The notes beneath the pieces are model-generated. The model saw nothing but the letters and a program-made list of their open reading frames with translations. It was not told where the DNA came from and made no database searches. Both the position numbers and the translations under genes were made by a program. From Candidatus Zixiibacteriota bacterium (lineage in GTDB: Bacteria; Zixibacteria; MSB-5A5; WJJR01; JAJRUJ01), in NCBI GenBank assembly GCA_020051695.1, contig JAGVQM010000042.1, positions 62,001 to 126,000 on the forward strand: a DNA stretch of 64,000 nucleotides, written 5' to 3'. How positions within the stretch are numbered: position 1 is the stretch's first letter; the number at the start of each line of letters is the position of its first letter. Shown one piece after another: positions 1-64,000 of this stretch.

Positions 1-995
1 AACTCAAAATCCTCGACGAAGGAGACCAGCTCATTGAACGCTGCTTCGGTCTCCCCGGGGTGGCCGATCAAGAAGGTGGTCCTGATGGCCACGTCTTTGA
101 TGGTCTTGCGCACGCGCGTCAGCCGGTCTTCAATTTGTCGGCGGGTGATGCGCCGGGCCATGATCTTCAACACATCATCAGAGATATGCTGCAACGGGAT
201 GTCCATATAGGGCACGACTTTTTCGCATGCGGCGCAAGTGTCGATGATTTCATCGGTCAGATTCGCCGGGTGCAGGTACAGCATGCGGATCCAGAAATCA
301 CCGGGGATGGCATTCAACTGTTTCAGCAGGGCGGGCAACTGGTGTTTGCCGTTTTCCGTCCCGTAGGCCGCGGTATCCTGTCCGACCAGAATTATCTCGC
401 GAACACCGCCGTCGATGAATTGCTGTACTTCCTGCCCGATGATTGCGGCCTCACGGCTGCGCAGTCCGCCGCGGATCACGGGGATAACACAATATGTACA
501 GCGGTTGTCGCAGCCGTCGGAGACTTTGATATACCCATAAACGGAGTGTGGGGCCGGGCGGATCTGCATGTCCAGCGCACCCTGGGTGGCGGGGGAACCG
601 ACCCAGCACACCCGGCCGTCAACCGGCTTTTCGTCGCCGTTAAGAACGCGCACCACCAGGTCGGGACGCTGCAGGCCGATAATGGCATCGGCCTGGGGAA
701 TTTGTTCGTACAGCTCCTTACCGTACCGCTGGGCCAGGCAGCCGGTGATGACAATCCGCCCGCCCATTTGCTTGCGGCGGAAGACGGCTTCAAAAATCGC
801 TTCGATGGATTCCGATTTGGCCTGGCTGATGAAGCCGCAGGTGTTGATAATTTCGGAGGTCGCTTTTTCGGGTGTTTCCACGATCTGCCAGCCGGCGCCG
901 ATCAGGTGCGCCGCGAGGACGTCGCCATCAACTTCATTTTTTGGGCAGCCCAGAGAGTTAATGTAGACTGTTTTTTCCGCCTGTGGGATATTCAT
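1..995 (-). CDS. rimO: Ribosomal protein S12 methylthiotransferase RimO, 3' end outside the window
   Basis: Radical-SAM enzyme that methylthiolates an aspartate of ribosomal protein S12. Reading the minus strand from ATG at 995 gives one open frame to the window edge (about 331 codons). It begins MNIPQAEKTVYINSLGCPKN, and the SLGCPKN-VD signature is typical of RimO. Three N-terminal cysteines of the UPF0004 domain are visible (SLGC, NTCGF, TGCLAQRY), followed by the radical-SAM motif C-x3-C-x2-C in GCDNRCTYCVIP. Conserved blocks such as GQDTAAYG and DIPLQHIS follow. The C-terminal TRAM domain would lie beyond base 1. It is the last visible member of a minus-strand series ftsK, lolA, rimO. Family assignment is firm; RimO rather than MiaB rests on the SLGCPKN-VD start. 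Confidence 0.93.
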   Translation of the reverse strand, partial: MNIPQAEKTVYINSLGCPKNEVDGDVLAAHLIGAGWQIVETPEKATSEIINTCGFISQAKSESIEAIFEAVFRRKQMGGRIVITGCLAQRYGKELYEQIPQADAIIGLQRPDLVVRVLNGDEKPVDGRVCWVGSPATQGALDMQIRPAPHSVYGYIKVSDGCDNRCTYCVIPVIRGGLRSREAAIIGQEVQQFIDGGVREIILVGQDTAAYGTENGKHQLPALLKQLNAIPGDFWIRMLYLHPANLTDEIIDTCAACEKVVPYMDIPLQHISDDVLKIMARRITRRQIEDRLTRVRKTIKDVAIRTTFLIGHPGETEAAFNELVSFVEDFE

Positions 996-1162
996 CAGTG
1001 TTTGCCGTCAGGTGTCTCGCGTATCGCGACGAGGTACTGGTTTTTGTCTTTTGCCCGCCGCAAGTGTGAACGTGTCCATATGCACCAGTGCGGTGGCGGT
1101 AGCTTGAAATACCGGCTGTCGTGTCCCGGCCAATTCCTTCCCTTCATCGTACCGACGAAACT

Positions 1163-1873
1163 TTAACGCGGAGTATTGGAGTTTTGCTGGTGTTTTTTTT
1201 GGGGGAAGGTGACAACTTCCGCAGAATCAGGAAAATCCGGAGAGTACCTAAGTGATGTATCGACCTTATCTTCCGCCACCGGAGAGAACTCCAGCTCGAC
1301 CCGGTCGTCATTATAATCGGTATACTCCGCGCGGCGCACGACATACTCCAAGGCATTAATCCAGATCGTCAAATGCTGAATGGCCGCCGTATTCGTCTTC
1401 GCGGTCGCCCGGACTTTGTGGCAAACCGCTCCTCCGATTGTATCGATGTTGCAGTCCATGGGCAAAAAATCGCGGCGCAGCGTCCAGAGAAAATCGGTTG
1501 GCCAGCCCGATTGGGCGGCCGAATCAACCTCCCGGATGGTCACCTGATTATAGGCCGGGATCCAATGCCACAGCGTATCGTTGTTTTTGACGAATGTTTC
1601 CTGCGGGGTTTCCACGCGGAACCGGCCTGCCGCATCAAGCCAGACCCGGCCCGATTGGACTGATTCATCATTAAAAACCGCCGAGATGGTGCGCTGCTTA
1701 AACGTGAAGGTTATTGATCCGCGCTGACGATAGCTTTGTTCCAGGCGGTCCAGGGCAGCGACGGCCCCGCAGGCGGTCTGCGCGGAATCGATCGCGGCCG
1801 GTGAGACCGCGGGGAACAGCCAGGCGGTCCCGGCAACCAGGATCAAAGTGATCTTTATTATTCGTTGTCTCAT
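1163..1873 (-). CDS. lolA: LolA-like outer-membrane lipoprotein carrier protein
   Basis: Periplasmic chaperone that carries lipoproteins from the LolCDE exporter to the outer membrane. From ATG at 1873 the protein is about 236 residues: a signal peptide (MRQRIIKITLILVAG, followed by a small-residue region before SPAAID), then a LolA-type body with the GSITFTFKQ block, GRVWLDAAGRFRVETP and an ETFVKNNDTLWHWIPAYNQV segment, which matches the usual LolA pattern of a half-barrel strand followed by 'dg..lwvY.p...qv'. A GTG at 1921 would add 16 residues before the signal peptide, so the ATG is preferred, although neither has a strong ribosome binding site. It lies between ftsK and rimO on the same strand. 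No LolB was seen, as in most bacteria outside the gamma and beta proteobacteria. Confidence 0.85.
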   Translation of the reverse strand: MRQRIIKITLILVAGTAWLFPAVSPAAIDSAQTACGAVAALDRLEQSYRQRGSITFTFKQRTISAVFNDESVQSGRVWLDAAGRFRVETPQETFVKNNDTLWHWIPAYNQVTIREVDSAAQSGWPTDFLWTLRRDFLPMDCNIDTIGGAVCHKVRATAKTNTAAIQHLTIWINALEYVVRRAEYTDYNDDRVELEFSPVAEDKVDTSLRYSPDFPDSAEVVTFPQKKHQQNSNTPR

Positions 1874-2026
1874 AACCAGTGCCGGTTGTGGCGGACGCCG
1901 CTTTCTTTCATACCAGTTCACTCATCTTGTTTATATGATAAGTCGGCCGGTAAGGTTCAAAACTCGCTTTGCCTTTTGCCGCGCGGGCGGCAGACCGACA
2001 CTTGATATCCGCCGGGCGGTTGCCGC

Positions 2027-4360
2027 CTAATTTTCGACCGGAGCGGAGGTGCCGAACTTTTCGGGCAGTTCGTCTTTGGTAATCAGGACTTCGCGGGCCT
2101 TGCTGCCGTCATATGGTCCCACCACACCGGCTTCCTCCAGCCGATCGATCAACCGGGCGGCCCGCTGATACCCCACGCCGAGCCGCCGCTGCAGCAGGGA
2201 TACCGACCCCTGTTTGTGCCGCACCACGACCTCCGCGGCCTCCCGCAGGATAAGGTCTTCCGGATCGAGTTCATCCGGTCCTCTACCGGGTTTGTTTTCA
2301 TCGAAACTTTCGATTTTCGGCGCTTCCACAACCTGGGTTTTAAGGAATTCCACGACCCGCTCGGTTTCGTCCCCGCCGATATACGCCCCGTGCAGCCGCA
2401 CGGGTTCATGTGTGCCCGGCGAGAGGAATAACATATCTCCGTGGCCTAATAACTTCTCGGCGCCATTGCCGTCGATAATCGTCCGGGAGTCGACCTTGCT
2501 GGCCACTTGGAAAGCGATCCGCGACGAGAAATTGGCTTTGATCAGCCCGGTGATGACATCCACCGATGGCCGCTGGGTGGCCAGGATCAGGTGGATGCCC
2601 ACCGCCCGCGCCATCTGGGCCAGCCGGGTGATCAGGGTTTCGATCTTGGCGGCCGAGGAACTCATCATTAAGTCGGCGAGTTCATCGACAATGACCACGA
2701 TAAACGGGAGTTTTTCATCCTCCCCGACTTTTGCATTATAATCCGAGACATTGCGGACGCCGGCGCCGGCCAGTGTCCGGTAGCGTTCCTCCATTTCCCG
2801 CACACACTCGTCGAGGATCCGTTCTGCTCCTCGTGGGCGGGAAACGACATTTTTTTCCAGGTGAGGGATGCCCTGGTAGACCGATAACTCCAGCATTTTC
2901 GGGTCAACAAACAAAAAGCGCAGTTCGCGCGGGTGCAAACGAAAAAGCAAACTGGTGATGATGACATTGATCGACACACTTTTCCCTGAGCCGGTGGCCC
3001 CCGCAATCAACAGGTGGGGCATACCGGCCAGGTCGGCCACGAAGGGCTTGCCGCCGATATCCTTGCCCAGCGCCAGCGGCAGGCGGTAGGTGGATTCGGT
3101 GTAGGCCTTCGATTGGAGAATATCGCGGACCGCCACCATCTCCGCCTCGGCGTTGGGTACTTCGATGCCGACGGCTGCTTTACCCGGTACGGGCGCGACG
3201 ATCCGCACCCGCTGGGCCCGCAACACCAGGGCCAGGTCATCGGCCAGGCCGATAATCTGGTTGACCTTTACTCCCGGGGCCGGCTGGAATTCGTAGCGGG
3301 TGATGACCGGCCCGGGGAAGGCCTCGATGGCATCACCGGCGATTCTAATGTCAAAGGTCGCCAGAGCTTCCCGCAAGGCGTCCGCACCGGCGCTGGCATC
3401 ATCAACCATCAACTTGCGCTGCAGGTTCGACCGGGCAGACGGCGCGGCCAGAAGGTCCAGTGTCGGGTAGGCATAATTGCCGACTTCCAGCCGTTTGGGC
3501 CGGACGAGTTTGACTTTGCGGCTCGGCGCCGGATTTTCTTCGTCCGGTTCGGCCGGCAGGTCCGGCTCTTCCGGAAGTTGGGCTTCTGGTGGGGATTCCA
3601 TCGAACGCAAATAATCCGGTTCGGGGGTCTCCTCATCGTTGTCTTCAACTTCCTCTATATCAGGTTCCGGCAGAACGACTCGTCCCCAGTTTCGCAGGGT
3701 CTGTTTGCACTTCGCCCACCGTTCCGGCCAGCGCGGCGGTGATTTTTCCTGTCGGACCCGTGTCTTGCGGCTGGTCTTGATTTTTTTCGCAAATTCAAAT
3801 TTCGGCAGTGATTTGCCGGCCAGGAGTTTCTTCCAGGGGAAAAATAAGTAGGCGGCTCCGAGCAGCAAACACACCAGGATGATCGTGGCCCCCAAAATGC
3901 CGAACAAACCGGCCAGCCAGCCGGAGATGACATAGCCGATGCTACCGGACAGGGATAGCGAATAGTGGTCGTTGACCGTCCCGGCGCCGGCCGAGCGGAG
4001 GTTAAACAGCACACCCAGCGTAAAGACCGTGGCGAAGACAATCAGTACCCGCCGGGATAATGCGGTCGGTCTTTGACCGAATAACTGTTTCAGGCCGAAC
4101 AGAATACCGAGGGCTACCAGTCCCGCCGATGAAAGACCCAGCGCGCCGATCAGGACAAACGCCACCCAGCCGCCGAATAAACCCGCAGAATTGCCCACGC
4201 GGTACTCGGTGGTCCAGGCCTCGTCCTGCTCGGCGGCAAACCAGCGATCATCGTTGAATGAGTGTGTCACCAGCGACAGCATCACAAAAAGCGAGATGGT
4301 GACAACTAACAGGCCCAGCATTTCGGCCTTGCGGCGTATTGATACCTTGCTCCACCCCAT
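2027..4360 (-). CDS. ftsK: FtsK/SpoIIIE-family DNA translocase
   Basis: Septum-anchored ATPase that pumps chromosome ends apart and coordinates dimer resolution with division. Four N-terminal membrane segments lie in the first 200 residues, followed by an acidic, proline-rich linker (EVEDNDEETPEPD). The motor domain carries Walker A GATGSGKS and Walker B VIVDELADLM, plus the RLAQMARAVGIHLILATQRPSVDVITG block. The C-terminal winged-helix gamma domain (SVSLLQRRLGVGYQRAARLID), which reads polar KOPS-type sequences, is complete. About 777 residues, normal for the family. The ATG at 4360 is chosen; a GTG at 4390 is in frame but its GAGGA sits directly against the codon. Confidence 0.95.
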   Translation of the reverse strand: MGWSKVSIRRKAEMLGLLVVTISLFVMLSLVTHSFNDDRWFAAEQDEAWTTEYRVGNSAGLFGGWVAFVLIGALGLSSAGLVALGILFGLKQLFGQRPTALSRRVLIVFATVFTLGVLFNLRSAGAGTVNDHYSLSLSGSIGYVISGWLAGLFGILGATIILVCLLLGAAYLFFPWKKLLAGKSLPKFEFAKKIKTSRKTRVRQEKSPPRWPERWAKCKQTLRNWGRVVLPEPDIEEVEDNDEETPEPDYLRSMESPPEAQLPEEPDLPAEPDEENPAPSRKVKLVRPKRLEVGNYAYPTLDLLAAPSARSNLQRKLMVDDASAGADALREALATFDIRIAGDAIEAFPGPVITRYEFQPAPGVKVNQIIGLADDLALVLRAQRVRIVAPVPGKAAVGIEVPNAEAEMVAVRDILQSKAYTESTYRLPLALGKDIGGKPFVADLAGMPHLLIAGATGSGKSVSINVIITSLLFRLHPRELRFLFVDPKMLELSVYQGIPHLEKNVVSRPRGAERILDECVREMEERYRTLAGAGVRNVSDYNAKVGEDEKLPFIVVIVDELADLMMSSSAAKIETLITRLAQMARAVGIHLILATQRPSVDVITGLIKANFSSRIAFQVASKVDSRTIIDGNGAEKLLGHGDMLFLSPGTHEPVRLHGAYIGGDETERVVEFLKTQVVEAPKIESFDENKPGRGPDELDPEDLILREAAEVVVRHKQGSVSLLQRRLGVGYQRAARLIDRLEEAGVVGPYDGSKAREVLITKDELPEKFGTSAPVEN

Positions 4361-4495
4361 CGGACCTACATCGGCGGGTATGCCCCCCACTCCTCATCAC
4401 ACAATAGGGGCGTTCAGGTCCCCATTGTCAATATAAATGCGGATAAAAAAAAGGGCAGAGGGTACGCCCCTGCCCGATAATTCTCTGAAAAAGGA

Positions 4496-4768
4496 TTACT
4501 TTACGGCGTTTTTCAGTTTCAACCCGGCCTTGAATTTGGGAACTCTCGCCGCGGCGATTTTGATTGTTTCACCGGTTTGCGGGTTCCGTCCGTTACGGGC
4601 TTTGCGTTTGCTGATCGAAAAAGTGCCGAAGCCGACAAAGCTGACTTTCTTCCCTTTTTTCAAACTGGTGGTAATGCCGTCGAACATCGATTTTATCGCG
4701 CGGTCGGCTTGCGCTTTGGACATTTTGCAATCCGTGGCGATTTTGTCGAGCAGTTCCTCGCGTGTCAT
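4496..4768 (-). CDS. hup: HU-family nucleoid DNA-binding protein
   Basis: Small histone-like protein, 90 residues, that bends DNA and compacts the nucleoid. It begins MTREELLDKIATDCKMSKAQ and has the HU/IHF signature GFGTFSISKRKARNGRNPQTGE with the conserved beta-arm proline, then IKIAAARVPKFKAGLKLK. A GGGGGG-rich ribosome binding site lies just upstream (GGGGGGGTAAC before ATG). Length and motif are typical of HU rather than of sequence-specific IHF, but the two cannot be fully separated from sequence alone. It lies upstream of ftsK with a 105-base gap, so it may be its own transcription unit. Confidence 0.95.
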   Translation of the reverse strand: MTREELLDKIATDCKMSKAQADRAIKSMFDGITTSLKKGKKVSFVGFGTFSISKRKARNGRNPQTGETIKIAAARVPKFKAGLKLKNAVK

Positions 4769-5063
4769 GTTACCCCCCCATAGGGCTTAGAGGTTTATGG
4801 ATTTCCGTTCCATTTTTCGCGCACAATAGGAGCACCCCCAGGGGCTGTCAATGTTTTTTTTCCGCAATCGTCGAAAATCGCAGTAACGGCGCGGCTTTCC
4901 GGCGAGGGATATACTTGCCGGATTTCCACGATAAAATCCGGTTACTCATGCGCGGACTGATCACGATGTAGTTTGAAGTATATATGTGCGTATTTCACCG
5001 GCAAATACATGCCGCCGGTTGAAGATAAGCGTTTAATATGCAGTTGTTTAGATGCCGAGGCCA

Positions 5064-8000
5064 TCAACGGAACGCCCCGCGCAGACCGCTTTCCGATTTT
5101 TCGATTTTCACATCAGGAATGGCCTTGACGTTAATCTTGAAGTAATAACCCTGGCGCCCGCCGCCGGGTACCCACTCGAACTGGCCCTCCCAGCAGTGGA
5201 GGTCACGATAAAATGTATATGACTGGTTGGTGACCCCATGCCCGGCCAGATCATAATTCATCGAATAACTCACGCGCCACGACGGGGTAGGACTGATTTG
5301 CACCGACCCGCCGATCCAGTGTTGTTTGGTTGTTTTACTCAGCGACCGGGATTCGGAATAGCGGTAGGAGATCGACGCGTTAAACGGCAGGCCGGTCGGC
5401 GAGATGGTGTCGGCCTGTTCCGGCAGGGCCGAGGGTGTGAGCGCCATAGCGCTCCCGGCCAGCGATGCCGCCGCCGAGAACGACAGGTTGGTCAGCCGCG
5501 GGTTGGTTGCCTGCAATTGCAGTGTCTGCGCGTTATACAGATCATGCACCGCGGTGACGGAGAGGTCGATTTGCCTGGCCAGGCGGGTGCGCAGCGATGA
5601 ATTCAGATAGGACCACTTGCGCTCGTCGGCCTCGAAATTATATCCGCTGGACATGCTACCGGTGAATAGCGATACTTTCTTCTCGTTATCGCCGCTGCCG
5701 ATTTTGGCGTCAAGATTATGTCCCAGACTGAACGAAACCGTCTGCGCCCGCCGTGCCGAACCGCCGCCCCGGCCGGTGTAGCTGCGCAATTCGTCGTGCA
5801 CAGTGACCGCGGGGTTGAATGAATACGAAATCGCGGGCGTCATGGTATGCCGCACCGCCTCCAGCCCGGCCAGATGTGGATAGAGAAATCCGTACAATAT
5901 CGTCCGGGCCGATACACCCATCGAAAACGACCCCCGCCGCGCCGGCGTAGCGGTCAAAACTCCGGCTTCCCGCGCATCATCGGTATCAAAGACATAATAC
6001 CAGGTTTCGTTGCCGTCGATTGACGGCGTGACGGTGACATACTGCAATATCGTCTGCGGGCCGGAGATGGATGCCGCATGGTAGGCCGTGGCATAGCGTT
6101 TGTCGCCGGTGGTGCGCTGGTACACATTATGGGCCGCCTGCACTGAATATTTATAATTGATCGCATGGTACCAGCGCCTGGCGGCGTCCGGATCGGCCGG
6201 CGCCGGGATCAGCGATTTTTGCATCAATGAAAAATTCAGCGACGGCAACAGCATCGTTTTCTCATCGGTATCCAGCTTGTTTACATGCTCGGCGGCCATG
6301 GTCAGCGACGACCCCTGCCAGCGCTTGTTGATATTTATCTGCGAACGGAGTTCGCGGTTGAGCCGGTCCTCGAGGTCGTAGCTGAAATCGGTGTAGTAAG
6401 ACGCGTCGGAAATAAAATTGGCGCTGCCGGAGACACTCAAAGTCGGCGAGACTGTATGGCGGTGGGAGGCCACCAGACTCCAGCGCGTGGACCTGGTGCG
6501 CACCGGCGGGGTTGCGCTTTTATTCCAGGTCGATTCCCGGGCATACGTCCCGCTGAGCGAACCGTTCAAGATATAGCGCAGGGCATAGCTTAGCGCGCCG
6601 CGATATTGCAGTCCAGTTTCCTCCCGGATATTCACCGCGGCTTCGACATCCCAATATTCCGAGGCGGCCCAGTAGTAACCGATGTTATCGACAAACCGCC
6701 GCCCCTGTTCAAAATTGCCGATCCGCAGCGGCAGAAAACCGGAATGCCGCCCCGGTTTGATGGGGAAAACATAGTAGGGAATGGCGAATACCGGCAGCTC
6801 ATCGATATGCAGCACGACCGGCCGGGAAATTACTTTGTCGCCCTGGACCAGTTTCATCAGCTTGCCGCGAAAGGTGAAATGCGGGTGTTCACGGTCGCAA
6901 GTGGTATAGCTGCCGTGTTCGACATAGAACTCGCGGGCGGAATATCGCCGGAAATCCTCGCCGCGATAATATGCTTTTTCAAACTCGGTAAACGAACCGG
7001 TAATCCGTCCCCGGCCGGTATTAAGGTTGTAAAATAATTCCCGGCCGTACACCGTTTGGTTGCCGTCCATGAGGATCGGCGGCCCGACCAGCGCATCGGC
7101 CGAGTCGGGATGGGGCCGGCCCGTGGCGTACAATGTCTTTTGGCCGGTGTTGTAATGAATCAGATCGGCAGTCAGATTAATGCTGCCGTAATCGATCTTG
7201 CCGCCGCCGGTCAGGCCGATCCGCGAGGAATCCGGCAGGAAAGTAATGATCTCGCTGGAATATTTCACCGTGTCGACCGCGGCGGTATGCGCGCCGACCG
7301 GGTTATAATATGTCCCCTGTGCCCCGCCGCGGATTTCCGCGCGTTCGACTTTGTTTTCCGCCAGATAGATCGACAGCGTATCGCCGGAGGTATGGTTCTC
7401 GCCGCGCAGTTCCCCGGAGGCGGGGCGGGCGCCGGGAAGATATTGGGAACGGGCGGAGCCGTAGGCGTCGATGCGCTCCAGCCGATTGTTGTCCAGACTG
7501 AAGACGATCCGTTTGCCCCAAATCCAGTTTTGCTCGGGTTGCTGCCCGGCGCTGTCGGCGGTTGCCGAATCGGGGGCGGGATAGTACAGGGCCTCGGCGT
7601 TGCCCGAGACCGTGACCGAAGATAGTTGTTTATTGATCGTATACAGCGTAATCGAATCGCCGCTGGTCTCGGCGTTGTTGCCCCGGCCGACCGGATTGAC
7701 CGTCAAAACGATCAACCCCGAATCGGGCTGGGATTCGGCTTTGCCGCAGGTGGCCTCCCAGTCGGCGCGGCGGACGATGACACTGTCCTCGGCCCAGCCC
7801 CGGCGGGTCTGGCGGTCGAATTGCAGCCGTCGGCCGCTGATTTCGGTGTACGCCGCCGAATCATCGAAATCCAGCACCATATGGGGCAGCGAATCGCAGA
7901 TCGCCAGGTGCAGGTCCCGGCTGTAGACCATGCGCTCCCCCGCAATCCGCACATGCTCCAGTGAGTCGATCAATAGCGCATGCCCGAACGCGCGGGCGAT

Positions 8001-8318
8001 GCGCTCATCGCGGCTGTAGACCACCGAGTCGGCGGTCAACACCCGTCCCGGTTGGGTGAGCTTGACCTTTCCTGAGCAATGAAGCCGTCCCAGCGCGCGC
8101 AGCCAGACCGCCAGGTCGCAGGCCACTCGGTCTGCACCGAGTTCGAACACAACATTGCCGTAACAATATTGGTTGATCCCCGCAGCAGTGGTGATTAGCG
8201 TTGTCGAATCGGCATTGATCAGCCGCAGGGTGCGGGACGGTTCCTGCGCCTGGACTGCAGTCACCGCCAGGCACAGGATGACAACCAGTAGTAGGCAGGT
8301 TTTCCCCGAGGACCTCAT
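5064..8318 (-). CDS. lptD: LptD/OstA-like outer-membrane assembly protein
   Basis: Large outer-membrane protein of the LptD family, which inserts lipopolysaccharide into the outer leaflet. The 1084 residues begin with a clear signal peptide (MRSSGKTCLLLVVILCLAVT, cleaved near AVQAQ). The N-terminal third has OstA/LptA-like beta-jellyroll repeats (GNVVFELGADRVACD, AGERMVYSRD, GRRLQFDRQT). The following segment contains ELFYNLNTGRGRITGS, YTTCDREHPHFTF and LPVFAIPYYVFPIK, the usual junction to the barrel, and the remaining 600 residues alternate like a beta-barrel. The protein is longer than proteobacterial LptD (about 780 residues) but similar to those of FCB-group bacteria. It implies an LPS-bearing or glycolipid-bearing outer membrane. 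Confidence 0.85.
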   Translation of the reverse strand: MRSSGKTCLLLVVILCLAVTAVQAQEPSRTLRLINADSTTLITTAAGINQYCYGNVVFELGADRVACDLAVWLRALGRLHCSGKVKLTQPGRVLTADSVVYSRDERIARAFGHALLIDSLEHVRIAGERMVYSRDLHLAICDSLPHMVLDFDDSAAYTEISGRRLQFDRQTRRGWAEDSVIVRRADWEATCGKAESQPDSGLIVLTVNPVGRGNNAETSGDSITLYTINKQLSSVTVSGNAEALYYPAPDSATADSAGQQPEQNWIWGKRIVFSLDNNRLERIDAYGSARSQYLPGARPASGELRGENHTSGDTLSIYLAENKVERAEIRGGAQGTYYNPVGAHTAAVDTVKYSSEIITFLPDSSRIGLTGGGKIDYGSINLTADLIHYNTGQKTLYATGRPHPDSADALVGPPILMDGNQTVYGRELFYNLNTGRGRITGSFTEFEKAYYRGEDFRRYSAREFYVEHGSYTTCDREHPHFTFRGKLMKLVQGDKVISRPVVLHIDELPVFAIPYYVFPIKPGRHSGFLPLRIGNFEQGRRFVDNIGYYWAASEYWDVEAAVNIREETGLQYRGALSYALRYILNGSLSGTYARESTWNKSATPPVRTRSTRWSLVASHRHTVSPTLSVSGSANFISDASYYTDFSYDLEDRLNRELRSQININKRWQGSSLTMAAEHVNKLDTDEKTMLLPSLNFSLMQKSLIPAPADPDAARRWYHAINYKYSVQAAHNVYQRTTGDKRYATAYHAASISGPQTILQYVTVTPSIDGNETWYYVFDTDDAREAGVLTATPARRGSFSMGVSARTILYGFLYPHLAGLEAVRHTMTPAISYSFNPAVTVHDELRSYTGRGGGSARRAQTVSFSLGHNLDAKIGSGDNEKKVSLFTGSMSSGYNFEADERKWSYLNSSLRTRLARQIDLSVTAVHDLYNAQTLQLQATNPRLTNLSFSAAASLAGSAMALTPSALPEQADTISPTGLPFNASISYRYSESRSLSKTTKQHWIGGSVQISPTPSWRVSYSMNYDLAGHGVTNQSYTFYRDLHCWEGQFEWVPGGGRQGYYFKINVKAIPDVKIEKSESGLRGAFR

Positions 8319-8369
8319 ATCAACTTATAACCACAATGCCGCACGCTGTTCTGGCCGCCAGTTCATTCT

Positions 8370-8388
8370 CCCAGCCGGCCGGGCTGGG
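8370..8388. repeat. Short GC-rich hairpin between lptD and the RAYT gene
   Basis: Inverted repeat CCCAGCC (8370-8376) and GGCTGGG (8382-8388) with a five-base loop. It lies about 50 bases upstream of the lptD-like start and has no T-run, so it is not a typical terminator. Its role is unknown. The rest of 8319-8650 shows no gene, only the REP-like palindromes listed separately. Confidence 0.5.
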
Positions 8389-8505
8389 ATGACCACCCTG
8401 TCCTTTTCGCCCCACACGTCACCACCCTCCGGCCTGAAACACAAAATCCGGTGGGAGGGGAGGGCAAGCAAGGGAAATGATTGAGGTCAAATAAGGCTTT
8501 GTGGC

Positions 8506-8527
8506 CGGCAGATGTCCACATCTGCCG
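8506..8527. repeat. REP-like palindrome, upstream copy
   Basis: Perfect inverted repeat with ten-base arms, CGGCAGATGT at 8506-8515 and ACATCTGCCG at 8518-8527, separated by CC. Read as TGGCCGGCAGATGTCC and onward, it matches the reverse complement of the copy at 9186-9205 over about 30 bases. The two copies differ by substitutions on both sides of the stem that keep the pairing. Two inverted palindromes flanking a Y1-type transposase gene is the classic arrangement of REP sequences around a RAYT gene. Confidence 0.8.
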
Positions 8528-8590
8528 CAGGGGAAAAAAGAAAATAATTGCCTTTGCCTATATCCCTAAATATTCTGTGACTGGTCCAGT

Positions 8591-8612
8591 GCGGCGGATG
8601 CACATCTGCTGC
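8591..8612. repeat. Degenerate third REP-like palindrome
   Basis: GCGGCGGATG (8591-8600) and CATCTGCTGC (8603-8612) pair with two G-T wobbles around a CA centre. The core (GGATG, two bases, CATCT) resembles the copy at 8506. A second small stem, GCTGCTT (8608-8614) with AAGCAGC (8624-8630), overlaps its end. It lies directly upstream of the RAYT start codon at 8651. Confidence 0.5.
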
Positions 8613-8650
8613 TTTGCTGATTTAAGCAGCAAGATAGGCAACAGACAAAG

Positions 8651-9175
8651 ATGGTCGTTCGCAAGAGACTCAAGCTTACCGGTTCGGCCCTGGTTTTTGT
8701 GACGACAACCGTTACGGATTGGCACCAAATTTTCAAAGATGAAAAGATTGCCAGGATACTTCTGGATCAACTTCGCGAAACCTTGGATCATTTTCAGATT
8801 TCTTTAGTCGGTTATGTCGTAATGCCGTCGCATTTGCGCGTACTGATGGGTTTCAGGCATATTGAGTCGCTGTCCAAATTCATGCAAAGTTTTAAAATTC
8901 TGAGTTCCAAAAGGATCAAAATGCTTGATCCAGTCCGGTTTAATCAAAATCTATGGCGGGACGGCAAATTCCAGCTTTGGCAACCGCGGTTTGATGATGT
9001 CATTATCACGTCGGAGGAGCAGTTTAGGATCAAGCTGGAATATATTCACAATAATCCGGTAAAGGCCAAGCTGGTTGCCCGTTCGGAGGAATGGCGGTTT
9101 TCCAGCGCGGTCGATTGGTTGACGGATCGCCCCGGGCTTTTGCCGATTGCCAAGGACTTTGACTGGGTGCTCTAA
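8651..9175 (+). CDS. REP-associated tyrosine transposase (RAYT, Y1/TnpA-like), HUH motif altered
   Basis: Single-strand-type DNA nuclease related to IS200/IS605 TnpA, 174 residues, probably acting on the neighbouring palindromes. The catalytic tyrosine helix is present (residue 131 in EYIHNNPVKAKLV), as is the usual LWRDGKFQLWQPRFDD block. The metal-binding motif, normally NH-x-H in 'vMPNHvHll', reads MPSHLRVLM: H61 is kept but the second histidine is arginine 63. CAT TTG CGC at 8831-8839 means one A-to-G change from a CAC histidine codon would explain it. The protein may therefore be impaired as a nuclease or may be a binding protein. The start ATG at 8651 follows AGACAAAG, a weak ribosome binding site. 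Confidence 0.85.
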   Translation: MVVRKRLKLTGSALVFVTTTVTDWHQIFKDEKIARILLDQLRETLDHFQISLVGYVVMPSHLRVLMGFRHIESLSKFMQSFKILSSKRIKMLDPVRFNQNLWRDGKFQLWQPRFDDVIITSEEQFRIKLEYIHNNPVKAKLVARSEEWRFSSAVDWLTDRPGLLPIAKDFDWVL

Positions 9176-9185
9176 TTACCCCTGG

Positions 9186-9205
9186 GGCACATGTGGACAT
9201 GTGCC
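9186..9205. repeat. REP-like palindrome, downstream inverted copy
   Basis: Perfect inverted repeat GGCACATGT (9186-9194), GG centre, ACATGTGCC (9197-9205), ten bases after the RAYT stop. Its reverse complement aligns with 8501-8530 with paired substitutions (G/C swaps on both arms), which suggests selection for the hairpin rather than for the sequence. Confidence 0.8.
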
Positions 9206-9349
9206 GCCCACAAGGATGATTGACGGGGGTCTGTGGCATGCTGTGCCCGGGAATGAGCACAAATTCTCCTTGTTATGCGGATCGATCCATTCATTATTAA
9301 GCGGGTGTATGGAGGGGTCAACTGGTTCAAGCAAAGAAAGGGGAATCTG

Positions 9350-9832
9350 ATGGATAAACGCCTTTGTGTCGTATTTTTCGCCGTCCTGACGATCATTTTT
9401 TCAACGTTGGCTTTCGGCCAGGAATCCGTCGATACGGCTATTCGAAACCGCGTCAAGCAATTTGAAGCAGCTTACAATTCCGGTAATGCCGACAGCACGG
9501 CGGCCATCTACGCGGTCGATGCCACGCACACCTTCGCGAACGGGCTCACGTATCGCGGGCGGGTCGAGATCGCCAACGGGCTCAAAGAGCAATTCGCCGG
9601 GCCGATGAAGGGCACACAGATAGCGCTTACGCCGCTGCATATCCGCGCGCTGTCCCCCGACATTGCCGTGGAAGAGGCGTCTTTTTCGCTTTCGGGTCTC
9701 AAAGACAGCAACGGGGCAGTCCTGCCGCCGATCGGCGGTTTTTGCCTGGTGGTCTATCAGAAAATCGGTGAACAGTGGTTCGTTGCGGCCGCGCAGTGCA
9801 TGGTTCCGCCGCCGGGATCTCAACCGAAATAG
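9350..9832 (+). CDS. Exported SnoaL/DUF4440-like (NTF2-fold) protein
   Basis: Small protein of about 160 residues. The ATG at 9350 is preferred because it follows AAAGGGGAATCTG and starts a signal peptide (MDKRLCVVFFAVLTIIFSTL, cleaved near AFGQES). The mature part has the pattern of the DUF4440/SnoaL-like NTF2 fold: VKQFEAAYNSGNADSTAAIY, then DATHTFANGLTYRGRVEI, then a C-terminal FCLVVYQKIGEQWFVAAAQC strand pair. Such domains act as small-molecule binders or isomerases, and the substrate cannot be read from sequence. It stands alone between the RAYT element and the sulfur locus. A longer reading frame from 9275 lacks support. Confidence 0.7.
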   Translation: MDKRLCVVFFAVLTIIFSTLAFGQESVDTAIRNRVKQFEAAYNSGNADSTAAIYAVDATHTFANGLTYRGRVEIANGLKEQFAGPMKGTQIALTPLHIRALSPDIAVEEASFSLSGLKDSNGAVLPPIGGFCLVVYQKIGEQWFVAAAQCMVPPPGSQPK

Positions 9833-10106
9833 ACCGGTCGGCGCCCGTTGCTTCACAATGTAAGTCCACGTTTCGTTCGGCCGGCGCCGGGTACGTTTGG
9901 CCATTCAGCCCCGACTGTGCCATTTCCGCCCGGTTTACTCCCAGCTTGTACCCAAAATTCACAAAGTTTTCCACAAAAACGGACTGTCTCCGTCCATGAA
10001 ATGCGCTCAATTTGCCGTTGAACGGACTTATTACTGACAAAAATAATCTTATTTGACTGCCCCGACTGGGTGGCCGGCAGTATAATGTCGAAAGAGGATA
10101 AAAAGC

Positions 10107-10250
10107 ATGAGAATTAAGGAGTTTGCGCCGGGCCGGCAAGCCCAACCGGAGACTGTGGACCGGGGCCTTGTGACCGAATGGTACAAAGTCGAAAAACGGT
10201 TCATTTTGACAACTATTCTCCCGATTCGCTTGCTCGAAACGGGAATCTAG
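10107..10250 (+). CDS. Possible small ORF (47 residues) upstream of qmoA
   Basis: An ATG at 10107 preceded by AAAGAGGATAAAAAGC opens a 47-codon frame beginning MRIKEFAPGRQAQPETVDRG and ending in LLETGI. The second half is hydrophobic (RFILTTILPIRLL). It resembles no family I know. The good ribosome binding site and location in the leader of qmoA make it worth noting, but it could be chance. The inverted repeat at 10220-10243 lies inside its 3' end. Confidence 0.25.
   Translation: MRIKEFAPGRQAQPETVDRGLVTEWYKVEKRFILTTILPIRLLETGI
10220..10243. repeat. Inverted repeat in the qmoA leader
   Basis: CCCGATTCG (10220-10228), loop CTTGCT, CGAAACGGG (10235-10243), one mismatch in nine pairs. It could be an operator or an RNA hairpin about 90 bases before the qmoA start. 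No T-run follows, so it is not a standard terminator. Confidence 0.4.
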
Positions 10251-10332
10251 TATTCTATGCACCTTGTGAATTTTGTAGTTTGCCGGCTGTACGAATTGGT
10301 GAGAAAGTTTACATAGCATACAGGAGTCTTCC

Positions 10333-11610
10333 ATGGCAGAGCATGCACCAGCCGAGAGTCCCTTGTCCGCGTCTATACTAGTTGTAGGCGGGGGAATGTC
10401 CGGGATGACCGCTGCAATCGAAGCGTCCGAGGTCGGCCATGAGGTGATTCTCCTCGAAAAAGGGCCGTCCCTGGGCGGAGCGGTGGCACGCATGAACCAG
10501 TATTTCCCGAAACTGTGCCCGCCGTTTTGCGGAGTGGAGATCAACTATAAGCGCTTGCGCACCAATAAGAACGTTCGGGTCATGACCCTGGCGGAGGTGG
10601 ACAGCATCTCCGGGTCCCCCGGCAATTATCAGGTCCAGATTAAAGTCAACCCGCGTTTTGTCAACGAGAAGTGCACCGCCTGTGGCGAATGCGCCAAAGT
10701 CTGTGAACTTGAACGCGATAACGACCACAACTGGGGGATGGACAAGACCAAAGCGGTTTATTTGCCGCACAAAATGGCCTACCCGATGCGTTATGTGGTC
10801 GATCCGGCCTTTGCGGGCGACCAAAAGATGAAGGTCTGCGCCGAGGCCTGCGAGTACGGCGCTATCGAACTGGACCAGAAGCCCCGAACGGTTTCGGCCA
10901 AAGTCGGCTCGATTGTGTGGGCCACCGGCTGGGTGCCATACGACGCGACCAAGATGGAAAACCTCGGGTTCGGCCGCATTCCCAATGTAATCACCAACGT
11001 CATGATGGAGCGGGTGGCCTCCGAAGACGGCCCGACCGGCGGGAAGATCCTGCGGCCCTCGGACAAAACCGAAATCAAGTCGATCGCTTTCGTTCAGTGC
11101 GCGGGCTCGCGTGATGATAATCACCTGCCGTATTGCTCGGCGGTGTGTTGTATGGCCTCGATGAAGCAGGCCACCTATGTCCGCGAGCAATATCCGGAAG
11201 CCGAAATTCATGTGTTTTATATCGATATCCGTTCCCCGGGCCGGCTGGAAGATTTCTACATGAAGATGCAGAAAGACGAGAAAATGTATTTCCGGCGCGG
11301 CAAAGTAGCCAAAATCACCGAGGAAAACAACGGTGATGTCACGCTCGAAGCTGAAGATACGCTGACCGGCAAGATGCAGAAAGCCACGGTGAATCTGGCC
11401 GTGCTGGCCACCGGGATGGTGCCGGCCACCGCGGCAGTCAAGCCGCCGATTAGCGTGGAGACCGACGATTACGGTTTCCTGTTGCAGAAAGACGGCGCGC
11501 CGGTCATCGGCGCGGGCACGACGGTCCGGCCGCTGGAAGTCTCGGCCACGGTGCAGGACGGTACCGGCGCCGCGCTTAAGGGGATTATCGCCGCGGGGGG
11601 AGGTCACTGA
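10333..11610 (+). CDS. qmoA: QmoA, HdrA-like flavoprotein subunit of the Qmo complex
   Basis: Subunit of the quinone-interacting membrane-bound oxidoreductase, which links the quinone pool to APS reductase in sulfate reducers. The 425 residues start with an FAD-binding dinucleotide fold (VVGGGMSGMTAAIEA, residues 18-32) and the LGGAVARMNQYFPKLCPPFCG segment. A cysteine cluster CTACGECAKVCELE follows, then the HdrA-like VQCAGSRD and YCSAVCCM motifs. It is shorter than methanogen HdrA, as expected for QmoA. An AGGAG box lies 7 bases before ATG. It overlaps qmoB by one base (TGATG), so the two are translationally coupled. Confidence 0.92.
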   Translation: MAEHAPAESPLSASILVVGGGMSGMTAAIEASEVGHEVILLEKGPSLGGAVARMNQYFPKLCPPFCGVEINYKRLRTNKNVRVMTLAEVDSISGSPGNYQVQIKVNPRFVNEKCTACGECAKVCELERDNDHNWGMDKTKAVYLPHKMAYPMRYVVDPAFAGDQKMKVCAEACEYGAIELDQKPRTVSAKVGSIVWATGWVPYDATKMENLGFGRIPNVITNVMMERVASEDGPTGGKILRPSDKTEIKSIAFVQCAGSRDDNHLPYCSAVCCMASMKQATYVREQYPEAEIHVFYIDIRSPGRLEDFYMKMQKDEKMYFRRGKVAKITEENNGDVTLEAEDTLTGKMQKATVNLAVLATGMVPATAAVKPPISVETDDYGFLLQKDGAPVIGAGTTVRPLEVSATVQDGTGAALKGIIAAGGGH

Positions 11611-13853
11611 TGGACACCAAAGTTGGGGTTTATATCTGCACCGGCTGCGATATCGGCAAGGGGCTGGACATCGACAAACTTGTCGAGACGACCAAGGCGG
11701 ACAGCAAACCCAAAGTCTGCAAAACACATGCGGCTTTTTGCTCCCCCGAGGGGGCTCAACTCATCCACGATGATATCAAAGCCGAGGGACTGAACCGCGT
11801 GGCAGTCTGTGCCTGCTCCCAGCGCTATTTCGCGGACGTCTTCGATTTTGGGAAGGAAGTCCTGGTCGACCGAGCCAACCTGCGCGAGCACGTGGTCTGG
11901 TCGCACCGAGACTGCGAGGCCGAAGATATACAGGCCATGGCCGAAGACTACGTACGCATGTCCGTGACCCGGCTGCAAAACACCGAACCGCCTGTCCCAT
12001 TTGTGGAAAAGACCAGTAAAGCCGTGTTGGTCATCGGCGGCGGGATCACCGGGATGAATTCGGCGCTGTCCGCGGCGGCGGCGGGGTATGATGTCGTCCT
12101 GGTCGAAAAAGAAGCAGAGCTTGGCGGCTGGGCGGCGAAATTTTCCAAAGTTTTTCCCAAGCTGCCGCCATACCGTGACCTGCAGCCGAACGGTGTCGAT
12201 GAATTGGCGCAGAAGGTAAAGGGTCATAGCAGGATTGCCGTCAGGATTTCCACAACGGTGACCAAAACTTCCGGCCAGCCCGGCCAGTTTGTTGTCAGCC
12301 TGCAAAATGGTGGTGCCCCGGAAGAGCTCCAGGTCGGCGCCATCGTCCAAGCCACCGGCTTTGTGCCTTACAATCCGCAGAAACTGGCCTATCTCGGTTA
12401 TGGCAAATCGCCGAATGTGGTGACCAATGTCGAGCTGGAACAATTGGTCAAAGACAACAGGTTGGTGCGGCCCTCCGACGGCAAACCACCGGAGAGTGTG
12501 GTGTTTATCCAGTGCGCCGGTTCGCGAGACGAGCAACATTTGCCGTACTGTTCGGCGGTGTGCTGCCGGGTGTCGCTCAAGCAGGCGCTGTATGTCCGCG
12601 AAAAATATCCGGACGCCAGGATTTATATCATTTATAAAGACCTGCGTTCGCCGGCCCAGTATGAGCGGTTTTATGCGCGGGTGCAGGAGGACGACGGGAT
12701 TTTCATGTCCAAAGGTGAAATTACCTCCGTCGAATCGATTCCGGGTGACCGCGTGGCGGTGGAGGCCGACGAAACCCTGCTTGGCGAAAAAATAAAAATC
12801 GAGGCCGACCTGGTAGTGCTGGCTGCGGGGATGGTCCCGACAACAAAAGTCGGTGAAGTCGAACCGGGCGCGGTGGGCGAAACCCCGGCCGAGCCGGCCG
12901 ACGGCAAAATGGCCGACGGCAAAAAGGCCGCCGAGTCCGCCGAAGCGGGCGCGAAAATCCTTAACCTGACGTACCGGCAGGGCACCGACCTGCCGACGCT
13001 GAAATACGGGTTCCCCGATTCGCATTTCATTTGTTTCCCCTATGAAACTCGCCGGACCGGCATTTACGCCGCCGGGACAGTGCGGGCCCCGATGGACATG
13101 GCTACGGCCACAAACGACGCCTATGGCGCGGCGCTGAAAGCCATCCAGTCGGTCGAGTGTTCAGCCGCCGGCCGCGCGGTCCATCCCCGGGCGGGCGATG
13201 AAAGTTACCCGGATTTCTTCTTCCAGAGATGTACGCAATGCAAGCGCTGCACCGAGGAATGCCCGTTCGGGACACTGGATGAGGACGACAAAGGCACGCC
13301 GAAGCTTAATCCGTTGCGTTGCCGGCGTTGCGGGATCTGCCTGGGGGCTTGCCCCGAGCGGATTATCAGCTTCAAGAATTACAACGTCAATTCGATTTCG
13401 CAGATGATCAAGGCGATTCACATCCCCGATGAATTTGAGGAAAAGCCGCGCATCCTGGCGTTTATGTGTGAGAACGACGCTTATCCCGCGCTGGATATGG
13501 TCGGCGCCAAGCGCATGCAGTACAACGCGATGGTGCGGGTGATTCCGGTGCGCTGCATTGGGGCGACTAATGTGGTGTGGCTGGGTGATGCGCTGGCCTC
13601 GGGCTTCGACGGGATTATCCTGATCGGCTGCAAGCGCGGCGATGATTACCAGTGCCATTATGTGCGCGGGAGCGAGTTGGCCCACACGCGGATGGGGAAT
13701 GTGCAGGAAAAATTAAAACAACTGGTCCTCGAACCGGAACGAGTCGAAATCCACGAGTTGCCGATTAGTGATTTCTATCGGATACCGCAGATCTTCGATG
13801 ATTTCCTTAAGGTTATCGAGGATGTCGGCCCGAACCCCTACAAGGGTATGTAA
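11610..13853 (+). CDS. qmoB: QmoB, HdrA/MvhD-fusion subunit of the Qmo complex
   Basis: Second flavin/iron-sulfur subunit of the Qmo complex, 747 residues. It has an N-terminal HdrA-like part with the GVYICTGCDIGKGLD start, an FAD site (VIGGGITGMNSALSAAAAGY) and the VQCAGSRDEQHLPYCSAVCC block. Two [4Fe-4S] motifs follow (CTQCKRCTEECPFG and CRRCGICLGACPE). The C-terminal 130 residues are an MvhD-like domain with a [2Fe-2S]-type cysteine set (MCEND, RCIGA, GCKRGDDYQC). A repetitive low-complexity insert (EPADGKMADGKKAAESAEAG) lies near residues 428-450. qmoC is not found downstream; a run of eleven G and then the dsrA promoter region follow. Confidence 0.92.
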   Translation: MDTKVGVYICTGCDIGKGLDIDKLVETTKADSKPKVCKTHAAFCSPEGAQLIHDDIKAEGLNRVAVCACSQRYFADVFDFGKEVLVDRANLREHVVWSHRDCEAEDIQAMAEDYVRMSVTRLQNTEPPVPFVEKTSKAVLVIGGGITGMNSALSAAAAGYDVVLVEKEAELGGWAAKFSKVFPKLPPYRDLQPNGVDELAQKVKGHSRIAVRISTTVTKTSGQPGQFVVSLQNGGAPEELQVGAIVQATGFVPYNPQKLAYLGYGKSPNVVTNVELEQLVKDNRLVRPSDGKPPESVVFIQCAGSRDEQHLPYCSAVCCRVSLKQALYVREKYPDARIYIIYKDLRSPAQYERFYARVQEDDGIFMSKGEITSVESIPGDRVAVEADETLLGEKIKIEADLVVLAAGMVPTTKVGEVEPGAVGETPAEPADGKMADGKKAAESAEAGAKILNLTYRQGTDLPTLKYGFPDSHFICFPYETRRTGIYAAGTVRAPMDMATATNDAYGAALKAIQSVECSAAGRAVHPRAGDESYPDFFFQRCTQCKRCTEECPFGTLDEDDKGTPKLNPLRCRRCGICLGACPERIISFKNYNVNSISQMIKAIHIPDEFEEKPRILAFMCENDAYPALDMVGAKRMQYNAMVRVIPVRCIGATNVVWLGDALASGFDGIILIGCKRGDDYQCHYVRGSELAHTRMGNVQEKLKQLVLEPERVEIHELPISDFYRIPQIFDDFLKVIEDVGPNPYKGM

Positions 13854-14206
13854 TTTCGGGGGGGGGGGTGAACCGGTTATCGACAGGAGGAACAGAAAAC
13901 CCGGCACACCAGCGGTTATCGTATGCAATTTGTGTCCGGCTGCCGGACAGCCGTGGGGGCGCATTTTAATTGTCAGGTTCACGGGATTTTGACCCTAATG
14001 CGCTTGACACTTTTTGTGAAAAATATTACGTAATCGGTGTTTTTGCCGGGGTTTAAGTTGTTTTGGGCAAGGTTATTCCGCCTCGGAGGTGGATCCGCAA
14101 TCGCGTATACGAACCCGATCATACAACGGCGTCGGATTTAACCGGCAAATCGAGAGTAAGAAATTTCAATTAATAGGTCTGGTGTTTCAAGCATAAAGGA
14201 GTACGT
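13854..14206. promoter_or_regulatory. Leader and promoter region of dsrA
   Basis: 353 bases without a gene. Directly after the qmoB stop is a homopolymer of eleven G (13858-13868). TTGACA at 14004-14009 is a perfect -35 box, but no clear -10 box sits at the right distance; TATTAC at 14024 is only 14 bases away. Just downstream is the perfect palindrome ATTACGTAAT (14025-14034), a possible operator. The dsrA start is preceded by AAAGGAG with 5 bases spacing, the strongest ribosome binding site of the sulfur locus. The promoter reading is inference. Confidence 0.45.
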
Positions 14207-15427
14207 ATGGCGGGAGCAACGTACAAAACACCAAAACTCGACGAGCTCGAGAAGGGCCCCTGGCCGAGTTTTGTGAAGGAAATCAAAATGGCCGCCCGAA
14301 GAAGCCCGATGGCCAACGACCTGCTGGGACAGCTGGAAAAGTCCTACACGGAGAAAATCGGGTATTGGAAGCATGGCGGCATTGTCGGCGTCATGGGTTA
14401 CGGCGGCGGTGTCATTGGCCGCTATTCCCAGCTGCCCGAGGAGTTCCCCGGTGTTTCGCATTTTCACACGATTCGTGTCAATCAGCCGGCGGGCTGGTTT
14501 TATACCAGCAAAGCCCTGCGCGGTATTTGCGACATGTGGGAAAAGCGCGGATCGGGCCTGACGAATATGCACGGCTCCACCGGTGATATCGTCCTGCTCG
14601 GGACGGTCACCGATCAACTGGAACCAATTTTTGCCGAATTGACTGCGACTGGTTTCGATCTTGGCGGTTCTGGGTCGGACGTCCGGACGCCGAGCTGCTG
14701 TTGCGGGAAGGCGCGTTGTGAATGGGCCTGTTACGACACGATGGCCGTTTGCTATGATTTCACGATGTCCTTCCAGGATGAGCTGCACCGACCGGCATTC
14801 CCCTACAAGTATAAATTTAAATTTGCCGGCTGCCCGAATGACTGTGTGGCATCGGTGGCCCGCTCAGACATGTCGTTCATCGGCACCTGGCGCGACGATA
14901 TCAAGGTCAACGCGGAAGAGGTCAAAAAGTATGTGGACGGCGGTCTTGATATTATCAACAATGTTGTGCTGAACTGCCCCGGCAAGTGTATGAAGTGGGA
15001 CGGCAAGAAGCTGGAAATTGACAATGATTCCTGCCGTCACTGCATGCACTGTATCAACGTCATGCCCAAGGCGCTGGCCCCGGGTGACGATCGCGGCGCC
15101 TGTATCCTCATCGGCTCCAAAGCGCCGATCGTCGAAGGCGCGCTTTTGTCCTCCGTGCTGATCCCGTTCATCAAAATGGAACCGCCGTACACGGAGATCA
15201 AGGAAATCATCGAGCGGATCTGGGACCTGTGGTGCGAAGAGGGCAAGGCCCGGGAACGCGTGGGTGAATTCATCCAGCGTGTCGGAATGGGCAATTTCCT
15301 GGAAGCCATCGAAGTGGAACCACTGGCCGAGATGGTGGCCCACCCGCGGGAAAACCCGTATGTCTTCTACGAAGATTACTTTGAAGAAGGCGACGAGGAC
15401 GAAGACGAAGAGGAAGAAGAAGGGTAA
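14207..15427 (+). CDS. dsrA: Dissimilatory sulfite reductase alpha subunit, reductive type
   Basis: Alpha subunit of DsrAB, the cytoplasmic siroheme enzyme that reduces sulfite to sulfur bound on DsrC. 406 residues. Siroheme/[4Fe-4S] cysteines are visible in [13 protein letters not shown] (residues 163-175) and AGCPNDC (209, 213). The inserted ferredoxin domain has CPGKC and CRHCMHC (residues 257-282). The start [20 protein letters not shown] and the motif [20 protein letters not shown] are typical of reductive DsrA. The last 15 residues are almost purely acidic ([14 protein letters not shown]), which is unusual. dsrB follows after 67 bases and dsrD is present, both supporting the reductive direction. 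Confidence 0.97.
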
Positions 15428-15494
15428 CCGGGACCGACGACAGTCAGAATGTCCGGTAATCGAGAACAAGAACTTTCGGATGATGAGGTAGAAT

Positions 15495-16577
15495 ATGGCC
15501 GTTGACATGTCAGAAAGAAAGACGGATTTTGGTCCGCCGCATTATGAGCAGTTTCTGCCGCCGATCATTAAGGAAAATTATGGAAAGTGGAAATACCATG
15601 AGGTCCTTAAGCCCGGTGTGATGGTCCACGTCAGTGCGAGTGGCGCCAGACTTTATACCGTACGCGCGGGTTCACCGCGTCTGATCAGCATCGACAAAAT
15701 CCGCAACTACTGTGACTTGGCGGACAAATACTGTGGCGGGTACCTGCGTTTTACCAGCCGCCATAACGTGGAATTTCTGCTGACCGACCAGAAGAACATC
15801 GATCCGTTAATTGCCGACCTCAAAGCGCTCGGCCACCCGGTCGGCGGGATAGGCAATGCCATCTCCAGCATCGTGCATACGCAGGGCTGGGTCCACTGCC
15901 ATTCGGCGGCCACCGATGCGTCGGGGATTGTCAAGTCGGTGATGGATGAACTGTGCGAATATTTCACCAGTACCAAACTACCGGGCAAGCTGCGGATCGC
16001 GCTGGCTTGCTGTTTGAATATGTGCGGCGCGGTCCACTGTTCGGATATCGCGATCCTGGGTATCCACCGCCGCCCGCCGCAGGTCAAGCATGACCGGCTG
16101 CGCAAGGAATGTGAAATCCCGTCCGTCGTGGCGGCCTGCCCGACCGCGGCAATCCGGCCGATAATGGTCGACGGCAATCCATCGGTGGAGATCCTCGAAG
16201 AAAATTGCATGTTCTGTGCGAACTGCTACACCGTCTGCCCGTCGCTGCCGTTGAACGACCCGTTGAATGACGGGGTGTCCATCTGGGTCGGCGGCAAGGT
16301 ATCCAACGCCCGCCATGAACCGATGTTCTCCAAGCTGGCGATCCCGTTTATCCCGAACAATCCGCCGCGCTGGCCGGAAGTTGTCTCGGCAGTGAAGGGA
16401 CTGGTCGAATTGTGGGCCGCCAACGCCCGGCCATACGAACGGATGGGCGAATGGATCGAACGGATTACCTGGCCCAAGTTCTTCCGGATGGCAGGCATCG
16501 AGTTCCAGAAGGAACATATCGATGACTTTAAGCATGCCGGACTGACGTACAAACGGTCCGCGCAGCTGACCAGATAA
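15495..16577 (+). CDS. dsrB: Dissimilatory sulfite reductase beta subunit
   Basis: Beta subunit of DsrAB, 360 residues, the subunit that carries catalytic siroheme in the known enzymes. Motifs include [29 protein letters not shown] with the siroheme-linked cysteines, and a ferredoxin domain [18 protein letters not shown]. The start ATG at 15495 follows GATGAGGTAGAAT. It forms one operon with dsrA (67-base gap) and dsrD (12-base gap). All cluster ligands look intact, so a working enzyme is expected. Confidence 0.97.
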
Positions 16578-16589
16578 AGGGGTGTCATT

Positions 16590-16841
16590 GTGGCTGACAT
16601 GGTTTCCGCGAGCGAAGTCGCCGAGGCGATGTACAAAATGGTCAAAGAATCGATGGGCCAGAAAAAGCTTAAACCAACCGACCTGACCAAGGCCATGCTC
16701 GAAATCTACGAGGGCCGGGTGGACAAAGCCACATGCAAAGCCGCGATCAAGGAATTGGTGAACGGCGGCAAGTGTGTGTACACGTATTTCGGCGGCAGTT
16801 ATCTGGAAATTCCGCACCGGGAGGGAGCCGCCAACGATTAG
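16590..16841 (+). CDS. dsrD: DsrD, allosteric activator of DsrAB
   Basis: Small winged-helix-like protein, 83 residues, known as a marker of sulfite/sulfate reducers and shown in other bacteria to stimulate DsrAB. The sequence MADMVSASEVAEAMYKMVKE, then KKLKPTDLTKAMLEIYEGR and KCVYTYFGGSYLEIP, fits the family end to end. Translation starts at GTG 16590 with an AAAGGGG box upstream. Its place directly after dsrB is the usual one. Confidence 0.93.
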   Translation: MADMVSASEVAEAMYKMVKESMGQKKLKPTDLTKAMLEIYEGRVDKATCKAAIKELVNGGKCVYTYFGGSYLEIPHREGAAND

Positions 16842-16876
16842 TTGGCGGTCGTCCGTCTTTGCGGTCGAAAGGCGCC

Positions 16877-18316
16877 ATGAGTGAGGTGGGTGCGCGCATA
16901 ACCATCGCCGGGACCTCCGGCGATGCGGGGAAGACCCTGCTGTCTTTGGGCCTGCTCGGCGCGTGGCGGCGTCGAAAGCTGAAAACCGTGGCCTTTAAAA
17001 AGGGACCGGATTTCATCGACGCCGCCTGGCTGGGGCGGGCTGCGGGGCAGACTGCGCGCAATCTGGACTCGTTTCTGATGGATGACCGGGCAATTTTACG
17101 GTCGTTTGTCACGCATGCTGCCGGCGCCGATATCGCGGTCATTGAGGGCAATCGCGGGATACATGATGGCCGCGATGCGCAAGGCACGCATTCGACGGCC
17201 GCCCTGGCGGCAATGCTCGAATCACCGGTCATCCTGATCCACCAGGTCCGCAAAGCCACTCGCACCGCCGCCGCGGCGATGATGGGGTGTTGCACGTTTG
17301 ACTCGCGCATCACGATTGCCGGTGTGGTGCTCAATGGTGTGGCCGGCAAGCGACATCGGGACGTCATCACCGAGTCATTGGCCGCAGCCGGGGGGCCGCC
17401 GGTCGTCGGGGCGATCCCGCAACTGGATGGTTCATTTCTGCCGGGCCGGCATCTCGGGCTGGTCACCCCGGAAGAACATCCCGTTCCCGAAAAAGTTTTG
17501 CAACAAGCCACAGACATCGTGTCGGAGTATGTCGACATCGACCGTGTCTTTGCTCTGGCCGGGGCGGCGACACCGCTATCCAACAGCGAGCCTCCCGTGG
17601 TTTCTGCGCCGGTCGGCGGCGGCGCCGTGCGCCTGGGGTATTTTCGGGATTCGGCGTTTTCGTTTTACTACCCGGAGAATCTCGAAGCGCTGCGCCGGGC
17701 GGGCGCGGAATTGATCGCTGTCTCGTCGTTGACGGACACCATGTTGCCCGAGACACTCGACGGGCTGTATCTCGGGGGCGGATTTCCGGAGACCCATGCC
17801 GTCCGGCTGGCCGACAATTCGAAGATGCGGGAATCAGTTCGTCGCGCGGCTGCAGCAGGTATGCCGATGTATGCCGAATGCGGCGGCCTGGTCTATCTGG
17901 GTGAATCACTGACGGTGGACGACCGGATGTATCCGCTGGCCGGTGTTTTTCCAGTCCGGCTGACCCTGGAGAAAAAGCCGCAGGGTCACGGGTATGCGCG
18001 GCTGATCGTCGACAGTGATAATCCGTTTTTTGCGGCGGGTACGCTGATCAACGCGCACGAGTTTCACTATACGCACATCACAGAGTCTGTAGATGATGTA
18101 CACACTGCCTGTGCCGTTGATTTCGGCGCAGGTGCGTTGGCGGGCCGTGACGGTTTAACGACAGGCCGCGTCATGGCTTGTTACGCTCATCTTCATGCGC
18201 TGGGGACTCCGGCATGGGCGCCGGCATTTATCCGTCTGGCCCGGGAATACCGCGCGGGCCGGATTGCCGGTCCGCATATGGGTTGTCATGTGTGTTGTGC
18301 CGTATCCGGCGCCTAG
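16877..18316 (+). CDS. dsrN: DsrN, CobB/CbiA-like siroheme amidase
   Basis: ATP- and glutamine-dependent amidase of the cobyrinic acid a,c-diamide synthase family. In dsr clusters it is thought to amidate siroheme to siroheme amide for DsrAB. 479 residues from ATG at 16877 (GAAAGGCGCC upstream). A P-loop (ITIAGTSGDAGKTLLSLGL) begins the N-terminal domain and a VIEGNRGIHDGRD motif follows. The C-terminal class I glutamine amidotransferase domain has GGGFPE and MYAECGGLVYLGE with the nucleophilic cysteine. A cobalamin role cannot be ruled out from sequence, but the position after dsrD decides for DsrN. Confidence 0.9.
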   Translation: MSEVGARITIAGTSGDAGKTLLSLGLLGAWRRRKLKTVAFKKGPDFIDAAWLGRAAGQTARNLDSFLMDDRAILRSFVTHAAGADIAVIEGNRGIHDGRDAQGTHSTAALAAMLESPVILIHQVRKATRTAAAAMMGCCTFDSRITIAGVVLNGVAGKRHRDVITESLAAAGGPPVVGAIPQLDGSFLPGRHLGLVTPEEHPVPEKVLQQATDIVSEYVDIDRVFALAGAATPLSNSEPPVVSAPVGGGAVRLGYFRDSAFSFYYPENLEALRRAGAELIAVSSLTDTMLPETLDGLYLGGGFPETHAVRLADNSKMRESVRRAAAAGMPMYAECGGLVYLGESLTVDDRMYPLAGVFPVRLTLEKKPQGHGYARLIVDSDNPFFAAGTLINAHEFHYTHITESVDDVHTACAVDFGAGALAGRDGLTTGRVMACYAHLHALGTPAWAPAFIRLAREYRAGRIAGPHMGCHVCCAVSGA

Positions 18317-18506
18317 CCGGCGCAGGTAAGGAACCGGGAGAACCGAAGATGACGGCCGCTCGCGGCCGGGTACCAGGTGAAGAAGCAATAAGGCGGGACT
18401 GACGAAATCCGGCAGCACGCGGGGAAGAATTCCGGCGTTGAAACAGAGGATGGACTATCAACCGGCTGGGACGGGGCCAGTGCCTGAAGCGTAGAGGAAA
18501 GTCATC
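18317..18506. other. Gap between dsrN and dsrL with a GC-rich hairpin
   Basis: 190 bases with no coding frame that looks real. It contains a perfect hairpin GGCCGC (18354-18359), TC, GCGGCC (18362-18367). The right end has GTAGAGGAAAGTCATC, the dsrL ribosome binding site. It could be an RNA-processing or attenuation point between dsrABDN and dsrL. No known riboswitch was recognised. Confidence 0.35.
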
Positions 18507-20219
18507 ATGGTGATTAAAAAGACGAAGAAACCAGGTCTGGGCCGCCTCCGCACCCGTCCGACGGTGGGAGGGGGTTCGGAATCATCACCGAACCGGCCAT
18601 ATCATGTCGTGAAAGTCGCGCCATGCCGTGCCGGCTGTCCCAACGAGACGGTGGTCCGTGAAATCCTGACTACGGTGCAGTTGGCGGAGAAACACGGCAA
18701 ATCCTACGAGGATGCCTGTAAAGAGGCGTGGGAGTTGTTTGTCGAGCGCAACCCGATGCCCGCGGTATTGGGCCGGGTATGCCCGCACCCGTGCGAGTCC
18801 GAATGCAACCGCAAAGATAAAGACGGCGGGGTGTCGATCAACAGTGTCGAGCGTTTCATCGGCGATTACGGCCTCGAACAGGGTTTCGCGCTGCCGCGGG
18901 TAGGTGATGCCGATCGCCCCGAAAAAATCGCGGTCATCGGGTCAGGTCCTGCCGGGTTGTCCTGCGCCTACCAACTGGCGCGCCGGGGGTACAAAGTCAC
19001 CATCTTCGAGGCGCTGCCCAAGACCGGCGGGATGCTGCGGTACGGGATCCCCGATTACCGGCTGCCCCAGGAGGTCCTCGACAAGGAAATCGACCGGATC
19101 CTGAAATTGGGCGTCGAATTGAAGACCAATACGGCAGTCGGCCGGGATGTCCAGTACGATGACCTGAAGAATAATTTTGACGCGATTTTCGTCGGGATCG
19201 GCGCGCACAAGGGCTACAAGCTGGGCGTGCCGGGGGAAGATGCGCCGAACGTGTATACCGGTACCGGGTTCCTCAACGCGTTTGCCTGCGGGAACCCGCC
19301 GGACATCGGCAGCAAAGTCATTGTCATCGGTGGCGGCGATACCGCAATCGATGCGGCCCGCGTGGCCAGACGGCTGGGCGCCGAGGCCCGTCTTCTGTAT
19401 CGCCGGACGCGCACCGAGATGCCGGCGATTGAAGAGGAAATTTCGGGCGCGGAAGAAGAAGGCGTCAAAATCGATTACCTCGTCGCGCCTGTGGAAATAC
19501 TGATAAAAGACGGCCGGGCCGTCGGGATGAAATGCCTGCGCATGGAACTGGGCGAACCCGATGAATCGGGACGCCGCCGCCCGGTGCCGATTAAAGGCTC
19601 GGAGTTCGATGTCAACGCCACGGCCATCATTCCCGCAATCTCGCAGGAACCGGATTTCACCGGGCTGGACCACTTGCGCGAGGGCCGGGACTGGATCAAA
19701 ACGGACGACAAACGGAACGTCACGGATAATGTCTACGCCGGCGGCGACAATATCAATCTGGGTTTGGTGGTTGATGCGTTGTTCCACGGGCGGATGGCAG
19801 CAGCGGCAGTGCACGAGCGGTTTTCCGGCGAGGCGGCACCGACTTTTTCCCGGGAACATGTGATCAGGCAGGACAAGGTCCTTATGGGGTATTACGAGTC
19901 CGAGCCGCGCAATGAAAAGACCGATATCCCCGTGGCCGAGCGGTTTGCCAATCCGAACAAGGAAATTTCCATTGGCCTGACCAAGGAGCAGTTCCTCGAG
20001 GAAGTCAAGCGCTGCATGAGTTGCGGGATGTGTTTCGAATGCGGGCAGTGCTGGACATACTGTCAGGACTCGGCGATCATCAAGCCCCTGTTGCCGGGCC
20101 AGAAGTATAAATTCAAGCTGGAGTTCTGCAAGGGCTGCGACAAATGTGCGGAAAACTGTCCCTGCGGTTATATCGAGATGCACAATCCGGCGTCATATAA
20201 CCCTCAACTGACATCATGA
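18507..20219 (+). CDS. dsrL: DsrL, NAD(P)H:acceptor oxidoreductase
   Basis: Flavin/iron-sulfur protein of the glutamate synthase small-subunit family, 570 residues. In sulfur oxidisers DsrL couples DsrAB to NAD(P); a second type occurs with reductive DsrAB. N-terminal cysteines CRAGCPNE and CPHPCESECNR bind [4Fe-4S]. An FAD fold (VIGSGPAGLSCAYQLARRGY), KTGGMLRYGIPDYRLP and an NAD(P) fold (VIGGGDTAIDAARVARRLGA) follow. The last 90 residues form a ferredoxin domain with CMSCGMCFECGQCWTYC and CKGCDKCAENCPCG. It lies between dsrN and dsrC on the same strand. Its co-occurrence with dsrD suggests the reductive-associated DsrL type, which is inference. Confidence 0.9.
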   Translation: MVIKKTKKPGLGRLRTRPTVGGGSESSPNRPYHVVKVAPCRAGCPNETVVREILTTVQLAEKHGKSYEDACKEAWELFVERNPMPAVLGRVCPHPCESECNRKDKDGGVSINSVERFIGDYGLEQGFALPRVGDADRPEKIAVIGSGPAGLSCAYQLARRGYKVTIFEALPKTGGMLRYGIPDYRLPQEVLDKEIDRILKLGVELKTNTAVGRDVQYDDLKNNFDAIFVGIGAHKGYKLGVPGEDAPNVYTGTGFLNAFACGNPPDIGSKVIVIGGGDTAIDAARVARRLGAEARLLYRRTRTEMPAIEEEISGAEEEGVKIDYLVAPVEILIKDGRAVGMKCLRMELGEPDESGRRRPVPIKGSEFDVNATAIIPAISQEPDFTGLDHLREGRDWIKTDDKRNVTDNVYAGGDNINLGLVVDALFHGRMAAAAVHERFSGEAAPTFSREHVIRQDKVLMGYYESEPRNEKTDIPVAERFANPNKEISIGLTKEQFLEEVKRCMSCGMCFECGQCWTYCQDSAIIKPLLPGQKYKFKLEFCKGCDKCAENCPCGYIEMHNPASYNPQLTS

Positions 20220-20300
20220 CCGAACGGTGCGGGGCAGCCGAAAACAGTGAAAGAAAAGTGATTTTTCACATACAGAGGATCTCAACAGAGAGGTTGTGAA

Positions 20301-20618
20301 ATGGCGATCTTCGAACACGGTGCCGTCAAGATCGAAGTCGATGAAGACGGGTTTATGCAGGAACCCGAACAGTGGAATGAAGCAGTTGCCAAGGCGCTGG
20401 CCACGACAGAGGGTGTGGACAATCTGACTGATGAACATTGGAAGCTGGTCCACTATCTGCGTGAGTATTATCTGAAGTTTGGCATTGCCCCCATGATCCG
20501 CAAGCTGTGTAAGGAAACCGGCTTTCCATTGAAGAAAGTGTACGAGCTGTTCCCTTCCGGCCCGGCGAAAGGGGCCTGCAAGGTTGCCGGTCTGGCCAAG
20601 CCGACCGGGTGTGTGTAG
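20301..20618 (+). CDS. dsrC: DsrC, sulfur-carrier substrate of DsrAB
   Basis: Small carrier protein, 105 residues. Its C-terminal arm accepts sulfite-derived sulfur as a trisulfide from DsrAB and is then reduced by DsrMK. Both redox cysteines are present: residue 93 in AKGACKVAG and the penultimate residue 104 in PTGCV, 11 positions apart as required. The body (DEHWKLVHYLREYYLKFGIA, CKETGFPLKKVYELFPSGP) is standard. A GAGAGGTTGTGAA box lies before the ATG. It is separated from the next gene by 150 bases with two hairpins, so it may be transcribed at a different level from dsrMKJOP. Confidence 0.97.
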   Translation: MAIFEHGAVKIEVDEDGFMQEPEQWNEAVAKALATTEGVDNLTDEHWKLVHYLREYYLKFGIAPMIRKLCKETGFPLKKVYELFPSGPAKGACKVAGLAKPTGCV

Positions 20619-20621
20619 CCA

Positions 20622-20703
20622 GACGCGACTGCGCGTCCCGGAACTCCGCGGGTAGGATGTTCCATGCCGCTGCTGCCGTTTTGTTTCATGAATAGGCAGC
20701 AGC
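20622..20703. terminator. Two hairpins downstream of dsrC
   Basis: First hairpin: GACGCG (20622-20627), ACTG, CGCGTC (20632-20637), four bases after the dsrC stop. Second: GCTGCTGCC (20669-20677) and GGCAGCAGC (20695-20703) around a 17-base T-rich loop. Neither has a clear T-run after it. They may stabilise the dsrC end of the transcript or partly terminate it before dsrMKJOP. Confidence 0.45.
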
Positions 20704-20771
20704 TGGCCGGTCATATCCCGGGGCGCGATGGTCCGCGTGACCGCGGCGGGCGTTTTGCGCGGTAAGCCGAG

Positions 20772-21332
20772 ATGGGTGAACTGATCTTTCAGGACAAGAA
20801 AAACGTCATCCTTGAACGATGGCGGGATTCAATCCTGAACACCTATCCCCGCGATACGGCGGGCTTTCTGCACCGGGAGCAGGATCGGTTCGCCAACCCG
20901 GTCGGGTACGTACTGACCCGGGAGACGGCAACGCTCCTTGATGCGCTGTTGAACGGCGAGCCGCCGAGTTCAACCCAGGTGCGCAATGCTCTGGACGAGC
21001 TGGTGAAGATCAGGGCGGTGCAGGATTTCTCGGCCGCAGAAGCCCTGGAATTCATCCTGTTTTTGAAACGAATCGTTCGCGAAGCATTCCATGATGAAGA
21101 CCCTGATCCGGGGGAGTTGGCTGATTTTGATATCCGGGTCGACCGCCTGATTCTGGCGGCTTTTGACAGCTACACGAATAATCGAGAGCGAATTTTCACC
21201 ATCAGGGTCAATGAGATAAAAAACAGGTCCATCAAGTTGTTGGAGCGGGCCAATCTCCTGTTTGCAGAATCGGGCACGCAAACACACTCGGACGACGGCG
21301 GGACCGACCCCCGCGGCTCGAAGGGAGGATGA
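20772..21332 (+). CDS. RsbRD N-terminal-domain protein of the dsrMKJOP operon
   Basis: About 186 residues, predicted all-helical and soluble (NVILERWRDSILNTYPRDTAGF, later EALEFILFLKRIVREAFHD). The pattern matches the RsbRD N-terminal sensor-like domain found in front of dsrMKJOP in many sulfate reducers. No STAS domain is present, so it is not a full RsbR. The function is unknown; a role in assembly or in sensing for the Dsr membrane complex has been considered only from gene context. It ends four bases before the upstream ATG of dsrM, and its GGAGG at the 3' end serves dsrM. Confidence 0.72.
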   Translation: MGELIFQDKKNVILERWRDSILNTYPRDTAGFLHREQDRFANPVGYVLTRETATLLDALLNGEPPSSTQVRNALDELVKIRAVQDFSAAEALEFILFLKRIVREAFHDEDPDPGELADFDIRVDRLILAAFDSYTNNRERIFTIRVNEIKNRSIKLLERANLLFAESGTQTHSDDGGTDPRGSKGG

Positions 21333-21337
21333 GATAC

Positions 21338-22336
21338 ATGAGGTTCCTTGTTTCGCTGGTGGCGGTGCTGGTGCTGATGGGTGCGGCCTATTTCGGCTCA
21401 GCATCATCGGGCGGACAATATCTGTTCGGCGTCATTATTCCGTATGCCGCCATTGCGTTGTTTATTGCGGGTGTGCTGTATCGTGTGCTGGGTTGGGCCA
21501 AATCGCCCGTCCCGTTCCGGATTTCCACGACGTGCGGACAGCAGCGTTCGCTGCCCTGGATCAAAAACAGCACGCTGGATAATCCCCACGGCACACTCGG
21601 AGTGCTGGGGCGCATGGCGCTGGAGGTTTTGTTCTTCCGATCCCTGTTTCGCAATACCAAAGCTCAGATACATGGCCGCCCCGCGTTCCGTTTCGTCTAC
21701 GGGGCCGACAAATATCTCTGGCTGGGGGCGCTTGCCTTTCACTGGTCGTTTCTGCTGATTTTTATCCGGCATTATCGCTTCTTTGCCGAACCGGTGCCCG
21801 GTGCGGTGCTGGGGTTGCAGTCGCTGGACGGGATCATGCAGGTGTGGGTGCCGTCGGTCCTGATCACGAATGTGCTGATTATCGGCGCGCTGGTGTACCT
21901 GTGGGGCCGGCGGTTGGTCAATCCGCAGGTGCGCTATATCTCGCTGGCGGCCGATCATTTTCCGCTTTTGCTGTTGTTGAGTGTGGCCGGCACCGGCGCG
22001 TACATGCGTTATTTCAGCAAAGTGGATTTGATCGGCATCAAACAACTGGCAATGGGGCTGGTGAGTTTCGCGCCGGTCGTCCCGGACGGGCTGGCCCCTT
22101 TATTTTTCACTCATTTGTTCCTGGTGTGCGTGTTGTTCGCGTATTTCCCGGTCAGCAAGCTGATGCATATGGGCGGGATCTTCTTCAGCCCGACCCGCAA
22201 CCTGGCCAACAACAACCGCGCCGCCCGGCATATCAATCCCTGGAATTATCCGGTGAAAGTCCACACCTACGAGGAATACGAAGACGAGTTCAGAGACGTG
22301 ATGAAGGCAGCCGACATGCCGGTGGAGAAGGAATAG
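21338..22336 (+). CDS. dsrM: DsrM, membrane cytochrome b subunit of DsrMKJOP
   Basis: NarI-like integral membrane cytochrome b, about 332 residues, exchanging electrons between the menaquinone pool and DsrK. Six hydrophobic segments are visible, beginning with FLVSLVAVLVLMGAAYFG. Candidate heme-ligand histidines lie in AFHWSFLLIFIRHYRFF and FFTHLFLVCVLFAYFPVSKLMH. The ATG at 21338 is chosen because GGAGG ends about 10 bases upstream, whereas the ATG at 21329 abuts it. dsrK follows after three bases. Confidence 0.93.
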   Translation: MRFLVSLVAVLVLMGAAYFGSASSGGQYLFGVIIPYAAIALFIAGVLYRVLGWAKSPVPFRISTTCGQQRSLPWIKNSTLDNPHGTLGVLGRMALEVLFFRSLFRNTKAQIHGRPAFRFVYGADKYLWLGALAFHWSFLLIFIRHYRFFAEPVPGAVLGLQSLDGIMQVWVPSVLITNVLIIGALVYLWGRRLVNPQVRYISLAADHFPLLLLLSVAGTGAYMRYFSKVDLIGIKQLAMGLVSFAPVVPDGLAPLFFTHLFLVCVLFAYFPVSKLMHMGGIFFSPTRNLANNNRAARHINPWNYPVKVHTYEEYEDEFRDVMKAADMPVEKE

Positions 22337-22339
22337 ACT

Positions 22340-23974
22340 ATGGCGGAGAAAAAACTGAAACCGGAAGAACTGGTGCAGATTGAATTATCGCCGCCGGCCC
22401 GCGAATGGATGGACCCGAGTGTAAATTTCCGCAAGGGTACCTGGAACTACGCGGCGGTCCCGGATACGCTGGATTACCTGGGCCTGCCTAATGCGGGCAA
22501 ATGGTCGCCCCCCGATGAGGAGTGGCCGTTGCCGGATAACTGGCAGGAGATAATTCATAACGGGATCAAGGAGCGGCTCGAAAAGTATCGGTCGTTCAAG
22601 GTCTTTATGGATATCTGCGTCCGTTGCGGGGCGTGTGCCGACAAATGCCATTTCTTCATCGGCTCAGGTGACCCGAAAAACATGCCGGTGCTGCGCGCGG
22701 AGTTATTGCGTTCGATCTATCGCAACGACTTCACCATGGCGGGGAAAGTCCTGGGCAAAATCGCCGGCGGGCGCAAACTCAGCAAACAGATCATTAAAGA
22801 GTGGTTTTACTACTTTTTCCAATGTACAGAGTGCCGGCGCTGCTCGGTCTTTTGCCCGTACGGCATCGATACCGCCGAGATTACTATGATCGGCCGGGAA
22901 TTACTCAGTCTGCTGGGGCTGGGTATCGAATGGGTGTGCACACCGCTGGCCAATTGTTTTCGAACGGGCAACCACCTCGGCATTCAACCGCACGGGTTCA
23001 AGGATTCCCTTGAGTTCGCCGTCGATGAACTTGAGGAGATCACCGGAATCCGCGTGAATGCGCCGATTAATAAGAAAGGCGCCGAAATCCTGTTCGTGGC
23101 ACCGTCGGCCGATTATTTCGCCTCCCCGCATTATTACACCCTGCTGGGTTATCTGGCGCTATTCCATGAACTCGGGCTGGATTACACATGGAGCTCCTAC
23201 GCCTCTGAGGGCGGCAATTTCGGGCTGTTCCACTCTCATGAGATGATCAAGCGGCTGAACTCCAAGATTTACATGGAGGCCCGGCGGCTGGGCGTCAAAT
23301 GGATCATCGGCGGCGAGTGCGGCCACATGTGGCGGGTGCTCAATCAATACATGGACACCATGAACGGCCCGGCCGATTTTCTGGAAGTGCCGGTTTCACC
23401 GTATACCGGGACGAAATTCGAGCATGCGGCCTCGACTAAAATGATCCATATCAGCGAGTTTACCGCCGACCTGATCAAGCACAATAAGCTCAACCTCGAT
23501 CCCCGGCGCAATGACCACTGGGTGGCGACCTACCACGATTCGTGCAACCCGGCCCGGTCCATGGGGCTGTTGGAGGAACCGCGGTTTATCATCAAGAACG
23601 TGGCCAACAATTTCCATGAGATGCCGGAAAATACAATCCGGGAGCAGACGTTCTGCTGCGGCAGCGGCGCCGGACTGGGCACCGATGAAAACATGGAAAT
23701 GCGGCTGCGCGGCGGCCTGCCCCGCGCCAACGCGGTCAATTACGTCAAGGATAAATTCGGCGTAAATGTCCTCCTGTGCATGTGCGCCATCGATAAAGCC
23801 ACGCTGCCGCCGCTGTTGGAATACTGGGTCCCCGGTGTCGAAGTGGCCGGCGTGCATGAACTGGTGGGCAACGCGCTGGTGATGAAAGGCGAAAGACCGC
23901 GGACCACCGATTTGCGCGGGGAGCCGATGAAGGGTTTCGGCGACGCGGCAGGGGAGGAGGCCCAAGATGTTTGA
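22340..23974 (+). CDS. dsrK: DsrK, HdrD-like catalytic subunit of DsrMKJOP
   Basis: Cytoplasmic iron-sulfur protein related to heterodisulfide reductase HdrD, 544 residues, believed to reduce the DsrC trisulfide. It has two [4Fe-4S] motifs (CVRCGACADKCHF near residue 93 and CTECRRCSVFCPYG near residue 163). The catalytic cysteine-rich CCG-type region is visible as QTFCCGSGAGLG, with HDSCNPARSMG and GGECGHMW upstream. It overlaps dsrJ by 8 bases, which points to coupled translation. Confidence 0.95.
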   Translation: MAEKKLKPEELVQIELSPPAREWMDPSVNFRKGTWNYAAVPDTLDYLGLPNAGKWSPPDEEWPLPDNWQEIIHNGIKERLEKYRSFKVFMDICVRCGACADKCHFFIGSGDPKNMPVLRAELLRSIYRNDFTMAGKVLGKIAGGRKLSKQIIKEWFYYFFQCTECRRCSVFCPYGIDTAEITMIGRELLSLLGLGIEWVCTPLANCFRTGNHLGIQPHGFKDSLEFAVDELEEITGIRVNAPINKKGAEILFVAPSADYFASPHYYTLLGYLALFHELGLDYTWSSYASEGGNFGLFHSHEMIKRLNSKIYMEARRLGVKWIIGGECGHMWRVLNQYMDTMNGPADFLEVPVSPYTGTKFEHAASTKMIHISEFTADLIKHNKLNLDPRRNDHWVATYHDSCNPARSMGLLEEPRFIIKNVANNFHEMPENTIREQTFCCGSGAGLGTDENMEMRLRGGLPRANAVNYVKDKFGVNVLLCMCAIDKATLPPLLEYWVPGVEVAGVHELVGNALVMKGERPRTTDLRGEPMKGFGDAAGEEAQDV

Positions 23975-24356
23975 TGCAGGAAAAGTCATCATTGGGTTGG
24001 TGATCTTCTTGGTCCTGATCACGTTCCCGGTCTGGTACAATGCGACGATTGGAAATGCCTCGTATGTCCCCGACCCGCAGATCATCACCACCGCCCCGGC
24101 CTGCGTGGCGCCGACGGCCTACATGAAGGCCTCGCACATGGACCTGTTGAACCAGTGGCGGGATGACGTGGTCCGGCGCGGCAATCGTGAATATGTCGCG
24201 GCCGACGGCACGGTCTACAATAAGAGTTTGACCAAGACCTGCATGGACTGCCACTCGAACAAGGCGGAGTTCTGCGACCGGTGTCATGATTATGTTGCGG
24301 TGGGGCAGCCCGATTGCTGGGATTGCCATATCGCGCCGGAAGGAGGCGCCCGATGA
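23967..24356 (+). CDS. dsrJ: DsrJ, periplasmic triheme cytochrome c
   Basis: 129-residue cytochrome with an uncleaved N-terminal membrane anchor (VIIGLVIFLVLITFPVWY). Three heme-binding CxxCH motifs occur: CMDCH, CDRCH and CWDCH. Cys46 in APACVAPTAYM, followed by KASHMDLLNQWRDDVVR, matches the conserved region that supplies the unusual His/Cys heme ligand in known DsrJ. It shuttles electrons in the periplasmic part of DsrMKJOP. The stop overlaps the dsrO start (ATGA). Confidence 0.95.
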   Translation: MFDAGKVIIGLVIFLVLITFPVWYNATIGNASYVPDPQIITTAPACVAPTAYMKASHMDLLNQWRDDVVRRGNREYVAADGTVYNKSLTKTCMDCHSNKAEFCDRCHDYVAVGQPDCWDCHIAPEGGAR

Positions 24357-25153
24357 GCATCGACCGGAGGCAATTCTTTAAAATAGCCGGTCTGGCGACC
24401 CTGGGGTTGGCCGGCAAACCGGCGTACGAAGTTTTTGCGCAGGGTGAGGACGTCGTCGATTCGGTGACCGTGACTTCGGAAACGCCGCCGGTCCCGACCG
24501 GTCCGCTGACTGCGCACCGCTGGGCCATGGCCATCGATGTCCGGAAATGCCTGGATCAAAAAGACTGCAAAAAATGCCTGTTGGCCTGTCATCAGGTACA
24601 CAACGTCCCGGATTTCGGCAATCCGAAAGATGAAATTAAATGGATCTGGAAGGAATCGTTCGAGCACGCTTTCCACGAACAGGATTTTGAACATCTTCCT
24701 GATGACCTTGAACACCAGGTCGTGCCGATCTTCTGCAACCACTGCGACAATCCGCCGTGCGTGCAGGTATGCCCGACGCAGGCGACGTTCCGGCGTGAGG
24801 ACGGCATTGTCATGATGGACCAGCACCGGTGTATCGGGTGCCGGTACTGTATGGCGGCGTGTCCGTACGGTTCGCGCAGTTTCAACTGGCGCGATCCCCG
24901 GCCGTTTATCAAGCAGGTTGACCCGGCCTACCCCACCCGCACGCGGGGCGTTGTGGAAAAATGTACTTTCTGCGACGACCGGCTGGCCCGGGGGCTACTG
25001 CCGGCCTGTGTGGAAGCGTGCGAGGCACGAGCAATGATATTTGGTGACCTGGAAGACGCCGGCTCGGGCATCCGGGAGTTGCTGCGGCAGCGGCTGGCGA
25101 TCCGCCGCAAACCGGGCCTGGGCACAAAACCCGAAATCTATTATATCGTGTGA
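24353..25153 (+). CDS. dsrO: DsrO, Tat-exported periplasmic ferredoxin of DsrMKJOP
   Basis: 266-residue iron-sulfur protein. The ATG at 24353 is chosen: AGGAGG lies about 10 bases upstream and the protein starts MSIDRRQFFKIAGLATLGLA, a twin-arginine export signal. Several [4Fe-4S] motifs follow: CLDQKDCKKCLLACHQVH, CNHCDNPPCVQVCPTQA, CIGCRYCMAACPYG and CTFCDDRLARGLLPAC. It is related to the NrfC/PsrB/HybA electron-transfer subunits and links DsrJ with the membrane subunit DsrP. Confidence 0.94.
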   Translation: MSIDRRQFFKIAGLATLGLAGKPAYEVFAQGEDVVDSVTVTSETPPVPTGPLTAHRWAMAIDVRKCLDQKDCKKCLLACHQVHNVPDFGNPKDEIKWIWKESFEHAFHEQDFEHLPDDLEHQVVPIFCNHCDNPPCVQVCPTQATFRREDGIVMMDQHRCIGCRYCMAACPYGSRSFNWRDPRPFIKQVDPAYPTRTRGVVEKCTFCDDRLARGLLPACVEACEARAMIFGDLEDAGSGIRELLRQRLAIRRKPGLGTKPEIYYIV

Positions 25154-25160
25154 GGCGCCG

Positions 25161-26318
25161 ATGCTGGAAAATGCGCTTAGAGGAGACCGACGATACTGGA
25201 GCTGGATTGCCCTGCTGCTCGGTATCATGTTCGTGGCGTTTTTGTTTTACCTGCGTCAATCAAGCTACGGTTTGGGAATTACGGGGTTGGGCCGCGACGT
25301 CACCTGGGGTTTTTATATCGCGCAATTCACCTTTCTGGTCGGTGTGGCGGCCTCAGGGGTCATGGTTGTCTTGCCGTATTACCTGCACAATTTCAAGGAA
25401 TTCGGCAAATTGACCATCCTGGGTGAGTTTCTGGCGATCCCGTCGGTGATTATGTGCATGACCTTTATTTTCGTTGATATGGGGCAACCCTTCCGCATCC
25501 TGAACGTCTTTTTGTACCCGACGCCGCATTCGATGATGTTCTGGGATACCGTTGCCCTGGGCGGGTATCTGCTGTTGAACATCGTGATCAGCCGCATCGT
25601 CCTGGATGCCGAACGCAAGGGAATTACCCCGCCGCATTGGATCAAACCGGTAATCATCCTGTCGATCCCGTGGGCGTTTTCGATCCATACGGTGACGGCG
25701 TTTTTGTATTCGGGTCTGGCAGCGCGGCCGTTCTGGATGACGGCCATCCTGGCGCCGCGTTTTCTGGCGTCGGCATTTGCCGCCGGTCCCGCGCTGTTGA
25801 TTCTGTTTTGCTTCATCCTGCGCAGGGTATCCAAATTTGACGCCGGGCGCGAACCGCTGCAGAAGCTGGCGGTGATTGTGACCTACGCCATGGCCATTAA
25901 CGTGTTTTTCGTGTTAATGGAAGTGTTCACCGCGATGTACAGCAATATTCCCGAACACCTGCTGCATTTCCAGTTGATGTATTTCGGACTGGAGGGCAAC
26001 ACCTCGCTGGTGCCGTGGATGTGGCTTTCCACTGTCCTGGCGGTGGTCTCGCTGATTTTGCTGATTAATCCGAAGACCCGGCGTAACGAAGCGGTCCTGG
26101 CCGTGGCCTGCATTACGACGTTCTTGTCGCTGTGGATCGACAAGGGGCTGGCGATGGTGATCGCCGGTTTCATTCCCTCGCCACTGGCGGCAGTGCCGAA
26201 GTATTGGCCGACTGTGCCTGAGGCGGTTATTTCACTCGGGGTTTATGCAATGGGGCTGTTTATCGTGACCGTGCTGTACAAGATCGCCCTTTCGGTACGG
26301 GAGCGGCTGGCGGCATAA
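25161..26318 (+). CDS. dsrP: DsrP, NrfD-family membrane quinone subunit of DsrMKJOP
   Basis: Integral membrane protein of the NrfD/PsrC family, about 385 residues from ATG at 25161, with ten hydrophobic segments. It starts MLENALRGDRRYWSWIALLL and has FLRQSSYGLGITGLGRDVTWGFYIAQF, a typical DsrP opening. It is expected to exchange electrons between DsrO/DsrJ and menaquinol. Longer frames upstream overlap dsrO and are not supported. It is the last dsr gene; a strong hairpin follows. Confidence 0.94.
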   Translation: MLENALRGDRRYWSWIALLLGIMFVAFLFYLRQSSYGLGITGLGRDVTWGFYIAQFTFLVGVAASGVMVVLPYYLHNFKEFGKLTILGEFLAIPSVIMCMTFIFVDMGQPFRILNVFLYPTPHSMMFWDTVALGGYLLLNIVISRIVLDAERKGITPPHWIKPVIILSIPWAFSIHTVTAFLYSGLAARPFWMTAILAPRFLASAFAAGPALLILFCFILRRVSKFDAGREPLQKLAVIVTYAMAINVFFVLMEVFTAMYSNIPEHLLHFQLMYFGLEGNTSLVPWMWLSTVLAVVSLILLINPKTRRNEAVLAVACITTFLSLWIDKGLAMVIAGFIPSPLAAVPKYWPTVPEAVISLGVYAMGLFIVTVLYKIALSVRERLAA

Positions 26319-26347
26319 CGGGGTCCCGCCGGAATGCAAGTATGATC

Positions 26348-26374
26348 GGGGTTACGGCAACGGGCCGTAACCCC
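26348..26374 (+). terminator. Hairpin between dsrP and the CoA-disulfide-reductase gene
   Basis: Perfect ten-base stem GGGGTTACGG (26348-26357), loop CAACGGG, CCGTAACCCC (26365-26374). No T-run follows, so it may be an RNA-stabilising or Rho-assisted end for dsrMKJOP. The next gene starts only 13 bases later, so part of its ribosome binding region lies beside the stem. Confidence 0.6.
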
Positions 26375-26387
26375 GGAGTTATCTTGG

Positions 26388-28064
26388 ATGAACACCCACG
26401 GCACTTCAGATTTCGTGATTATCGGCGGAGTTGCTGCCGGGCCGAAGACCGCGGCCACACTGGCCCGCCGCCTGCCGCGCGCATCCATCACCTTGTTTCA
26501 AAAAGAAGACCGCTTGTCTTACGCCACGTGTGGAATGCCGTATTTCGCTTCGGGAGATGTCGACAGTTTCGCGGAGTTGATGCGCCTGCCCTGGGGGAAT
26601 GAGCGGAATGAGCAGTTTTTCCGTGATGCCCGTGGTTTTACCGCGATTGCCGGGGCCGAGGTCACGGCCATCGATCGTATACACAAAACGGTCACCGTGC
26701 AGCGAAAAGGTGTGCCGGGATCGGAAGAACACGGTTACGGCAAACTGGTGCTGGCTACCGGCGCCCACCCTGCTCCGCCGCCGTTTTCCATCGAGTTCAG
26801 TCCCCGCGTGCGGTTTTTTACCCGGCCGGACGATGCCCTCGAATTCCGCAAGCTGGCCCAGACCGGCCAGGTGGGTTCGGCGGTCATCGTTGGTGCAGGG
26901 TATATCGGCTGCGAGCTGGCCGAGGCCTTCGGGGGGCTGTGGGGTATCGGCACAACCCTGATCGAAAAGGAACCGCATGTTCTGCCGGCCACTCTTGATA
27001 CGGGAATGGCCCAGTTGGTCGAACAAGAATTGATAAGGCAGAACATCACTCTGCGCCTGGGCGCCGGAGTCGGGAAAATTATCGGTCGCGAGGATGGCGC
27101 GGCGGTCCACCTTGACGGGGGAGAAGTCCTTGAAGCCGATTATGTCGTGCTGGCCGTCGGCGTGCGACCGCAGGTGCAGCTCGCCTGCGAATGCGGCCTG
27201 GCCATCGGCCCGACCGGCGCCATCGCTGTCGATGAATTCCTGCGGACTTCGGACCCCGATATTTATGCCGGGGGGGACTGTGTGGAATTGCGGCACCGGC
27301 TTACCGGAGAACCGGTTTATGTCCCGTTGGGCTCACTGGCCAACCGGCATGGCCGCGTCATTGCCGAAAACCTTGCGGGGAACCCCACGAAATATCCGGG
27401 AGTCTTGGGCAGTTATCTAGTTAAAGTTTTTGATCTCAATGTGGGTGGAGTGGGATTGAATTGGAAAAAGGCGCGCGCGTATGCCGGAAAAGCCGCCGTG
27501 TGGGGCACATTCGCCGACCGGCCCGATTATTATCCCGAGAGCAAGACCATCACGTTGAAAATGATTTATGATGAGACCAACGGCCGGGTGCTAGGTTTGC
27601 AGGGCGTGGGCCAGGGTGATGTAGCCCGCCGGGTCGACGTGTTTGCCGGGTTCCTGCAATGCCGGGCAACTGTGGATACTCTGCTTGATTTTGAACCTGG
27701 TTATGCGCCGCCGTATGCCGAAGCTGTTGACCCCCTGCATCATCTGGCGGGGATGGCGCAGGCCGCGCGGCGGGGGACGGTTTTTGCCGGGCCTGAAGAT
27801 GTTGACCAATTGTCTCGGGCGGATGCCGTATGGTTGGATGTGCGCGAACCGGGCGAGCAGGAAGAATATCCGCTGGCATTGCCTGATGTTGTGATAATTC
27901 CGTTGGACCGGCTGCGGGAGAACGCCGGTCATTTGCCGCGAGAGCGGAAAATTGTTATTGTCTGCCAGCGCGGCAGCCGGGCGTATCAGGCGGCAGTGAT
28001 GCTGGCGGACCTCGGTTTTAAAGACGTTGTCGTGCTGGGTGGCGGCCGGGCGGCATTAGGATAA
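26388..28064 (+). CDS. CoA-disulfide/polysulfide reductase fused to a rhodanese domain
   Basis: FAD-dependent pyridine nucleotide-disulfide reductase of the CoADR-Rhd / Npsr type, 558 residues. These enzymes reduce CoA disulfide, CoA persulfide or polysulfide with NAD(P)H. Cys48 in YATCGMPYF is the single active-site cysteine of this class. FAD and NAD folds are VIIGGVAAGPKTA and VIVGAGYIGCELAEAFGG. The C-terminal 100 residues are a rhodanese with its cysteine (about residue 526) in VCQRGSRA. Its place right after dsrP suggests persulfide handling for the dsr pathway, which is inference. Confidence 0.88.
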   Translation: MNTHGTSDFVIIGGVAAGPKTAATLARRLPRASITLFQKEDRLSYATCGMPYFASGDVDSFAELMRLPWGNERNEQFFRDARGFTAIAGAEVTAIDRIHKTVTVQRKGVPGSEEHGYGKLVLATGAHPAPPPFSIEFSPRVRFFTRPDDALEFRKLAQTGQVGSAVIVGAGYIGCELAEAFGGLWGIGTTLIEKEPHVLPATLDTGMAQLVEQELIRQNITLRLGAGVGKIIGREDGAAVHLDGGEVLEADYVVLAVGVRPQVQLACECGLAIGPTGAIAVDEFLRTSDPDIYAGGDCVELRHRLTGEPVYVPLGSLANRHGRVIAENLAGNPTKYPGVLGSYLVKVFDLNVGGVGLNWKKARAYAGKAAVWGTFADRPDYYPESKTITLKMIYDETNGRVLGLQGVGQGDVARRVDVFAGFLQCRATVDTLLDFEPGYAPPYAEAVDPLHHLAGMAQAARRGTVFAGPEDVDQLSRADAVWLDVREPGEQEEYPLALPDVVIIPLDRLRENAGHLPRERKIVIVCQRGSRAYQAAVMLADLGFKDVVVLGGGRAALG

Positions 28065-28075
28065 GGATACGTATC

Positions 28076-29335
28076 GTGCAGGGCCAGTGTGCGAAAAGAA
28101 AAACACCGGAATGTTGTGGCGATCGGGTGCGGGAGCCGGGGGTCCAGGCACGGCTGGCTGTCGTCGGCATAGACTACAAGACATCCTCTCTGCGCGAACG
28201 GGAACCGCTCCAGTTGGCGATGGAAGACCTTCCACGGGTCAACGATCTGCTGGTGTCGACGCCGGGCGTAATGGAAGTTGCGGCGATATGCACATGCAAT
28301 CGGATTGAATTTTATCTGGTGCTTCGTGAAAAGGCGGCCGCCTGGAATGTGGTCGCCGCAATGTATGAAAAATATCGGGCGATCGATCCGACTCCGCTGC
28401 GGGAGAAATTTTACGAGCGCACCGAAGCCCACGCCGTACGGCATATTTTGCGGCTGGCTGCGGGTTTGAATTCCATGGTACTGGGGGAAACCCAGATTTT
28501 CGGCCAGATCAAGCAGGCCTATTCCATCGCCTGCTCAATCAAATCGGCCGGCAAAATTCTGCACCGTTTATTTCACCAGGCATTCCGCACCGGCAAACGG
28601 GTGCGCGAGGAAACGGCGATCGGCAGGGGAGCGGTCTCAGTCGGCGGCGTGGCGGCGCGGCTGGTGCGGGAACGTTTGGGGGAGAGCGCCAATCCCCGCA
28701 TCGTATTTATCGGCGTCAACGATATGATAACGCTGGCCGCCGATCATTTCCGCAAGGCGGGGTACTCCCGATTTTCTTTCGTCAACCGGACCCGTGAACA
28801 TGCGGAGAAGCTGGCGGAGACTTTCGGCGGCACGGCATACGCGCTGAGCGAGATGCGCACTTTGATCGGCGCCGCTGATGTAGTGGTTGCCTGTACCGGG
28901 TCAGCCACACCGCTGGTGACACAAGACCTCGTGCGGCAGGCGATCGGCGGTGCGTCCGCGCAAAACATATTAATCCTGGATCTCGGTGTCCCCCGGGATG
29001 TGGAACCGGCGGTCGGCACATTGCCCGGCGCGGTCCTGCTGGACCTGGATTCGATTCAGCGGGAATTACATTCCGGCCTCGAGGAACGCGCCTCCGCGAT
29101 TGGTCCGGCCGAGGATATAGTCGAAACAAAACTTGAACAATTTGTCTATTGGTATGAGGCGGTCCGGCTGGAACCGATTTACAATGGGATGGGTGAACAA
29201 TTCGAAACCATCCGCGCCGAAGAGCTTTCCTCGGTGACGGATGATTGTCCGGCGGGATACCGTGAAAAAATCGAACAATTTTCCGTACGACTGGCCCGGC
29301 GGTTGCTGCAGAGCGCCTGCCGCCGACTGGAGTAG
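28076..29335 (+). CDS. hemA: Glutamyl-tRNA reductase
   Basis: First enzyme of C5 tetrapyrrole synthesis: reduces Glu-tRNA to glutamate-1-semialdehyde with NADPH. 419 residues from GTG 28076, with AAGGA 8 bases upstream. The catalytic cysteine (residue 74) lies in AAICTCNRIEFY. The substrate loop and NADPH domain are clear (LRLAAGLNSMVLGETQIFGQ, VNRTREHAEKLAE, LDLGVPRDVEP). About 25 extra residues precede the usual start (LAVVGIDYKTSS), so an internal start is possible. It overlaps the siroheme gene region closely and provides precursors for siroheme and heme, both needed by the dsr proteins. Confidence 0.93.
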   Translation: MQGQCAKRKTPECCGDRVREPGVQARLAVVGIDYKTSSLREREPLQLAMEDLPRVNDLLVSTPGVMEVAAICTCNRIEFYLVLREKAAAWNVVAAMYEKYRAIDPTPLREKFYERTEAHAVRHILRLAAGLNSMVLGETQIFGQIKQAYSIACSIKSAGKILHRLFHQAFRTGKRVREETAIGRGAVSVGGVAARLVRERLGESANPRIVFIGVNDMITLAADHFRKAGYSRFSFVNRTREHAEKLAETFGGTAYALSEMRTLIGAADVVVACTGSATPLVTQDLVRQAIGGASAQNILILDLGVPRDVEPAVGTLPGAVLLDLDSIQRELHSGLEERASAIGPAEDIVETKLEQFVYWYEAVRLEPIYNGMGEQFETIRAEELSSVTDDCPAGYREKIEQFSVRLARRLLQSACRRLE

Positions 29336-29337
29336 TG

Positions 29338-29997
29338 ATGGCTGAATCATATATTTCCGTCGGTTTGCGCTTGGACGGCCGCAAGTGCCTGATTGTCGGG
29401 GGCGGGGCAGTAGCTTTCCGCAAGGCCAGGACATTGGCCGAGAAAAACGCCCAGCTGACCGTCATTGCCCCGGAGCATAATGCCGGAATTGAACAGTTGC
29501 TGGAAGAAAAACTGCTGAGCGTAATCAGCCGTGAATATCGCTCCCCCGAGGCGGAAAATTACGACCTGGTTATTTCGGCAACCGGGGATGAAACGGTCAA
29601 CCAAACTGTCTACGACGACTGCCGCCGGGCTAAGGTGCCGGTCAATGTCGTTGATGATCCACCCCGCTGCGATTTTATCTTTCCGGCGGTCATCAACCGT
29701 GGTTCGCTGTCGCTGGCGATCTCCACGGACGGCCGCGCGCCGTACCTGACGAGTTTCATCCGCAAGATGCTGGAATCGACGTTCGGCCCGCAGTGGCAGG
29801 CAGTTACCGATCTGGCCGAGGCCTTTCGGGCCGAGGTCCGGCGTCGTTATCCGGACAACCCCAAAAAACGGCAAGAGTGTTTTCGGCGTTTTCTGGCCAT
29901 CGATTGGCCGTCGTTGTTTGTGTCTGCCAAACCGGACGAGGTGGAACAACACTTCACTGCATTAATCAGCTCTTTGGACACAGCAAAGCAGGAATAA
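29338..29997 (+). CDS. Precorrin-2 dehydrogenase / siroheme synthase N-domain
   Basis: NAD-dependent enzyme that oxidises precorrin-2 to sirohydrochlorin, the step before iron insertion into siroheme. 219 residues. The start MAESYISVGLRLDGRKCLIV leads into the Rossmann motif VGGGAVAFRKARTL, and VNVVDDPPRCDFIFPAVINR with SLAISTDGRAPYL is the CysG/Met8 signature. There is no C-terminal methyltransferase domain, so uroporphyrinogen methylation must come from a separate gene. It starts two bases after hemA. Supplies siroheme for DsrAB. Confidence 0.92.
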   Translation: MAESYISVGLRLDGRKCLIVGGGAVAFRKARTLAEKNAQLTVIAPEHNAGIEQLLEEKLLSVISREYRSPEAENYDLVISATGDETVNQTVYDDCRRAKVPVNVVDDPPRCDFIFPAVINRGSLSLAISTDGRAPYLTSFIRKMLESTFGPQWQAVTDLAEAFRAEVRRRYPDNPKKRQECFRRFLAIDWPSLFVSAKPDEVEQHFTALISSLDTAKQE

Positions 29998-30140
29998 GCC
30001 GTTCCGGCCCCGTACCCGATGAGACCGGGCAGTCCCGGCGGCACGGCCTGCAGATGCCTGCCCGGCGTTGCTCTGCCGGCGGGTACGTATTACATTGGCA
30101 CAATAGCCATGCCGGGAGGTTGACGGCATATTGAGGAAAG

Positions 30141-30380
30141 GTGGCGGACGTGGAAAAGCCCGACCCCAAGGACATCGCGATGCACGTGGTGGTGGACGGC
30201 AAAGCCCGCAGTGTGACGTATCAGGAATTAACATTGTCCAATAACCTGGCGCAGGAGTCGCTGGTACGCCTGCTGGTGAAAAAGAAACTTATCGACCCCC
30301 GGGAATTGCTGCAGGAGATGGAGGCGGTACGCAAGGAACGTTATGTGGGGCCAAATGACCTCAAAAAGTCCGATAATTGA
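30141..30380 (+). CDS. Small uncharacterised protein
   Basis: 79 residues from GTG 30141; GTG 30150 is an alternative start, since GGAAAGG sits 8 bases before it. The sequence has no membrane segment or cysteine. VVVDGKARSVTYQELTLSNN resembles a short DNA-binding or adaptor module, and LLVKKKLIDPRELLQEMEAV looks helical. I do not recognise the family. It lies 143 bases after the siroheme gene and 23 bases before the next small gene, probably in the same operon. Confidence 0.55.
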   Translation: MADVEKPDPKDIAMHVVVDGKARSVTYQELTLSNNLAQESLVRLLVKKKLIDPRELLQEMEAVRKERYVGPNDLKKSDN

Positions 30381-30403
30381 TTGCAGGGCGCCGGTGATGG
30401 AGA

Positions 30404-30895
30404 ATGGTCGGGATCATGAGTGAACCGGCTGCAGAAAACGGCCCGCGCGAAAGTACAGCGGCCATTTCCCCGGAACATGTGCTGCTAAGTTGGCGGTCAA
30501 TCCCGGCCAGGCGGGCAATGCGGACCACCGTATTGGTGGTCGCTGTTGTGCTGGGCGTGCCGGTGATGCTGGCGGTGTGGTATGGCCCGTTTTACGGGGT
30601 GTTGGGGATAATGATTTTGGGCGGCTCATTGCTGTCGTTTTTCCTGCCTTCGGACTATATCCTGACCGATCAAAGTATTACACGCCGTTATCTGGGTATC
30701 AACCAGACCAGAGCATGGTCTGAATTTCGCAGTTATTACCCGGATAAAAACGGTGTGCTGTTGAGCCCGTTCGCGTTACCGTCCCGGCTGGAAAATTTTC
30801 GCGGCATGTATCTGCGTTTTGAGGGGAACCGCGAACTGGTCCTCGCGGTGGTTTCCGGGAAGATAATGCCCCCGTCAGCGGAGGGCGCTGGATGA
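30404..30895 (+). CDS. Two-helix membrane protein, possibly PH-domain-like
   Basis: About 163 residues. Two hydrophobic helices (TTVLVVAVVLGVPVMLAVWY and FYGVLGIMILGGSLLSFFLP) precede a beta-rich tail, DYILTDQSITRRYLG then WSEFRSYYPDKNGVLLSPF and ENFRGMYLRFEG. That tail resembles the bacterial PH-like domain of small membrane proteins, with 'lTdqri.r' typical of those. The function is unknown. A start at ATG 30416 is possible. It overlaps the next gene by four bases (ATGA). Confidence 0.6.
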   Translation: MVGIMSEPAAENGPRESTAAISPEHVLLSWRSIPARRAMRTTVLVVAVVLGVPVMLAVWYGPFYGVLGIMILGGSLLSFFLPSDYILTDQSITRRYLGINQTRAWSEFRSYYPDKNGVLLSPFALPSRLENFRGMYLRFEGNRELVLAVVSGKIMPPSAEGAG

Positions 30896-31338
30896 GTTTC
30901 AAGGATTTTTTCCTGCCCGGCGGCGAGAAGAAAGCGGACGATCAGCCGCAACCGACCGAGCGGGAAGAGGAAATCATGACCAAACTGGCCACCAAAGTGG
31001 TCGAGTGGAAAATGACTGTGCCGGCCATCCTGTTTTTGGAATCGGTCAAACCACTGAATTTTATCGGTGCGCAGATGATGGTGTTTTTTGAGCCGTTTGT
31101 GCAGACGATCTTCGATTTCCGTGACTACGACACCTTCCGTGGAATGATGGAGCGGCGGGAAAATGTAGAGCGGCTGCTGGTGAAAATCGAGGAGGTGGAC
31201 GCGGTTGCGCTGCAGAAAGAAAAGGCCGCCCGCGCGGCACGGCAGGGCGAGCGGCGGGGTCTTTTTTCCCGGTTTCGCCGAAAGTCCTCCCGTCGGCAGC
31301 CGCCCCTGCCCCCCGAGAATATTCCTCCCCGGTCTTGA
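30892..31338 (+). CDS. Conserved-looking small protein with amphipathic helices
   Basis: 148 residues. The centre (TKLATKVVEWKMTVPAILFL, then ESVKPLNFIGAQMMVFFEPF and a later MMERRENVERLLVKIEEV) looks like a compact conserved helical domain. A basic, arginine-rich tail (SRFRRKSSRRQPPLPP) follows. No signal peptide. I do not recall a named family. It is translationally coupled to the preceding membrane protein, so the two may form a complex. Confidence 0.6.
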   Translation: MSFKDFFLPGGEKKADDQPQPTEREEEIMTKLATKVVEWKMTVPAILFLESVKPLNFIGAQMMVFFEPFVQTIFDFRDYDTFRGMMERRENVERLLVKIEEVDAVALQKEKAARAARQGERRGLFSRFRRKSSRRQPPLPPENIPPRS

Positions 31339-31477
31339 GTTTTTTACCAGAAATTCCCAAGTTGTTTTGGTATTTTAGCTCATCGCGATTGGTTTTTTCT
31401 CAACTTCCCGGTGCGGTTAACTATTGCCGAAAACAATCCGATATTTGTAGAGGACCGTACAACAAAGCGTGGGGATC

Positions 31478-32353
31478 ATGCCGGAAAAAGTCGCGAAAAA
31501 TACGCAGTTGCTGGATAAAATTGTGGCCACGATCGGCGAGTTGCCGACCTCACCAGCAGTGGTTTCCACAGTAATGGGCTTGACCGCCGATTTGAACACG
31601 GAGGTAGACAAACTTTCACGTGTCCTTTCGGGCGATCCGGCGCTGACCGCCAAGGTCTTGCGCTTGTCCAATTCGCCGTTTTACGGCCGGGCCCGGGCCG
31701 TCGGTTCGCTCAATGAGGCGGTGTTGATCCTGGGTTTCTATACTATTCGTTCTCTGGTGGTCGCTTCGTCGACCTATTCGCTTTTCGGGCGCAAGACCAA
31801 GGGAAAGCTTTCCAGCATTTTATGGGATCATTCGCTCGCTACGGCCATGGGGGCCCGGATCGTGGCGCGCCGGATCAGGCACAATCATGTCGAGGAAGCG
31901 TTTATCATCGGTTTGTTACATGACATCGGCAAACTAATCCTGTATCAAAAAATGACGGATGTGTACGAGAAGATCATCAAGGAAGTACGGAGTACCAAAC
32001 GGAATTTTGTGGAAATCGAAGAGCAGCAACTTGGTTTTTCCCATGGCGAATTGGGATCAATCATTCTGACGCGCTGGAATTTTCCGGAATTTTTCGTGGA
32101 CGCGGTCGCCGGCCATCATGCTCCCGAGCAAACCAGCCTTTTCACGGAGGATGCCGTACCCCTGCCGCACATCGTCTTTTTTGCCAACGAGATGGCCAAG
32201 AAGATGGGGTATGGTTTCATCGAGGATTATGATGTTGATCTGCTCGCACTGCCGCAGGCGGCCATGATGGGGTTGAATGCGGCCGCCATCGAAGAGATTC
32301 AAAAAGAGTTGGAAACACACTATACCGAAGAAAAATCCCTGTTCGAGGAATGA
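31478..32353 (+). CDS. HDOD-domain signalling protein
   Basis: About 291 residues. Matches the HDOD (HD-related output) domain: TIGELPTSPAVVSTVMGLTA, then LTAKVLRLSNSPFYGRARAV and FIIGLLHDIGKLILYQKM, where an HD pair is retained. HDOD proteins act in regulation, often downstream of two-component or c-di-GMP signals, and usually lack hydrolase activity. ATG 31478 is preferred over GTG 31469. It overlaps the next HDOD gene by four bases, suggesting a tandem duplication used as a pair. Confidence 0.85.
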   Translation: MPEKVAKNTQLLDKIVATIGELPTSPAVVSTVMGLTADLNTEVDKLSRVLSGDPALTAKVLRLSNSPFYGRARAVGSLNEAVLILGFYTIRSLVVASSTYSLFGRKTKGKLSSILWDHSLATAMGARIVARRIRHNHVEEAFIIGLLHDIGKLILYQKMTDVYEKIIKEVRSTKRNFVEIEEQQLGFSHGELGSIILTRWNFPEFFVDAVAGHHAPEQTSLFTEDAVPLPHIVFFANEMAKKMGYGFIEDYDVDLLALPQAAMMGLNAAAIEEIQKELETHYTEEKSLFEE

Positions 32354-33915
32354 TGCCGGAGCAGCCAAATAAATCATTGCGCATCAGGGCGTTAACATTA
32401 CTGGAGCAGTTTGGTGATCTTCCCTCGATGCCGCAGATCATCAGCCGGGTGCGGGAAATATCGGAGGACCCCAAGTCCTCGGCCGCCGACCTGGCGAATA
32501 TAATTCTTTCCGACCATACCCTGACCACCCGCATCCTGCGGATCGCCAATTCAGCATTCTACGGCCAGTATTCGGGCAAAGTGTCCACGATTACGCAGGC
32601 GATTGTGTTGATGGGTTTTAATGCGGTACGCAATACGGTGATGGGCATCGCGGTGTACGACAGTTTCGCCAAGCTGGAAAGACAAGCGGAATTCGATCTG
32701 ACCGCTTTCTGGACCAAATCGCTTGGGTGCGGGGTGGTAGCCAAAAACCTGGCGAGCAGCTTGCGGTTCAAGTCGTCCGAAGAGGCGTTTATCGCCGGTT
32801 TCATGCATGATATCGGGCAGCCGGTGATGTGCATGGTCTTTGCCGGAGAAATACCCCGGATCGGCCTTTTGGTCAGTCACTCCGCTGATCCCGTCCGGCA
32901 TGAACACGAAAAACTGGGCCTGGACCATCAGGAAGTCGGCGAGTGGCTGGGTAAAAAATGGAACCTGCCGCCGATTTTGTTAAAACCCATCCGCCACCAC
33001 CATCGGGTCGGTATCGGGCCGCATGAAAAATCTCAGCACCCGCTGGTAGACCTGATCTACTCAGCCGACATGATTATCGGCAAACTTGCCGATCCGAGCG
33101 TGGATAACAATGAAATTACGGAGCTGATCGGGAGTGACCTTAACCGTTTGCTGGGGATCAAGCGGGAAGACCTCGCGAATATCATTGAAAATGCCACCAC
33201 CCAAACGCGGGAGATCGCCCGAGACTTACAAATAAAAATAACCGGTTTTGCTGTTGCGCCCAAACCCACGGCCTCGGCTACCGGAGTGCAGCCGGCCGCT
33301 CCCCCGCCGGAATACCTGGAGACTGTGCAGCGGCTCTCCGTGGCCGAGCGGGAGCTGGCGATTTTCCGCGAAGTCGGCACGGCCCTCAAAGAAGGCACAT
33401 CGGAAGAGGAAATCCTCCAGACCCTGCTGGAGGGCATTTACCGCGGTCTGGGTTTTGGCCGGGTGCTGCTTTTGCGTATCGACCGAGCAGCACACCGGGC
33501 GCAGGGCACCCTCGGATTCGGCGTGTCATCACAGCAACAAGTTCATGACGTGTCAATCGTGTTAAAAGACGGGTTTGGCGCCATAGTCAGCTGTGCCACC
33601 AGGAATAAAATGATCAATGTCCTTGACGCGCAAGCGGATCTTTATCAGTCACTGCTCGATGATGCGGAAAAAGCGGCCTTGGACTCACCGTCGTTTTGCC
33701 TGCTGCCCCTTGCCGCCGGCGACGAGGTGGAATATGTCGTATTTCTTGAGCTGGAAGGCGGCCTGCCGATCGAGGACGACAAGGCCCGATCAGCGGAAAG
33801 CTTCGTCAACCAGGCCGCGATGGCCCTTGAACGGTTCCGTCTGCGGCAACTGCTGGCCGTAGGAAAACCGACCAATGAAGTGGATTCGCTGATTACCCTG
33901 GCCTTTAAGAAGTAA
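32350..33915 (+). CDS. HDOD-GAF signalling protein
   Basis: 521 residues. The N-terminal half is an HDOD domain (GDLPSMPQIISRVREI, ILRIANSAFYGQ, FIAGFMHDIGQPVMC, then HHHRVGIG). A linker with alanines and prolines follows near residues 300-325. The C-terminal 190 residues are a GAF domain (ELAIFREVGTALKEGTSEEE, GLGFGRVLLLRID, then ATRNKMINVLDAQ), a small-molecule sensor fold. The ligand is unknown. It is coupled by overlap to the preceding HDOD gene. Confidence 0.85.
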   Translation: MMPEQPNKSLRIRALTLLEQFGDLPSMPQIISRVREISEDPKSSAADLANIILSDHTLTTRILRIANSAFYGQYSGKVSTITQAIVLMGFNAVRNTVMGIAVYDSFAKLERQAEFDLTAFWTKSLGCGVVAKNLASSLRFKSSEEAFIAGFMHDIGQPVMCMVFAGEIPRIGLLVSHSADPVRHEHEKLGLDHQEVGEWLGKKWNLPPILLKPIRHHHRVGIGPHEKSQHPLVDLIYSADMIIGKLADPSVDNNEITELIGSDLNRLLGIKREDLANIIENATTQTREIARDLQIKITGFAVAPKPTASATGVQPAAPPPEYLETVQRLSVAERELAIFREVGTALKEGTSEEEILQTLLEGIYRGLGFGRVLLLRIDRAAHRAQGTLGFGVSSQQQVHDVSIVLKDGFGAIVSCATRNKMINVLDAQADLYQSLLDDAEKAALDSPSFCLLPLAAGDEVEYVVFLELEGGLPIEDDKARSAESFVNQAAMALERFRLRQLLAVGKPTNEVDSLITLAFKK

Positions 33916-33985
33916 TCCGTCATTGATTTCCATGTTTTTTACGCAGGTACTTGACCGCGGCAGTCTTCGGTAGCATATTGTCGTC

Positions 33986-34900
33986 ATGAAGAATGTACAT
34001 TTCATTCGGTGGCGGCAGATACTTGTCGCGTTTCTTGTGCTGTGTACCGGATCTTCCTGCGGCGCACCTCCGCCGTCCCCCAAGTCCGATTCAGACTTGA
34101 ATATTCTTTTTCAGATACGGATTCGCGAGCAGTACGATATCCTGTGTCTGAAAACCGAGGGGGTATATCCCGATTCGTTGTGTATACTGCCTGAAGAATC
34201 CGTTGCACCGGTCTGGTCCCCCGATCGTTCACGGTTTGTATTCTCTCATGAACGGGATCGGCATTTTGCTTTGGCGATTGCCGACGCCGACGGCGGCAAC
34301 CTGCAGTATCTGACATCCGATACTGCCGACAATTTTAACATCGCCTCCTGGTTTCCCTCCGGGGACAGTATAGTTTTTTCGACCAATCGTAATGGGAACA
34401 AAGACTTATATACAATTCGCACCGACGGGAGCGGATTGGCGCCGCTCCTCGCCGATTCGGCTGATGAATGGCACCCGGTGATTACGCCGGACGGCCGGCG
34501 GATGGTGTATGTCTCTGATGCCACGGGGAGGCCGCGGATCTGGGCACTCGATTTCGCCAGCCAAAAACGCGTCCTGGTTTTCAAGCCCGATTCTCTGACC
34601 GCGGAATTCGAACCGGCCATTTCTCCGGACGGCCTGTACCTGGCGTATTCACGGGTCGTGCGGGGTGATAATGCCCGCAATTTTGATATTGTCGTGTATG
34701 ACCTGGTCAAGAATACCGCCGACCTGATTATTACCGATCCGGCGATGGACCGTTACCCTCGTTTTTCGCAGGATGGAAAGAAAATACTTTTCCATTCTAA
34801 TCGTACAGGGGTCAATGCGCTGTACATCTACGATCGGGATTCCAGAACGACGCGGCCGCTGAATGTCGGGACATTGAATTCAGCGTATGGTGATTGGTAG
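33986..34900 (+). CDS. TolB-like beta-propeller lipoprotein
   Basis: 304 residues. The N-terminus is a lipoprotein-type signal (RQILVAFLVLCTGSSCGAPP, probable lipidation at Cys25). The mature part has repeated TolB/PD40 blades: VAPVWSPDRSRFVFSHERD, NIASWFPSGDSIVFSTNRNG, HPVITPDGRRMVYVSDATG, EPAISPDGLYLAYSRV and YPRFSQDGKKILFHSNRTG. Such propellers bind proteins at the envelope. It is not next to tolA, tolQ or pal here, so a Tol-Pal role is not implied. It converges with the minus-strand gene that follows. Confidence 0.8.
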   Translation: MKNVHFIRWRQILVAFLVLCTGSSCGAPPPSPKSDSDLNILFQIRIREQYDILCLKTEGVYPDSLCILPEESVAPVWSPDRSRFVFSHERDRHFALAIADADGGNLQYLTSDTADNFNIASWFPSGDSIVFSTNRNGNKDLYTIRTDGSGLAPLLADSADEWHPVITPDGRRMVYVSDATGRPRIWALDFASQKRVLVFKPDSLTAEFEPAISPDGLYLAYSRVVRGDNARNFDIVVYDLVKNTADLIITDPAMDRYPRFSQDGKKILFHSNRTGVNALYIYDRDSRTTRPLNVGTLNSAYGDW

Positions 34901-35043
34901 GAATATACAATTGCCGGTCAGCGGGTTTTGGCGTCCACGATGAGTTTCTTCTGCCGATGGCCACGGCGTCACCGTTCCACACCAAACAAGAGCCGCAGGT
35001 GTTGGTCTTGCGGAAATGGTATTAATTCTCGTGGACCGGATTT

Positions 35044-36906
35044 TCAGTCCTCCGGAGCATTGGCTTCAGGCATGACAAGTGGTACATCTTTGACGGGGCG
35101 GATGCGCCCGTGATCATAACGATACAGCGGGACCCGGATGTTTTCCCCGGTATTGGAGAATTCGATGGCGCCTGAAACGCCGTCAAAAACCGCGGTTGTT
35201 GCAGAGCGCGATGGTTGTTCCGTAAGCAGCTTTGCTGCAATGATGACTGCGTCATAGGTCCGTGCGGCCACGATATCCGGTTCGCCGCCATATGTTCGTT
35301 TCCAATCAGTCGATAATTCCAGCCAGCGACGGTTCTCGGGGTCATGGTATTCCGGCGAAGCGAACACAGCGCCTTCCAAATAGGCCCGCGAACGGGACAG
35401 CAGGTCGGTGTGGGCCCAGCCGTCAGTGCCGAGGTACCCGGCATTGATATTATAGAATCGTAATTGGGGGAGAAGGGTATTCAACTCGGCGGCGTCTCCC
35501 GGCAACAGGATGCTGCCAATATGGACGGGGATTTGTTCCTCAGTCAGACTATCGCCGGTTTCAGCGATGTAGCGCGTTGAATCGTACAATTCACGCAATA
35601 TAGTCCGTTTGAGGCGCATCAATTCATTACGATGATCGGTCTGTCCCGGCTGGGTGCATAGGACGGGGAAGACGATCGCGCCTTTTTGCACGGCGGTTTT
35701 TTGAAATGCACGGCTGATTTCGCGGCCGTAGTCGTCATCAGGGGCGATCACGGCCAAAGTGGAATCGTGCCGCATATCGACAGCATAGGTGGCCAGGATC
35801 GCCCCGACGGTTGCCGGTGTCGAGGTCATTTGAAACAAGCGGGTGGATAAGGAGGTCAAACCCTCTTTCGAAGCCGCCGGCAAAATCTGAATTATCCCGG
35901 TACAGGCCGCTACACTTGCCGCGGCGACAGCACTCTCGCTGGTCAGCGGTCCGACGACCGCGGCGATGTCCTCTTCGGCCAGCCGCTGTGCGGCCAGAGA
36001 AGCACCGAGCGGCTCGCCGCCGGTGTCTTCGGCGACGATCTCAATCTGACCGCCCGGCGAATCACGCCGGGTTTGTCCGGCAAGCCGGGCGGCGTTGTAC
36101 ATCGATGTTCCGAATTCTGCCAGTGGCCCGGTGGCCGGATACAACAGCCCAATGCGCGTCGTGGGTTTTGACCGTCGGCGCAACTGGGCGAGCAGTTCCT
36201 CCGCCTCCTGATATCGGGGATTATCCTTTCCGTGACGCAGCACTTCGCGATAATTTTGCTCGGCCTGCGCCATCCGTCCCCGCGCTTCATGACGGCGGGC
36301 GTTGTGGAAATAATACTCGGCAGCGACCGGCCCTTCGGGGATTTCATCTGCGAGTCCCCACAACTGCGCATCGCTGAGCCAGTGGGCGAAAAGTGGGGAT
36401 AAACATGCGGCGGCCAGCCGGCGGAGTCCGGCGTCACGAGATATTTTGCAGGCCTGCAGGTAATAAGCAGCGGCCCGCCCGGGATCGCCGGTGTAGTAGG
36501 CGGCGTGTCCACTAAGGTAAATCAGCGCGTCTTCATACAATCCACCGGGGTATTTGTCCCGGCACTCGGCCAGCCAGGTCTCTGTTTCATGGTATAATTT
36601 TTGCGCCAGCAGGCACTTGGCGACATACAGTGCGACGACTTCCTCGTCGGCTGCGATGGGTGCCGGAAACAGTGATCTGAATTTGCGCTCGGCCTGGCCG
36701 TAATCGCCGTTTTGATAATCATCGAGGCCCTGTTGGAATGTCCGATTTGCGGCAGGGTCCCGAACGAAAACCTCGCGCCACTCGCCGACGGCGGCTGCGC
36801 AAGTGTGGCGTCCGGCGATGATCAGGCAGAGGAACCCGCCAATCACCACCCGGATAACCAGGGCCGTGATGCCCTGTGTCCGGTGTGCGATATTATGATT
36901 GGTCAT
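35044..36906 (-). CDS. Periplasmic binding protein-like (LivJ/LpoA-type) with TPR-like N-terminus
   Basis: About 620 residues from ATG 36906, which has GGAGG 9 bases upstream. A signal segment (GITALVIRVVIGGFLCLIIA) is followed by helical repeats (FQQGLDDYQNGDYGQAERKF, YLSGHAAYYTGDPGRAAAYY). From about residue 255 it has the type I periplasmic-binding fold (RIGLLYPATGPLAEFGTSMY, VVGPLTSESAVAAA, LAVIAPDDDYGREI). The TPR plus binding-protein layout resembles LpoA-type penicillin-binding-protein activators as well as branched-chain amino-acid receptors. No ABC permease genes are adjacent, so an LpoA-like or sensory role is as likely as transport. Confidence 0.7.
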   Translation of the reverse strand: MTNHNIAHRTQGITALVIRVVIGGFLCLIIAGRHTCAAAVGEWREVFVRDPAANRTFQQGLDDYQNGDYGQAERKFRSLFPAPIAADEEVVALYVAKCLLAQKLYHETETWLAECRDKYPGGLYEDALIYLSGHAAYYTGDPGRAAAYYLQACKISRDAGLRRLAAACLSPLFAHWLSDAQLWGLADEIPEGPVAAEYYFHNARRHEARGRMAQAEQNYREVLRHGKDNPRYQEAEELLAQLRRRSKPTTRIGLLYPATGPLAEFGTSMYNAARLAGQTRRDSPGGQIEIVAEDTGGEPLGASLAAQRLAEEDIAAVVGPLTSESAVAAASVAACTGIIQILPAASKEGLTSLSTRLFQMTSTPATVGAILATYAVDMRHDSTLAVIAPDDDYGREISRAFQKTAVQKGAIVFPVLCTQPGQTDHRNELMRLKRTILRELYDSTRYIAETGDSLTEEQIPVHIGSILLPGDAAELNTLLPQLRFYNINAGYLGTDGWAHTDLLSRSRAYLEGAVFASPEYHDPENRRWLELSTDWKRTYGGEPDIVAARTYDAVIIAAKLLTEQPSRSATTAVFDGVSGAIEFSNTGENIRVPLYRYDHGRIRPVKDVPLVMPEANAPED

Positions 36907-36980
36907 CCCGTCATTGCCTCCGTCGGTCCGCCCGCACTCCAAAACTCCCGTCAAAATTAAACCACATCCCGCTCAAAAGC

Positions 36981-37012
36981 AAGGCCCTTCGACACTTTTG
37001 CCGAAGGGCCTT
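36981..37012 (-). terminator. Strong hairpin terminator after the ribosomal-protein/bfn cluster
   Basis: Perfect 11-base stem AAGGCCCTTCG (36981-36991) with CGAAGGGCCTT (37002-37012), ten-base loop. Read on the minus strand it comes 22 bases after the bfn stop and is followed by GCTTTTGAG, a short T-run. It separates the translation cluster from the binding-protein gene. Confidence 0.8.
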
Positions 37013-37034
37013 GAAAGATCTGATGATCCAGCCG

Positions 37035-37523
37035 CTATTCCAGCGAGTATTGGCCGAAATCCTCCGGTTTGATATTGCGCAACCGTTCTTTGAGCGCCTG
37101 GGGATCATATTCGCTTTTAGGTTCGCTCTCGGCTTTTCGCTCCTGGAATAGTTCCTCGTTAACGAAAATCGGCGCTTTGGTTTTCAGTGCCAAAGCCAGT
37201 GAATCAGAGGGGCGGGCGTCTATTTTGTATGTGTTCCCCTCGCGTTCGAGATGGATCGTGGCAAAAAAAGTCTGGTCTTTAAGTTCGGTGATCTCGACTT
37301 TTTGGACCGTGCCCCCGACGGTTTCGATTACTCGTCGCAACAGGTCGTGGGTCATCGGCCGTTTGGCCGGGACTTCCGAAAGTTCCATGGCAATGGCCCA
37401 GGCCTCGAAGTGTCCGATCCAGATGGGCAGCACTTTTTCCGAGTCCTCCGGGGCCAGGATCACCACCGGAGAGTTGGAAGTCACATCAAGCGCCAATCCA
37501 TTGATTTTGGCCTTGACCATCAT
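37035..37523 (-). CDS. Bifunctional nuclease (BFN/DUF151) family protein
   Basis: 162 residues. The family has DNase/RNase activity in plants but its bacterial role is unclear. Typical blocks: GLALDVTSNSPVVILAPEDS, KVLPIWIGHFEAWAIAMELS, RPMTHDLLRRVIETVGG and the RPSDSLALALKTKAPIFVNE signature. GGAGG lies 7 bases before the ATG at 37523. The C-terminal tail (KSEYDPQALKERLRNIKPED) is charged. It is the last gene of the pth-rpsF-rpsR-rplI cluster and is followed by a strong terminator. Confidence 0.88.
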   Translation of the reverse strand: MMVKAKINGLALDVTSNSPVVILAPEDSEKVLPIWIGHFEAWAIAMELSEVPAKRPMTHDLLRRVIETVGGTVQKVEITELKDQTFFATIHLEREGNTYKIDARPSDSLALALKTKAPIFVNEELFQERKAESEPKSEYDPQALKERLRNIKPEDFGQYSLE

Positions 37524-37541
37524 ATAAATGCCTCCGCCGGT

Positions 37542-37988
37542 CTAATCTTTCTTGACCACCCAGACTTTCAGATTGGCCACAATATCCCGTTCGATTTTGA
37601 TCGGGATGGTATAGACACCCAGGGCCTTGATCGGTTCTTCAAGCAGGATATTGCGCCGGTCGACAACAAACCCCTGCGTGGTGAGCAAATCGGCGATGTT
37701 GTGGGAGGTGACGGACCCGAAAACGCGATCTTCCTCACCCACCTGGACTTCGGCGGTGCACGAAATTTTTTCGAGGGCGATCTTCAGGTGTTCGGCCTCG
37801 CGCCGGCGTTTGTTGTCCCGCAGACGCTTTTGGGTGGTGATCTCCCCGATTGATTTCAGGTTGCCCTTGGTGGCCGCGATGGCCAGATTTCGCGGGATCA
37901 GGTAATTCCGGCCATACCCGTCCTTGACCTTAACTATCTGGCCGCACTTGCCCAGTTTTTCGATATCGTCTTTTAGAATAACTTTCAT
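37542..37988 (-). CDS. rplI: 50S ribosomal protein L9
   Basis: 148 residues from ATG 37988 (MKVILKDDIEKLGKCGQIVK). The L9 signature GYGRNYLIPRNLAIAAT follows, then the connecting helix and a C-terminal domain (FGSVTSHNIADLLTTQG). An in-frame codon at 38003 is less likely because it adds five residues before the invariant MKVIL start. It stabilises the L1 stalk region of 23S rRNA. Confidence 0.97.
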   Translation of the reverse strand: MKVILKDDIEKLGKCGQIVKVKDGYGRNYLIPRNLAIAATKGNLKSIGEITTQKRLRDNKRRREAEHLKIALEKISCTAEVQVGEEDRVFGSVTSHNIADLLTTQGFVVDRRNILLEEPIKALGVYTIPIKIERDIVANLKVWVVKKD

Positions 37989-38031
37989 CGTTTTTTCCCT
38001 CAAAGCCCGGCATGGTGCGGGATGTTGGATG

Positions 38032-38307
38032 TTACTTATAGACCTCGTTTACATACGGCAACAAGGCCAGATGCCGGGCCCGTTTAATGGCTTGGCACAA
38101 CAGCCGCTGGTTTTTTGAGGAAATCCCGGAAATCCGCCGGGGGACGATTTTTCCCCGGTCCGAGAGAAACCGGCGCAGCACCCGTTCGTCGGTGTAGGAA
38201 ATTTCGTGGGCTTTGATTTCGGCGAAGCGGCGCGGCCGCCGTGATCCTTTATCCCAGGATGATGCCGGGCGCCGCCGTTTCGGTCCCTGTCGTTTCTGAA
38301 ATGCCAT
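38032..38307 (-). CDS. rpsR: 30S ribosomal protein S18
   Basis: 91 residues from ATG 38307, with GAGG 6-7 bases upstream. The core motif [20 protein letters not shown] followed by [20 protein letters not shown] is standard S18, which pairs with S6 on the 30S platform. The basic N-terminal extension ([20 protein letters not shown]) is longer than in E. coli. It follows rpsF after 17 bases with no ssb gene between. Confidence 0.97.
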
Positions 38308-38324
38308 CACTATCCTCGTAGTCG

Positions 38325-38789
38325 TTATTCGTTGTCGATTCCGGAATTGTCAAAGCCGTACCTGGTCGACGGCCTGTTTGCCGACCGGCGCGGACGACCA
38401 TCCCGACCCGGGCGATCATCATCGTCGTTATCGTCATCCGCATCGTCTGCTATGGTATCCAACTCAGGGTCAAAGGACCTCTTTTTCAATGCTTCAGGGA
38501 CCGGCTTTTGCGCCAGGACGGTCAGATAGCGCAGACAGTTTTCATTCAGGAGAAACTGCCGTTCGAGTTCACGGGGGACTTCCGGGCCGGATTCATGGAC
38601 CAACTGGACATAGTAACCCTGAGTTTTCTTTCTGATCATGTAGGCCAGCCGGCGCATACCCCAGCGGTCTTCTTTTTCGATTGTTCCCCCCCGACTGGTG
38701 ATAATTTCGGAATACCGCGAGATATTTTTCTCGAGTTCGGTTTCCTCAAGTTCAGGGGAGAGGATAAACGTTGTTTCGTAGCGACGCAT
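38325..38789 (-). CDS. rpsF: 30S ribosomal protein S6 with acidic/basic tail
   Basis: 154 residues. The S6 fold is clear ([58 protein letters not shown]). After about residue 105 comes a low-complexity tail with a [11 protein letters not shown] acidic run and then [17 protein letters not shown]6 tails vary widely, and E. coli S6 is itself glutamylated at its end. GGAGG lies 5 bases before the ATG at 38789, which overlaps the pth stop. Confidence 0.96.
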
Positions 38790-39406
38790 CAAACCTCCCT
38801 CGGTCTGTCGGCGCCGTCCATTAGTTCGTCCGGCGCAGAAGGCTTTACATTATATTTTCCGGCCGCGAATCCCAAGCCGCGGGTCACATAATCGATTACG
38901 GCTTCGGAGGCTCTATCGGCCAATTCTCGGAGGGTATTTATAGCACTTTCCTCGATTTTCGCAAGCACAAAATCCGCCGGGTCAACCTCCGGCGGGACCG
39001 GACCGATCCCCAGCCGGATGCGGGGAAATTCGGTCGTGCCCAATTCGGCAATGATCGAATACAAACCGTTGTGGCCTCCATCGCTGCCTTTATCGCGGAT
39101 GCGAATCCGACCCTGCTCCAAGGCGAAATCATCACAAACGACCAACACTTGATTTGATGTAAGCTCATATTTATTAACTAGTTGTGAAACAGCACGGCCG
39201 CTGAGGTTCATGTAGGTTGTAGGTTTTACCACATAGAGTGATTCGTCGCGTAACTTCTTGCGGCCGATTAAGTAATCGCCTTTTCCCTGTTTGAGACCAC
39301 ATTTGAGCTTCCGGCAGAGAATATCCGCGGTCCAATACCCCAGATTATGCCGGGTAAGCTCATATTCTGCGCCCGGGTTTCCCAGACAAACTATTGCGTA
39401 TTCCAT
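38789..39406 (-). CDS. pth: Peptidyl-tRNA hydrolase
   Basis: 205 residues. Cleaves peptidyl-tRNA released from stalled ribosomes. The conserved sites are visible: CLGNPGAEYELTRHNLGYWT with the catalytic histidine (HN), KPTTYMNLSGRAV, VCDDFALEQGRIRIRDKGSDGGHNGLYSI and RIRLGIGP. It opens the cluster pth-rpsF-rpsR-rplI-bfn and overlaps rpsF by one base. It faces the CcmH-like gene divergently. Confidence 0.96.
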   Translation of the reverse strand: MEYAIVCLGNPGAEYELTRHNLGYWTADILCRKLKCGLKQGKGDYLIGRKKLRDESLYVVKPTTYMNLSGRAVSQLVNKYELTSNQVLVVCDDFALEQGRIRIRDKGSDGGHNGLYSIIAELGTTEFPRIRLGIGPVPPEVDPADFVLAKIEESAINTLRELADRASEAVIDYVTRGLGFAAGKYNVKPSAPDELMDGADRPREV

Positions 39407-39498
39407 ATCTCAGAATGGCAAAAAATAATCGACGGAGCAAGATATTCGATCGGGAAGCAGGCAAATACATAATTTCTTTCCCGATTCGGGGTGAGTGA

Positions 39499-39527
39499 TT
39501 GACCTCGGGGCTGAAAACCGCTAATTT
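39499..39527 (+). promoter_or_regulatory. Sigma-70-type promoter for the CcmH-like gene
   Basis: TTGACC (39499-39504), 17-base spacer, TAATTT (39522-39527). Transcription would start near 39534, 26 bases before the ATG at 39560. Confidence 0.55.
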
Positions 39528-39559
39528 TCGCCGACTGGGAAAAAAGGCAAGGAGCGGAG

Positions 39560-39943
39560 ATGGCGAATGCGCAGATGGCGTCAAGGGTCAACGCGGCATT
39601 GTTGTTGATAATCGGGTTGCTGATTGGTTTGATCGGCGGCTATTTGTTCGGACGTTCGGAAAACCCCGGCGGCACGACCGCTACAACTAACCCGACCAGT
39701 TTCCTGAACGATCGGCTGGTGCAGGAAAACCAATGGATTGTCGGCGGGATGAACTGCCCGATGCCGGGTTGCACCAATACCCTGTTGGAGTGTTCGGGAG
39801 ACCTCCCGCGCCAGATTCGGGATTGGGTGAACAAACAGGTTGCTGCGGGGCGGGCGGGCCAGGATATCCGCGAGGAGATCATCCGCACTCACGGTGATCA
39901 ATTGTTTAAGACATTTTCCCGCGCCGGCCGGGATTCGACCTGA
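39560..39943 (+). CDS. Membrane-anchored CcmH/NrfF-like domain protein
   Basis: 127 residues with one N-terminal membrane helix (AALLLIIGLLIGLIGGYLFG). The periplasmic part resembles the three-helix domain of CcmH/CycL, which reduces apocytochrome c thiols: NCPMPGCTNTLLECSGDLPR then IRDWVNKQVAAGRAGQDIRE and IIRTHGDQLF. Cysteines are spaced C-x4-C rather than the usual C-x2-C, and a third cysteine follows. AAGGAG lies 5 bases before the start. No other ccm gene is nearby, so an actual role in maturation of c-type cytochromes (such as DsrJ) is only inference. Confidence 0.65.
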   Translation: MANAQMASRVNAALLLIIGLLIGLIGGYLFGRSENPGGTTATTNPTSFLNDRLVQENQWIVGGMNCPMPGCTNTLLECSGDLPRQIRDWVNKQVAAGRAGQDIREEIIRTHGDQLFKTFSRAGRDST

Positions 39944-40021
39944 ACGCAGTCGTCTTGGGGACCGCTCACTCAGCCGGCACATCGGGGAACGGCCCGCATC
40001 ACCAGCCGCGCGGGTTTTGAC

Positions 40022-40050
40022 TTGACAAGCGGCAGGCGGCAGTGTATACA
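40022..40050 (+). promoter_or_regulatory. Near-consensus sigma-70 promoter of tRNA-Glu
   Basis: TTGACA (40022-40027), spacer of exactly 17 bases, TATACA (40045-40050). Transcription would start near 40057, about 40 bases before the tRNA, as is usual for stable RNA genes. Confidence 0.85.
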
Positions 40051-40095
40051 ACAACCCGGATGCGTGAGGATATTCACGTGTCCTGCTGTTTATAT

Positions 40096-40167
40096 GGCGC
40101 TATCGTCTAGGGGTTAGGACGGGTGGTTCTCAGCCATCAAACCGGGGTTCGATTCCCCGTAGCGCTA
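40096..40167 (+). tRNA. tRNA-Glu, anticodon CTC
   Basis: 72-base cloverleaf. Acceptor stem GGCGCTA (40096-40102) pairs with TAGCGCT (40160-40166), with a G-U pair at position 1-72. The D arm has the glutamate-type TCGTCTAGGGGTTAGGAC. The anticodon stem is GGTGG/CCATC around loop TTCTCAG, with CTC at 40129-40131. The T arm is CGGGG, TTCGATT, CCCCG. The discriminator base is A and CCA is not encoded. It reads GAG codons. Confidence 0.95.
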
Positions 40168-40218
40168 TATTTGTGAGCAGCGGATGCAGGGTTTGGGGCG
40201 CGTTGAAAAACCAGGTAG

Positions 40219-40266
40219 GTCGGTTTCCGGAGTCACCCGCCGCGGCGGGGGACGGAGAAAGCCGAC
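40219..40266. repeat. Structured element between tRNA-Glu and the HNH cassette
   Basis: Outer inverted repeat GTCGGTTTC (40219-40227) with GAAAGCCGAC (40257-40266, one bulge) encloses a perfect 14-base palindrome CCCGCCGCGGCGGG (40236-40249). It looks like an extragenic palindromic element. No gene is seen in 40168-40372. Confidence 0.45.
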
Positions 40267-40352
40267 GATTTCTTCATGCGAACGTTGCGGGAGGGGGCTT
40301 ATACCGCGATGCCGCGGTCCAAAGGTATTATGAAGAAACTATATAACCATTG

Positions 40353-41448
40353 TTATGCGCGAGAAATAGGAAATGAAGGGACAAGTATTTACAGTTGCCA
40401 AATTGCACTACATAAACGGCGTAGTTTATGAAGTTGCAAAGAGGGATACCACCGATATCCAAACTTTGGCAGATTTGTCTCAACACACGACAAAAAGAGG
40501 CAAGGCCAAGCATCCGATGGTCCGTGTGAGAACCTTAGCTCGTCTCGCGGAGGGTGTTGGTCTCGTAGAGATATTCAATAAACACAAAATGAAAATTACG
40601 AATCTTGGCAGACAGTACGCAGAAAAAAGATCCACAAACCAATGGGAAATATCGAAAGAACAGCAAAAAATTCTTGGTCATTACATAATTGCAGATAGCT
40701 ACCGGTCAGAAACAATTTATTCAATAGCAACGCTTTTTGAGCTTTGCAAGAAAGGTTATGCCGGAGATGAACTATCCCACAAATTCGCAGAGGAAATTGG
40801 CAAATTAGATGCTTGGAAATCAGAGGCAACGTTTCGCGGTTTTACAAAATTCGGGCTGAGTTACATATCAGAATTAGGTTTGCTTGAAATCGATGAAAAA
40901 GACCTTCTGATAGAAGACATTTCGAAAGACCAAAGATATCAAAACGATATAAATAGTGTTGAACCAATCTCCCTTCCTGCAGGGGAAATTCCTCGCTCTA
41001 AACCCAAAAAATATGGTGGCACAGAGAAATATTCAACCAATCCCCGTCGTGCCAGATGTTCGCTCGAAAAAGCACATTTTCAATGTGAGCTAAACCCCTC
41101 ACACAAAACATTCGTCAATAAAAAATCTGGCAAACAATATATGGAAGCGCATCATTTGGTTCCAATGGGCAAGCAAGGTCTATTTGAGTTTGACATTGAT
41201 GTACCTGAAAATATTCTATGTATTTGCCCAAACTGTCATCGAAAAATGCATCTTGCCGAAGATGAAGATAGGGAAAAAACATTAGCGCAGGCATTTAAGC
41301 TTAGAGAGACAGTTTTACCTGCAAGGGGCATCAAAATAGACATGAAAACCCTTCTGGAAATATATTCAATAGATTGAGTATCGCATAACAAGGCGCTGCA
41401 CACGGATGGCAATTCCGCTGCGCTCCATCGCCACCGGTGAAGGCCACG
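40353..41448 (+). mobile_element. Integron-type gene cassette carrying an HNH endonuclease
   Basis: The unit begins with the core G|TTATGC (GTTATGC at 40352-40358), just upstream of a single gene, and ends at the core G|TTATCC of an attC-like site (41383-41454). One gene with a short leader plus a 3' attC is the standard cassette layout. Its base composition is far more AT-rich than the flanks, so it is foreign. No integrase gene, attI or second attC was found in the window; it would be a lone cassette inserted at a secondary GTT site near tRNA-Glu. Confidence 0.7.
40373..41377 (+). CDS. HNH endonuclease, probably restriction-type
   Basis: 334 residues. The C-terminus has an HNH/zinc module: CELNPSH, YMEAHHLVPMG with the catalytic HH pair, then ENILCICPNCHRKMHLAED with the N, the C-x2-C and the last H. 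The N-terminal 200 residues look like a DNA-binding or specificity region (helical, with RTLARLAEGVGLVEIF and KHKMKITNLGRQYAE) and resemble type II HNH restriction enzymes. No methyltransferase partner is adjacent. Codon use is AT-rich, unlike neighbours. The gene sits alone within an integron-type cassette; it ends 5 bases before the attC. Confidence 0.8.
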   Translation: MKGQVFTVAKLHYINGVVYEVAKRDTTDIQTLADLSQHTTKRGKAKHPMVRVRTLARLAEGVGLVEIFNKHKMKITNLGRQYAEKRSTNQWEISKEQQKILGHYIIADSYRSETIYSIATLFELCKKGYAGDELSHKFAEEIGKLDAWKSEATFRGFTKFGLSYISELGLLEIDEKDLLIEDISKDQRYQNDINSVEPISLPAGEIPRSKPKKYGGTEKYSTNPRRARCSLEKAHFQCELNPSHKTFVNKKSGKQYMEAHHLVPMGKQGLFEFDIDVPENILCICPNCHRKMHLAEDEDREKTLAQAFKLRETVLPARGIKIDMKTLLEIYSID

Positions 41449-41454
41449 TTATCC
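41383..41454 (+). repeat. attC-like recombination site
   Basis: 72 bases. The outer core boxes are GCATAAC (41383-41389) and GTTATCC (41448-41454). Inside, AAGGC pairs with the GGCC region near 41442, and CACACGGATGGC at 41400-41411 pairs with GCCACCGGTG at 41430-41439 as a 10-pair stem leaving two unpaired A residues on one side. Such extrahelical bases and R/L boxes are the hallmarks of attC sites. The terminal loop is AATTCCGCTGCGCTCCATC. Confidence 0.75.
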
Positions 41455-41586
41455 GTATACGTTGAAACGCCTCGGCGGGAGTTTGTTCCCTTGCGATCAA
41501 TATTATGCAATGAGGCAGAACCTAACCATGAGATCTGCAATATCTCTTGCAGCAATAATGACATGATGTTCCACGGATAACCGAAG

Positions 41587-42321
41587 TCATTGGTTATCAC
41601 CACCTGCTTGCCCTGCGGTTGTATCATGCGACTGGCGCGGACCTGTCTGGGACGCCTGGTCGGACCATCTCAGGCGCAACCCGGCGAGCTTGACCGCCCC
41701 CCGGTGGTAGCCGTCGGGAAACAACCGCTCCAGGTCTTCCAGTTCCAGATGATTTGCCTCACACGCTTCATAGACCGTCGGCACTGCTGCATGTTGCTGG
41801 AAACTGTCGCGGATAAAATAAATTATCTGCCAGTGTCGGTCGGTCAGCGGCTGCGGCATTTTCATCTCATGGGCTTTGAACAAGGTGAATTGTTCATCCC
41901 AGTCCTCGGACCGCACAAGAAACCCCCGCCGGTCAATCTCATAGGTCCGTTCCCGCAGCGGTGTGGGGGGATAGTCGGCCGGAAGGGGAAGCCGGGCGCC
42001 CTCGGGGCAGTTTCCGAGGTAATTCACTCCCGCAAGTTTGCACGCCCCTCGCCAGTAACCGGCGGGGAAAAGTGTTCTTAATTCCGGCAAACGCAGACCA
42101 TTCGTCCGGCAAATTTGATACACCGGGGGGATGAAGCCGGTTTTAGCGAATGCCGTGCGGATGGAATAGATGACGTTCCAATGCTCCCCGGTCAACTCCG
42201 GAGACATCCGCAGCATTGCCGCCATTCCCACGGCAAAGTCCTCATCCCATTGACCGGGATCGAGCAGGAATCCCAACGGATCAACATTGTAGGCTTTGCC
42301 GCCAAAATTAAAGCTCGCCAT
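41587..42321 (-). CDS. Tandem DsrC/TusE-domain protein
   Basis: 244 residues from ATG 42321 (AAAGGAG 5 bases upstream). It holds two DsrC-like domains. Domain 1 (about 1-107): GGKAYNVDPLGFLLDPGQWD, TGEHWNVIYSIRTAFAKTGF, FPAGYWRGACKLAGVNYLGN then C105. Its cysteines 94 and 105 are 11 apart, exactly as in true DsrC (93 and 104), although domain 1 continues instead of ending there. Domain 2 (about 124-220): RTYEIDRRGFLVRSEDWDEQ, DRHWQIIYFIRDSFQQHAAV, FPDGYHRGAVKLAG, with valine 210 in place of the first cysteine and no second cysteine. It is the last gene of the hydrogenase operon, 58 bases after hypE. A role carrying sulfur for the hydrogenase or for DsrMK is inference. Confidence 0.88.
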   Translation of the reverse strand: MASFNFGGKAYNVDPLGFLLDPGQWDEDFAVGMAAMLRMSPELTGEHWNVIYSIRTAFAKTGFIPPVYQICRTNGLRLPELRTLFPAGYWRGACKLAGVNYLGNCPEGARLPLPADYPPTPLRERTYEIDRRGFLVRSEDWDEQFTLFKAHEMKMPQPLTDRHWQIIYFIRDSFQQHAAVPTVYEACEANHLELEDLERLFPDGYHRGAVKLAGLRLRWSDQASQTGPRQSHDTTAGQAGGDNQ

Positions 42322-42379
42322 AACGACTCCTTTGTCCACTGCGAATTTTCATAGTTATCCCGGGCCTGCCGCCGCCGGG

Positions 42380-43429
42380 TCAACAAATGCGCGGCAGTTG
42401 TTCGCCGCTGAGCATATCCACGACCCGCTCAGTACCCATGAGGGTCTTGACGGTGACCAGGGGCGATCCCGCGTCCGACACCGCTCCGATGACATGCGGT
42501 TCGGCATCGACGGCACGGAGTGTCGCCAGTGCAGTATCGAGATCATCCGGCGGCAGGAACGCCGTGAAACGGCCTTCGTTGGCCACATAGAGCGGGTCGA
42601 ATCCCAGAATTTCACATGCGGCACGCACGCCATTACTGACCGGGATTTCCCGCTCGTTGATGCAGAGTTCCCGGCCGGAGGCCTGGGCCAGTTCGACCAA
42701 CGCAGTGGCCAGTCCACCCCGCGTCAAGTCACGCAAACAGTGGATGTTGACTCCTGCCTCGATTAAGGCCATGACCGGGGCGGCCAGCGGGGCCAGATCG
42801 CTGGTGATGGGTGGTTCAAAGGACAAGCCCTCGCGCGAGGCCATGACCGCGATGCCGTGCCGGCCGATGTCGCCGTTGACGATGATGACGTCCCCTGGAG
42901 CAATTCGTGCCGGGTTGATTTCGAGACCGTGATCAATTCGTCCAATACCCGCGGTATTGATGAAGACGCCATGTCCCTTGCCGAACTCGACGACTTTCGT
43001 ATCACCCGTGACGATCCTGGCCCCGGCCCGGTCGGCTGCGGCCCGCATTGACCGGACGATCCGCTGCAACTGCTCGATGGCAAATCCCTCCTCGATAATG
43101 AAGCCGACGCTCAGGTATAACGGGCGCGCGCCGCACATCGCCAGATCGTTGACCGTGCCCCACACGGCCAGTGAGCCGATGTCGCCGCCGGGAAAGAACA
43201 AGGGGTCCACGACAAACGAGTCGGTGGTAAATGCCAGTTTCGCTCCGCCGGCAGTGCAAATCGCTGCATCATGTTTCGCATCGTATTCAGGATCGACTAA
43301 TATGGTGATGAAAAGGTCATCGATTAACTGGTGCATGAGTCTGCCGCCGCCGCCGTGCGCCAGCATAATTTTTTGCTGCCCGGGGCTATGTTGCGAGGAT
43401 CCGGGTCCGTTCGAACCGGCAAAAATCAT
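42380..43429 (-). CDS. hypE: Hydrogenase maturation protein HypE
   Basis: 349 residues. Dehydrates the carbamoyl group on its own C-terminal cysteine to the cyanide ligand of the NiFe centre. It ends in PRIC, the required C-terminal cysteine. ATP-binding motifs of the AIR-synthase fold are clear: [63 protein letters not shown] and [16 protein letters not shown]. It overlaps hypD by four bases. Confidence 0.97.
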
Positions 43430-44550
43430 TTGGTTATGTCCTTTATCGAGCCACCAGGTTCAATTTTTTGTTGTCGATAACGGAAGTACGCGGCGCAGGC
43501 GCCCTCGCCTGAGACCATGGTTGCGCCCAAGGGATGTTCGGGTGTGCATTCGGCGCCGAATACCGCACACTCATGCGGTTTGTTTCTGCCCTGCAAAATT
43601 AAGCCGCTGATGCAGCGGAGTTCCGGCTGACTGTGAGACCGGCCAAGGGTAAAGCGATGCAGGGCATCAAAATCACCGAATGACGGGCGCAGGGCCAGGC
43701 CGCTTTGGTTGATGCTGCCGATGCCTCGCCAGTTTCGATCGACCGTCTGGAAAACATCACGGATAAGTTTCTGCGCCGGCAGGTTTCCCTCCGCAGTGAC
43801 CGCCCGTGAGTACTGGTTTTCAACCGTGGCGGCGCCCCGTTCCAATTGCGCGACAGTCATGTGGATACCCTGAAGGATATCCAGCGGTTCAAAGCCGGTG
43901 ACGACGATAGGTACCCCGTACTTGTCGGCGATCGGTTGATATTCACGGTACCCCATCACCGTGCAGACGTGCCCGGCGGCCAGGAAACCGTCGATGGTGT
44001 TGGCCGGGTCGTCCAACAGGGTCGTAATCGCCGGCGGCACCAGTGCCAGAACCGACAGCAGGGAAAAATTTTTCAAATTCAACATTTGTGCCTGCTGCAC
44101 TGCCATCGCGATCGCCGGGGCCGTTGTTTCAAAACCAATTCCAAAGAGCACTACCTCATGCCTTGGATTCTGTTGGGCGATGGCGACTGACTCAAGTGGT
44201 GAGTAGACAACTCGCACGTCCGCGCCCGCCGCACGGGCAACCAGCAACGTCGACGATGTCCCCGGCACACGGACCATATCACCGAACGAGCAGAAGATGA
44301 CGTTCGGGAGCAGCGCCAGTTCGATGGCCTGATCGATGTGTTCGGCGGCAGTGATGCACACGGGGCAACCGGGGCCATGCAGCAGCCGGAGCTGTTTCGG
44401 GAGCAGGCGGTCGATCCCGTATTTGATGATGGCATGTGTCTGGCCCCCGCAAATTTCCATGATCGACCACGAGCGGCGGGTGATGCGCCTGATCTCCCGT
44501 ACGTATTGTTCGGCGGCACGGGGCACGCGGTATTCGTCGATATATTTCAC
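43426..44550 (-). CDS. hypD: Hydrogenase maturation protein HypD
   Basis: 374 residues. Iron-sulfur scaffold on which the Fe(CN)2CO unit is built together with HypC. Signature motifs: [66 protein letters not shown] and [20 protein letters not shown]. All conserved cysteines are visible. It overlaps hypC and hypE by four bases each. Confidence 0.97.
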
Positions 44551-44798
44551 CGGTGATCATCCTCGGTTGCGGATTGCGATATCTCCGCAAGGTACTGCAT
44601 AACCCGCGCGGCTTCCTCTTTGTTGATCGTGCCGATGGCGATACCCGCGTGGACGAGCACGTAATCCTCCACGGCGGCTTCGGGAGCAAAGGCCAGGTTG
44701 ACGGTCATAAATATCCCGCTGAAATCGACTGTACCGGTGCGGGTCAGCGGATCGCCGGCGTTGATACTTGTCAATTTTCCGGGCACGGCCAGGCACAT
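44547..44798 (-). CDS. hypC: Hydrogenase maturation chaperone HypC
   Basis: 83 residues from ATG 44798. That start gives MCLAVPGK, with the essential Cys2; two extra residues from 44804 would block it, so the internal ATG is right. The OB-fold pattern [20 protein letters not shown] and [19 protein letters not shown] is standard. GAGGAAAATTGATC precedes the start. HypC carries the iron unit to the large subunit with HypD. Confidence 0.95.
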
Positions 44799-44800
44799 GA

Positions 44801-47137
44801 TCAATTTTCCTCGTTCATGGTAATGGTTGTCCGATAGATTTGTCCAAGGGCGATCCCCCCGTCGTTGGGCGGGACACGTTGAGGACAGAACGGGTTAAGA
44901 CCAGCAAGCCGCAACGCATGCATTGATTGCCGGGTCAACACCTTGTTCTGAAAACACCCGCCCGATAACACCACTTGTGTGATCTTACTCCGGCGGGCCA
45001 CGGCGAGGAGCATCGCGACTAGCGTCCGATGGAATTGTGCGGCGATTTGTTCCGTGCCGACCGCATGCCGCACATCGTTCAGCATGCTGATGACCATTGG
45101 CTGCCAGTCAAGGACCAGCGGCGAGTTATCCTCGGATAACTGAAAAGGGTATGCATCGGTTGTGTCGTCGGTCTCGGCCGCGAATTGGACTTTCATGGCG
45201 GCCTGTCCCTCAAAACGCGACCGGCGGCAGATTCCGGTGATGGCCGCGACGGCGTCAAACAGTCGTCCCACGCTGGAAGTCCGGGGTGTATTCAGCTTTT
45301 GCTTTAACATTCTCCGCAGGATTTCCAGCTCTTCATGGCGAAATGACTGCAGCGGTATCAGATCTTTTTGTGAAAAAACTTCATCGCCGAAAATTTCATA
45401 CAAGACACCCAGCGCACTGCGGCAGGGGTCCACAATGGCCTGCTCGCTACCCGGTAGGGGAAACGACCTCATGTGCGCAAAGCGTGTTGTGCCGGTCCCG
45501 TCGACTTTGAAAAACTCCCCGCCCCAAATGGTGCCGTCATCGCCGAGTCCGGTGCCGTCCCAGGCAATACCGAGTACCGGAGGGGCCAGACCATGCTCGG
45601 CCATGCAGGAGAATACGTGCGCTATATGGTGTTGGACCTGTAGCAGGGGCCGCCGCTGATTGCCGGCGACAACTGTGGAATGGTAATCGGGATGCAGGTC
45701 GCTGATGACCTGCTGCGGATCAATATGATAAATCGATGGCAGTGCGCCCAGTTCCCGGGCAAAAACCTCCCGGGCCTTGCTGGTGGACAGATCACCGATA
45801 TGCTGGCTGACAAATACGTTCCGGCCGGCGGATACGGCAACTGCATTTTTTACATGCGCGCCGAGCGCCAGGGCCGTCGGCCCCGGTCGAGGGAGCCGGA
45901 TACTCATGGGGGCATAGCCCCGGGCATTGCGCAACACCATTTCCTCGCCGTCGACAAACTGGACCACGGAATCGTCCATCTGCCTCGCAATCGGCCGATT
46001 ATGCACCAGAAAGACGTCGGCGATTCCGCGGAGACGGACCAGGGCCTCTTGTTCATCAATGCAAATCGGTTCGTCGGCCACATTCCCGCTTGTCGCGACA
46101 ACCGGTGAGCCGAGTTCGGCCATCAGCAGGTGATGCAGCGGTGTATAGGGCAGCATCACTCCCCAGTACGGGTTGCCCGGCGCGACAGCCGGGGAAATGG
46201 CCGTTGGTATCCGGTGTGCAGCGGCTGTACACCGCGCCAGCAGGATGGGGGCGGCCGGAGAGGTGAGCAGGTCCTGTTCCTCAGGCGCCAGGTCGCAATG
46301 CAGGCGGAGGTGGTGCAGGTCGGGGAACATCAGGGCGAACGGTTTTTCCTGACGAGCTTTCAGTCGCCGCAGCCGCCGGACCGCGCCGTCGTTTTGCGCA
46401 TCCACCACAAGTTGAAACCCGCCCAGACCTTTCAACGCGAGGATACCGCCCCGCAGTACCAGCCGGCAGGCCTGGACCAGTGCTTCGTCGTGACGAGCCA
46501 GCACCCGGCCTGCGTCGTCCCACAATTCAAGGTGCGGCCCGCAGCGGGGGCAGGCGTTCGGCTGGGCATGAAAACGGCGGTCTCCGGGGTCCTCGTACTC
46601 GGCCCGGCATTCGGGGCACATGGGAAAGATGTTCATCGTGGTATTGGCTCGGTCGTAGGGCAGGGCGTTAATGATGCTGAACCGCGGACCGCAGTCGGTG
46701 CAATTGGTGAACGGATAGCGATAGCGCCGGTTTGCCGTGTCGAGGATCTCATCACGGCAGGTACCGCAGGTTGCCATGTCCGGGGTTATCAGTGCGCTGC
46801 GCGTGTCTGAGCCGTTGCCGCTTGTTCGAACCTGGAAGCCGCTATCACCTTTCGGTGATTGTTCTTCCAGTGACACGTTGTCGATCCGCGCCAGCGGAGG
46901 GGGATTCGTTTTGCACTTGTTGAGAAATTGTTCCAGCACGGCACGCCGCCCCTCGAGCTCAATGTCCACCCCGGCGGGAGAATTGCCGACCCAGCCCGCA
47001 AGACCAAGGGAGGAAGCCAGACGGTAAACATACGGTCGGAAGCCCACCCCCTGGACGCGGCCGCGTACCGCAATACCAATACGTACGATGGAATCACGGC
47101 TGCCCGGCACCGACAATTTGTCGCGATGATTTTTCAT
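44801..47137 (-). CDS. hypF: Carbamoyltransferase HypF
   Basis: 778 residues. Makes the carbamoyl precursor of the cyanide ligands from carbamoyl phosphate and ATP and loads it on HypE. Domains in order: acylphosphatase (RGRVQGVGFRPYVYRLA), two zinc fingers (CGTCRDEILDTANRRYRYPF then CTDCG, and CPECRAEYEDP then CPRCGP), YrdC-like (CRLVLRGGILALKGLGGFQL) and Kae1-like (VQHHIAHVFSCMAEHG, LSGGCFQNKVL). Length and motifs are complete. It overlaps hypA by one base. Confidence 0.97.
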   Translation of the reverse strand: MKNHRDKLSVPGSRDSIVRIGIAVRGRVQGVGFRPYVYRLASSLGLAGWVGNSPAGVDIELEGRRAVLEQFLNKCKTNPPPLARIDNVSLEEQSPKGDSGFQVRTSGNGSDTRSALITPDMATCGTCRDEILDTANRRYRYPFTNCTDCGPRFSIINALPYDRANTTMNIFPMCPECRAEYEDPGDRRFHAQPNACPRCGPHLELWDDAGRVLARHDEALVQACRLVLRGGILALKGLGGFQLVVDAQNDGAVRRLRRLKARQEKPFALMFPDLHHLRLHCDLAPEEQDLLTSPAAPILLARCTAAAHRIPTAISPAVAPGNPYWGVMLPYTPLHHLLMAELGSPVVATSGNVADEPICIDEQEALVRLRGIADVFLVHNRPIARQMDDSVVQFVDGEEMVLRNARGYAPMSIRLPRPGPTALALGAHVKNAVAVSAGRNVFVSQHIGDLSTSKAREVFARELGALPSIYHIDPQQVISDLHPDYHSTVVAGNQRRPLLQVQHHIAHVFSCMAEHGLAPPVLGIAWDGTGLGDDGTIWGGEFFKVDGTGTTRFAHMRSFPLPGSEQAIVDPCRSALGVLYEIFGDEVFSQKDLIPLQSFRHEELEILRRMLKQKLNTPRTSSVGRLFDAVAAITGICRRSRFEGQAAMKVQFAAETDDTTDAYPFQLSEDNSPLVLDWQPMVISMLNDVRHAVGTEQIAAQFHRTLVAMLLAVARRSKITQVVLSGGCFQNKVLTRQSMHALRLAGLNPFCPQRVPPNDGGIALGQIYRTTITMNEEN

Positions 47138-47403
47138 TATTGGTCCGGGATTTCAATGCCGGTCAGGATGATATCCAGCGCCCGGGGGTCGGCCGGATCG
47201 GTGAGCATTTCGATATCCAATTGAGCTCCTGCGGCCGGCGTACCGACAGCGGCGTGCGTGAAATGTTCGCGGAAATGATCGGCCGAGATATTCGTCAATG
47301 CGCCCAGTTGAATCTTTACGCGGGCGATGGTCTGCGCGTTGTGCTCGGCCGCAAGAGTGTTGATTTTGCGGAACAAGCCTTTCAACAGGGATGATTCATG
47401 CAT
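47137..47403 (-). CDS. hypA: HypA-like nickel chaperone lacking the zinc finger
   Basis: 88 residues from ATG 47403, against about 113 for normal HypA. The nickel-binding N-terminus MHESSLLKGLFRKINTLAAE keeps the conserved MHE, and VKIQLGALTNISADHFREHF matches the family. The two CxxC pairs of the zinc loop are missing: after QLDIEMLTDPADPRALDIIL the protein goes straight to TGIEIPDQ. There is no frameshift that would restore the loop. hypB is also absent from the operon. It overlaps the preceding protease gene by 8 bases. Confidence 0.8.
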   Translation of the reverse strand: MHESSLLKGLFRKINTLAAEHNAQTIARVKIQLGALTNISADHFREHFTHAAVGTPAAGAQLDIEMLTDPADPRALDIILTGIEIPDQ

Positions 47404-47902
47404 CAGTGTGTCTTCTCCCAGGGTCGGGCGCCGGATGGCCGCACAGTTCAGCGACGATATCCTGCGCCACGGTGACCGCCGCCTGTTGCACTGCCGGAGA
47501 TAAACCCTCACCAAATGAAAAATCTTCGCCTTCGATGCCGTATACCAGCAGCCGTCGGGGAAGGCGGCCCAGTACCGTGGCCAGTTGGACGGCCGTGACG
47601 ATATTTATCGAATGAGTTGAATAGCCGGCGAACAACTCGACCGGGATTTTTTCTGCCAGCGCGTCAAAGCGCACCGTCCGACCGGCTTTGGTTTGTGAGA
47701 CCATGCAATCTACAATAACGCTCTCAGTGGACTGGTCCCAACGGTCCAGCAAAACTGCCGGATCAGTGAGCCCTTCCAGAGCCGATACCGTGTCGGGCGC
47801 CAGTTCCCGCACCAGCCGGGCGACGTATAATCCGACGCCGTCGTCTTTGCGGTAGCGGTTACCGATACCGATCACGAGTTTAGTCTGCAGGGGCGTCACC
47901 AT
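47396..47902 (-). CDS. [NiFe]-hydrogenase maturation endopeptidase (HyaD/HycI/HoxW-type)
   Basis: 168 residues. Cleaves the C-terminal extension of the large subunit after nickel insertion. Motifs: VIGIGNRYRKDDGVGLYVAR with the metal-binding acidic residue, VIVDCMVSQTKAG, and GYSTHSINIVTAVQLATVLG with the histidine. The start is ATG 47902 or GTG 47899; GGAGG stands only 2 or 5 bases upstream. It lies 8 bases after the large-subunit gene, its likely substrate. Confidence 0.9.
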   Translation of the reverse strand: MVTPLQTKLVIGIGNRYRKDDGVGLYVARLVRELAPDTVSALEGLTDPAVLLDRWDQSTESVIVDCMVSQTKAGRTVRFDALAEKIPVELFAGYSTHSINIVTAVQLATVLGRLPRRLLVYGIEGEDFSFGEGLSPAVQQAAVTVAQDIVAELCGHPAPDPGRRHTDA

Positions 47903-47910
47903 ATCCTCCG

Positions 47911-49200
47911 TCACTCTCGCTGCAGATCGAGTTTCAGAAAATGGCAGGAGCATGAGATACATGGATCATAATTCCGCACGGCCTGCTCACACTGCCAGGT
48001 AAGCTGATCATCGGACAAATGCAGGTTGCGTTCGACAAAATCAGCGAGATCGGACTCGATCACCTTCTGGTTTTGCGCGGTCGGCGGGACAATGCGGGCA
48101 TCACGGATAAGACCGGCGCTGTCGATGCTATAGCGGTGCAGCAACAACCCGCGGGGAGCTTCGGTGCACCAGCTCGCGGTACCCGCCCGGGGCAGGACCT
48201 CGAGGTATGGTGCCTCCGGTTGTTCGTATTGCCCGATGATCCTCAAGGCCTCCACGCAGGCAAACAGGACTTCGACCGCCCGAACGATGATGCTCTGGAA
48301 GGGGTTCCTGCAAACCGGGCCCAGCCCCGCTTCCCGGGCGGCCTGCTGCGCTATTTCGGGCAGTTTATCAAAATTCAGGTTGTACCGGGCCAGCGGGCCG
48401 ACATGATATTCCCCGCGGGCTTTGGTCCGGGCATGCAACGATGTCGAATGTTCGACATGCTCTTCGGCGAAGTGTTCAAAAAACTCATCGGCGCCGATCT
48501 CCAGTCCCTTGTTGGAGACAACAAGGCCCTCGTTCAGAGGGTATTCATCCGGGTGACGAAGTGCGACGAATTCGTAATCGCGTTCGAGTTCCGGGAACGG
48601 CAGCGTGGCCACCCAGCGGATTGTCTCCTGCGCAGCAGCGACCGCCCAGCGCAGGTCATCGGCAAGGCCGTCCAGTTCCGTCATCGTCGGGGCTTTGTAG
48701 AACCCGCCTACACGGGGGTTGATCGGGTGAATCTCCCGCCCGCCGACCAGGGTGACGATGCTATTGCCGATTTTTTTCAACCGCAAACCGCGCTGAACGG
48801 CATCGGGACACTTTTTTGCCAGTTGAATGGCGTCGTCATAGCCCAGGAAATCCGGGGCGTGCAACAGATAAATATGGAGCGCATGCGATTCGATCCACTC
48901 GCCGCAGTACAACAACCTGCGGAGGTTGCGCAGTTGACCGGTGACCGCCACACCACATGCGGCTTCCATGGCATGTGCCGCGCTCATCTGGTAGGCGACC
49001 GGACAGATACCGCAAATGCGGGCGGTGATATCGGGTGCCTCGGTAAACATCCGGCCGCGGAGGAAAGCCTCGAAGAATCGGGGCGGTTCAAAAATATTCA
49101 AGACGGCCTGGGTCACTTTGCCGCCGCGGACTTTGACCTGCAGTCCGCCTTCCCCCTCGACGCGGGCCAGGTAATCGACGGTAATTGTTTTATTTTTCAT
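47911..49200 (-). CDS. hydA: Group 3b-type [NiFe] hydrogenase large subunit
   Basis: Catalytic alpha subunit of a cytoplasmic NAD(P)-linked hydrogenase (sulfhydrogenase), about 429 residues from ATG 49200. The NiFe-binding L1 motif is [20 protein letters not shown] and the L2 motif is DPCISCSCH near the C-terminus, followed by [21 protein letters not shown] is typical of group 3 enzymes. The short extension after the final histidine is what the adjacent endopeptidase would remove. It overlaps the small subunit gene by 11 bases. Confidence 0.93.
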
Positions 49201-49969
49201 AGGCCTCACTGACCTTTCGGAAAGGTTCGGCAAACGCGTTGAATCCCCGCAATGCCCGGACGATGTCGTCGTGCCGGAGGTTCAGCTGTTCCAACACCGC
49301 GGCGAAGCCGGCCACATTCGGGCTGTCCTGTGGTCCGAAACACCCGTAGCAGCCGCGGTTGTACGACGGACACAGCGCATTACAACCGGCTTGAGTGACC
49401 GGCCCGAGACACGGCGTCCCCTGCGCAACGAGGACACAGACGGTCCCGCGCCGTTTGCATTCCAGGCAGACGCTGTACGGCGGAATGTTCGGTTTGCGCC
49501 CGTTCAATAGTGCGCCGACCACTTCCAGCAATTGATATTTATTGATCGGGCAACCGCGCAGTTCGAAATCAACCGGGATATGGTCCGAGATTGGCGTCGA
49601 TTTTGCCAGCGCAGTAATATATTGCGGCGAGGGATAGACGATGGAGATAAAATCATCGACGTCGGCGAAATTGCGCAGCGCCTGAATGCCCCCGGCGGTG
49701 GCGCACGCGCCGATGGTGATCAGCAGTTTGGATGCCCGCCGGACTCGGTGGATGCGCTCGGCATCATGGGGGGTGGTAATGGACCCCTCGACAAGGGAGA
49801 TGTCGTACGGTCCACCGACCACCCGCCGGGAGGCCTCCGGGAAATTGGCGATTTCCACCACACCGGTCACGGCCAGCAATTCATCCTCGCAGTCAAGCAG
49901 ACTCAGCTGGCAGCCGTCACAGGAGGCGAATTTCCATACCGCCAATTTTGGTTTACGCTTGCCGGCCAT
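49190..49969 (-). CDS. hydD: Group 3b-type [NiFe] hydrogenase small subunit
   Basis: 259-residue iron-sulfur subunit. The proximal cluster ligands are in [20 protein letters not shown] and IGACATAGG, and [20 protein letters not shown] gives another. The medial and distal cluster cysteines follow in [20 protein letters not shown] and [14 protein letters not shown]. No Tat signal, so it is cytoplasmic, in agreement with group 3. It passes electrons to the gamma and beta subunits. Confidence 0.94.
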
Positions 49970-49970
49970 G

Positions 49971-50837
49971 TTACATCTCCCGTTTTATGAATACATCTTT
50001 CATGTCCGTAAGGCGGTACACCGGGCCGTCCTTGCACACAAAACTGGGACCGACCTGGCAGTGTCCGCACAACCCGACGCCGCATTTCATGTTTCGTTCC
50101 ATGGAGATGAAGATGCTGTTGTCGGCTACCTGTCGTTCCCGCAATCCCATCACGGTGAAACGCATCATGATCTCCGGGCCGCAGACCAGCGCCGCACAAC
50201 TCGACGGATCAAACCGCAGGCCCCCGATGAACGTGGTGACCACACCGACATTGCCCTGCCAATCGCCGGTGGCGCGGTCGACGGTGACCAGGACCTCAAT
50301 ATCGAAACGCGAACGCCATTTTTCGAGGTCTTTGCGGTGTACGATATCGGCCGGCGTACGCGCCCCATAGACCAGGATAATTTTGCCGTACTCTCCACGG
50401 TGGGCCAGCAGGTAGTGGACCGCCGGGCGCAGCGGCGCCAGGCCGATGCCGCCGGCGATAATGACCACATCGCGGCCGGTGATATCGGTGACCGGCCAGC
50501 CGGCGCCGTAGGGTCCGCGGATCCCCAGCCGGCTTCCGGGCTTGAGCCCGGCGATCGCCCGCGAGACCGCCCCGACCGCTCTGACTGTGTGCGTTAATGT
50601 TTCAGGTTTTGCCGGGTCGCCGCTGATGGAAATCGGGATTTCCCCGATGCCAAATGTGTACAGCATGTTGAATTGTCCGGGCTTAAAGATAAAACCACCA
50701 TCTTCGGCTGGTGGCGTCAGCTCCAGCGTAAACGTATCGGCTGTTTCCCGGCTTTTTTTCCGCACCAGATACGGCCGGGACAGCCAGGGGTTGCCGCCGG
50801 CCGCCGCCGGACGAGCGTCAGTGTGTGTTGTTTCCAT
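49971..50837 (-). CDS. hydG: Hydrogenase gamma subunit, FAD/NAD(P) reductase
   Basis: 288 residues from ATG 50837. Ferredoxin-NADP reductase fold: FAD-binding [23 protein letters not shown](P)-binding [19 protein letters not shown] and [17 protein letters not shown]-terminal [2Fe-2S] site of the DHODB type is [20 protein letters not shown] followed by VCKDGPV. It exchanges electrons with NAD(P)H. It is followed by the small subunit gene after one base. Confidence 0.92.
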
Positions 50838-51282
50838 AAATATCCAATAGTTGCAGTCTGGTCGCCTCAAGACGCTGCGCGATCAACGACGATACGCGCT
50901 GCATCAGGATATAGCCGAGATCATGGTCTTTTTCGCACTTGCCGCGCAGACATTTCCCGTCCAGGGCCAGGGCCTTGGTCAACTCGACGGCCCGGGCGTC
51001 AAAATGCCATTTGTAGGGTGGGACCATCCACGACCACCCGGTGACCTCTCCGGCTCCTCGCGTTTGAATGGCGATGGGGCCTTTTTGCGGCGCATAGGTT
51101 TCGATAATTACCTTGCCCTCCCGGATCAGATAGAACAAATCGGCGTCATCCCCCTCATGAAAGAGAAACTCCCCGGCCTTAAAGACAACATTGGATGCGC
51201 AACCGACCAGCAGGTCGAGATGTTTCTTGTTCAGTCCGGCGGTGAAGGGATGATCCTTCAGGAATCGACTGAGGTCTTCCAT
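50818..51282 (-). CDS. Cyclic-nucleotide-binding-domain protein of the hydrogenase operon
   Basis: 154 residues with one cNMP-binding (Crp/Fnr effector) beta-roll: [35 protein letters not shown], then [20 protein letters not shown]. It lacks the helix-turn-helix of Crp/Fnr regulators; the C-terminus is a single helix ([20 protein letters not shown]). It sits between the beta and gamma subunit genes and overlaps the latter by 20 bases, so it is likely a regulatory or accessory subunit of the hydrogenase rather than a transcription factor. The ligand is unknown. Confidence 0.85.
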
Positions 51283-51287
51283 TTTCT

Positions 51288-52445
51288 CTACCTTCCGTTA
51301 GTACGTCGTATAACGAATTTCTTTTCCTGCAGTTTGCGTGTTTCCTCAGTAAGGTCAATCCCGGCGGGGCACCAGGTGATGCAGCGCCCGCACCCCACGC
51401 AACCGCACATCCCGAATTGGTCGAACCAGTACGCCAGTTTGTGCGTCAACCACTGGCGATACCGGGACAGCGTGGAACTCCTGATGCTGCCCCCATGAAT
51501 GTAGGAGAATTCAGCGGTAAAACACGAGTCCCACTTCAGGCGGCGTTCCGCGTGCTCTCCGGTCAGGGTTGTCGTATCTTCCACGGTGGAACAAAAACAT
51601 GTCGGGCATACCATGGTACAATTGCCGCACGCCAGACAACGGTCGGCAATCTGTCCCCAGTGAGGATCGCTGAATTTCTGATCGAGCGTCTCCCGGAGTT
51701 CTTCGGTATTCAGCGAGCGTCGTATTTTTTTTGCTGCGGCCGAGGTGACTTTTTCGGCCGCTTCGATGTCGGTTCGGGCTGCCTTTCGCACCGGCAACCG
51801 GGCACACAACTCCGCCCCGGCTGCAGAACCGGTTTCGATAATGAAATGATGGTTTCCCGAGGTCAGGACTTCGGTCAGCGCAAGGTCGAACCCGCCGGTG
51901 GCGCGCGGGCCGGTCTGCAGCGAGGTGCAAAAACATGTCTCGCTGGGATGAGAACAGTTGACTGCGATGATCAAAATATCCTGCCGCCGCCGCCGGTAGG
52001 CCTCATTGATAAACGGGCCGTCGGTGAAGATTTTATCGTGGATCGCCAGGGCATGCAGTTCGCAGGAACGCACGCCGAGGAACGCACGCCGCGGGTGTTC
52101 CCGATCCGGTTCATTGATGGAAAAGCGGTCGTCGATCCGCTGTGCCGCGCACAACATATCCGAGGGGGGATGCAGGAATTTTTTCCAGGAGTGTGGTCCG
52201 ACGGCGTACGCAAAAAACGTTTTGCGCTTGGTCTTCACCAGGCGGTAACTGCCGGCTTGCTGCCGGTCGTTCCAGCCGAGGGGAAGGTCGGTGTCCCTGT
52301 GCAGGGCGTCGTAGGTAATCGCTCCATCCCTGAGCACGGGACCGAAGATGGAATGCCCCCGTTCCATCACCGCATCCAGCAGCGTTTGGAAATCACCGGT
52401 TTCAAGGACATAAATCGCCTTTTCAGGCGACGTATCAACAGGCAT
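51288..52445 (-). CDS. hydB: Hydrogenase beta subunit, iron-sulfur (AsrA-like)
   Basis: 385 residues from ATG 52445 (GGGGGTGG box upstream). Related to sulfhydrogenase HydB and anaerobic sulfite reductase AsrA. The N-terminal domain has FLGVRSCELHALAIHDKIFT and CSHPSETCFCTS. The C-terminal ferredoxin region has CLACGNCTMVCPTCFCST and CVGCGRCITWCPAGIDL. It connects the hydrogenase module to the flavin subunit and is the site of the sulfur-reductase activity reported for archaeal sulfhydrogenases. It is the first gene of the operon. Confidence 0.92.
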   Translation of the reverse strand: MPVDTSPEKAIYVLETGDFQTLLDAVMERGHSIFGPVLRDGAITYDALHRDTDLPLGWNDRQQAGSYRLVKTKRKTFFAYAVGPHSWKKFLHPPSDMLCAAQRIDDRFSINEPDREHPRRAFLGVRSCELHALAIHDKIFTDGPFINEAYRRRRQDILIIAVNCSHPSETCFCTSLQTGPRATGGFDLALTEVLTSGNHHFIIETGSAAGAELCARLPVRKAARTDIEAAEKVTSAAAKKIRRSLNTEELRETLDQKFSDPHWGQIADRCLACGNCTMVCPTCFCSTVEDTTTLTGEHAERRLKWDSCFTAEFSYIHGGSIRSSTLSRYRQWLTHKLAYWFDQFGMCGCVGCGRCITWCPAGIDLTEETRKLQEKKFVIRRTNGR

Positions 52446-52545
52446 GGCACCACCCCCAGACGCCCGCTCTCGGGGCCTAGACAAACGGTTTACCCATAGC
52501 GGTCGGGGTCGGTCATTCCGGCCGCAGTTTGGCATTGTTTCCGGA

Positions 52546-52581
52546 CACTGTGACAGTTATGGTCCCTGATCTTCATGTCAA
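52546..52581 (-). promoter_or_regulatory. Possible promoter/operator of the hydrogenase operon
   Basis: Read on the minus strand, TTGACA (52581-52576) overlaps the porin stop codon, but a good -10 box is not seen. Just after it is the perfect palindrome ACTGT-G-ACAGT (52546-52556), a candidate operator about 100 bases before hydB. Confidence 0.3.
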
Positions 52582-53837
52582 AACGCCAGTTGAAATTGTG
52601 ATCGGACGGAAAAATCATCGCGTGTTTCACCGGCCACGGTCCGCTTCAGCCAAGCCGCGTCATGCTGCCATTTGACCGCATGCTCGACAATATAGATGGT
52701 GAATCCCGCCGTGAATTCGTGTTTGACATAGGCCGGACCTGAAAGGAGCAGCGGGTTCCGGCGGCGGACGTCCTCGATCAAGCAGTCGCGGATGTCGAAT
52801 GCCGCGTACCGGACAGCTACTTCAGAGGTCCGATGCAGGCGATACGCACCTTGCAGCAGGCCGCCCAGCATCGTCAATTTCGTCTCGGTTGGACTGTCAA
52901 CTTCGGAAAACCCCGCATACCCGATAATACCCGCCGAAAATCCCTGATATTTTATTAATAGTTCCGGGGCCAGCCGCCCGGTGAAATCCTGTTCGGCGGC
53001 CGGGTCCAGGTCCCACGCCGCGCTGAGCCCGATGCTGGAACGCAGGCCGCCGCGCTCCTCATCACTTTCGGAGGTGATGTCCATGCCTTTGGCGTGATGG
53101 GCCAGGTGCACGAACACCTCGGGATGGATTTCGCTTTTTGCGCCGGGGTGGGCCAGGTCGGATGGATTGGTGATTGCCGCGCCGTATAATTCGGGCAGCC
53201 CGATGGCATGCGCGGCGCGGGCGTTAACGCCGCTGAACAGTCCGGCGACGTAGGAGAACGCGGCAGGTTTTTCATAACCGTTGTGGACGGCAAACCCCAT
53301 CTGGCGTTCGGCGCCGAAATAGCGGGTCACGATCGACCAGTCGGCGAAGGTCAGCCGCTGAAACGATTGGATACGATACCGCGTGAACGGGACTTTATAC
53401 TGGCCGTAACGCAACTGGACACCATCGGCCAGGCGATAATCAAAATAAAAATCCATCAATTCCAGCGAACCCGGCGCCGCGCTCAGGTGCAGGCGATAGG
53501 CAAGCGCCGGGCGTACAATCGTGCCGCTTAATGTCAGGCGGATGCGGCGCGCTTCCATGGTGTTGCTTTCGGTCCGGTCTCGATCTGCTCCCTGGTCCCG
53601 GCTGGCGCAGGTAATGCGGAACTGGCCGGCGAATTGGAACCTGATTTTGCTGTTACCGTCGGCGCTCGATAATTCAAACGGGCCTACCGCGGCTGGTGCC
53701 GGGTTTTCCGCGTCCCCGCTCAGGGCCGGTGAGGGAATGCCCCAGGCCATCAACAGGGCAAGCGCCGGACCGGACAATGCCCGCCGTCGCACCACGTTCA
53801 ACCGCTTTCGAAGCAGCAACGCCACCATCAGCATCAT
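52578..53837 (-). CDS. Phosphate-selective porin (OprO/OprP)-like outer-membrane protein
   Basis: 419 residues. A signal peptide (ALSGPALALLMAWGIPSPAL, cleaved near SGDAEN) leads to a 16-strand-type barrel. Typical porin O/P segments: FQFAGQFRITCAS, MEARRIRLTLSGTIVRPALA, DFYFDYRLADGVQLRYGQYK then VPFTRYRIQSFQRLTF. It ends in FQLAF, an aromatic C-terminal residue as expected for BAM-dependent barrels. Substrate specificity cannot be read. It lies between the hydrogenase operon and the REC-CBS gene, 13 bases after the latter. Confidence 0.82.
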   Translation of the reverse strand: MMLMVALLLRKRLNVVRRRALSGPALALLMAWGIPSPALSGDAENPAPAAVGPFELSSADGNSKIRFQFAGQFRITCASRDQGADRDRTESNTMEARRIRLTLSGTIVRPALAYRLHLSAAPGSLELMDFYFDYRLADGVQLRYGQYKVPFTRYRIQSFQRLTFADWSIVTRYFGAERQMGFAVHNGYEKPAAFSYVAGLFSGVNARAAHAIGLPELYGAAITNPSDLAHPGAKSEIHPEVFVHLAHHAKGMDITSESDEERGGLRSSIGLSAAWDLDPAAEQDFTGRLAPELLIKYQGFSAGIIGYAGFSEVDSPTETKLTMLGGLLQGAYRLHRTSEVAVRYAAFDIRDCLIEDVRRRNPLLLSGPAYVKHEFTAGFTIYIVEHAVKWQHDAAWLKRTVAGETRDDFSVRSQFQLAF

Positions 53838-53850
53838 GGCCGGCCTGATT

Positions 53851-54735
53851 TCATTGGGGAACTCCCATGCTATGGGCCACTTCTATAATGATATCGCGGC
53901 CGCGCAGTATCCCGACCAGTTCTTCGGCCCTGACGACGGGCAGGTTGATCAGATGGTGCCGGACCATGAGGTGAATGGCCTCCATCAGTGGCGCGTTAAC
54001 ATCCACGACGACCGGATCGCCGACCAGTTCGGTGATGCTTCTGTTGCCCAGGACTTTGCATTGGGCCAAGAACATCCCCGTGAAGTACGTGGTGTACGGG
54101 GATTCGCCGAGGAACGGCGGCAACAGCAGCGTGAGCAGATCGTTGAAACGAATGATTCCCAGAAACTTGCTGTTTTGCCCGTACACGAGGGCCGATCGGA
54201 GTTCACCCGAGCGCCGGTCGTTCTCGGCGGATTCGCTGAATGCGCGTTGCAGGACTTCCAGCGCCGTGACCACCGGGCGGTCGACCATGATATGGGGATA
54301 AATCGACGGTGAGACCATGAGTTCGGCGATGGTGCGTTCTTTCAACGGCCGCCGCGCCGGTCCCTGTTCGAGGAGGTCGCGGATGCGTTTTCCGAGGACA
54401 TCGACATCAAACGGTTTTTGCAGGAATTCGACGATTTCCAGCTTAATCCCGGCGACGGCAGTTTCGAAATCACCATGTCCGGTCAGAATGATCACCGGGA
54501 GTGCGGGATCAATTTCGCGGATCCTGCGCAGGGTCTCGATGCCATTCAAGCCGGGCATTTTAAGGTCCAACAGGACGATATCGGGCCGCGCCGCCTGAAC
54601 GGCCGCCAGGGCCGCTGCGCCGTCGGCCGCCTCAGTAATGGTGAATCCCCGCCGGGAAAGCGCAGCCGTCGTCGCCCGACGGAAATCGTCTTCATCATCG
54701 ACTAGCAGCAATTTGATATCGGCATTTTTTTCCAT
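53851..54735 (-). CDS. Response regulator with receiver and CBS-pair output (REC-CBS)
   Basis: About 294 residues from ATG 54735 (GGAG 6 bases upstream). The receiver domain (LLLVDDEDDF, phospho-acceptor in IVLLDLKMPG, ILTGHGD, lysine in LQKPFD) is complete. Two CBS motifs follow (TIAELMVSPSIYPHIMVDRP and SITELVGDPVVVDVNAPLME then LINLPVVRAEELVGIL), a nucleotide-sensing module. There is no DNA-binding domain. It likely integrates phosphorylation and adenine-nucleotide level and acts on a partner protein. Confidence 0.88.
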   Translation of the reverse strand: MEKNADIKLLLVDDEDDFRRATTAALSRRGFTITEAADGAAALAAVQAARPDIVLLDLKMPGLNGIETLRRIREIDPALPVIILTGHGDFETAVAGIKLEIVEFLQKPFDVDVLGKRIRDLLEQGPARRPLKERTIAELMVSPSIYPHIMVDRPVVTALEVLQRAFSESAENDRRSGELRSALVYGQNSKFLGIIRFNDLLTLLLPPFLGESPYTTYFTGMFLAQCKVLGNRSITELVGDPVVVDVNAPLMEAIHLMVRHHLINLPVVRAEELVGILRGRDIIIEVAHSMGVPQ

Positions 54736-55269
54736 ACCTGTCTCCATGGCATTTACGCCGGCGGCAAACCGGCAAAACCCAACAACGGCCAATACCGCGT
54801 GCTGAGCAAGAGTATTAAGGCAAACACCCTGATAAAGGAAATCTCGCTGACCCGCAAAGAAAATTTGGCAGCCGGATCGCCGCCAGTTGCCGGCGCTTGA
54901 ACCAGGTTCCAGCCGCTCAAACGATCAATGTTTGATTTCAACGCTCCCCGTGCCGGGAATGAATCGTGAATGGGTGGTTTTAATCGGCAATTGCACGTCA
55001 GCCGCGACACCAGCATCATGGGTAACACAAACGGCCTGCCGCAAAGTACCCACTGCTCAGAACCGATCGCCAAACCAAAATGGTCCTCCAAATGGCCTAT
55101 CCTGATCATCTTATGGGCGCCACCGGAAGGTGCGCCAAATCGTCGGCAAACAACGTCTTCGTCATATGCCGCAGATTTATGTGGTGCTTTACTTGCCATC
55201 GCTGTAGCAGCCGTCCCACCGGGAGACAGCTCTCACCTCAGTTCAGTCGATCATCTCCGCGTTTATCAT
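54736..55269. other. Long gap between the two response-regulator genes
   Basis: 534 bases. Several overlapping open frames of 120-150 codons exist on both strands, but none has a recognisable domain, a good ribosome binding site or a typical codon pattern. It may be decayed coding sequence or hold a promoter for the REC-CBS, porin and hydrogenase genes. I see no repeat or RNA gene in it. Confidence 0.5.
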
Positions 55270-56127
55270 TTAATCGGGGAATCGCCTCCGAATTTCCCTA
55301 ATGAGTTTGTGCTGCCGTTCGAGGATGGCCCGCTGCCGCTCCTCATATAATTTGCGAATGGTGCGTACCAGGTCATCGATTTCGGGCGGTTTCTTCAGGT
55401 ATTCATTTGCCCCCAGATCGATGACCTCCAGCGCAGTCTCCACCGAAGGGTGTCCGGTAAGGATGATCACTTCAATATGGGGGAAACCGGTTTTTATCCG
55501 TCGGAGCACTTCCATGCCGTCCATGCCGGGCATCTTCAGGTCCAGCACGACGACATCGACCGCGCGCCGGGTCAACAAGTCCAGCGCGTCCCGGCCGCTT
55601 TCGGCAGTGGTGACGTCCATGTTGCGCCGTTGCAGCACTTTTTTCATCGAATCAAGAAAATGGATTTCGTCGTCAACCAGCATGACGTTGACTGTCTCGG
55701 CCGGAAACGCGTCGCGGCCAGGCCGAGGTTCTTTTGCTTTGCGGGACGTCGCGCGCACCACGACCCGGCGGATGCGGTCGGCCAACTCGTCGATTTCGAT
55801 GGGCTTAAACAGATAATCGGCCACGCCGTCTTTCGAAGTCTGAAAGGCATCGGTCAGGGAGCCGTAACCGGTCAACAGCATCACGGGGATGTCCGGATGT
55901 TTCTGCCGAATTTCTTGGAACACTTCAATGCCGTCGATGTCCGGCATCCTGACATCCAGCACTACGGCGTCATAGTTCCCGCGTTCCATTTTTTCCAGGG
56001 CTGTGACGCCGTTGGGTGCAATGTCGACATCGAAACCCCTCCGGCCCAGGGCCTGCGAGGATGAAACCAGGAACTCTTCCTCGTCATCCACCATCAGGAG
56101 TTTGATATTTTCTGTCTTCTTGTTCAT
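55270..56127 (-). CDS. Double-receiver response regulator (REC-REC)
   Basis: About 285 residues from ATG 56127 (ATG 56136 possible). Two complete receiver domains: LLMVDDEEEF, VVLDVRMPDI, LLTGYGS, LFKPIE; then VMLVDDEIHF, VVLDLKMPGM, ILTGHPS, LKKPPE. A C-terminal helix (YEERQRAILERQHKLIREIR) follows. No output domain, so it is likely a phosphorelay intermediate for the kinase directly upstream (17-base gap). Both aspartates and lysines are intact. Confidence 0.9.
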   Translation of the reverse strand: MNKKTENIKLLMVDDEEEFLVSSSQALGRRGFDVDIAPNGVTALEKMERGNYDAVVLDVRMPDIDGIEVFQEIRQKHPDIPVMLLTGYGSLTDAFQTSKDGVADYLFKPIEIDELADRIRRVVVRATSRKAKEPRPGRDAFPAETVNVMLVDDEIHFLDSMKKVLQRRNMDVTTAESGRDALDLLTRRAVDVVVLDLKMPGMDGMEVLRRIKTGFPHIEVIILTGHPSVETALEVIDLGANEYLKKPPEIDDLVRTIRKLYEERQRAILERQHKLIREIRRRFPD

Positions 56128-56144
56128 GATCACCATCACCTTGT

Positions 56145-57821
56145 TTACTCGTTTTTGACAGTCCGCGGGGGTAGTACAATGTGCATGGTCGTCCCCTGGT
56201 CCGGCTTGCTTTCCGCCCGGATGCGTCCGCCCCACGAATGAATGATGCCGTAACACACGGACAGTCCCAATCCGGTCCCCTTGCCGGCCGGTTTGGTGGT
56301 GTAAAACGGTTCAAAGATGCGTTCCAACTCCTCAGGTGGGATGCCGATCCCATCGTCGATGATCTCCACATGCACTCCGTCGTCCCTGCAGGAGGCCCGG
56401 ACCACGATCGTGCCTCCCTGCGGCAGCGCATCAATGGCGTTGTTGATCAGGTTGACCAGGACTTGTTCCAATTCGATCGGATCGGCTAGGACCTGCGGCA
56501 AATTGCCATCAAGGTCCGCAACGAGACGGACGTTACGGGCGGCGGCATGACGTTCCAGAAGATTGATGATTTCGGCAAACCTTGGGGCGATGTCGATCAG
56601 GGCCAGGTTGGGTTCAATTTTCCTGCCGAATTGCAGCATTTTCTGGGTAATGCCGGCGCAGCGGCGGATTTGTTCTTTGCAGCGAGCCACCGATTCAGTT
56701 GTCTGCGTTTGCTTAGTTGCCTCACCATCCGTCTGCTGCAGCAGGTCGGAAATATTCGTCAGTTCGGCGCTGATAATGGCCAGGGGGTTGTTGATTTCGT
56801 GGGCTAGACCGGTGGCCAGTTCCCCAATGGAGGCCAGCTTGGCCGAGCGGATAAACGCCCGCGACATTTCATCGCGTTCGGCGTTGGCCTTGTCGATGCG
56901 GCTGGTCAGATGCCAGGTGGCAATGAATGTAGTCACGACCAGCAACAATACCGCTACCGCCACGACCTGGGCGCCGAGGGCGATGGCGCGGTCGACGGGG
57001 GCCTGGATCGTGGAGAGATCCTGTTCGACGCCCAGCATCCACCGGCCGTCGTTAATCCACATGGTGGCCCTGATTTTTTCGATCCCGTCGATTGTCACCC
57101 GTTGTTCCTGCACACCCTGGTGGGGATCCGGCAACGGCAGCGTTGCCTGGTCCAATGGCGCTCTCCCCGGCGGGGAGGTCTGATACAAGCCGCTGCGGTT
57201 GATGATGTATGTGTAGCTCCCATGTCCCAGGACCTCGGAGCGCACCAGATCATTAAACCGTTCGCTGTTGATTGTTGCGCGCAGGATCCACGGGCCCTGA
57301 TCGGACTGGTTTTTGACCGCAATAATACAATGGGGCGTCTGCCGGAAGCCAAGGAAGACATCACTGATGTATGCTCCGGAAACCATGACTTCTTTGAACC
57401 AGTCGGCCTCACGATAATTCCTGCCGCGGAGGTCGTAAGGCCCGACATAACCGACATGCTGACCGTCCGCGTCAATGATCCCCACATCGATAAATCCGCT
57501 GGGGCTGGACTGATTCAGATTGCCGAGCAGCCGGTGCAATTCTGTTGTGGAACTGATTTCCGGATAAGCCCGGGAGCCGGCGGCCAGCCGCAGCAGGTTC
57601 AATTGTGCGGACAGATGCGATTCAATGGCCCGCGCATGGTCCTGGACCACGTTGACCATCAATTCCCGCGATTTTTGTTCGAGCATGCCCCGGAACACAA
57701 TCCAGGAGCCGAATCCGGCAAGCGTGAGAGGGAGAATTGCCGCAACCAGCAGGGCGATGACCATTCGCCAGCGCAGCGCCTTGTTCACTCCACCAGGTCC
57801 GGCGAATCCCAATCGCGTCAT
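56145..57821 (-). CDS. Membrane sensor histidine kinase
   Basis: 558 residues. Transmembrane helix 1 at about 20-45 and helix 2 at about 285-305 enclose a 240-residue periplasmic dCache-like sensor (IDVGIIDADGQHVGYVGPYD, SGAYISDVFLGFRQTPHCII). His341 in TGLAHEINNPLAII is the phospho-acceptor of HisKA. ATPase boxes are VLVNLINNAIDALPQGG, IIDDGIGIPPEELERIFEPF and GTGLGLSVCYGI. It is divergent from the sigma-54 activator gene across a 200-base AT-rich region. The signal is unknown; the neighbourhood suggests regulation of the hydrogenase or porin. Confidence 0.92.
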   Translation of the reverse strand: MTRLGFAGPGGVNKALRWRMVIALLVAAILPLTLAGFGSWIVFRGMLEQKSRELMVNVVQDHARAIESHLSAQLNLLRLAAGSRAYPEISSTTELHRLLGNLNQSSPSGFIDVGIIDADGQHVGYVGPYDLRGRNYREADWFKEVMVSGAYISDVFLGFRQTPHCIIAVKNQSDQGPWILRATINSERFNDLVRSEVLGHGSYTYIINRSGLYQTSPPGRAPLDQATLPLPDPHQGVQEQRVTIDGIEKIRATMWINDGRWMLGVEQDLSTIQAPVDRAIALGAQVVAVAVLLLVVTTFIATWHLTSRIDKANAERDEMSRAFIRSAKLASIGELATGLAHEINNPLAIISAELTNISDLLQQTDGEATKQTQTTESVARCKEQIRRCAGITQKMLQFGRKIEPNLALIDIAPRFAEIINLLERHAAARNVRLVADLDGNLPQVLADPIELEQVLVNLINNAIDALPQGGTIVVRASCRDDGVHVEIIDDGIGIPPEELERIFEPFYTTKPAGKGTGLGLSVCYGIIHSWGGRIRAESKPDQGTTMHIVLPPRTVKNE

Positions 57822-57958
57822 TTTTCCTCTCCGTTGAAGGCCGGCAGCTCACTGTGAAATGCCGATCCTCACCAACTTCGCAAAGCAAGATTGGTGCCTT
57901 TTTCGCAAAATATTATGTAAGATGTTGTTATTCAATGTTATAATATTGTAGAAATACC

Positions 57959-57986
57959 TTGACGATTTTATGATATATTCTATAAT
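57959..57986 (+). promoter_or_regulatory. Sigma-70-type promoter of the sigma-54 activator gene
   Basis: TTGACG (57959-57964), 16-base spacer, TATAAT (57981-57986), in an AT-rich stretch. The transcript would start near 57993 and the start codon at 58035 follows GACGAGGAATTGG. Confidence 0.75.
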
Positions 57987-58034
57987 GATGGATAGTCATT
58001 TCAATATGAAATGATTGGTATGACGAGGAATTGG

Positions 58035-59045
58035 ATGGACGACAAGGAAAAAACAGGCCTGTCCTACCGGTCTCCAACAAGCCCGTTACCACAACAGTAT
58101 TCCCGCGAGGTCCTACGTGCAGAACCAATCCTGACTACTACACAGAGCAATGTCTTTGCCGAAGTATTACGGATTGCCGAAAGGGTAGCCCACTTCCATT
58201 CCTCGGTGTTGTTGTCCGGGGAGACCGGGGTCGGCAAGGAAGTCGTTGCCCGCCACATCCATCACTGCTCACCCCGTGCCGGACATCTCATGTTGACCAT
58301 CAATTGCGGCGCCCTGCCCGAAGCGTTGCTGGAAAGCGAGTTATTCGGCCATAAGGCCGGGTCGTTCACCGGCGCCGTGCGGGACCGGACCGGCTTGTTC
58401 GAACAAGCCGCACGCGGCACGGTCTTTTTGGATGAAATCGGTGATATCAGTCCGGCCACGCAGATCAAACTGCTGCGCGTCCTTCAGGAACGCGAGATCC
58501 TGCGGATCGGCGAGAATATCCCGCGCAAAGTGGACATTCGCATTATTGCCGCGACCAATCGGAATCTGGACCGGCAGGTGGCGCGGCGGAAATTCCGCGA
58601 GGACTTGTTATATCGGCTGCGCGTAATCGAAATCGAGGTCCCGCCGTTACGGGAGCGCCCCGAGGATATCCTGCCGCTGGCGCTGCATTTTATCGCACGT
58701 TTTTCCAGAAACCTCGGCATCCCGGGTTTGACGATGACCGAGGAGTGTCGGGAGTATTTTCAAACGTATTCCTGGCCGGGGAATGTCCGGGAATTGCGCA
58801 ACGCTATTGAACGGGCGGCCGTGACCAGCGACCGGGGTGTCATCACCATGAACGATTTGCCCCCGCGAATGTTCCACTCGCGGCCGTGTCCCACACCGCG
58901 CGTCAGCGGCGCCCTCCGCACCCTGGCGGAAGTGGAAACCGACCATATCCAGGCAGTGCTGGAATTCACCCAGGGAAACCGTGCCCGCGCGGCGCGGATT
59001 CTCGGCATCGGCGCCTCGACACTGTGGCGAAAACTGAAAAAATAA
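58035..59045 (+). CDS. Sigma-54-dependent transcriptional activator without receiver domain
   Basis: 336 residues from ATG 58035 (GAGGA 7 bases upstream; ATG 58011 is also in frame). The AAA+ core begins directly after a short N-terminus: Walker A LLSGETGVGKEVVARHIHHC, the sigma-54 contact loop GSFTGA (normally GAFTGA) at about residue 106, Walker B GTVFLDEIGDISPATQIKLL, and the arginine-finger region. The C-terminal Fis-type helix-turn-helix is RARAARILGIGASTLWRKLK. With no receiver or sensor domain it may be constitutively competent or controlled by a partner protein. No sigma-54 promoter was found in the window. Confidence 0.92.
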   Translation: MDDKEKTGLSYRSPTSPLPQQYSREVLRAEPILTTTQSNVFAEVLRIAERVAHFHSSVLLSGETGVGKEVVARHIHHCSPRAGHLMLTINCGALPEALLESELFGHKAGSFTGAVRDRTGLFEQAARGTVFLDEIGDISPATQIKLLRVLQEREILRIGENIPRKVDIRIIAATNRNLDRQVARRKFREDLLYRLRVIEIEVPPLRERPEDILPLALHFIARFSRNLGIPGLTMTEECREYFQTYSWPGNVRELRNAIERAAVTSDRGVITMNDLPPRMFHSRPCPTPRVSGALRTLAEVETDHIQAVLEFTQGNRARAARILGIGASTLWRKLKK

Positions 59046-59177
59046 ACCGGCGGGATTCCATGGCATAATGTTCGATAATAAGCCGTCGAGAATCCGGTCT
59101 TGCTTGATTTGTCATGGGGCGTTAATTATACCGATGGGCAAAGGACGATAGTGCAGCAGAAAAACCTTGGAGGTGCC

Positions 59178-61163
59178 GTGCTCTGTTATGTTGCGAGGCG
59201 AGTTTTCTGCCGGGGGGCGCTGGTCTGCGGTGTATTTTTTATCAGTATGGTGTTGTCGGTGGATACGGTTCAGGCCGCCGGGGTGAAGGACCTGCAAAAT
59301 CTGCAGCTGCAAATTTCAAAAACAGTTAATCGCTCACGGGGTTTAGCCCGTGCAGTACTGACGAGACTCAGGGAAATCGACACGGCATATCGGACTGGCG
59401 ATGGCCGGCCGCTGCCAAGTCAGGCCGCAGCCGCCCGGCAGGCCCTGGGCCGCATTCAGACATTGCACGAGTCATTTGTCACTACCGCGGGGAGAGCCGA
59501 TTTTTTAATCAGTGAATTCGGGAAAACCTATAAAAGCATTCACGCCCCCGGCTCGCGGGAAAACGAACTCCGGTCGGCAGTCGACCGGCTGGGGGCGGAC
59601 CTGCAAAAATACAAACAGTACGTAGACCAGTTTTTCGGTCGTGCACAGCGGGATTTCGGTACACCCGCTGTTCCGGCGGTGACCGATATGCCTCCCCGCG
59701 CCGGGGTTCGTCCCACGCCGGGCTTGCGGATTACCGGTGAATTCGGCGGCGTAGCGGGGACCTCATCTTATAAACAACCCAATGCGGACCCGGTAGTTGA
59801 TCGCTCATCCTCCAACATCGGCTTGCGGGTGGCCGGGGTATTGGCACCGTCGGCCCGCACGCAGTTCCCGTTTCAGCTTAGCCATGAAAATAAGATCGAG
59901 CAGAAAAAAATCGGCCTGACCAGACTGGGGGCCGGGGTGCGCCATGCGGCCAACGAGAACCTGGACCTCACGGCCAACCTTGATTATAGCGGGTATGCGG
60001 ACAAAGACGATAAGATACTGAGTTTCGGAGACGTCATTCTTGCCGCCGGCACTGCGTATCATACCGATCGGCTCCGGCTGAACCTGAATCTGCGCCGGCT
60101 CTCACGATCGTATGGCGACAATAAGAGCGCCAACTATGCTACGTTGCAGTTGCAACCGGACGTGGTGATGCGGGCAGGCGGCGGCACCATCGCCGCAGGG
60201 CTTAAGCTGTTCAATAAAAACAATGAAATCGAAGCGCTGGACCACAAGGAATTTTCGCCGTTTTTCCGCTGGGAGTTTGTCCCGGGCGGTTCGGCGTTGA
60301 ATGTCCAGTACCAGCAGATTACACATCCCAACGTGGATGATTCCCCGCAGGACAACAACCGTCTGAAAGCCGGTCTGCTCGTGAGAAAATCAGGCCCGGC
60401 CGGGAAACGTTCGTATGGTCCCGATGTGGCCATGTATTCTTATCCCCATGCCGAGGAGAACGATTATCTGGAATTCGGTTTTGCCTATGACGGACAGACC
60501 TTCGGTGAGAAGACATCGCTGAGTTCGCTGCGGCTGGCCTACCGGATGTACTCGGACACGATGCAGTTCGATTTTGCGCAGGCGACCTTTCGCCGGAACA
60601 AGCGGGCGGCCGGGTCGGGTTTCGGCTGGGAGATGAACCTTGCCGCGCGGTATTATACCGAATCGTCGGACCAGGACGATCCCCTGCGATTTTCCAATGT
60701 CCATGAGCCGCACACCCTTGATTACTACCATCGGCTGGGTTGGACCATCGCGCGGACCGGCGTCCTGCAGGAAATGACTTTTGGGCCGTTGTTCGGGGGG
60801 AAATTTTACATGGACACCGAACGGAATGATGCGTTCGAAAACGACGTAAATTATATCTGGGCCAACCCGCGCAATACCGTACTCGGCGGGGTCCATGCGC
60901 TGGTGCGGGTGCTGGCAACGCCCGCGTTCCAGATCGGCGCGCAGCTCCAGTGGCGTACCGATTTTCTGTACAACGCTGATCCGACCCGGAGACTCACCAC
61001 CACCGACTTTGAGCTCACCGGAGATTATCAGGTGAATCCCCGGCTTTTTCTCGATTTCAACGCGAAGCTGCATGCCACACGCGCAGATATTGAATCCGAA
61101 ACCGATCTGGAAAAATCAGCGATCACCGCGCACATTCGCTATTTGTTCGACGTTGTGCGCTGA
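59178..61163 (+). CDS. Outer-membrane beta-barrel protein with coiled N-terminus
   Basis: About 660 residues from GTG 59178 (GGAGG 4 bases upstream; other in-frame starts exist to 59100). A signal peptide (FCRGALVCGVFFISMVLSVD, cleaved near VQAAG) leads to a helical region of about 120 residues (LQNLQLQISKTVNRSRGLAR). From about residue 190 the sequence alternates like a barrel (LNLNLRRLSRSYGDNKSANY, LEFGFAYDGQTFGEKTSLSS) and ends in HIRYLFDVVR. I do not recognise a named family. It precedes the large surface-type protein by 87 bases, so they may act together. Confidence 0.7.
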   Translation: MLCYVARRVFCRGALVCGVFFISMVLSVDTVQAAGVKDLQNLQLQISKTVNRSRGLARAVLTRLREIDTAYRTGDGRPLPSQAAAARQALGRIQTLHESFVTTAGRADFLISEFGKTYKSIHAPGSRENELRSAVDRLGADLQKYKQYVDQFFGRAQRDFGTPAVPAVTDMPPRAGVRPTPGLRITGEFGGVAGTSSYKQPNADPVVDRSSSNIGLRVAGVLAPSARTQFPFQLSHENKIEQKKIGLTRLGAGVRHAANENLDLTANLDYSGYADKDDKILSFGDVILAAGTAYHTDRLRLNLNLRRLSRSYGDNKSANYATLQLQPDVVMRAGGGTIAAGLKLFNKNNEIEALDHKEFSPFFRWEFVPGGSALNVQYQQITHPNVDDSPQDNNRLKAGLLVRKSGPAGKRSYGPDVAMYSYPHAEENDYLEFGFAYDGQTFGEKTSLSSLRLAYRMYSDTMQFDFAQATFRRNKRAAGSGFGWEMNLAARYYTESSDQDDPLRFSNVHEPHTLDYYHRLGWTIARTGVLQEMTFGPLFGGKFYMDTERNDAFENDVNYIWANPRNTVLGGVHALVRVLATPAFQIGAQLQWRTDFLYNADPTRRLTTTDFELTGDYQVNPRLFLDFNAKLHATRADIESETDLEKSAITAHIRYLFDVVR

Positions 61164-61249
61164 AACGGTGGTTACCATGGATATGGCACACGACATGAAA
61201 GAAGACACTCCCCACCGGAGATTGGTTCCTACCAACCGCGAGGACCGGT

Positions 61250-64000
61250 ATGATGAATAACAAGAGAATCTGGCTGGCGACAGCTGTTGCTGCTGTTTCG
61301 TTTTTTCTGGTTTCCGGCACCGTCACGGAAGTGCGGGCCGGCAACCAAATCAGTGACCTGATGCTCAAGAAATTTCAGCAGGAAGTGGTCGGCAAGCTCG
61401 ATGAGCAGGGGTATGGGCGGCTGGCCAAAGTCCTGGGCAACATGGATACCGGCAAATGGGAGCAGTATGCCCGGCAAATTCAGCAGGGGAACACCGATGC
61501 CGTCATCGCGCAATTGCTGCAGGAACAGAAAGAAGCCATCCTCACCGATCTGTACGACAAGGGCAAAGACTACCTGAAGACCCTCGCCGCCCAACGGGAG
61601 ATCCTGGGCGGGAACACCATGCAGTACCTCGATCTGCTCGAAAAACACGGCAGCGACCTGCTGGCAATATCGCAGGAAGCGTTAAACGGGAATTTCCGGG
61701 CCGCGGGTGAGATACTGTTCACCCGCGTGAAAGATGAAGTCCGCAGCCGGGTAGAAGCGGAGGTCAGGGAATACTCGCTGGAACTATTGAAGAACTCTTT
61801 GAATTACATCGTCGGCGATGCGATCGGGATGAATGTCGGCGGCATTTATCTGAATATCATCAAGCTGGAACTCATGGCGCTGCAGGTCTTCGAGGAATAC
61901 TCTAAAAGTTACCTCGAAAAATTCCAGCAGCGGTTGTCCAGCGGCTGGACGCTGGAACGGTCGCTGTGCGAGCAGTACATGATCCATCGGCGCTTGGGCA
62001 AGGATTCCCGCCAGGCCTATTACGACCACGGGAGCTGGACCACGATCCCGGTCTCCATCGCCGAACTCCTTGAATCTGTCCCCGGAATGTGGTATGGGCA
62101 CAGTTATGGCGACCACGAGACCGTCCGGATGGACCTCGAGCGCTGTTATGTCCAGCACGAAATGAACCAGGCACAAATCGAGCAGGAGGCCCGGATCGCC
62201 CGCGGGGTCGCCGATGACGCCGTCATCGGGGGACTGAAAGAAGGCATGGACGGCGGCAAACGAGAGATCAAGGAGATTTTTCAGACAGAGTTCAAAACAG
62301 AATTCGATCTTATCGTCACCATCATTGACGCCAAAAGCGGCAATCGGCTGCCGAATGCCGTAGTCACTGTCGATGGGGAGAAAAAAGATGCTCCCAGCGG
62401 CCTGGCCCAATTCCGCCGCGATGTCGGCGTGCTCAATCCCTCGGGCTGGTCGTCCGGTTTGGGCCGGGGCGGGATTGAGGTTGTCGCCGAAGCAAAGGAT
62501 TATAAATCCCGGACGGTCTCCTATACCGCCGATGACCTGGGCGGACGCTATGACGCCGGCGCCAATCAGGTCGTCATCAGTATCGCGCTCGAGAAGGAGG
62601 GACCTGATGATTTCGAGGTGGCGGTCACCGTGAAGGACAGCAAGACCGGCGATGTTATTCCTGTTGCCACGGTAACGTTTGATGGTTCCACTCAGACTTC
62701 TTCCAACGGCATAGCCACATTTACCCGGCCGTCTACCATGCTGGCCCCCGATAACAGCGGCACCCAGGTGGATCTTTCTGCCGAGGCGGCGGATTATCCG
62801 GAAAAAACGAGGCAACTGACTGCCGGGGAACTGGCGCAAAAACTCGACAAGAATAACAACCGGGTCAGTCTTGAGATTGTACTTGAACCAAAAGAGGAGT
62901 CAACGGAATTCGAACTCGTTGTCACAGTGGTTGACTTGAATACCGGAGATAATGTCAACGACGCGACTGTTACCGCCGATGGAACCAGTCAAAGCGCGTC
63001 GGCCGGGGTGGCCCGGTTCCGGCAAAACGCCGATGTCCTCGACCCCGGGAATAGCCAGACACAAATTCAGGTTGCGGCAGAAGCCCCGGGCTATAAATCC
63101 TCGACAACGCCGTTCACCTGGGGTTTCCTGGCCAATCGTTTTAACAAAGCTGTCGGTGAGCTGCCGATCCAGATCAATTTAAAACCGGAAGAGGGCGGCA
63201 AGATCGCCAAATTCGAAGTAGTGTGCGACCGCCCCGAAATCTTCGAGGATGAGAATTCGATCTGCGCCGCCAGAGTTCATTATGAATCCGGCGCGGTCAA
63301 AGATGTCAGCATCATTTCGCTTTGGACACCGGAATTTGTTGACGACCTCAAAGGGACGGTGCGTGGTGATGTAGTGGCAAAGGCCCATACCCTGCCGCAT
63401 ACCGTCGCCGTTGAAGCCCGGTATACCGCATCACCTGCCGAGGGAAGCGGATTATGGACGGACGACTGTACGGTCATGGTCAAGCAGCGTTCGGCCAAAC
63501 CCCGGCCGCAGATCGCCGTCGCCAAGACCGCGCAACCCGCCAGTGTGACCATCGGGGGCACGATTACCTTTGTGATGACCATCACCAATCCCGGCAATTG
63601 CGAGCTGGCCAATGTTGCGGTGACCGACACCAAATGCAATCCTGTGGCGTATGTCAGGGGCGACGCCAACGGTGACTATTATCTCGATCCCGGCGAAACC
63701 TGGACGTATGAATGCTCACGAGTGATGGATCAGGAGGGGGATTTTGTCAACACCGCGACGGTCACCGGCGCAGACCCGGAGGGCAATCTGGTCACCGCCG
63801 CGGCGTCGGTTTCGGTAAAGGTGACAGCCGGATTGGCGGTGGTCCCGGACATTTATGATTTAACCGAGGAAGCCGCACGTTACGATATCTATCAAGCCAA
63901 GCTGACCGTGGGCAGTGTCGGTTCCGAAAAAAGCGATCTTGCCGCAGGCCATGTGACCCGCCAATCACCACAGGCGGGAGAAAAAGTCCCGGTGGGCACA
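61250..64000 (+). CDS. Large exported modular protein with DUF11-like and PASTA-like domains, 3' end outside the window
   Basis: 917 codons in one open frame from ATG 61250 (GAGGACCGGT upstream) to the window edge. A signal peptide (IWLATAVAAVSFFLVSGTVT, cleaved near VRAGN) is followed by about 320 mainly helical residues. Three related Ig-like or carrier-type repeats follow: VTIIDAKSGNRLPNAVVTVD, VTVKDSKTGDVIPVATVTFD and VTVVDLNTGDNVNDATVTAD. Next is a DUF11-like module (AKTAQPASVTIGGTITFVMT) and finally a PASTA-like domain (VVPDIYDLTEEAARYDIYQA, then HVTRQSPQAGEKVPVGT). It is probably anchored at or exported through the outer membrane. The function is unknown. Confidence 0.8.
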   Translation, partial: MMNNKRIWLATAVAAVSFFLVSGTVTEVRAGNQISDLMLKKFQQEVVGKLDEQGYGRLAKVLGNMDTGKWEQYARQIQQGNTDAVIAQLLQEQKEAILTDLYDKGKDYLKTLAAQREILGGNTMQYLDLLEKHGSDLLAISQEALNGNFRAAGEILFTRVKDEVRSRVEAEVREYSLELLKNSLNYIVGDAIGMNVGGIYLNIIKLELMALQVFEEYSKSYLEKFQQRLSSGWTLERSLCEQYMIHRRLGKDSRQAYYDHGSWTTIPVSIAELLESVPGMWYGHSYGDHETVRMDLERCYVQHEMNQAQIEQEARIARGVADDAVIGGLKEGMDGGKREIKEIFQTEFKTEFDLIVTIIDAKSGNRLPNAVVTVDGEKKDAPSGLAQFRRDVGVLNPSGWSSGLGRGGIEVVAEAKDYKSRTVSYTADDLGGRYDAGANQVVISIALEKEGPDDFEVAVTVKDSKTGDVIPVATVTFDGSTQTSSNGIATFTRPSTMLAPDNSGTQVDLSAEAADYPEKTRQLTAGELAQKLDKNNNRVSLEIVLEPKEESTEFELVVTVVDLNTGDNVNDATVTADGTSQSASAGVARFRQNADVLDPGNSQTQIQVAAEAPGYKSSTTPFTWGFLANRFNKAVGELPIQINLKPEEGGKIAKFEVVCDRPEIFEDENSICAARVHYESGAVKDVSIISLWTPEFVDDLKGTVRGDVVAKAHTLPHTVAVEARYTASPAEGSGLWTDDCTVMVKQRSAKPRPQIAVAKTAQPASVTIGGTITFVMTITNPGNCELANVAVTDTKCNPVAYVRGDANGDYYLDPGETWTYECSRVMDQEGDFVNTATVTGADPEGNLVTAAASVSVKVTAGLAVVPDIYDLTEEAARYDIYQAKLTVGSVGSEKSDLAAGHVTRQSPQAGEKVPVGT

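What the first reader, a model, noticed from the sequence alone, without database searches (positions are those of the whole stretch)
40353..41454. Lone integron gene cassette with an HNH endonuclease beside tRNA-Glu
A GTTATGC core precedes a single AT-rich gene, and a 72-base attC-like site with GCATAAC/GTTATCC boxes follows it. The stem leaves two unpaired A on one side, as in real attC sites, and the loop is long. Neither an integrase nor another attC is visible, so the cassette may have been inserted at a secondary site. Integron cassettes are rarely reported from such sulfur-respiring lineages, and a solo restriction-type HNH enzyme as cargo suggests a defence or selfish role.
Basis: partly seen in the sequence, partly recalled or inferred. 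Interest (0 to 1): 0.8.

Follow-up and report, generated by a model that had tools for sequence, protein, structure and literature searches.

The report
Lone integron cassette carrying restriction-type nuclease
A single mobile integron cassette, carrying a nuclease gene that probably cuts foreign DNA, sits alone in a chromosome that has no integron of its own, and similar stray cassettes are scattered through its phylum and on phages and plasmids.

Summary
Positions 40353-41448 form one complete integron cassette: the 5' core G|TTATGC, one AT-rich ORF (334 aa, HNH at the C-terminus) and a 72-base attC (41383-41454). A covariance model trained on 11 attCs from other bacteria finds this site alone in the window (E 6e-5) and in the whole genome (E 0.003, next match E 7.8). 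Its DNA is 87-90% identical over 53-60 bases to sites on Geoalkalibacter, Citrobacter and E. coli plasmids. No integron integrase passes the family cut-off in the genome, and the gene is absent from the other 131 genomes of the phylum that were searched. It is therefore a SALIN (single attC lacking integrase), most likely left by attC x attG insertion.

In this phylum 23 of 132 genomes carry such sites but only 1 has IntI; the control class has 1 of 82. Several sites follow defence genes. One HindIII-type restriction-modification cassette with the same attC type sits in two unrelated phage backgrounds, bounded at its cores.

The nuclease is probably a type IV (modification-dependent) restriction enzyme; this is inferred. 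Insertion is also inferred, because no empty site was found.

The parts
40352..40358 (+). 5' core site GTTATGC; crossover G|TT between 40352 and 40353
   Evidence: Exact complement of the attC R'' box; chance about 0.0025 in 60 bases
40353..41448 (+). The whole cassette, 1096 bp
   Evidence: Bounded by G|TTATGC and by the attC crossover G|TTATCC; GC 0.41 against 0.57 for the window
40373..41377 (+). Single cassette gene, 334-aa HNH protein
   Evidence: ORF; start MKGQVFTVAKLHY conserved in Propionivibrio and Poribacteria relatives
40373..40897 (+). N-terminal domain, residues 1-175, no named family
   Evidence: 47% identical to a Propionivibrio protein, 26% to a Heliobacterium EVE-HNH protein
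41135..41242 (+). HNH nuclease domain, residues 255-290
   Evidence: PF13391 23.4 bits over its cut-off of 21; E258, H260, H261, N280, C285, C288, H289, H293 nearly invariant in 30 sequences
41383..41454 (+). attC site, 72 bases (R'' 41383-41389, R' 41448-41454)
   Evidence: Held-out covariance model E 6e-5, best in genome; blastn to plasmid sites E 3e-11 and 5e-9
41448..41454 (+). 3' junction core G|TTATCC; the bases TTATCC from 41449 on would be the original chromosomal target
   Evidence: Direct reading of the sequence; role inferred

Best explanation
This is a single integron gene cassette integrated outside any integron (SALIN). An integron integrase that is not encoded in this genome used the folded bottom strand of the attC and joined it to a GTT-containing chromosomal site downstream of tRNA-Glu (attC x attG), leaving G|TTATGC ... 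attC-G|TTATCC. Shown: the cassette anatomy, a genuine attC, no IntI over the cut-off and no second attC in the genome, absence of the gene from the phylum's other searched genomes, foreign composition, and the same attC type on phages and plasmids. Inferred: the insertion reaction itself, the source of the integrase (a passing plasmid, phage or transient integron), and how the gene is expressed. The cargo most likely acts as a type IV restriction enzyme: the N-terminal domain binds or recognises DNA and the McrA-like HNH domain cuts modified foreign DNA, so no partner methylase is needed. My confidence is about 0.85 for the lone cassette, 0.75 for insertion at a secondary site and 0.55 for the type IV function; the figure given is for the cassette and insertion together.
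For: attC by held-out covariance model in window and genome; homologous attCs on plasmids; exact complementary 5' core next to the start codon; low GC; no IntI over cut-off and no second attC; gene absent from 131 other genomes of the phylum while left neighbours are conserved in a same-family genome; 23 of 132 genomes of the phylum with attC sites against 1 of 82 in the control class; the same attC type bounding one restriction-modification cassette in two phage backgrounds; HNH like McrA, PADLOC mREase_IV, N-terminal domain fused to EVE and HNH elsewhere.
Against: No empty site was seen, in relatives or for the phage cassettes. The fold energy of the attC is not exceptional by itself. The genome is 98.9% complete, so an IntI in the missing part is not excluded. 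The N-terminal domain matches no known reader domain, and the HNH match to McrA is limited to about 76 residues.
Confidence: 0.75

Rival explanations
1. Remnant of a resident integron: the lineage once had intI and an array at this locus, and everything but one cassette was lost.
For: One of 132 genomes of the phylum has IntI, and another, G127, has eight attC sites, four of them on one contig, so integron parts do exist in the group.
Against: No intI remnant or second attC in the genome; both flanks are ordinary chromosome with conserved left neighbours; the other sites in the phylum are mostly single.
Confidence: 0.12
2. The cargo is an orphan type II restriction endonuclease whose methylase is elsewhere or lost, kept for defence or as a selfish gene.
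For: Its C-terminal module resembles an HNH protein beside a cytosine methylase and a Vsr-like gene in Vreelandella, and one relative lies by dnd genes. Type II restriction-modification pairs do ride on this attC type.
Against: No methylase is in the cassette. A relative of the N-terminal half is fused to an EVE domain, relatives of the C-terminal half are annotated DUF3578, and the nearest solved structure is the type IV enzyme McrA.
Confidence: 0.3
3. The palindrome is not an attC but a terminator or other hairpin that resembles one by chance.
For: The fold energy is only 1.5 standard deviations below shuffles, and the hairpin follows the stop codon, where terminators sit.
Against: Held-out covariance model, blastn to plasmid sites, exact complementary 5' core, and the same element bounding a moved phage cassette.
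Confidence: 0.04

Closest known systems
[quoted passage not shown] term defined in PMC12690207), a CALIN of one site in IntegronFinder (PMC9024848)
   Same: One attC behind one gene, with no integrase nearby or in the genome
   Different: Found in a phylum where IntI is nearly absent yet such sites are frequent; nothing structurally new
attC x attG insertion (Loot et al. 2024, Nat Microbiol 9:228-240, known here only through citing papers PMC12901181 and PMC12690207)
   Same: Cassette joined to a chromosomal GTT with no attI or attC partner visible
   Different: Only the product is seen; no empty site and no local integrase
attC-flanked cassettes with DNA methyltransferases in phages (PMC9892861)
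   Same: Restriction- and modification-related cargo on attC cassettes lacking IntI
   Different: Those are clusters of at least two attCs in phages; this is one cassette in a bacterial chromosome with a nuclease alone
McrA-type modification-dependent (type IV) restriction endonucleases
   Same: C-terminal HNH nuclease; phmmer matches residues 222-297 to 6ghc at E 5e-6; no partner methylase
   Different: The N-terminal domain is different and matches no named family

Membership tests
Integron gene cassette | attC with RYYYAAC and GTTRRRY boxes and an imperfect palindrome with extrahelical bases | tested here: met
   GCATAAC...GTTATCC; R' departs from GTTRRRY at one position (C for R); covariance model E 6e-5; fold
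Integron gene cassette | 5' end is the GTTRRRY core complementary to the cassette's own R'' box | tested here: met
   GTTATGC at 40352 is 7/7 complementary to GCATAAC; R at the sixth position is G as required, fifth is T
Integron gene cassette | Usually one ORF in the direction of the attC, ending close before it | tested here: met
   ORF ends 41377, attC starts 41383
Integron gene cassette | Recombined by an integron integrase | not testable with these tools
   Needs a recombination assay
SALIN | No second attC nearby and no integron integrase | tested here: met
   TIGR02249 best 82 bits, cut-off 265; no other attC at E below 7 in the genome; genome 98.9% complete
attG insertion | Uninterrupted target site in a sister strain | tested here: inconclusive
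   Only the left neighbours are shared with the nearest held genome
attG insertion | Crossover at G|TT in a site that is neither attI nor attC | tested here: met
   ATTG|TTATCC junction; no attC-like stem around the left side by the covariance model
Type IV (modification-dependent) restriction enzyme | Nuclease domain related to known members | tested here: met
   McrA 6ghc E 5e-6; PADLOC mREase_IV E 1.6e-6
Type IV (modification-dependent) restriction enzyme | Domain that reads modified bases | tested here: inconclusive
   N-terminal domain has no Pfam match; fused to EVE-HNH in a Heliobacterium relative
Type IV (modification-dependent) restriction enzyme | No cognate methylase alongside | tested here: met
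   Single ORF in the cassette; flanks are tRNA-Glu and a DsrC-like gene
Type IV (modification-dependent) restriction enzyme | Cuts only modified DNA | not testable with these tools
   Needs an enzyme assay

The most novel reading that the evidence does not exclude
Single-gene cassettes sharing one attC type form a dispersed, helper-dependent population. They carry mainly restriction and other defence genes, move between phages, plasmids and chromosomes, and insert one by one into bacteria that have no integron, as in about one in six searched genomes of this phylum.
Probability: 0.35. Interest if true: 0.75.

Novelty: new member of a known kind. Interest (0 to 1): 0.5.

Why it matters
Integron cassettes are usually counted inside integrons, and single attCs are dropped by the default settings of the standard finder (PMC9024848). 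Here a phylum with almost no integrase genes carries attC sites, mostly stray single ones, in about one genome in six, several behind defence genes. One restriction-modification cassette can be seen in two phage backgrounds with its ends at the recombination cores. If this is general, integron integrases acting in other cells or on passing elements feed defence genes into bacteria that never had an integron. Lone attCs would then be a usable tag for finding new defence genes.

Tried and rejected
Empty site: the tRNA-Glu flank finds essentially only the tRNA in relatives; the same-family genome shares only the left side; the joined phage junctions gave no hit; the sister pair G029/G120 shares one cassette with conserved flanks, so it is inherited, and their two other sites gave no clean empty locus. 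tRNA-Glu as attachment site of an island: rejected, its 3' end is not repeated downstream. More copies of the N-terminal domain: none in viral contigs, none besides the known one in 274 genomes of the Propionivibrio class. A first reading of minus-strand loci used the wrong orientation and was redone.

Full report
WHAT IS THERE. Downstream of tRNA-Glu(CTC) (40095-40168) lies a 1096-bp AT-rich segment, GC 0.41 against 0.57 for the window. It starts at the core G|TTATGC (40352-40358), holds a single ORF (40373-41377, 334 aa), and ends in a 72-base imperfect palindrome GCATAAC...GTTATCC (41383-41454). The 5' core is the exact complement of the R'' box, as expected for an inserted cassette. The chance of that 7-mer within 60 bases before the start codon is about 0.0025. 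Folded as bottom-strand DNA, the palindrome gives R and L stems with extrahelical bases on one arm (top-strand A41402, A41406 and G41395), the same plan as integron attCs folded in the same script. The fold energy alone is not exceptional (z -1.5).

IS IT AN attC? I collected attCs lying beside integron integrases in class 1 integron plasmids, Mariprofundus and Saccharospirillum, aligned 11 of them with long loops trimmed, and built a covariance model without the window site. The model also finds sites it was not trained on, in Vibrio and Chlorobium loci near IntI. In the window it has one match, 41383-41454, 29.9 bits, E 6e-5. In the whole 3.5-Mb genome the same site is best (E 0.003) and the next is E 7.8. 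E-values of this tool are rough. Independently, blastn of the site finds a Geoalkalibacter plasmid (90% over 59 bases, E 3e-11) and a Citrobacter plasmid (89% over 53 bases, E 5e-9). The latter copy lies on a plasmid with a group II intron reverse transcriptase beside it and qacEdelta1 and sul1 further on. An E. coli plasmid copy follows a TrlF-family ATPase gene. In a scan for R boxes, stem and matching core, the window has one such site and 20 Markov shuffles have none; the thresholds were set near the observed values.

IS IT ALONE? The integron-integrase family TIGR02249 gives at best 82 bits against a cut-off of 265, in split stretches that leave out the middle of the model. Those hits look like ordinary Xer-type recombinases; matches below the cut-off occur in all 14 control genomes too. 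No second attC was found. Across the 132 held genomes of the phylum the full nuclease gene occurs only here; a profile of its N-terminal domain finds one distant relative. A same-family genome has the same left neighbours (pth, small ORF, tRNA-Glu) without the gene. Its right side differs, so the empty site is not shown.

THE WIDER PATTERN. The attC model matches 36 sites in 23 of 132 genomes of the phylum at E <= 0.01, where about 1 genome is expected. Only one genome has IntI over the cut-off. In the class of Heliobacterium the same search matched 1 of 82 genomes. Counted by hand from the tabulated loci, 23 of about 27 with enough sequence have a same-strand ORF of at least 100 aa ending within about 100 bases before, or up to 20 bases into, the site, against 15% of random positions in the window. 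In seven the TAA stop lies inside the R'' box, and about ten have the exact matching core upstream, most of them just before the ORF. Cargo includes Mrr-TIR (L169), HerA (L171), a TIR protein (L175), a PsyrA-like DprA protein (L191), a CAP12-type TIR protein (L183) and a PDC-S31 protein (L184). I chose the proteins sent to PADLOC, so no enrichment figure is claimed; other cargo is metabolic or unknown.

DIRECT SIGN OF MOVEMENT. Two pattern scans of viral contigs gave contigs whose attCs are 81-86% identical to the window's. A 1.87-kb block carrying a HindIII-type endonuclease (PF09518, E 2e-119) and an N6/N4 methylase is 99.95% identical in L195 and in L196/L199, whose flanks do not match. The block begins at the 5' core and ends at the attC crossover; in L196/L199 the first base after the G is A instead of T. 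L164 shares the right flank of L196/L199 but has a different gene before its attC. This shows that cassettes with this attC type change place with their recombination boundaries intact. It was not shown for the window's cassette.

WHAT THE GENE DOES. Residues 255-290 are an HNH domain over the Pfam cut-off. The nearest solved structure by sequence is the type IV enzyme McrA (6ghc, E 5e-6), and PADLOC's best match is mREase_IV. The N-terminal 175 residues match no family. They are 47% identical in a Propionivibrio protein with another HNH end, and about 26% in a Heliobacterium protein with EVE and HNH domains. Relatives of the C-terminal module are annotated as DUF3578 proteins, one lies by dnd genes, and one lies beside cytosine methylase and Vsr-like genes (by reading translations). 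I infer a stand-alone, modification-dependent restriction enzyme; an orphan type II enzyme is the main rival.

HOW IT PROBABLY GOT HERE. An integron integrase from a passing element recombined the folded attC with a G|TT-containing chromosomal site. This matches the attC x attG reaction credited to Loot et al. 2024 in PMC12901181 and PMC12690207; the paper itself is not held. By the definition in PMC12690207 the product is a SALIN. PMC9024848 notes that single-attC cases can be real but are not reported by default. Expression was not settled: the cassette runs in the direction of tRNA-Glu, and a simple consensus scan found neither a + strand promoter-like site nor a terminator-like site between the tRNA and the ORF.

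VERDICT. Observation confirmed and interpretation supported. In kind it is a known thing, a SALIN. The interest lies in its frequency in an almost integrase-free phylum and in the recurrent defence cargo. The phylum could not be named with the tools; the window carries dsr-type sulfur genes (by reading translations).

Noticed in passing
window 41587-42339 (-): The gene right of the cassette encodes two DsrC-like domains in one 250-aa protein (PF04358, two stretches); a same-order genome has a similar double protein and others have single-domain ones.
   Followed up: partly
window 40219-40266: A 48-base palindrome between tRNA-Glu and the cassette belongs to a dispersed repeat: the stretch 40215-40266 has nine further copies or part-copies in this genome and several in other genomes of the class.
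   Followed up: partly
L195 10459-12323; L196 and L199; L164: A HindIII-type restriction-modification cassette with a near-identical attC lies in two unrelated phage contigs with exact cassette boundaries, and a different cassette occupies the same phage site in L164.
   Followed up: yes
L024 12002-12072 and L165 about 10001-10060: Lone attC copies of the same type follow a DNA methyltransferase gene on Geoalkalibacter plasmid pGSUB1 and a TrlF-family ATPase gene on E. coli plasmid pPE131_1. A second attC match lies at L165 15665-15734.
   Followed up: partly
L176 and L189: Two species of one genus carry the same quinone-oxidoreductase-like cassette with an identical attC and conserved surroundings, so this lone cassette predates their split.
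   Followed up: partly
G127 contigs C14, C57, C80, C83: One genome of the phylum has eight attC sites, four on a single contig, although no IntI over the cut-off was listed for it: a cassette cluster lacking an integrase.
   Followed up: no

What the first reader, a model, noticed from the sequence alone, without database searches (positions are those of the whole stretch)
41587..42321. Tandem DsrC fusion, one domain active-looking and one cysteine-free, inside a hydrogenase operon
Two DsrC/TusE domains are joined in one 244-residue protein. Domain 1 keeps both redox cysteines (94 and 105) at the exact 11-residue spacing of DsrC, but the second cysteine is not at the C-terminus and is followed by a linker. 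Domain 2 has lost both. The gene is the last of a tightly packed [NiFe] hydrogenase and maturation operon. Known DsrC carries sulfur from DsrAB to DsrMK; here an internal thiol pair with a tethered pseudo-DsrC could form a dedicated sulfur carrier for the sulfhydrogenase, or a docking adaptor that brings the hydrogenase to DsrMK. The fold and cysteines are seen; the function is inference.
Basis: partly seen in the sequence, partly recalled or inferred. Interest (0 to 1): 0.86.

Follow-up and report, generated by a model that had tools for sequence, protein, structure and literature searches.

The report
Two-headed DsrC beside a hydrogenase
Next to a hydrogen-handling enzyme, this uncultured bacterium carries a real double copy of the sulfur-carrier protein DsrC; it belongs to a widespread family that has lost DsrC's normal working cysteine and is found almost only in bacteria with the sulfite-reduction pathway, which points to a hidden link between hydrogen and sulfur metabolism.

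Summary
On the minus strand, 42321-41587 encodes a 244-aa protein with two DsrC folds. It is the last gene of a [NiFe] group 3b hydrogenase/hyp operon in a Zixiibacteriota genome that also has a normal DsrC (20301-20618) and dsrAB/dsrMKJOP. It is not an artefact: 115 two-domain proteins from several phyla descend from one internal duplication. The key interpretation fails. The "exact DsrC cysteine pair" is not a family trait: Cys94 is invariant (115/115) but Cys105 is Cys in only 5/115 (2/108 in this clade) and lies in a disordered linker. The second half is not cysteine-free: Cys187 is present in 112/115. The family thus reverses the usual DsrC rule: it keeps the DsrAB-linked CysB and lacks the normally universal penultimate CysA. 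About 87% of carrier genomes have DsrA. Hydrogenase linkage is recurrent (groups 3b, 3c, 4, [FeFe], hyp genes; 24/105 loci against 1/39 control windows) but not universal. A sister clade sits in an operon with a CysA-only DsrC and its own DsrMK, as if DsrC's two thiols were split over two proteins. Best reading: a CysB-only DsrC paralogue working in trans with CysA-bearing DsrC (mechanism inferred, about 0.35).

The parts
41587..42321 (-). tandem DsrC gene, 244 aa
   Evidence: SD-like AAAGGAG upstream of ATG
42013..42321 (-). DsrC domain 1 (residues 1-103): Cys71, Cys94 (CysB position, invariant in 115/115)
41956..42012 (-). interdomain linker (residues 104-122) containing the non-conserved Cys105 (codon 42009-42007); pLDDT below 50 at 105-118
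41668..41955 (-). DsrC domain 2 (residues 123-218): CysB replaced by V210, no CysA, Cys187 nearly invariant (112/115)
41590..41667 (-). C-terminal extension of 26 residues, the longest tail in the family (29 residues after L215); most relatives end 2-4 residues after the equivalent of L215
42380..43429 (-). hypE, directly upstream in the same operon
43426..44550 (-). hypD
44547..44804 (-). hypC
44801..47137 (-). hypF
47137..47514 (-). hypA (true start probably at MHESSLL)
47396..47962 (-). hydrogenase maturation endopeptidase
47911..49233 (-). [NiFe] hydrogenase large subunit, group 3b-like
49190..49969 (-). [NiFe] hydrogenase small subunit
49971..50870 (-). HydG/AsrB-like FAD-NAD(P) subunit
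50818..51282 (-). cyclic-nucleotide-binding-like protein of the hydrogenase operon
51288..52535 (-). HydB/AsrA-like iron-sulfur subunit, first gene of the hydrogenase operon
20301..20618 (+). canonical single-domain DsrC ending ACKVAGLAKPTGCV, inside the dsr cluster: proposed CysA-bearing partner

Best explanation
This is a member of a widespread family of tandem, CysB-only DsrC paralogues that arose by one internal duplication and is almost confined to bacteria with DsrAB. Shown: two DsrC folds on a flexible linker; invariant Cys94 at the CysB position of half 1; a nearly invariant Cys187 in half 2; no CysA and no free C-terminal arm; co-occurrence with DsrAB; recurrent operon-like linkage to hydrogenases and their maturation genes. 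Inferred: without CysA it cannot form DsrC's own intramolecular trisulfide. It would act in trans as a single-thiol, two-headed partner: it recognises the surfaces that handle DsrC and forms or exchanges a persulfide or mixed disulfide through Cys94 with a CysA-bearing protein (the canonical DsrC here; a dedicated CysA-only DsrC in the sister clade). In this operon it would make the making or running of the group 3b hydrogenase respond to, or feed, the Dsr thiol pool.
For: Cys94 115/115; Cys187 112/115; Cys71 105/115; CysA-position Cys 5/115. [quoted passage not shown] the family keeps exactly the DsrAB-linked one. Domain tree separates all tandem halves from single-domain DsrC (support 100/99), second halves together 98/88. 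DsrA in 29/34 tandem genomes against 24/99 others in the phylum; genomes with DsrA and 3b hydrogenase have the tandem gene in 23/34, DsrA only 6/19, 3b only 4/31, neither 1/49. About 32/36 carriers from the other records have DsrA. Hydrogenase/hyp linkage 24/105 against 1/39, nearest genes mostly hypB, hypE, hypF or the maturation peptidase, same strand. Sister clade operon CysA-only DsrC - DsrM - DsrK - tandem in four loci, and 6/7 against 3/126 genome co-occurrence.
Against: No biochemical or expression evidence. Roughly three quarters of tandem loci have no hydrogenase nearby, so a hydrogenase-specific role is not general. Clade A has no CysA-only partner in its operon. Domain 2 has no CysB in clade A. 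Co-occurrence counts are not corrected for phylogeny. Position 71 is also Cys in Zixiibacteriota canonical DsrC, so Cys71/Cys187 may be inherited rather than newly selected. A regulator with thiols would show much the same pattern.
Confidence: 0.35

Rival explanations
1. A thiol-responsive regulator: the DsrC fold resembles a helix-turn-helix, and the two-headed protein binds DNA (or a sensor kinase) to adjust hydrogenase and other energy operons to sulfur/redox status, with Cys94/Cys187 as the sensor.
For: Many paralogues per genome beside different operons (G126, G122, G118). Many solitary copies. Two-component genes near 24/105 loci against 3/39 controls, borderline p 0.05. Weak LexA_DNA_bind match (21.1 bits, cut-off 23.7) and weak Foldseek LexA match over 52 columns. 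From memory, A. vinosum DsrC was reported to bind dsr promoter DNA (Grimm 2010).
Against: No shared palindrome upstream of 112 tandem genes against 888 control regions. Median pI 6.1 and an acidic putative recognition helix in half 2. LexA resemblance is below threshold.
Confidence: 0.27
2. An accessory factor for hydrogenase maturation, for example protecting or delivering thiols during [NiFe] assembly in sulfide-rich cells.
For: Nearest hydrogenase-related neighbours are mostly maturation genes: hypE (10 copies), hypB (6), hypF, and the 3b or 3c endopeptidase. hypA-hypB-tandem occurs without structural genes in the stretch held (L027, L032). The trio recurs in L053, L130, L131, L132.
Against: Also beside [FeFe] hydrogenase and APS kinase genes, and many solitary copies. 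9 of 36 carrier genomes have no detectable HypD, though several are incomplete MAGs.
Confidence: 0.15
3. One reading: an internal Cys94-Cys105 pair makes domain 1 a self-contained DsrC-type sulfur/electron carrier for the hydrogenase, with domain 2 as a tethered pseudo-DsrC.
For: Spacing of 11 residues in this sequence; Cys at the same column in the second copy of L037 and in 3 of 7 clade B proteins.
Against: Cys105 is in 2/108 of its own clade, lies in a disordered linker and is not at a free C-terminus.
Confidence: 0.08
4. A decaying or neutral DsrC duplicate with no function.
For: This copy has an odd 26-aa C-terminal extension.
Against: Invariant and nearly invariant columns over many phyla, one ancient origin, retained multi-copy.
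Confidence: 0.04

Closest known systems
DsrC (dissimilatory sulfite reductase gamma/DsrC, TIGR03342, PF04358)
   Same: Same fold in each half; CysB motif GACKxAG in half 1; co-occurs with DsrAB and DsrMK
   Different: Two fused halves, no penultimate CysA, no free C-terminal arm, half 2 has V at CysB; not in the dsr operon
TusE (tRNA 2-thiouridine sulfur relay)
   Same: Same fold
   Different: TusE-type proteins keep CysA and usually lack CysB (PMC3397948); the tandem family is the reverse; below the TusE equivalog cut-off
CysA-lacking single-domain DsrC-like proteins (called RspA in Venceslau et al. 2014, from memory; that paper is not in the library)
   Same: Loss of CysA
   Different: Single domain as far as recalled; relation to the tandem family not tested
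HdrDE / DsrMK heterodisulfide reductases
   Same: The sister clade lies beside DsrMK-like genes, DsrK with a CCG domain
   Different: Substrate would be a disulfide between two DsrC-type proteins (inference)

Membership tests
DsrC/TusE/DsvC (TIGR03342, PF04358) | Fold and profile score | tested here: met
   PF04358 125.8 bits (cut-off 24.9), TIGR03342 94.2 (cut-off 53.5), Foldseek to solved DsrC
DsrC/TusE/DsvC (TIGR03342, PF04358) | Penultimate C-terminal CysA on a free arm | tested here: not met
   Half 1 runs into a linker; half 2 has no CysA; most relatives end 2-4 residues after the GL motif. PMC3397948 calls this Cys strictly conserved
DsrC (DsrAB substrate) | CysB 11 residues before CysA | tested here: inconclusive
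   Cys94 invariant; Cys105 at +11 in this protein but in only 5/115 family members
DsrC (DsrAB substrate) | DsrAB and DsrMK in the genome | tested here: met
   dsrAB 14207-16577, dsrMKJOP 21329-26318 in the window; DsrA in 29/34 and about 32/36 carriers
DsrC (DsrAB substrate) | Binds DsrAB and forms a trisulfide | not testable with these tools
   Needs purified proteins
TusE | TusE equivalog model score | tested here: not met
   50.9 bits, cut-off 191; the canonical window DsrC also misses it (84.9)
Sulfhydrogenase (ShyABCD/HydABDG) | Equivalog scores of the neighbouring hydrogenase | tested here: not met
   Large subunit 258.1 of 700 and 241.3 of 880 bits: a relative, not an equivalog
LexA-type winged-helix regulator | LexA_DNA_bind score | tested here: not met
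   21.1 bits, cut-off 23.7
DNA-binding regulator | Shared operator upstream | tested here: inconclusive
   No enriched palindrome in 112 upstream regions, but the test is crude

The most novel reading that the evidence does not exclude
Split DsrC: the two catalytic thiols of DsrC have been divided between two proteins. A tandem DsrC supplies CysB (once in clade A, twice in clade B) and another DsrC-type protein supplies CysA. The intermolecular disulfide or trisulfide, a true protein heterodisulfide, is handled by a dedicated DsrMK in clade B and exchanged with the canonical DsrC pool in clade A, giving hydrogenases and other enzymes their own port into sulfite respiration.
Probability: 0.2. 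Interest if true: 0.88.

Novelty: new variant of a known kind. Interest (0 to 1): 0.62.

Why it matters
How cytoplasmic hydrogenases and bifurcating enzymes exchange electrons with the DsrC pool is an open question in sulfate and sulfite reducers. A DsrC paralogue family, apparently unremarked in the open literature searched here, that repeatedly sits in hydrogenase and maturation operons and is nearly confined to dsr-carrying genomes gives a concrete, mutable candidate. It occurs in cultured sulfate reducers, so it can be tested. The reversed cysteine pattern and the sister operon with a CysA-only DsrC and its own DsrMK make a split-thiol mechanism directly testable. It also warns that automatic annotation as 'DsrC family sulfur relay protein' hides a different protein.

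Tried and rejected
Assembly artefact: rejected (115 two-domain proteins, several phyla, including single-contig chromosomes). Internal Cys pair as a family mechanism: rejected by conservation. Sulfhydrogenase-specific role: rejected, as linkage covers 3b, 3c, group 4 and [FeFe] and most copies are unlinked. [NiFe]-specific maturation factor as a general role: weakened by [FeFe] context and carriers without HypD. Shared upstream operator: none found. Plasmid or viral carriage: no hits. Interdomain geometry and Cys-Cys distances: no coordinates were available and pTM stayed 0.49 with 11 or 94 sequences, so not claimed. Literature searches for tandem DsrC, RspA or hydrogenase-linked DsrC found nothing relevant; subscription papers, including Venceslau 2014, are not held.

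Full report
Observation. The reading frame is on the minus strand, window 42321 to 41587, 244 aa; the start ATG follows AAAGGAG. Pfam, NCBIfam and PDB sequence searches all give DsrC, with two matched stretches. A first AlphaFold model matches solved DsrC structures (Foldseek target TM about 0.86-0.89). With 94 family sequences the domain blocks are mostly above 90 pLDDT, and residues 105-118 are below 50; pTM stays 0.49, so the relative placing of the domains is unknown.

Surroundings. The gene is the last of an operon on the minus strand: hydB-like, cNMP-binding, hydG-like, small and large [NiFe] subunits, endopeptidase, hypA, hypF, hypC, hypD, hypE, tandem DsrC. The hydrogenase is related to, but far below the cut-offs of, the curated sulfhydrogenases. 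The same window has dsrAB, a dsrN-like gene, a dsrL-like gene, canonical dsrC and dsrMKJOP. The genome's relatives in named collections are Candidatus Zixiibacteriota.

Family. Relatives with the same two-domain build were found in Zixiibacteriota (34 of 133 genomes) and in Abyssobacteria, Desulfobacterota (including cultured Desulfobulbus elongatus, Desulfobulbus alkaliphilus and Desulforhabdus), Acidobacteria, Chloroflexi, Planctomycetota, Calditrichota and Ignavibacterium records. Some genomes have about seven copies; two or three can stand in a row. A domain tree puts all tandem halves apart from single-domain DsrC (100/99) and all second halves together (98/88), so one internal duplication preceded the split into clade A (108 proteins, ours) and clade B (7).

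Cysteines. In 115 proteins Cys94 is invariant, Cys187 is in 112, Cys71 in 105; Cys64 is in 102/108 of clade A but not in ours. The +11 cysteine (Cys105) is in 5 of 115: ours, the second copy of L037, and three of clade B. Domain 2 has V/I/L at the CysB position in clade A and Cys in clade B. So the observation that prompted the finding, a complete DsrC-like pair, is local to this sequence, and domain 2 is not cysteine-free. Stockdreher et al. [quoted passage not shown] the tandem family has the opposite set. Position 71 is also Cys in the ten canonical Zixiibacteriota DsrC examined.

Genome-level links. In 133 Zixiibacteriota genomes, tandem genes go with DsrA (29/34 against 24/99) and with the 3b hydrogenase (27/34 against 38/99). 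Genomes with both have the tandem gene in 23/34, DsrA only in 6/19, 3b only in 4/31, neither in 1/49. These counts are not corrected for phylogeny, and the 3b and DsrA calls were read from match tables by score. In 36 carriers reached through the other records, 33 had some match; I accept about 32 as DsrA/DsrB, and 27 had HypD.

Physical links. Hydrogenase or hyp genes are within about 10 kb of 24 of 105 deduplicated tandem loci, against 1 of 39 control windows from carrier and related genomes (Fisher p 0.003). Many loci are short, so this is a lower bound. Sixteen copies are within about 150 bp, all on the same strand. Types: 3b (for example L028, L030, L053), 3c/Mvh (L024, L025, L131), group 4 with a molybdopterin oxidoreductase (L087, L104), [FeFe] with HydG-like radical SAM (L037), and hypA-hypB-tandem (L027, L032). 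In L132 one cluster reads 3c hydrogenase - hypA - hypB - tandem - 3b hydrogenase - hypFCDE. Linkage is scattered over the tree (19 changes), so it was gained or lost many times. Other neighbours are APS kinase (five loci), a NifS-SelD fusion, and two-component genes (borderline over control).

Clade B. Four loci share the order CysA-only DsrC (GAYRLAGLPRPxGCL) - DsrM-like - DsrK-like (CCG domain) - tandem B (L026, L035, L116, L117). Six of seven clade B genomes have this CysA-only DsrC, against 3 of 126 others.

Mechanism. Shown: architecture, cysteine pattern, single origin, dsr co-occurrence, recurrent hydrogenase linkage. Inferred: action in trans with a CysA-bearing DsrC, and an effect on hydrogenase assembly or activity. 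A thiol-responsive regulator is the strongest rival; the crude operator search was negative but does not exclude it. The identity as a two-domain DsrC paralogue is near certain; the mechanism is about 0.35.

Novelty. No paper in the library searched describes it, but subscription papers are missing. I rate it a new variant of a known kind.

Noticed in passing
L026:6841-10038; L035:9786-12907; L116:2965-7330; L117:7670-10940: Conserved operon of a CysA-only single-domain DsrC, DsrM-like, DsrK-like and clade B tandem DsrC.
   Followed up: partly
L056:10001-12875; L120:7854-12233; L122:6927-10638; L080: Tandem DsrC beside a NifS-SelD fusion (cysteine desulfurase/selenocysteine lyase-type plus selenophosphate synthetase-type domains), suggesting a possible selenium or sulfur link.
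   Followed up: partly
window 40096-41377: A tRNA gene and an HNH-endonuclease gene lie next to the end of the operon, and the tandem protein here has an unusual 26-aa C-terminal extension; possibly the scar of a mobile element.
   Followed up: no
window 18507-21332: dsrL-like gene directly before dsrC, and an RsbRD_N-domain gene between dsrC and dsrM in the dsr cluster.
   Followed up: no
window 53851-57821: Response regulator with CBS domain, a double-receiver protein and a histidine kinase beside the hydrogenase operon; similar genes stand near other tandem loci.
   Followed up: partly
window 42380-47514: The hyp operon here has hypA, F, C, D and E but no hypB, which elsewhere often stands directly before the tandem gene.
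   Followed up: no
L031:10549-11901 (same contig as L096): Two neighbouring tandem DsrC copies broken by frameshifts or stops; assembly errors or pseudogenes.
   Followed up: no
L093 and L095: Contigs of the same length, position and match in an Anaerolineales and a Syntrophobacterales MAG, so one bin is probably contaminated.
   Followed up: no
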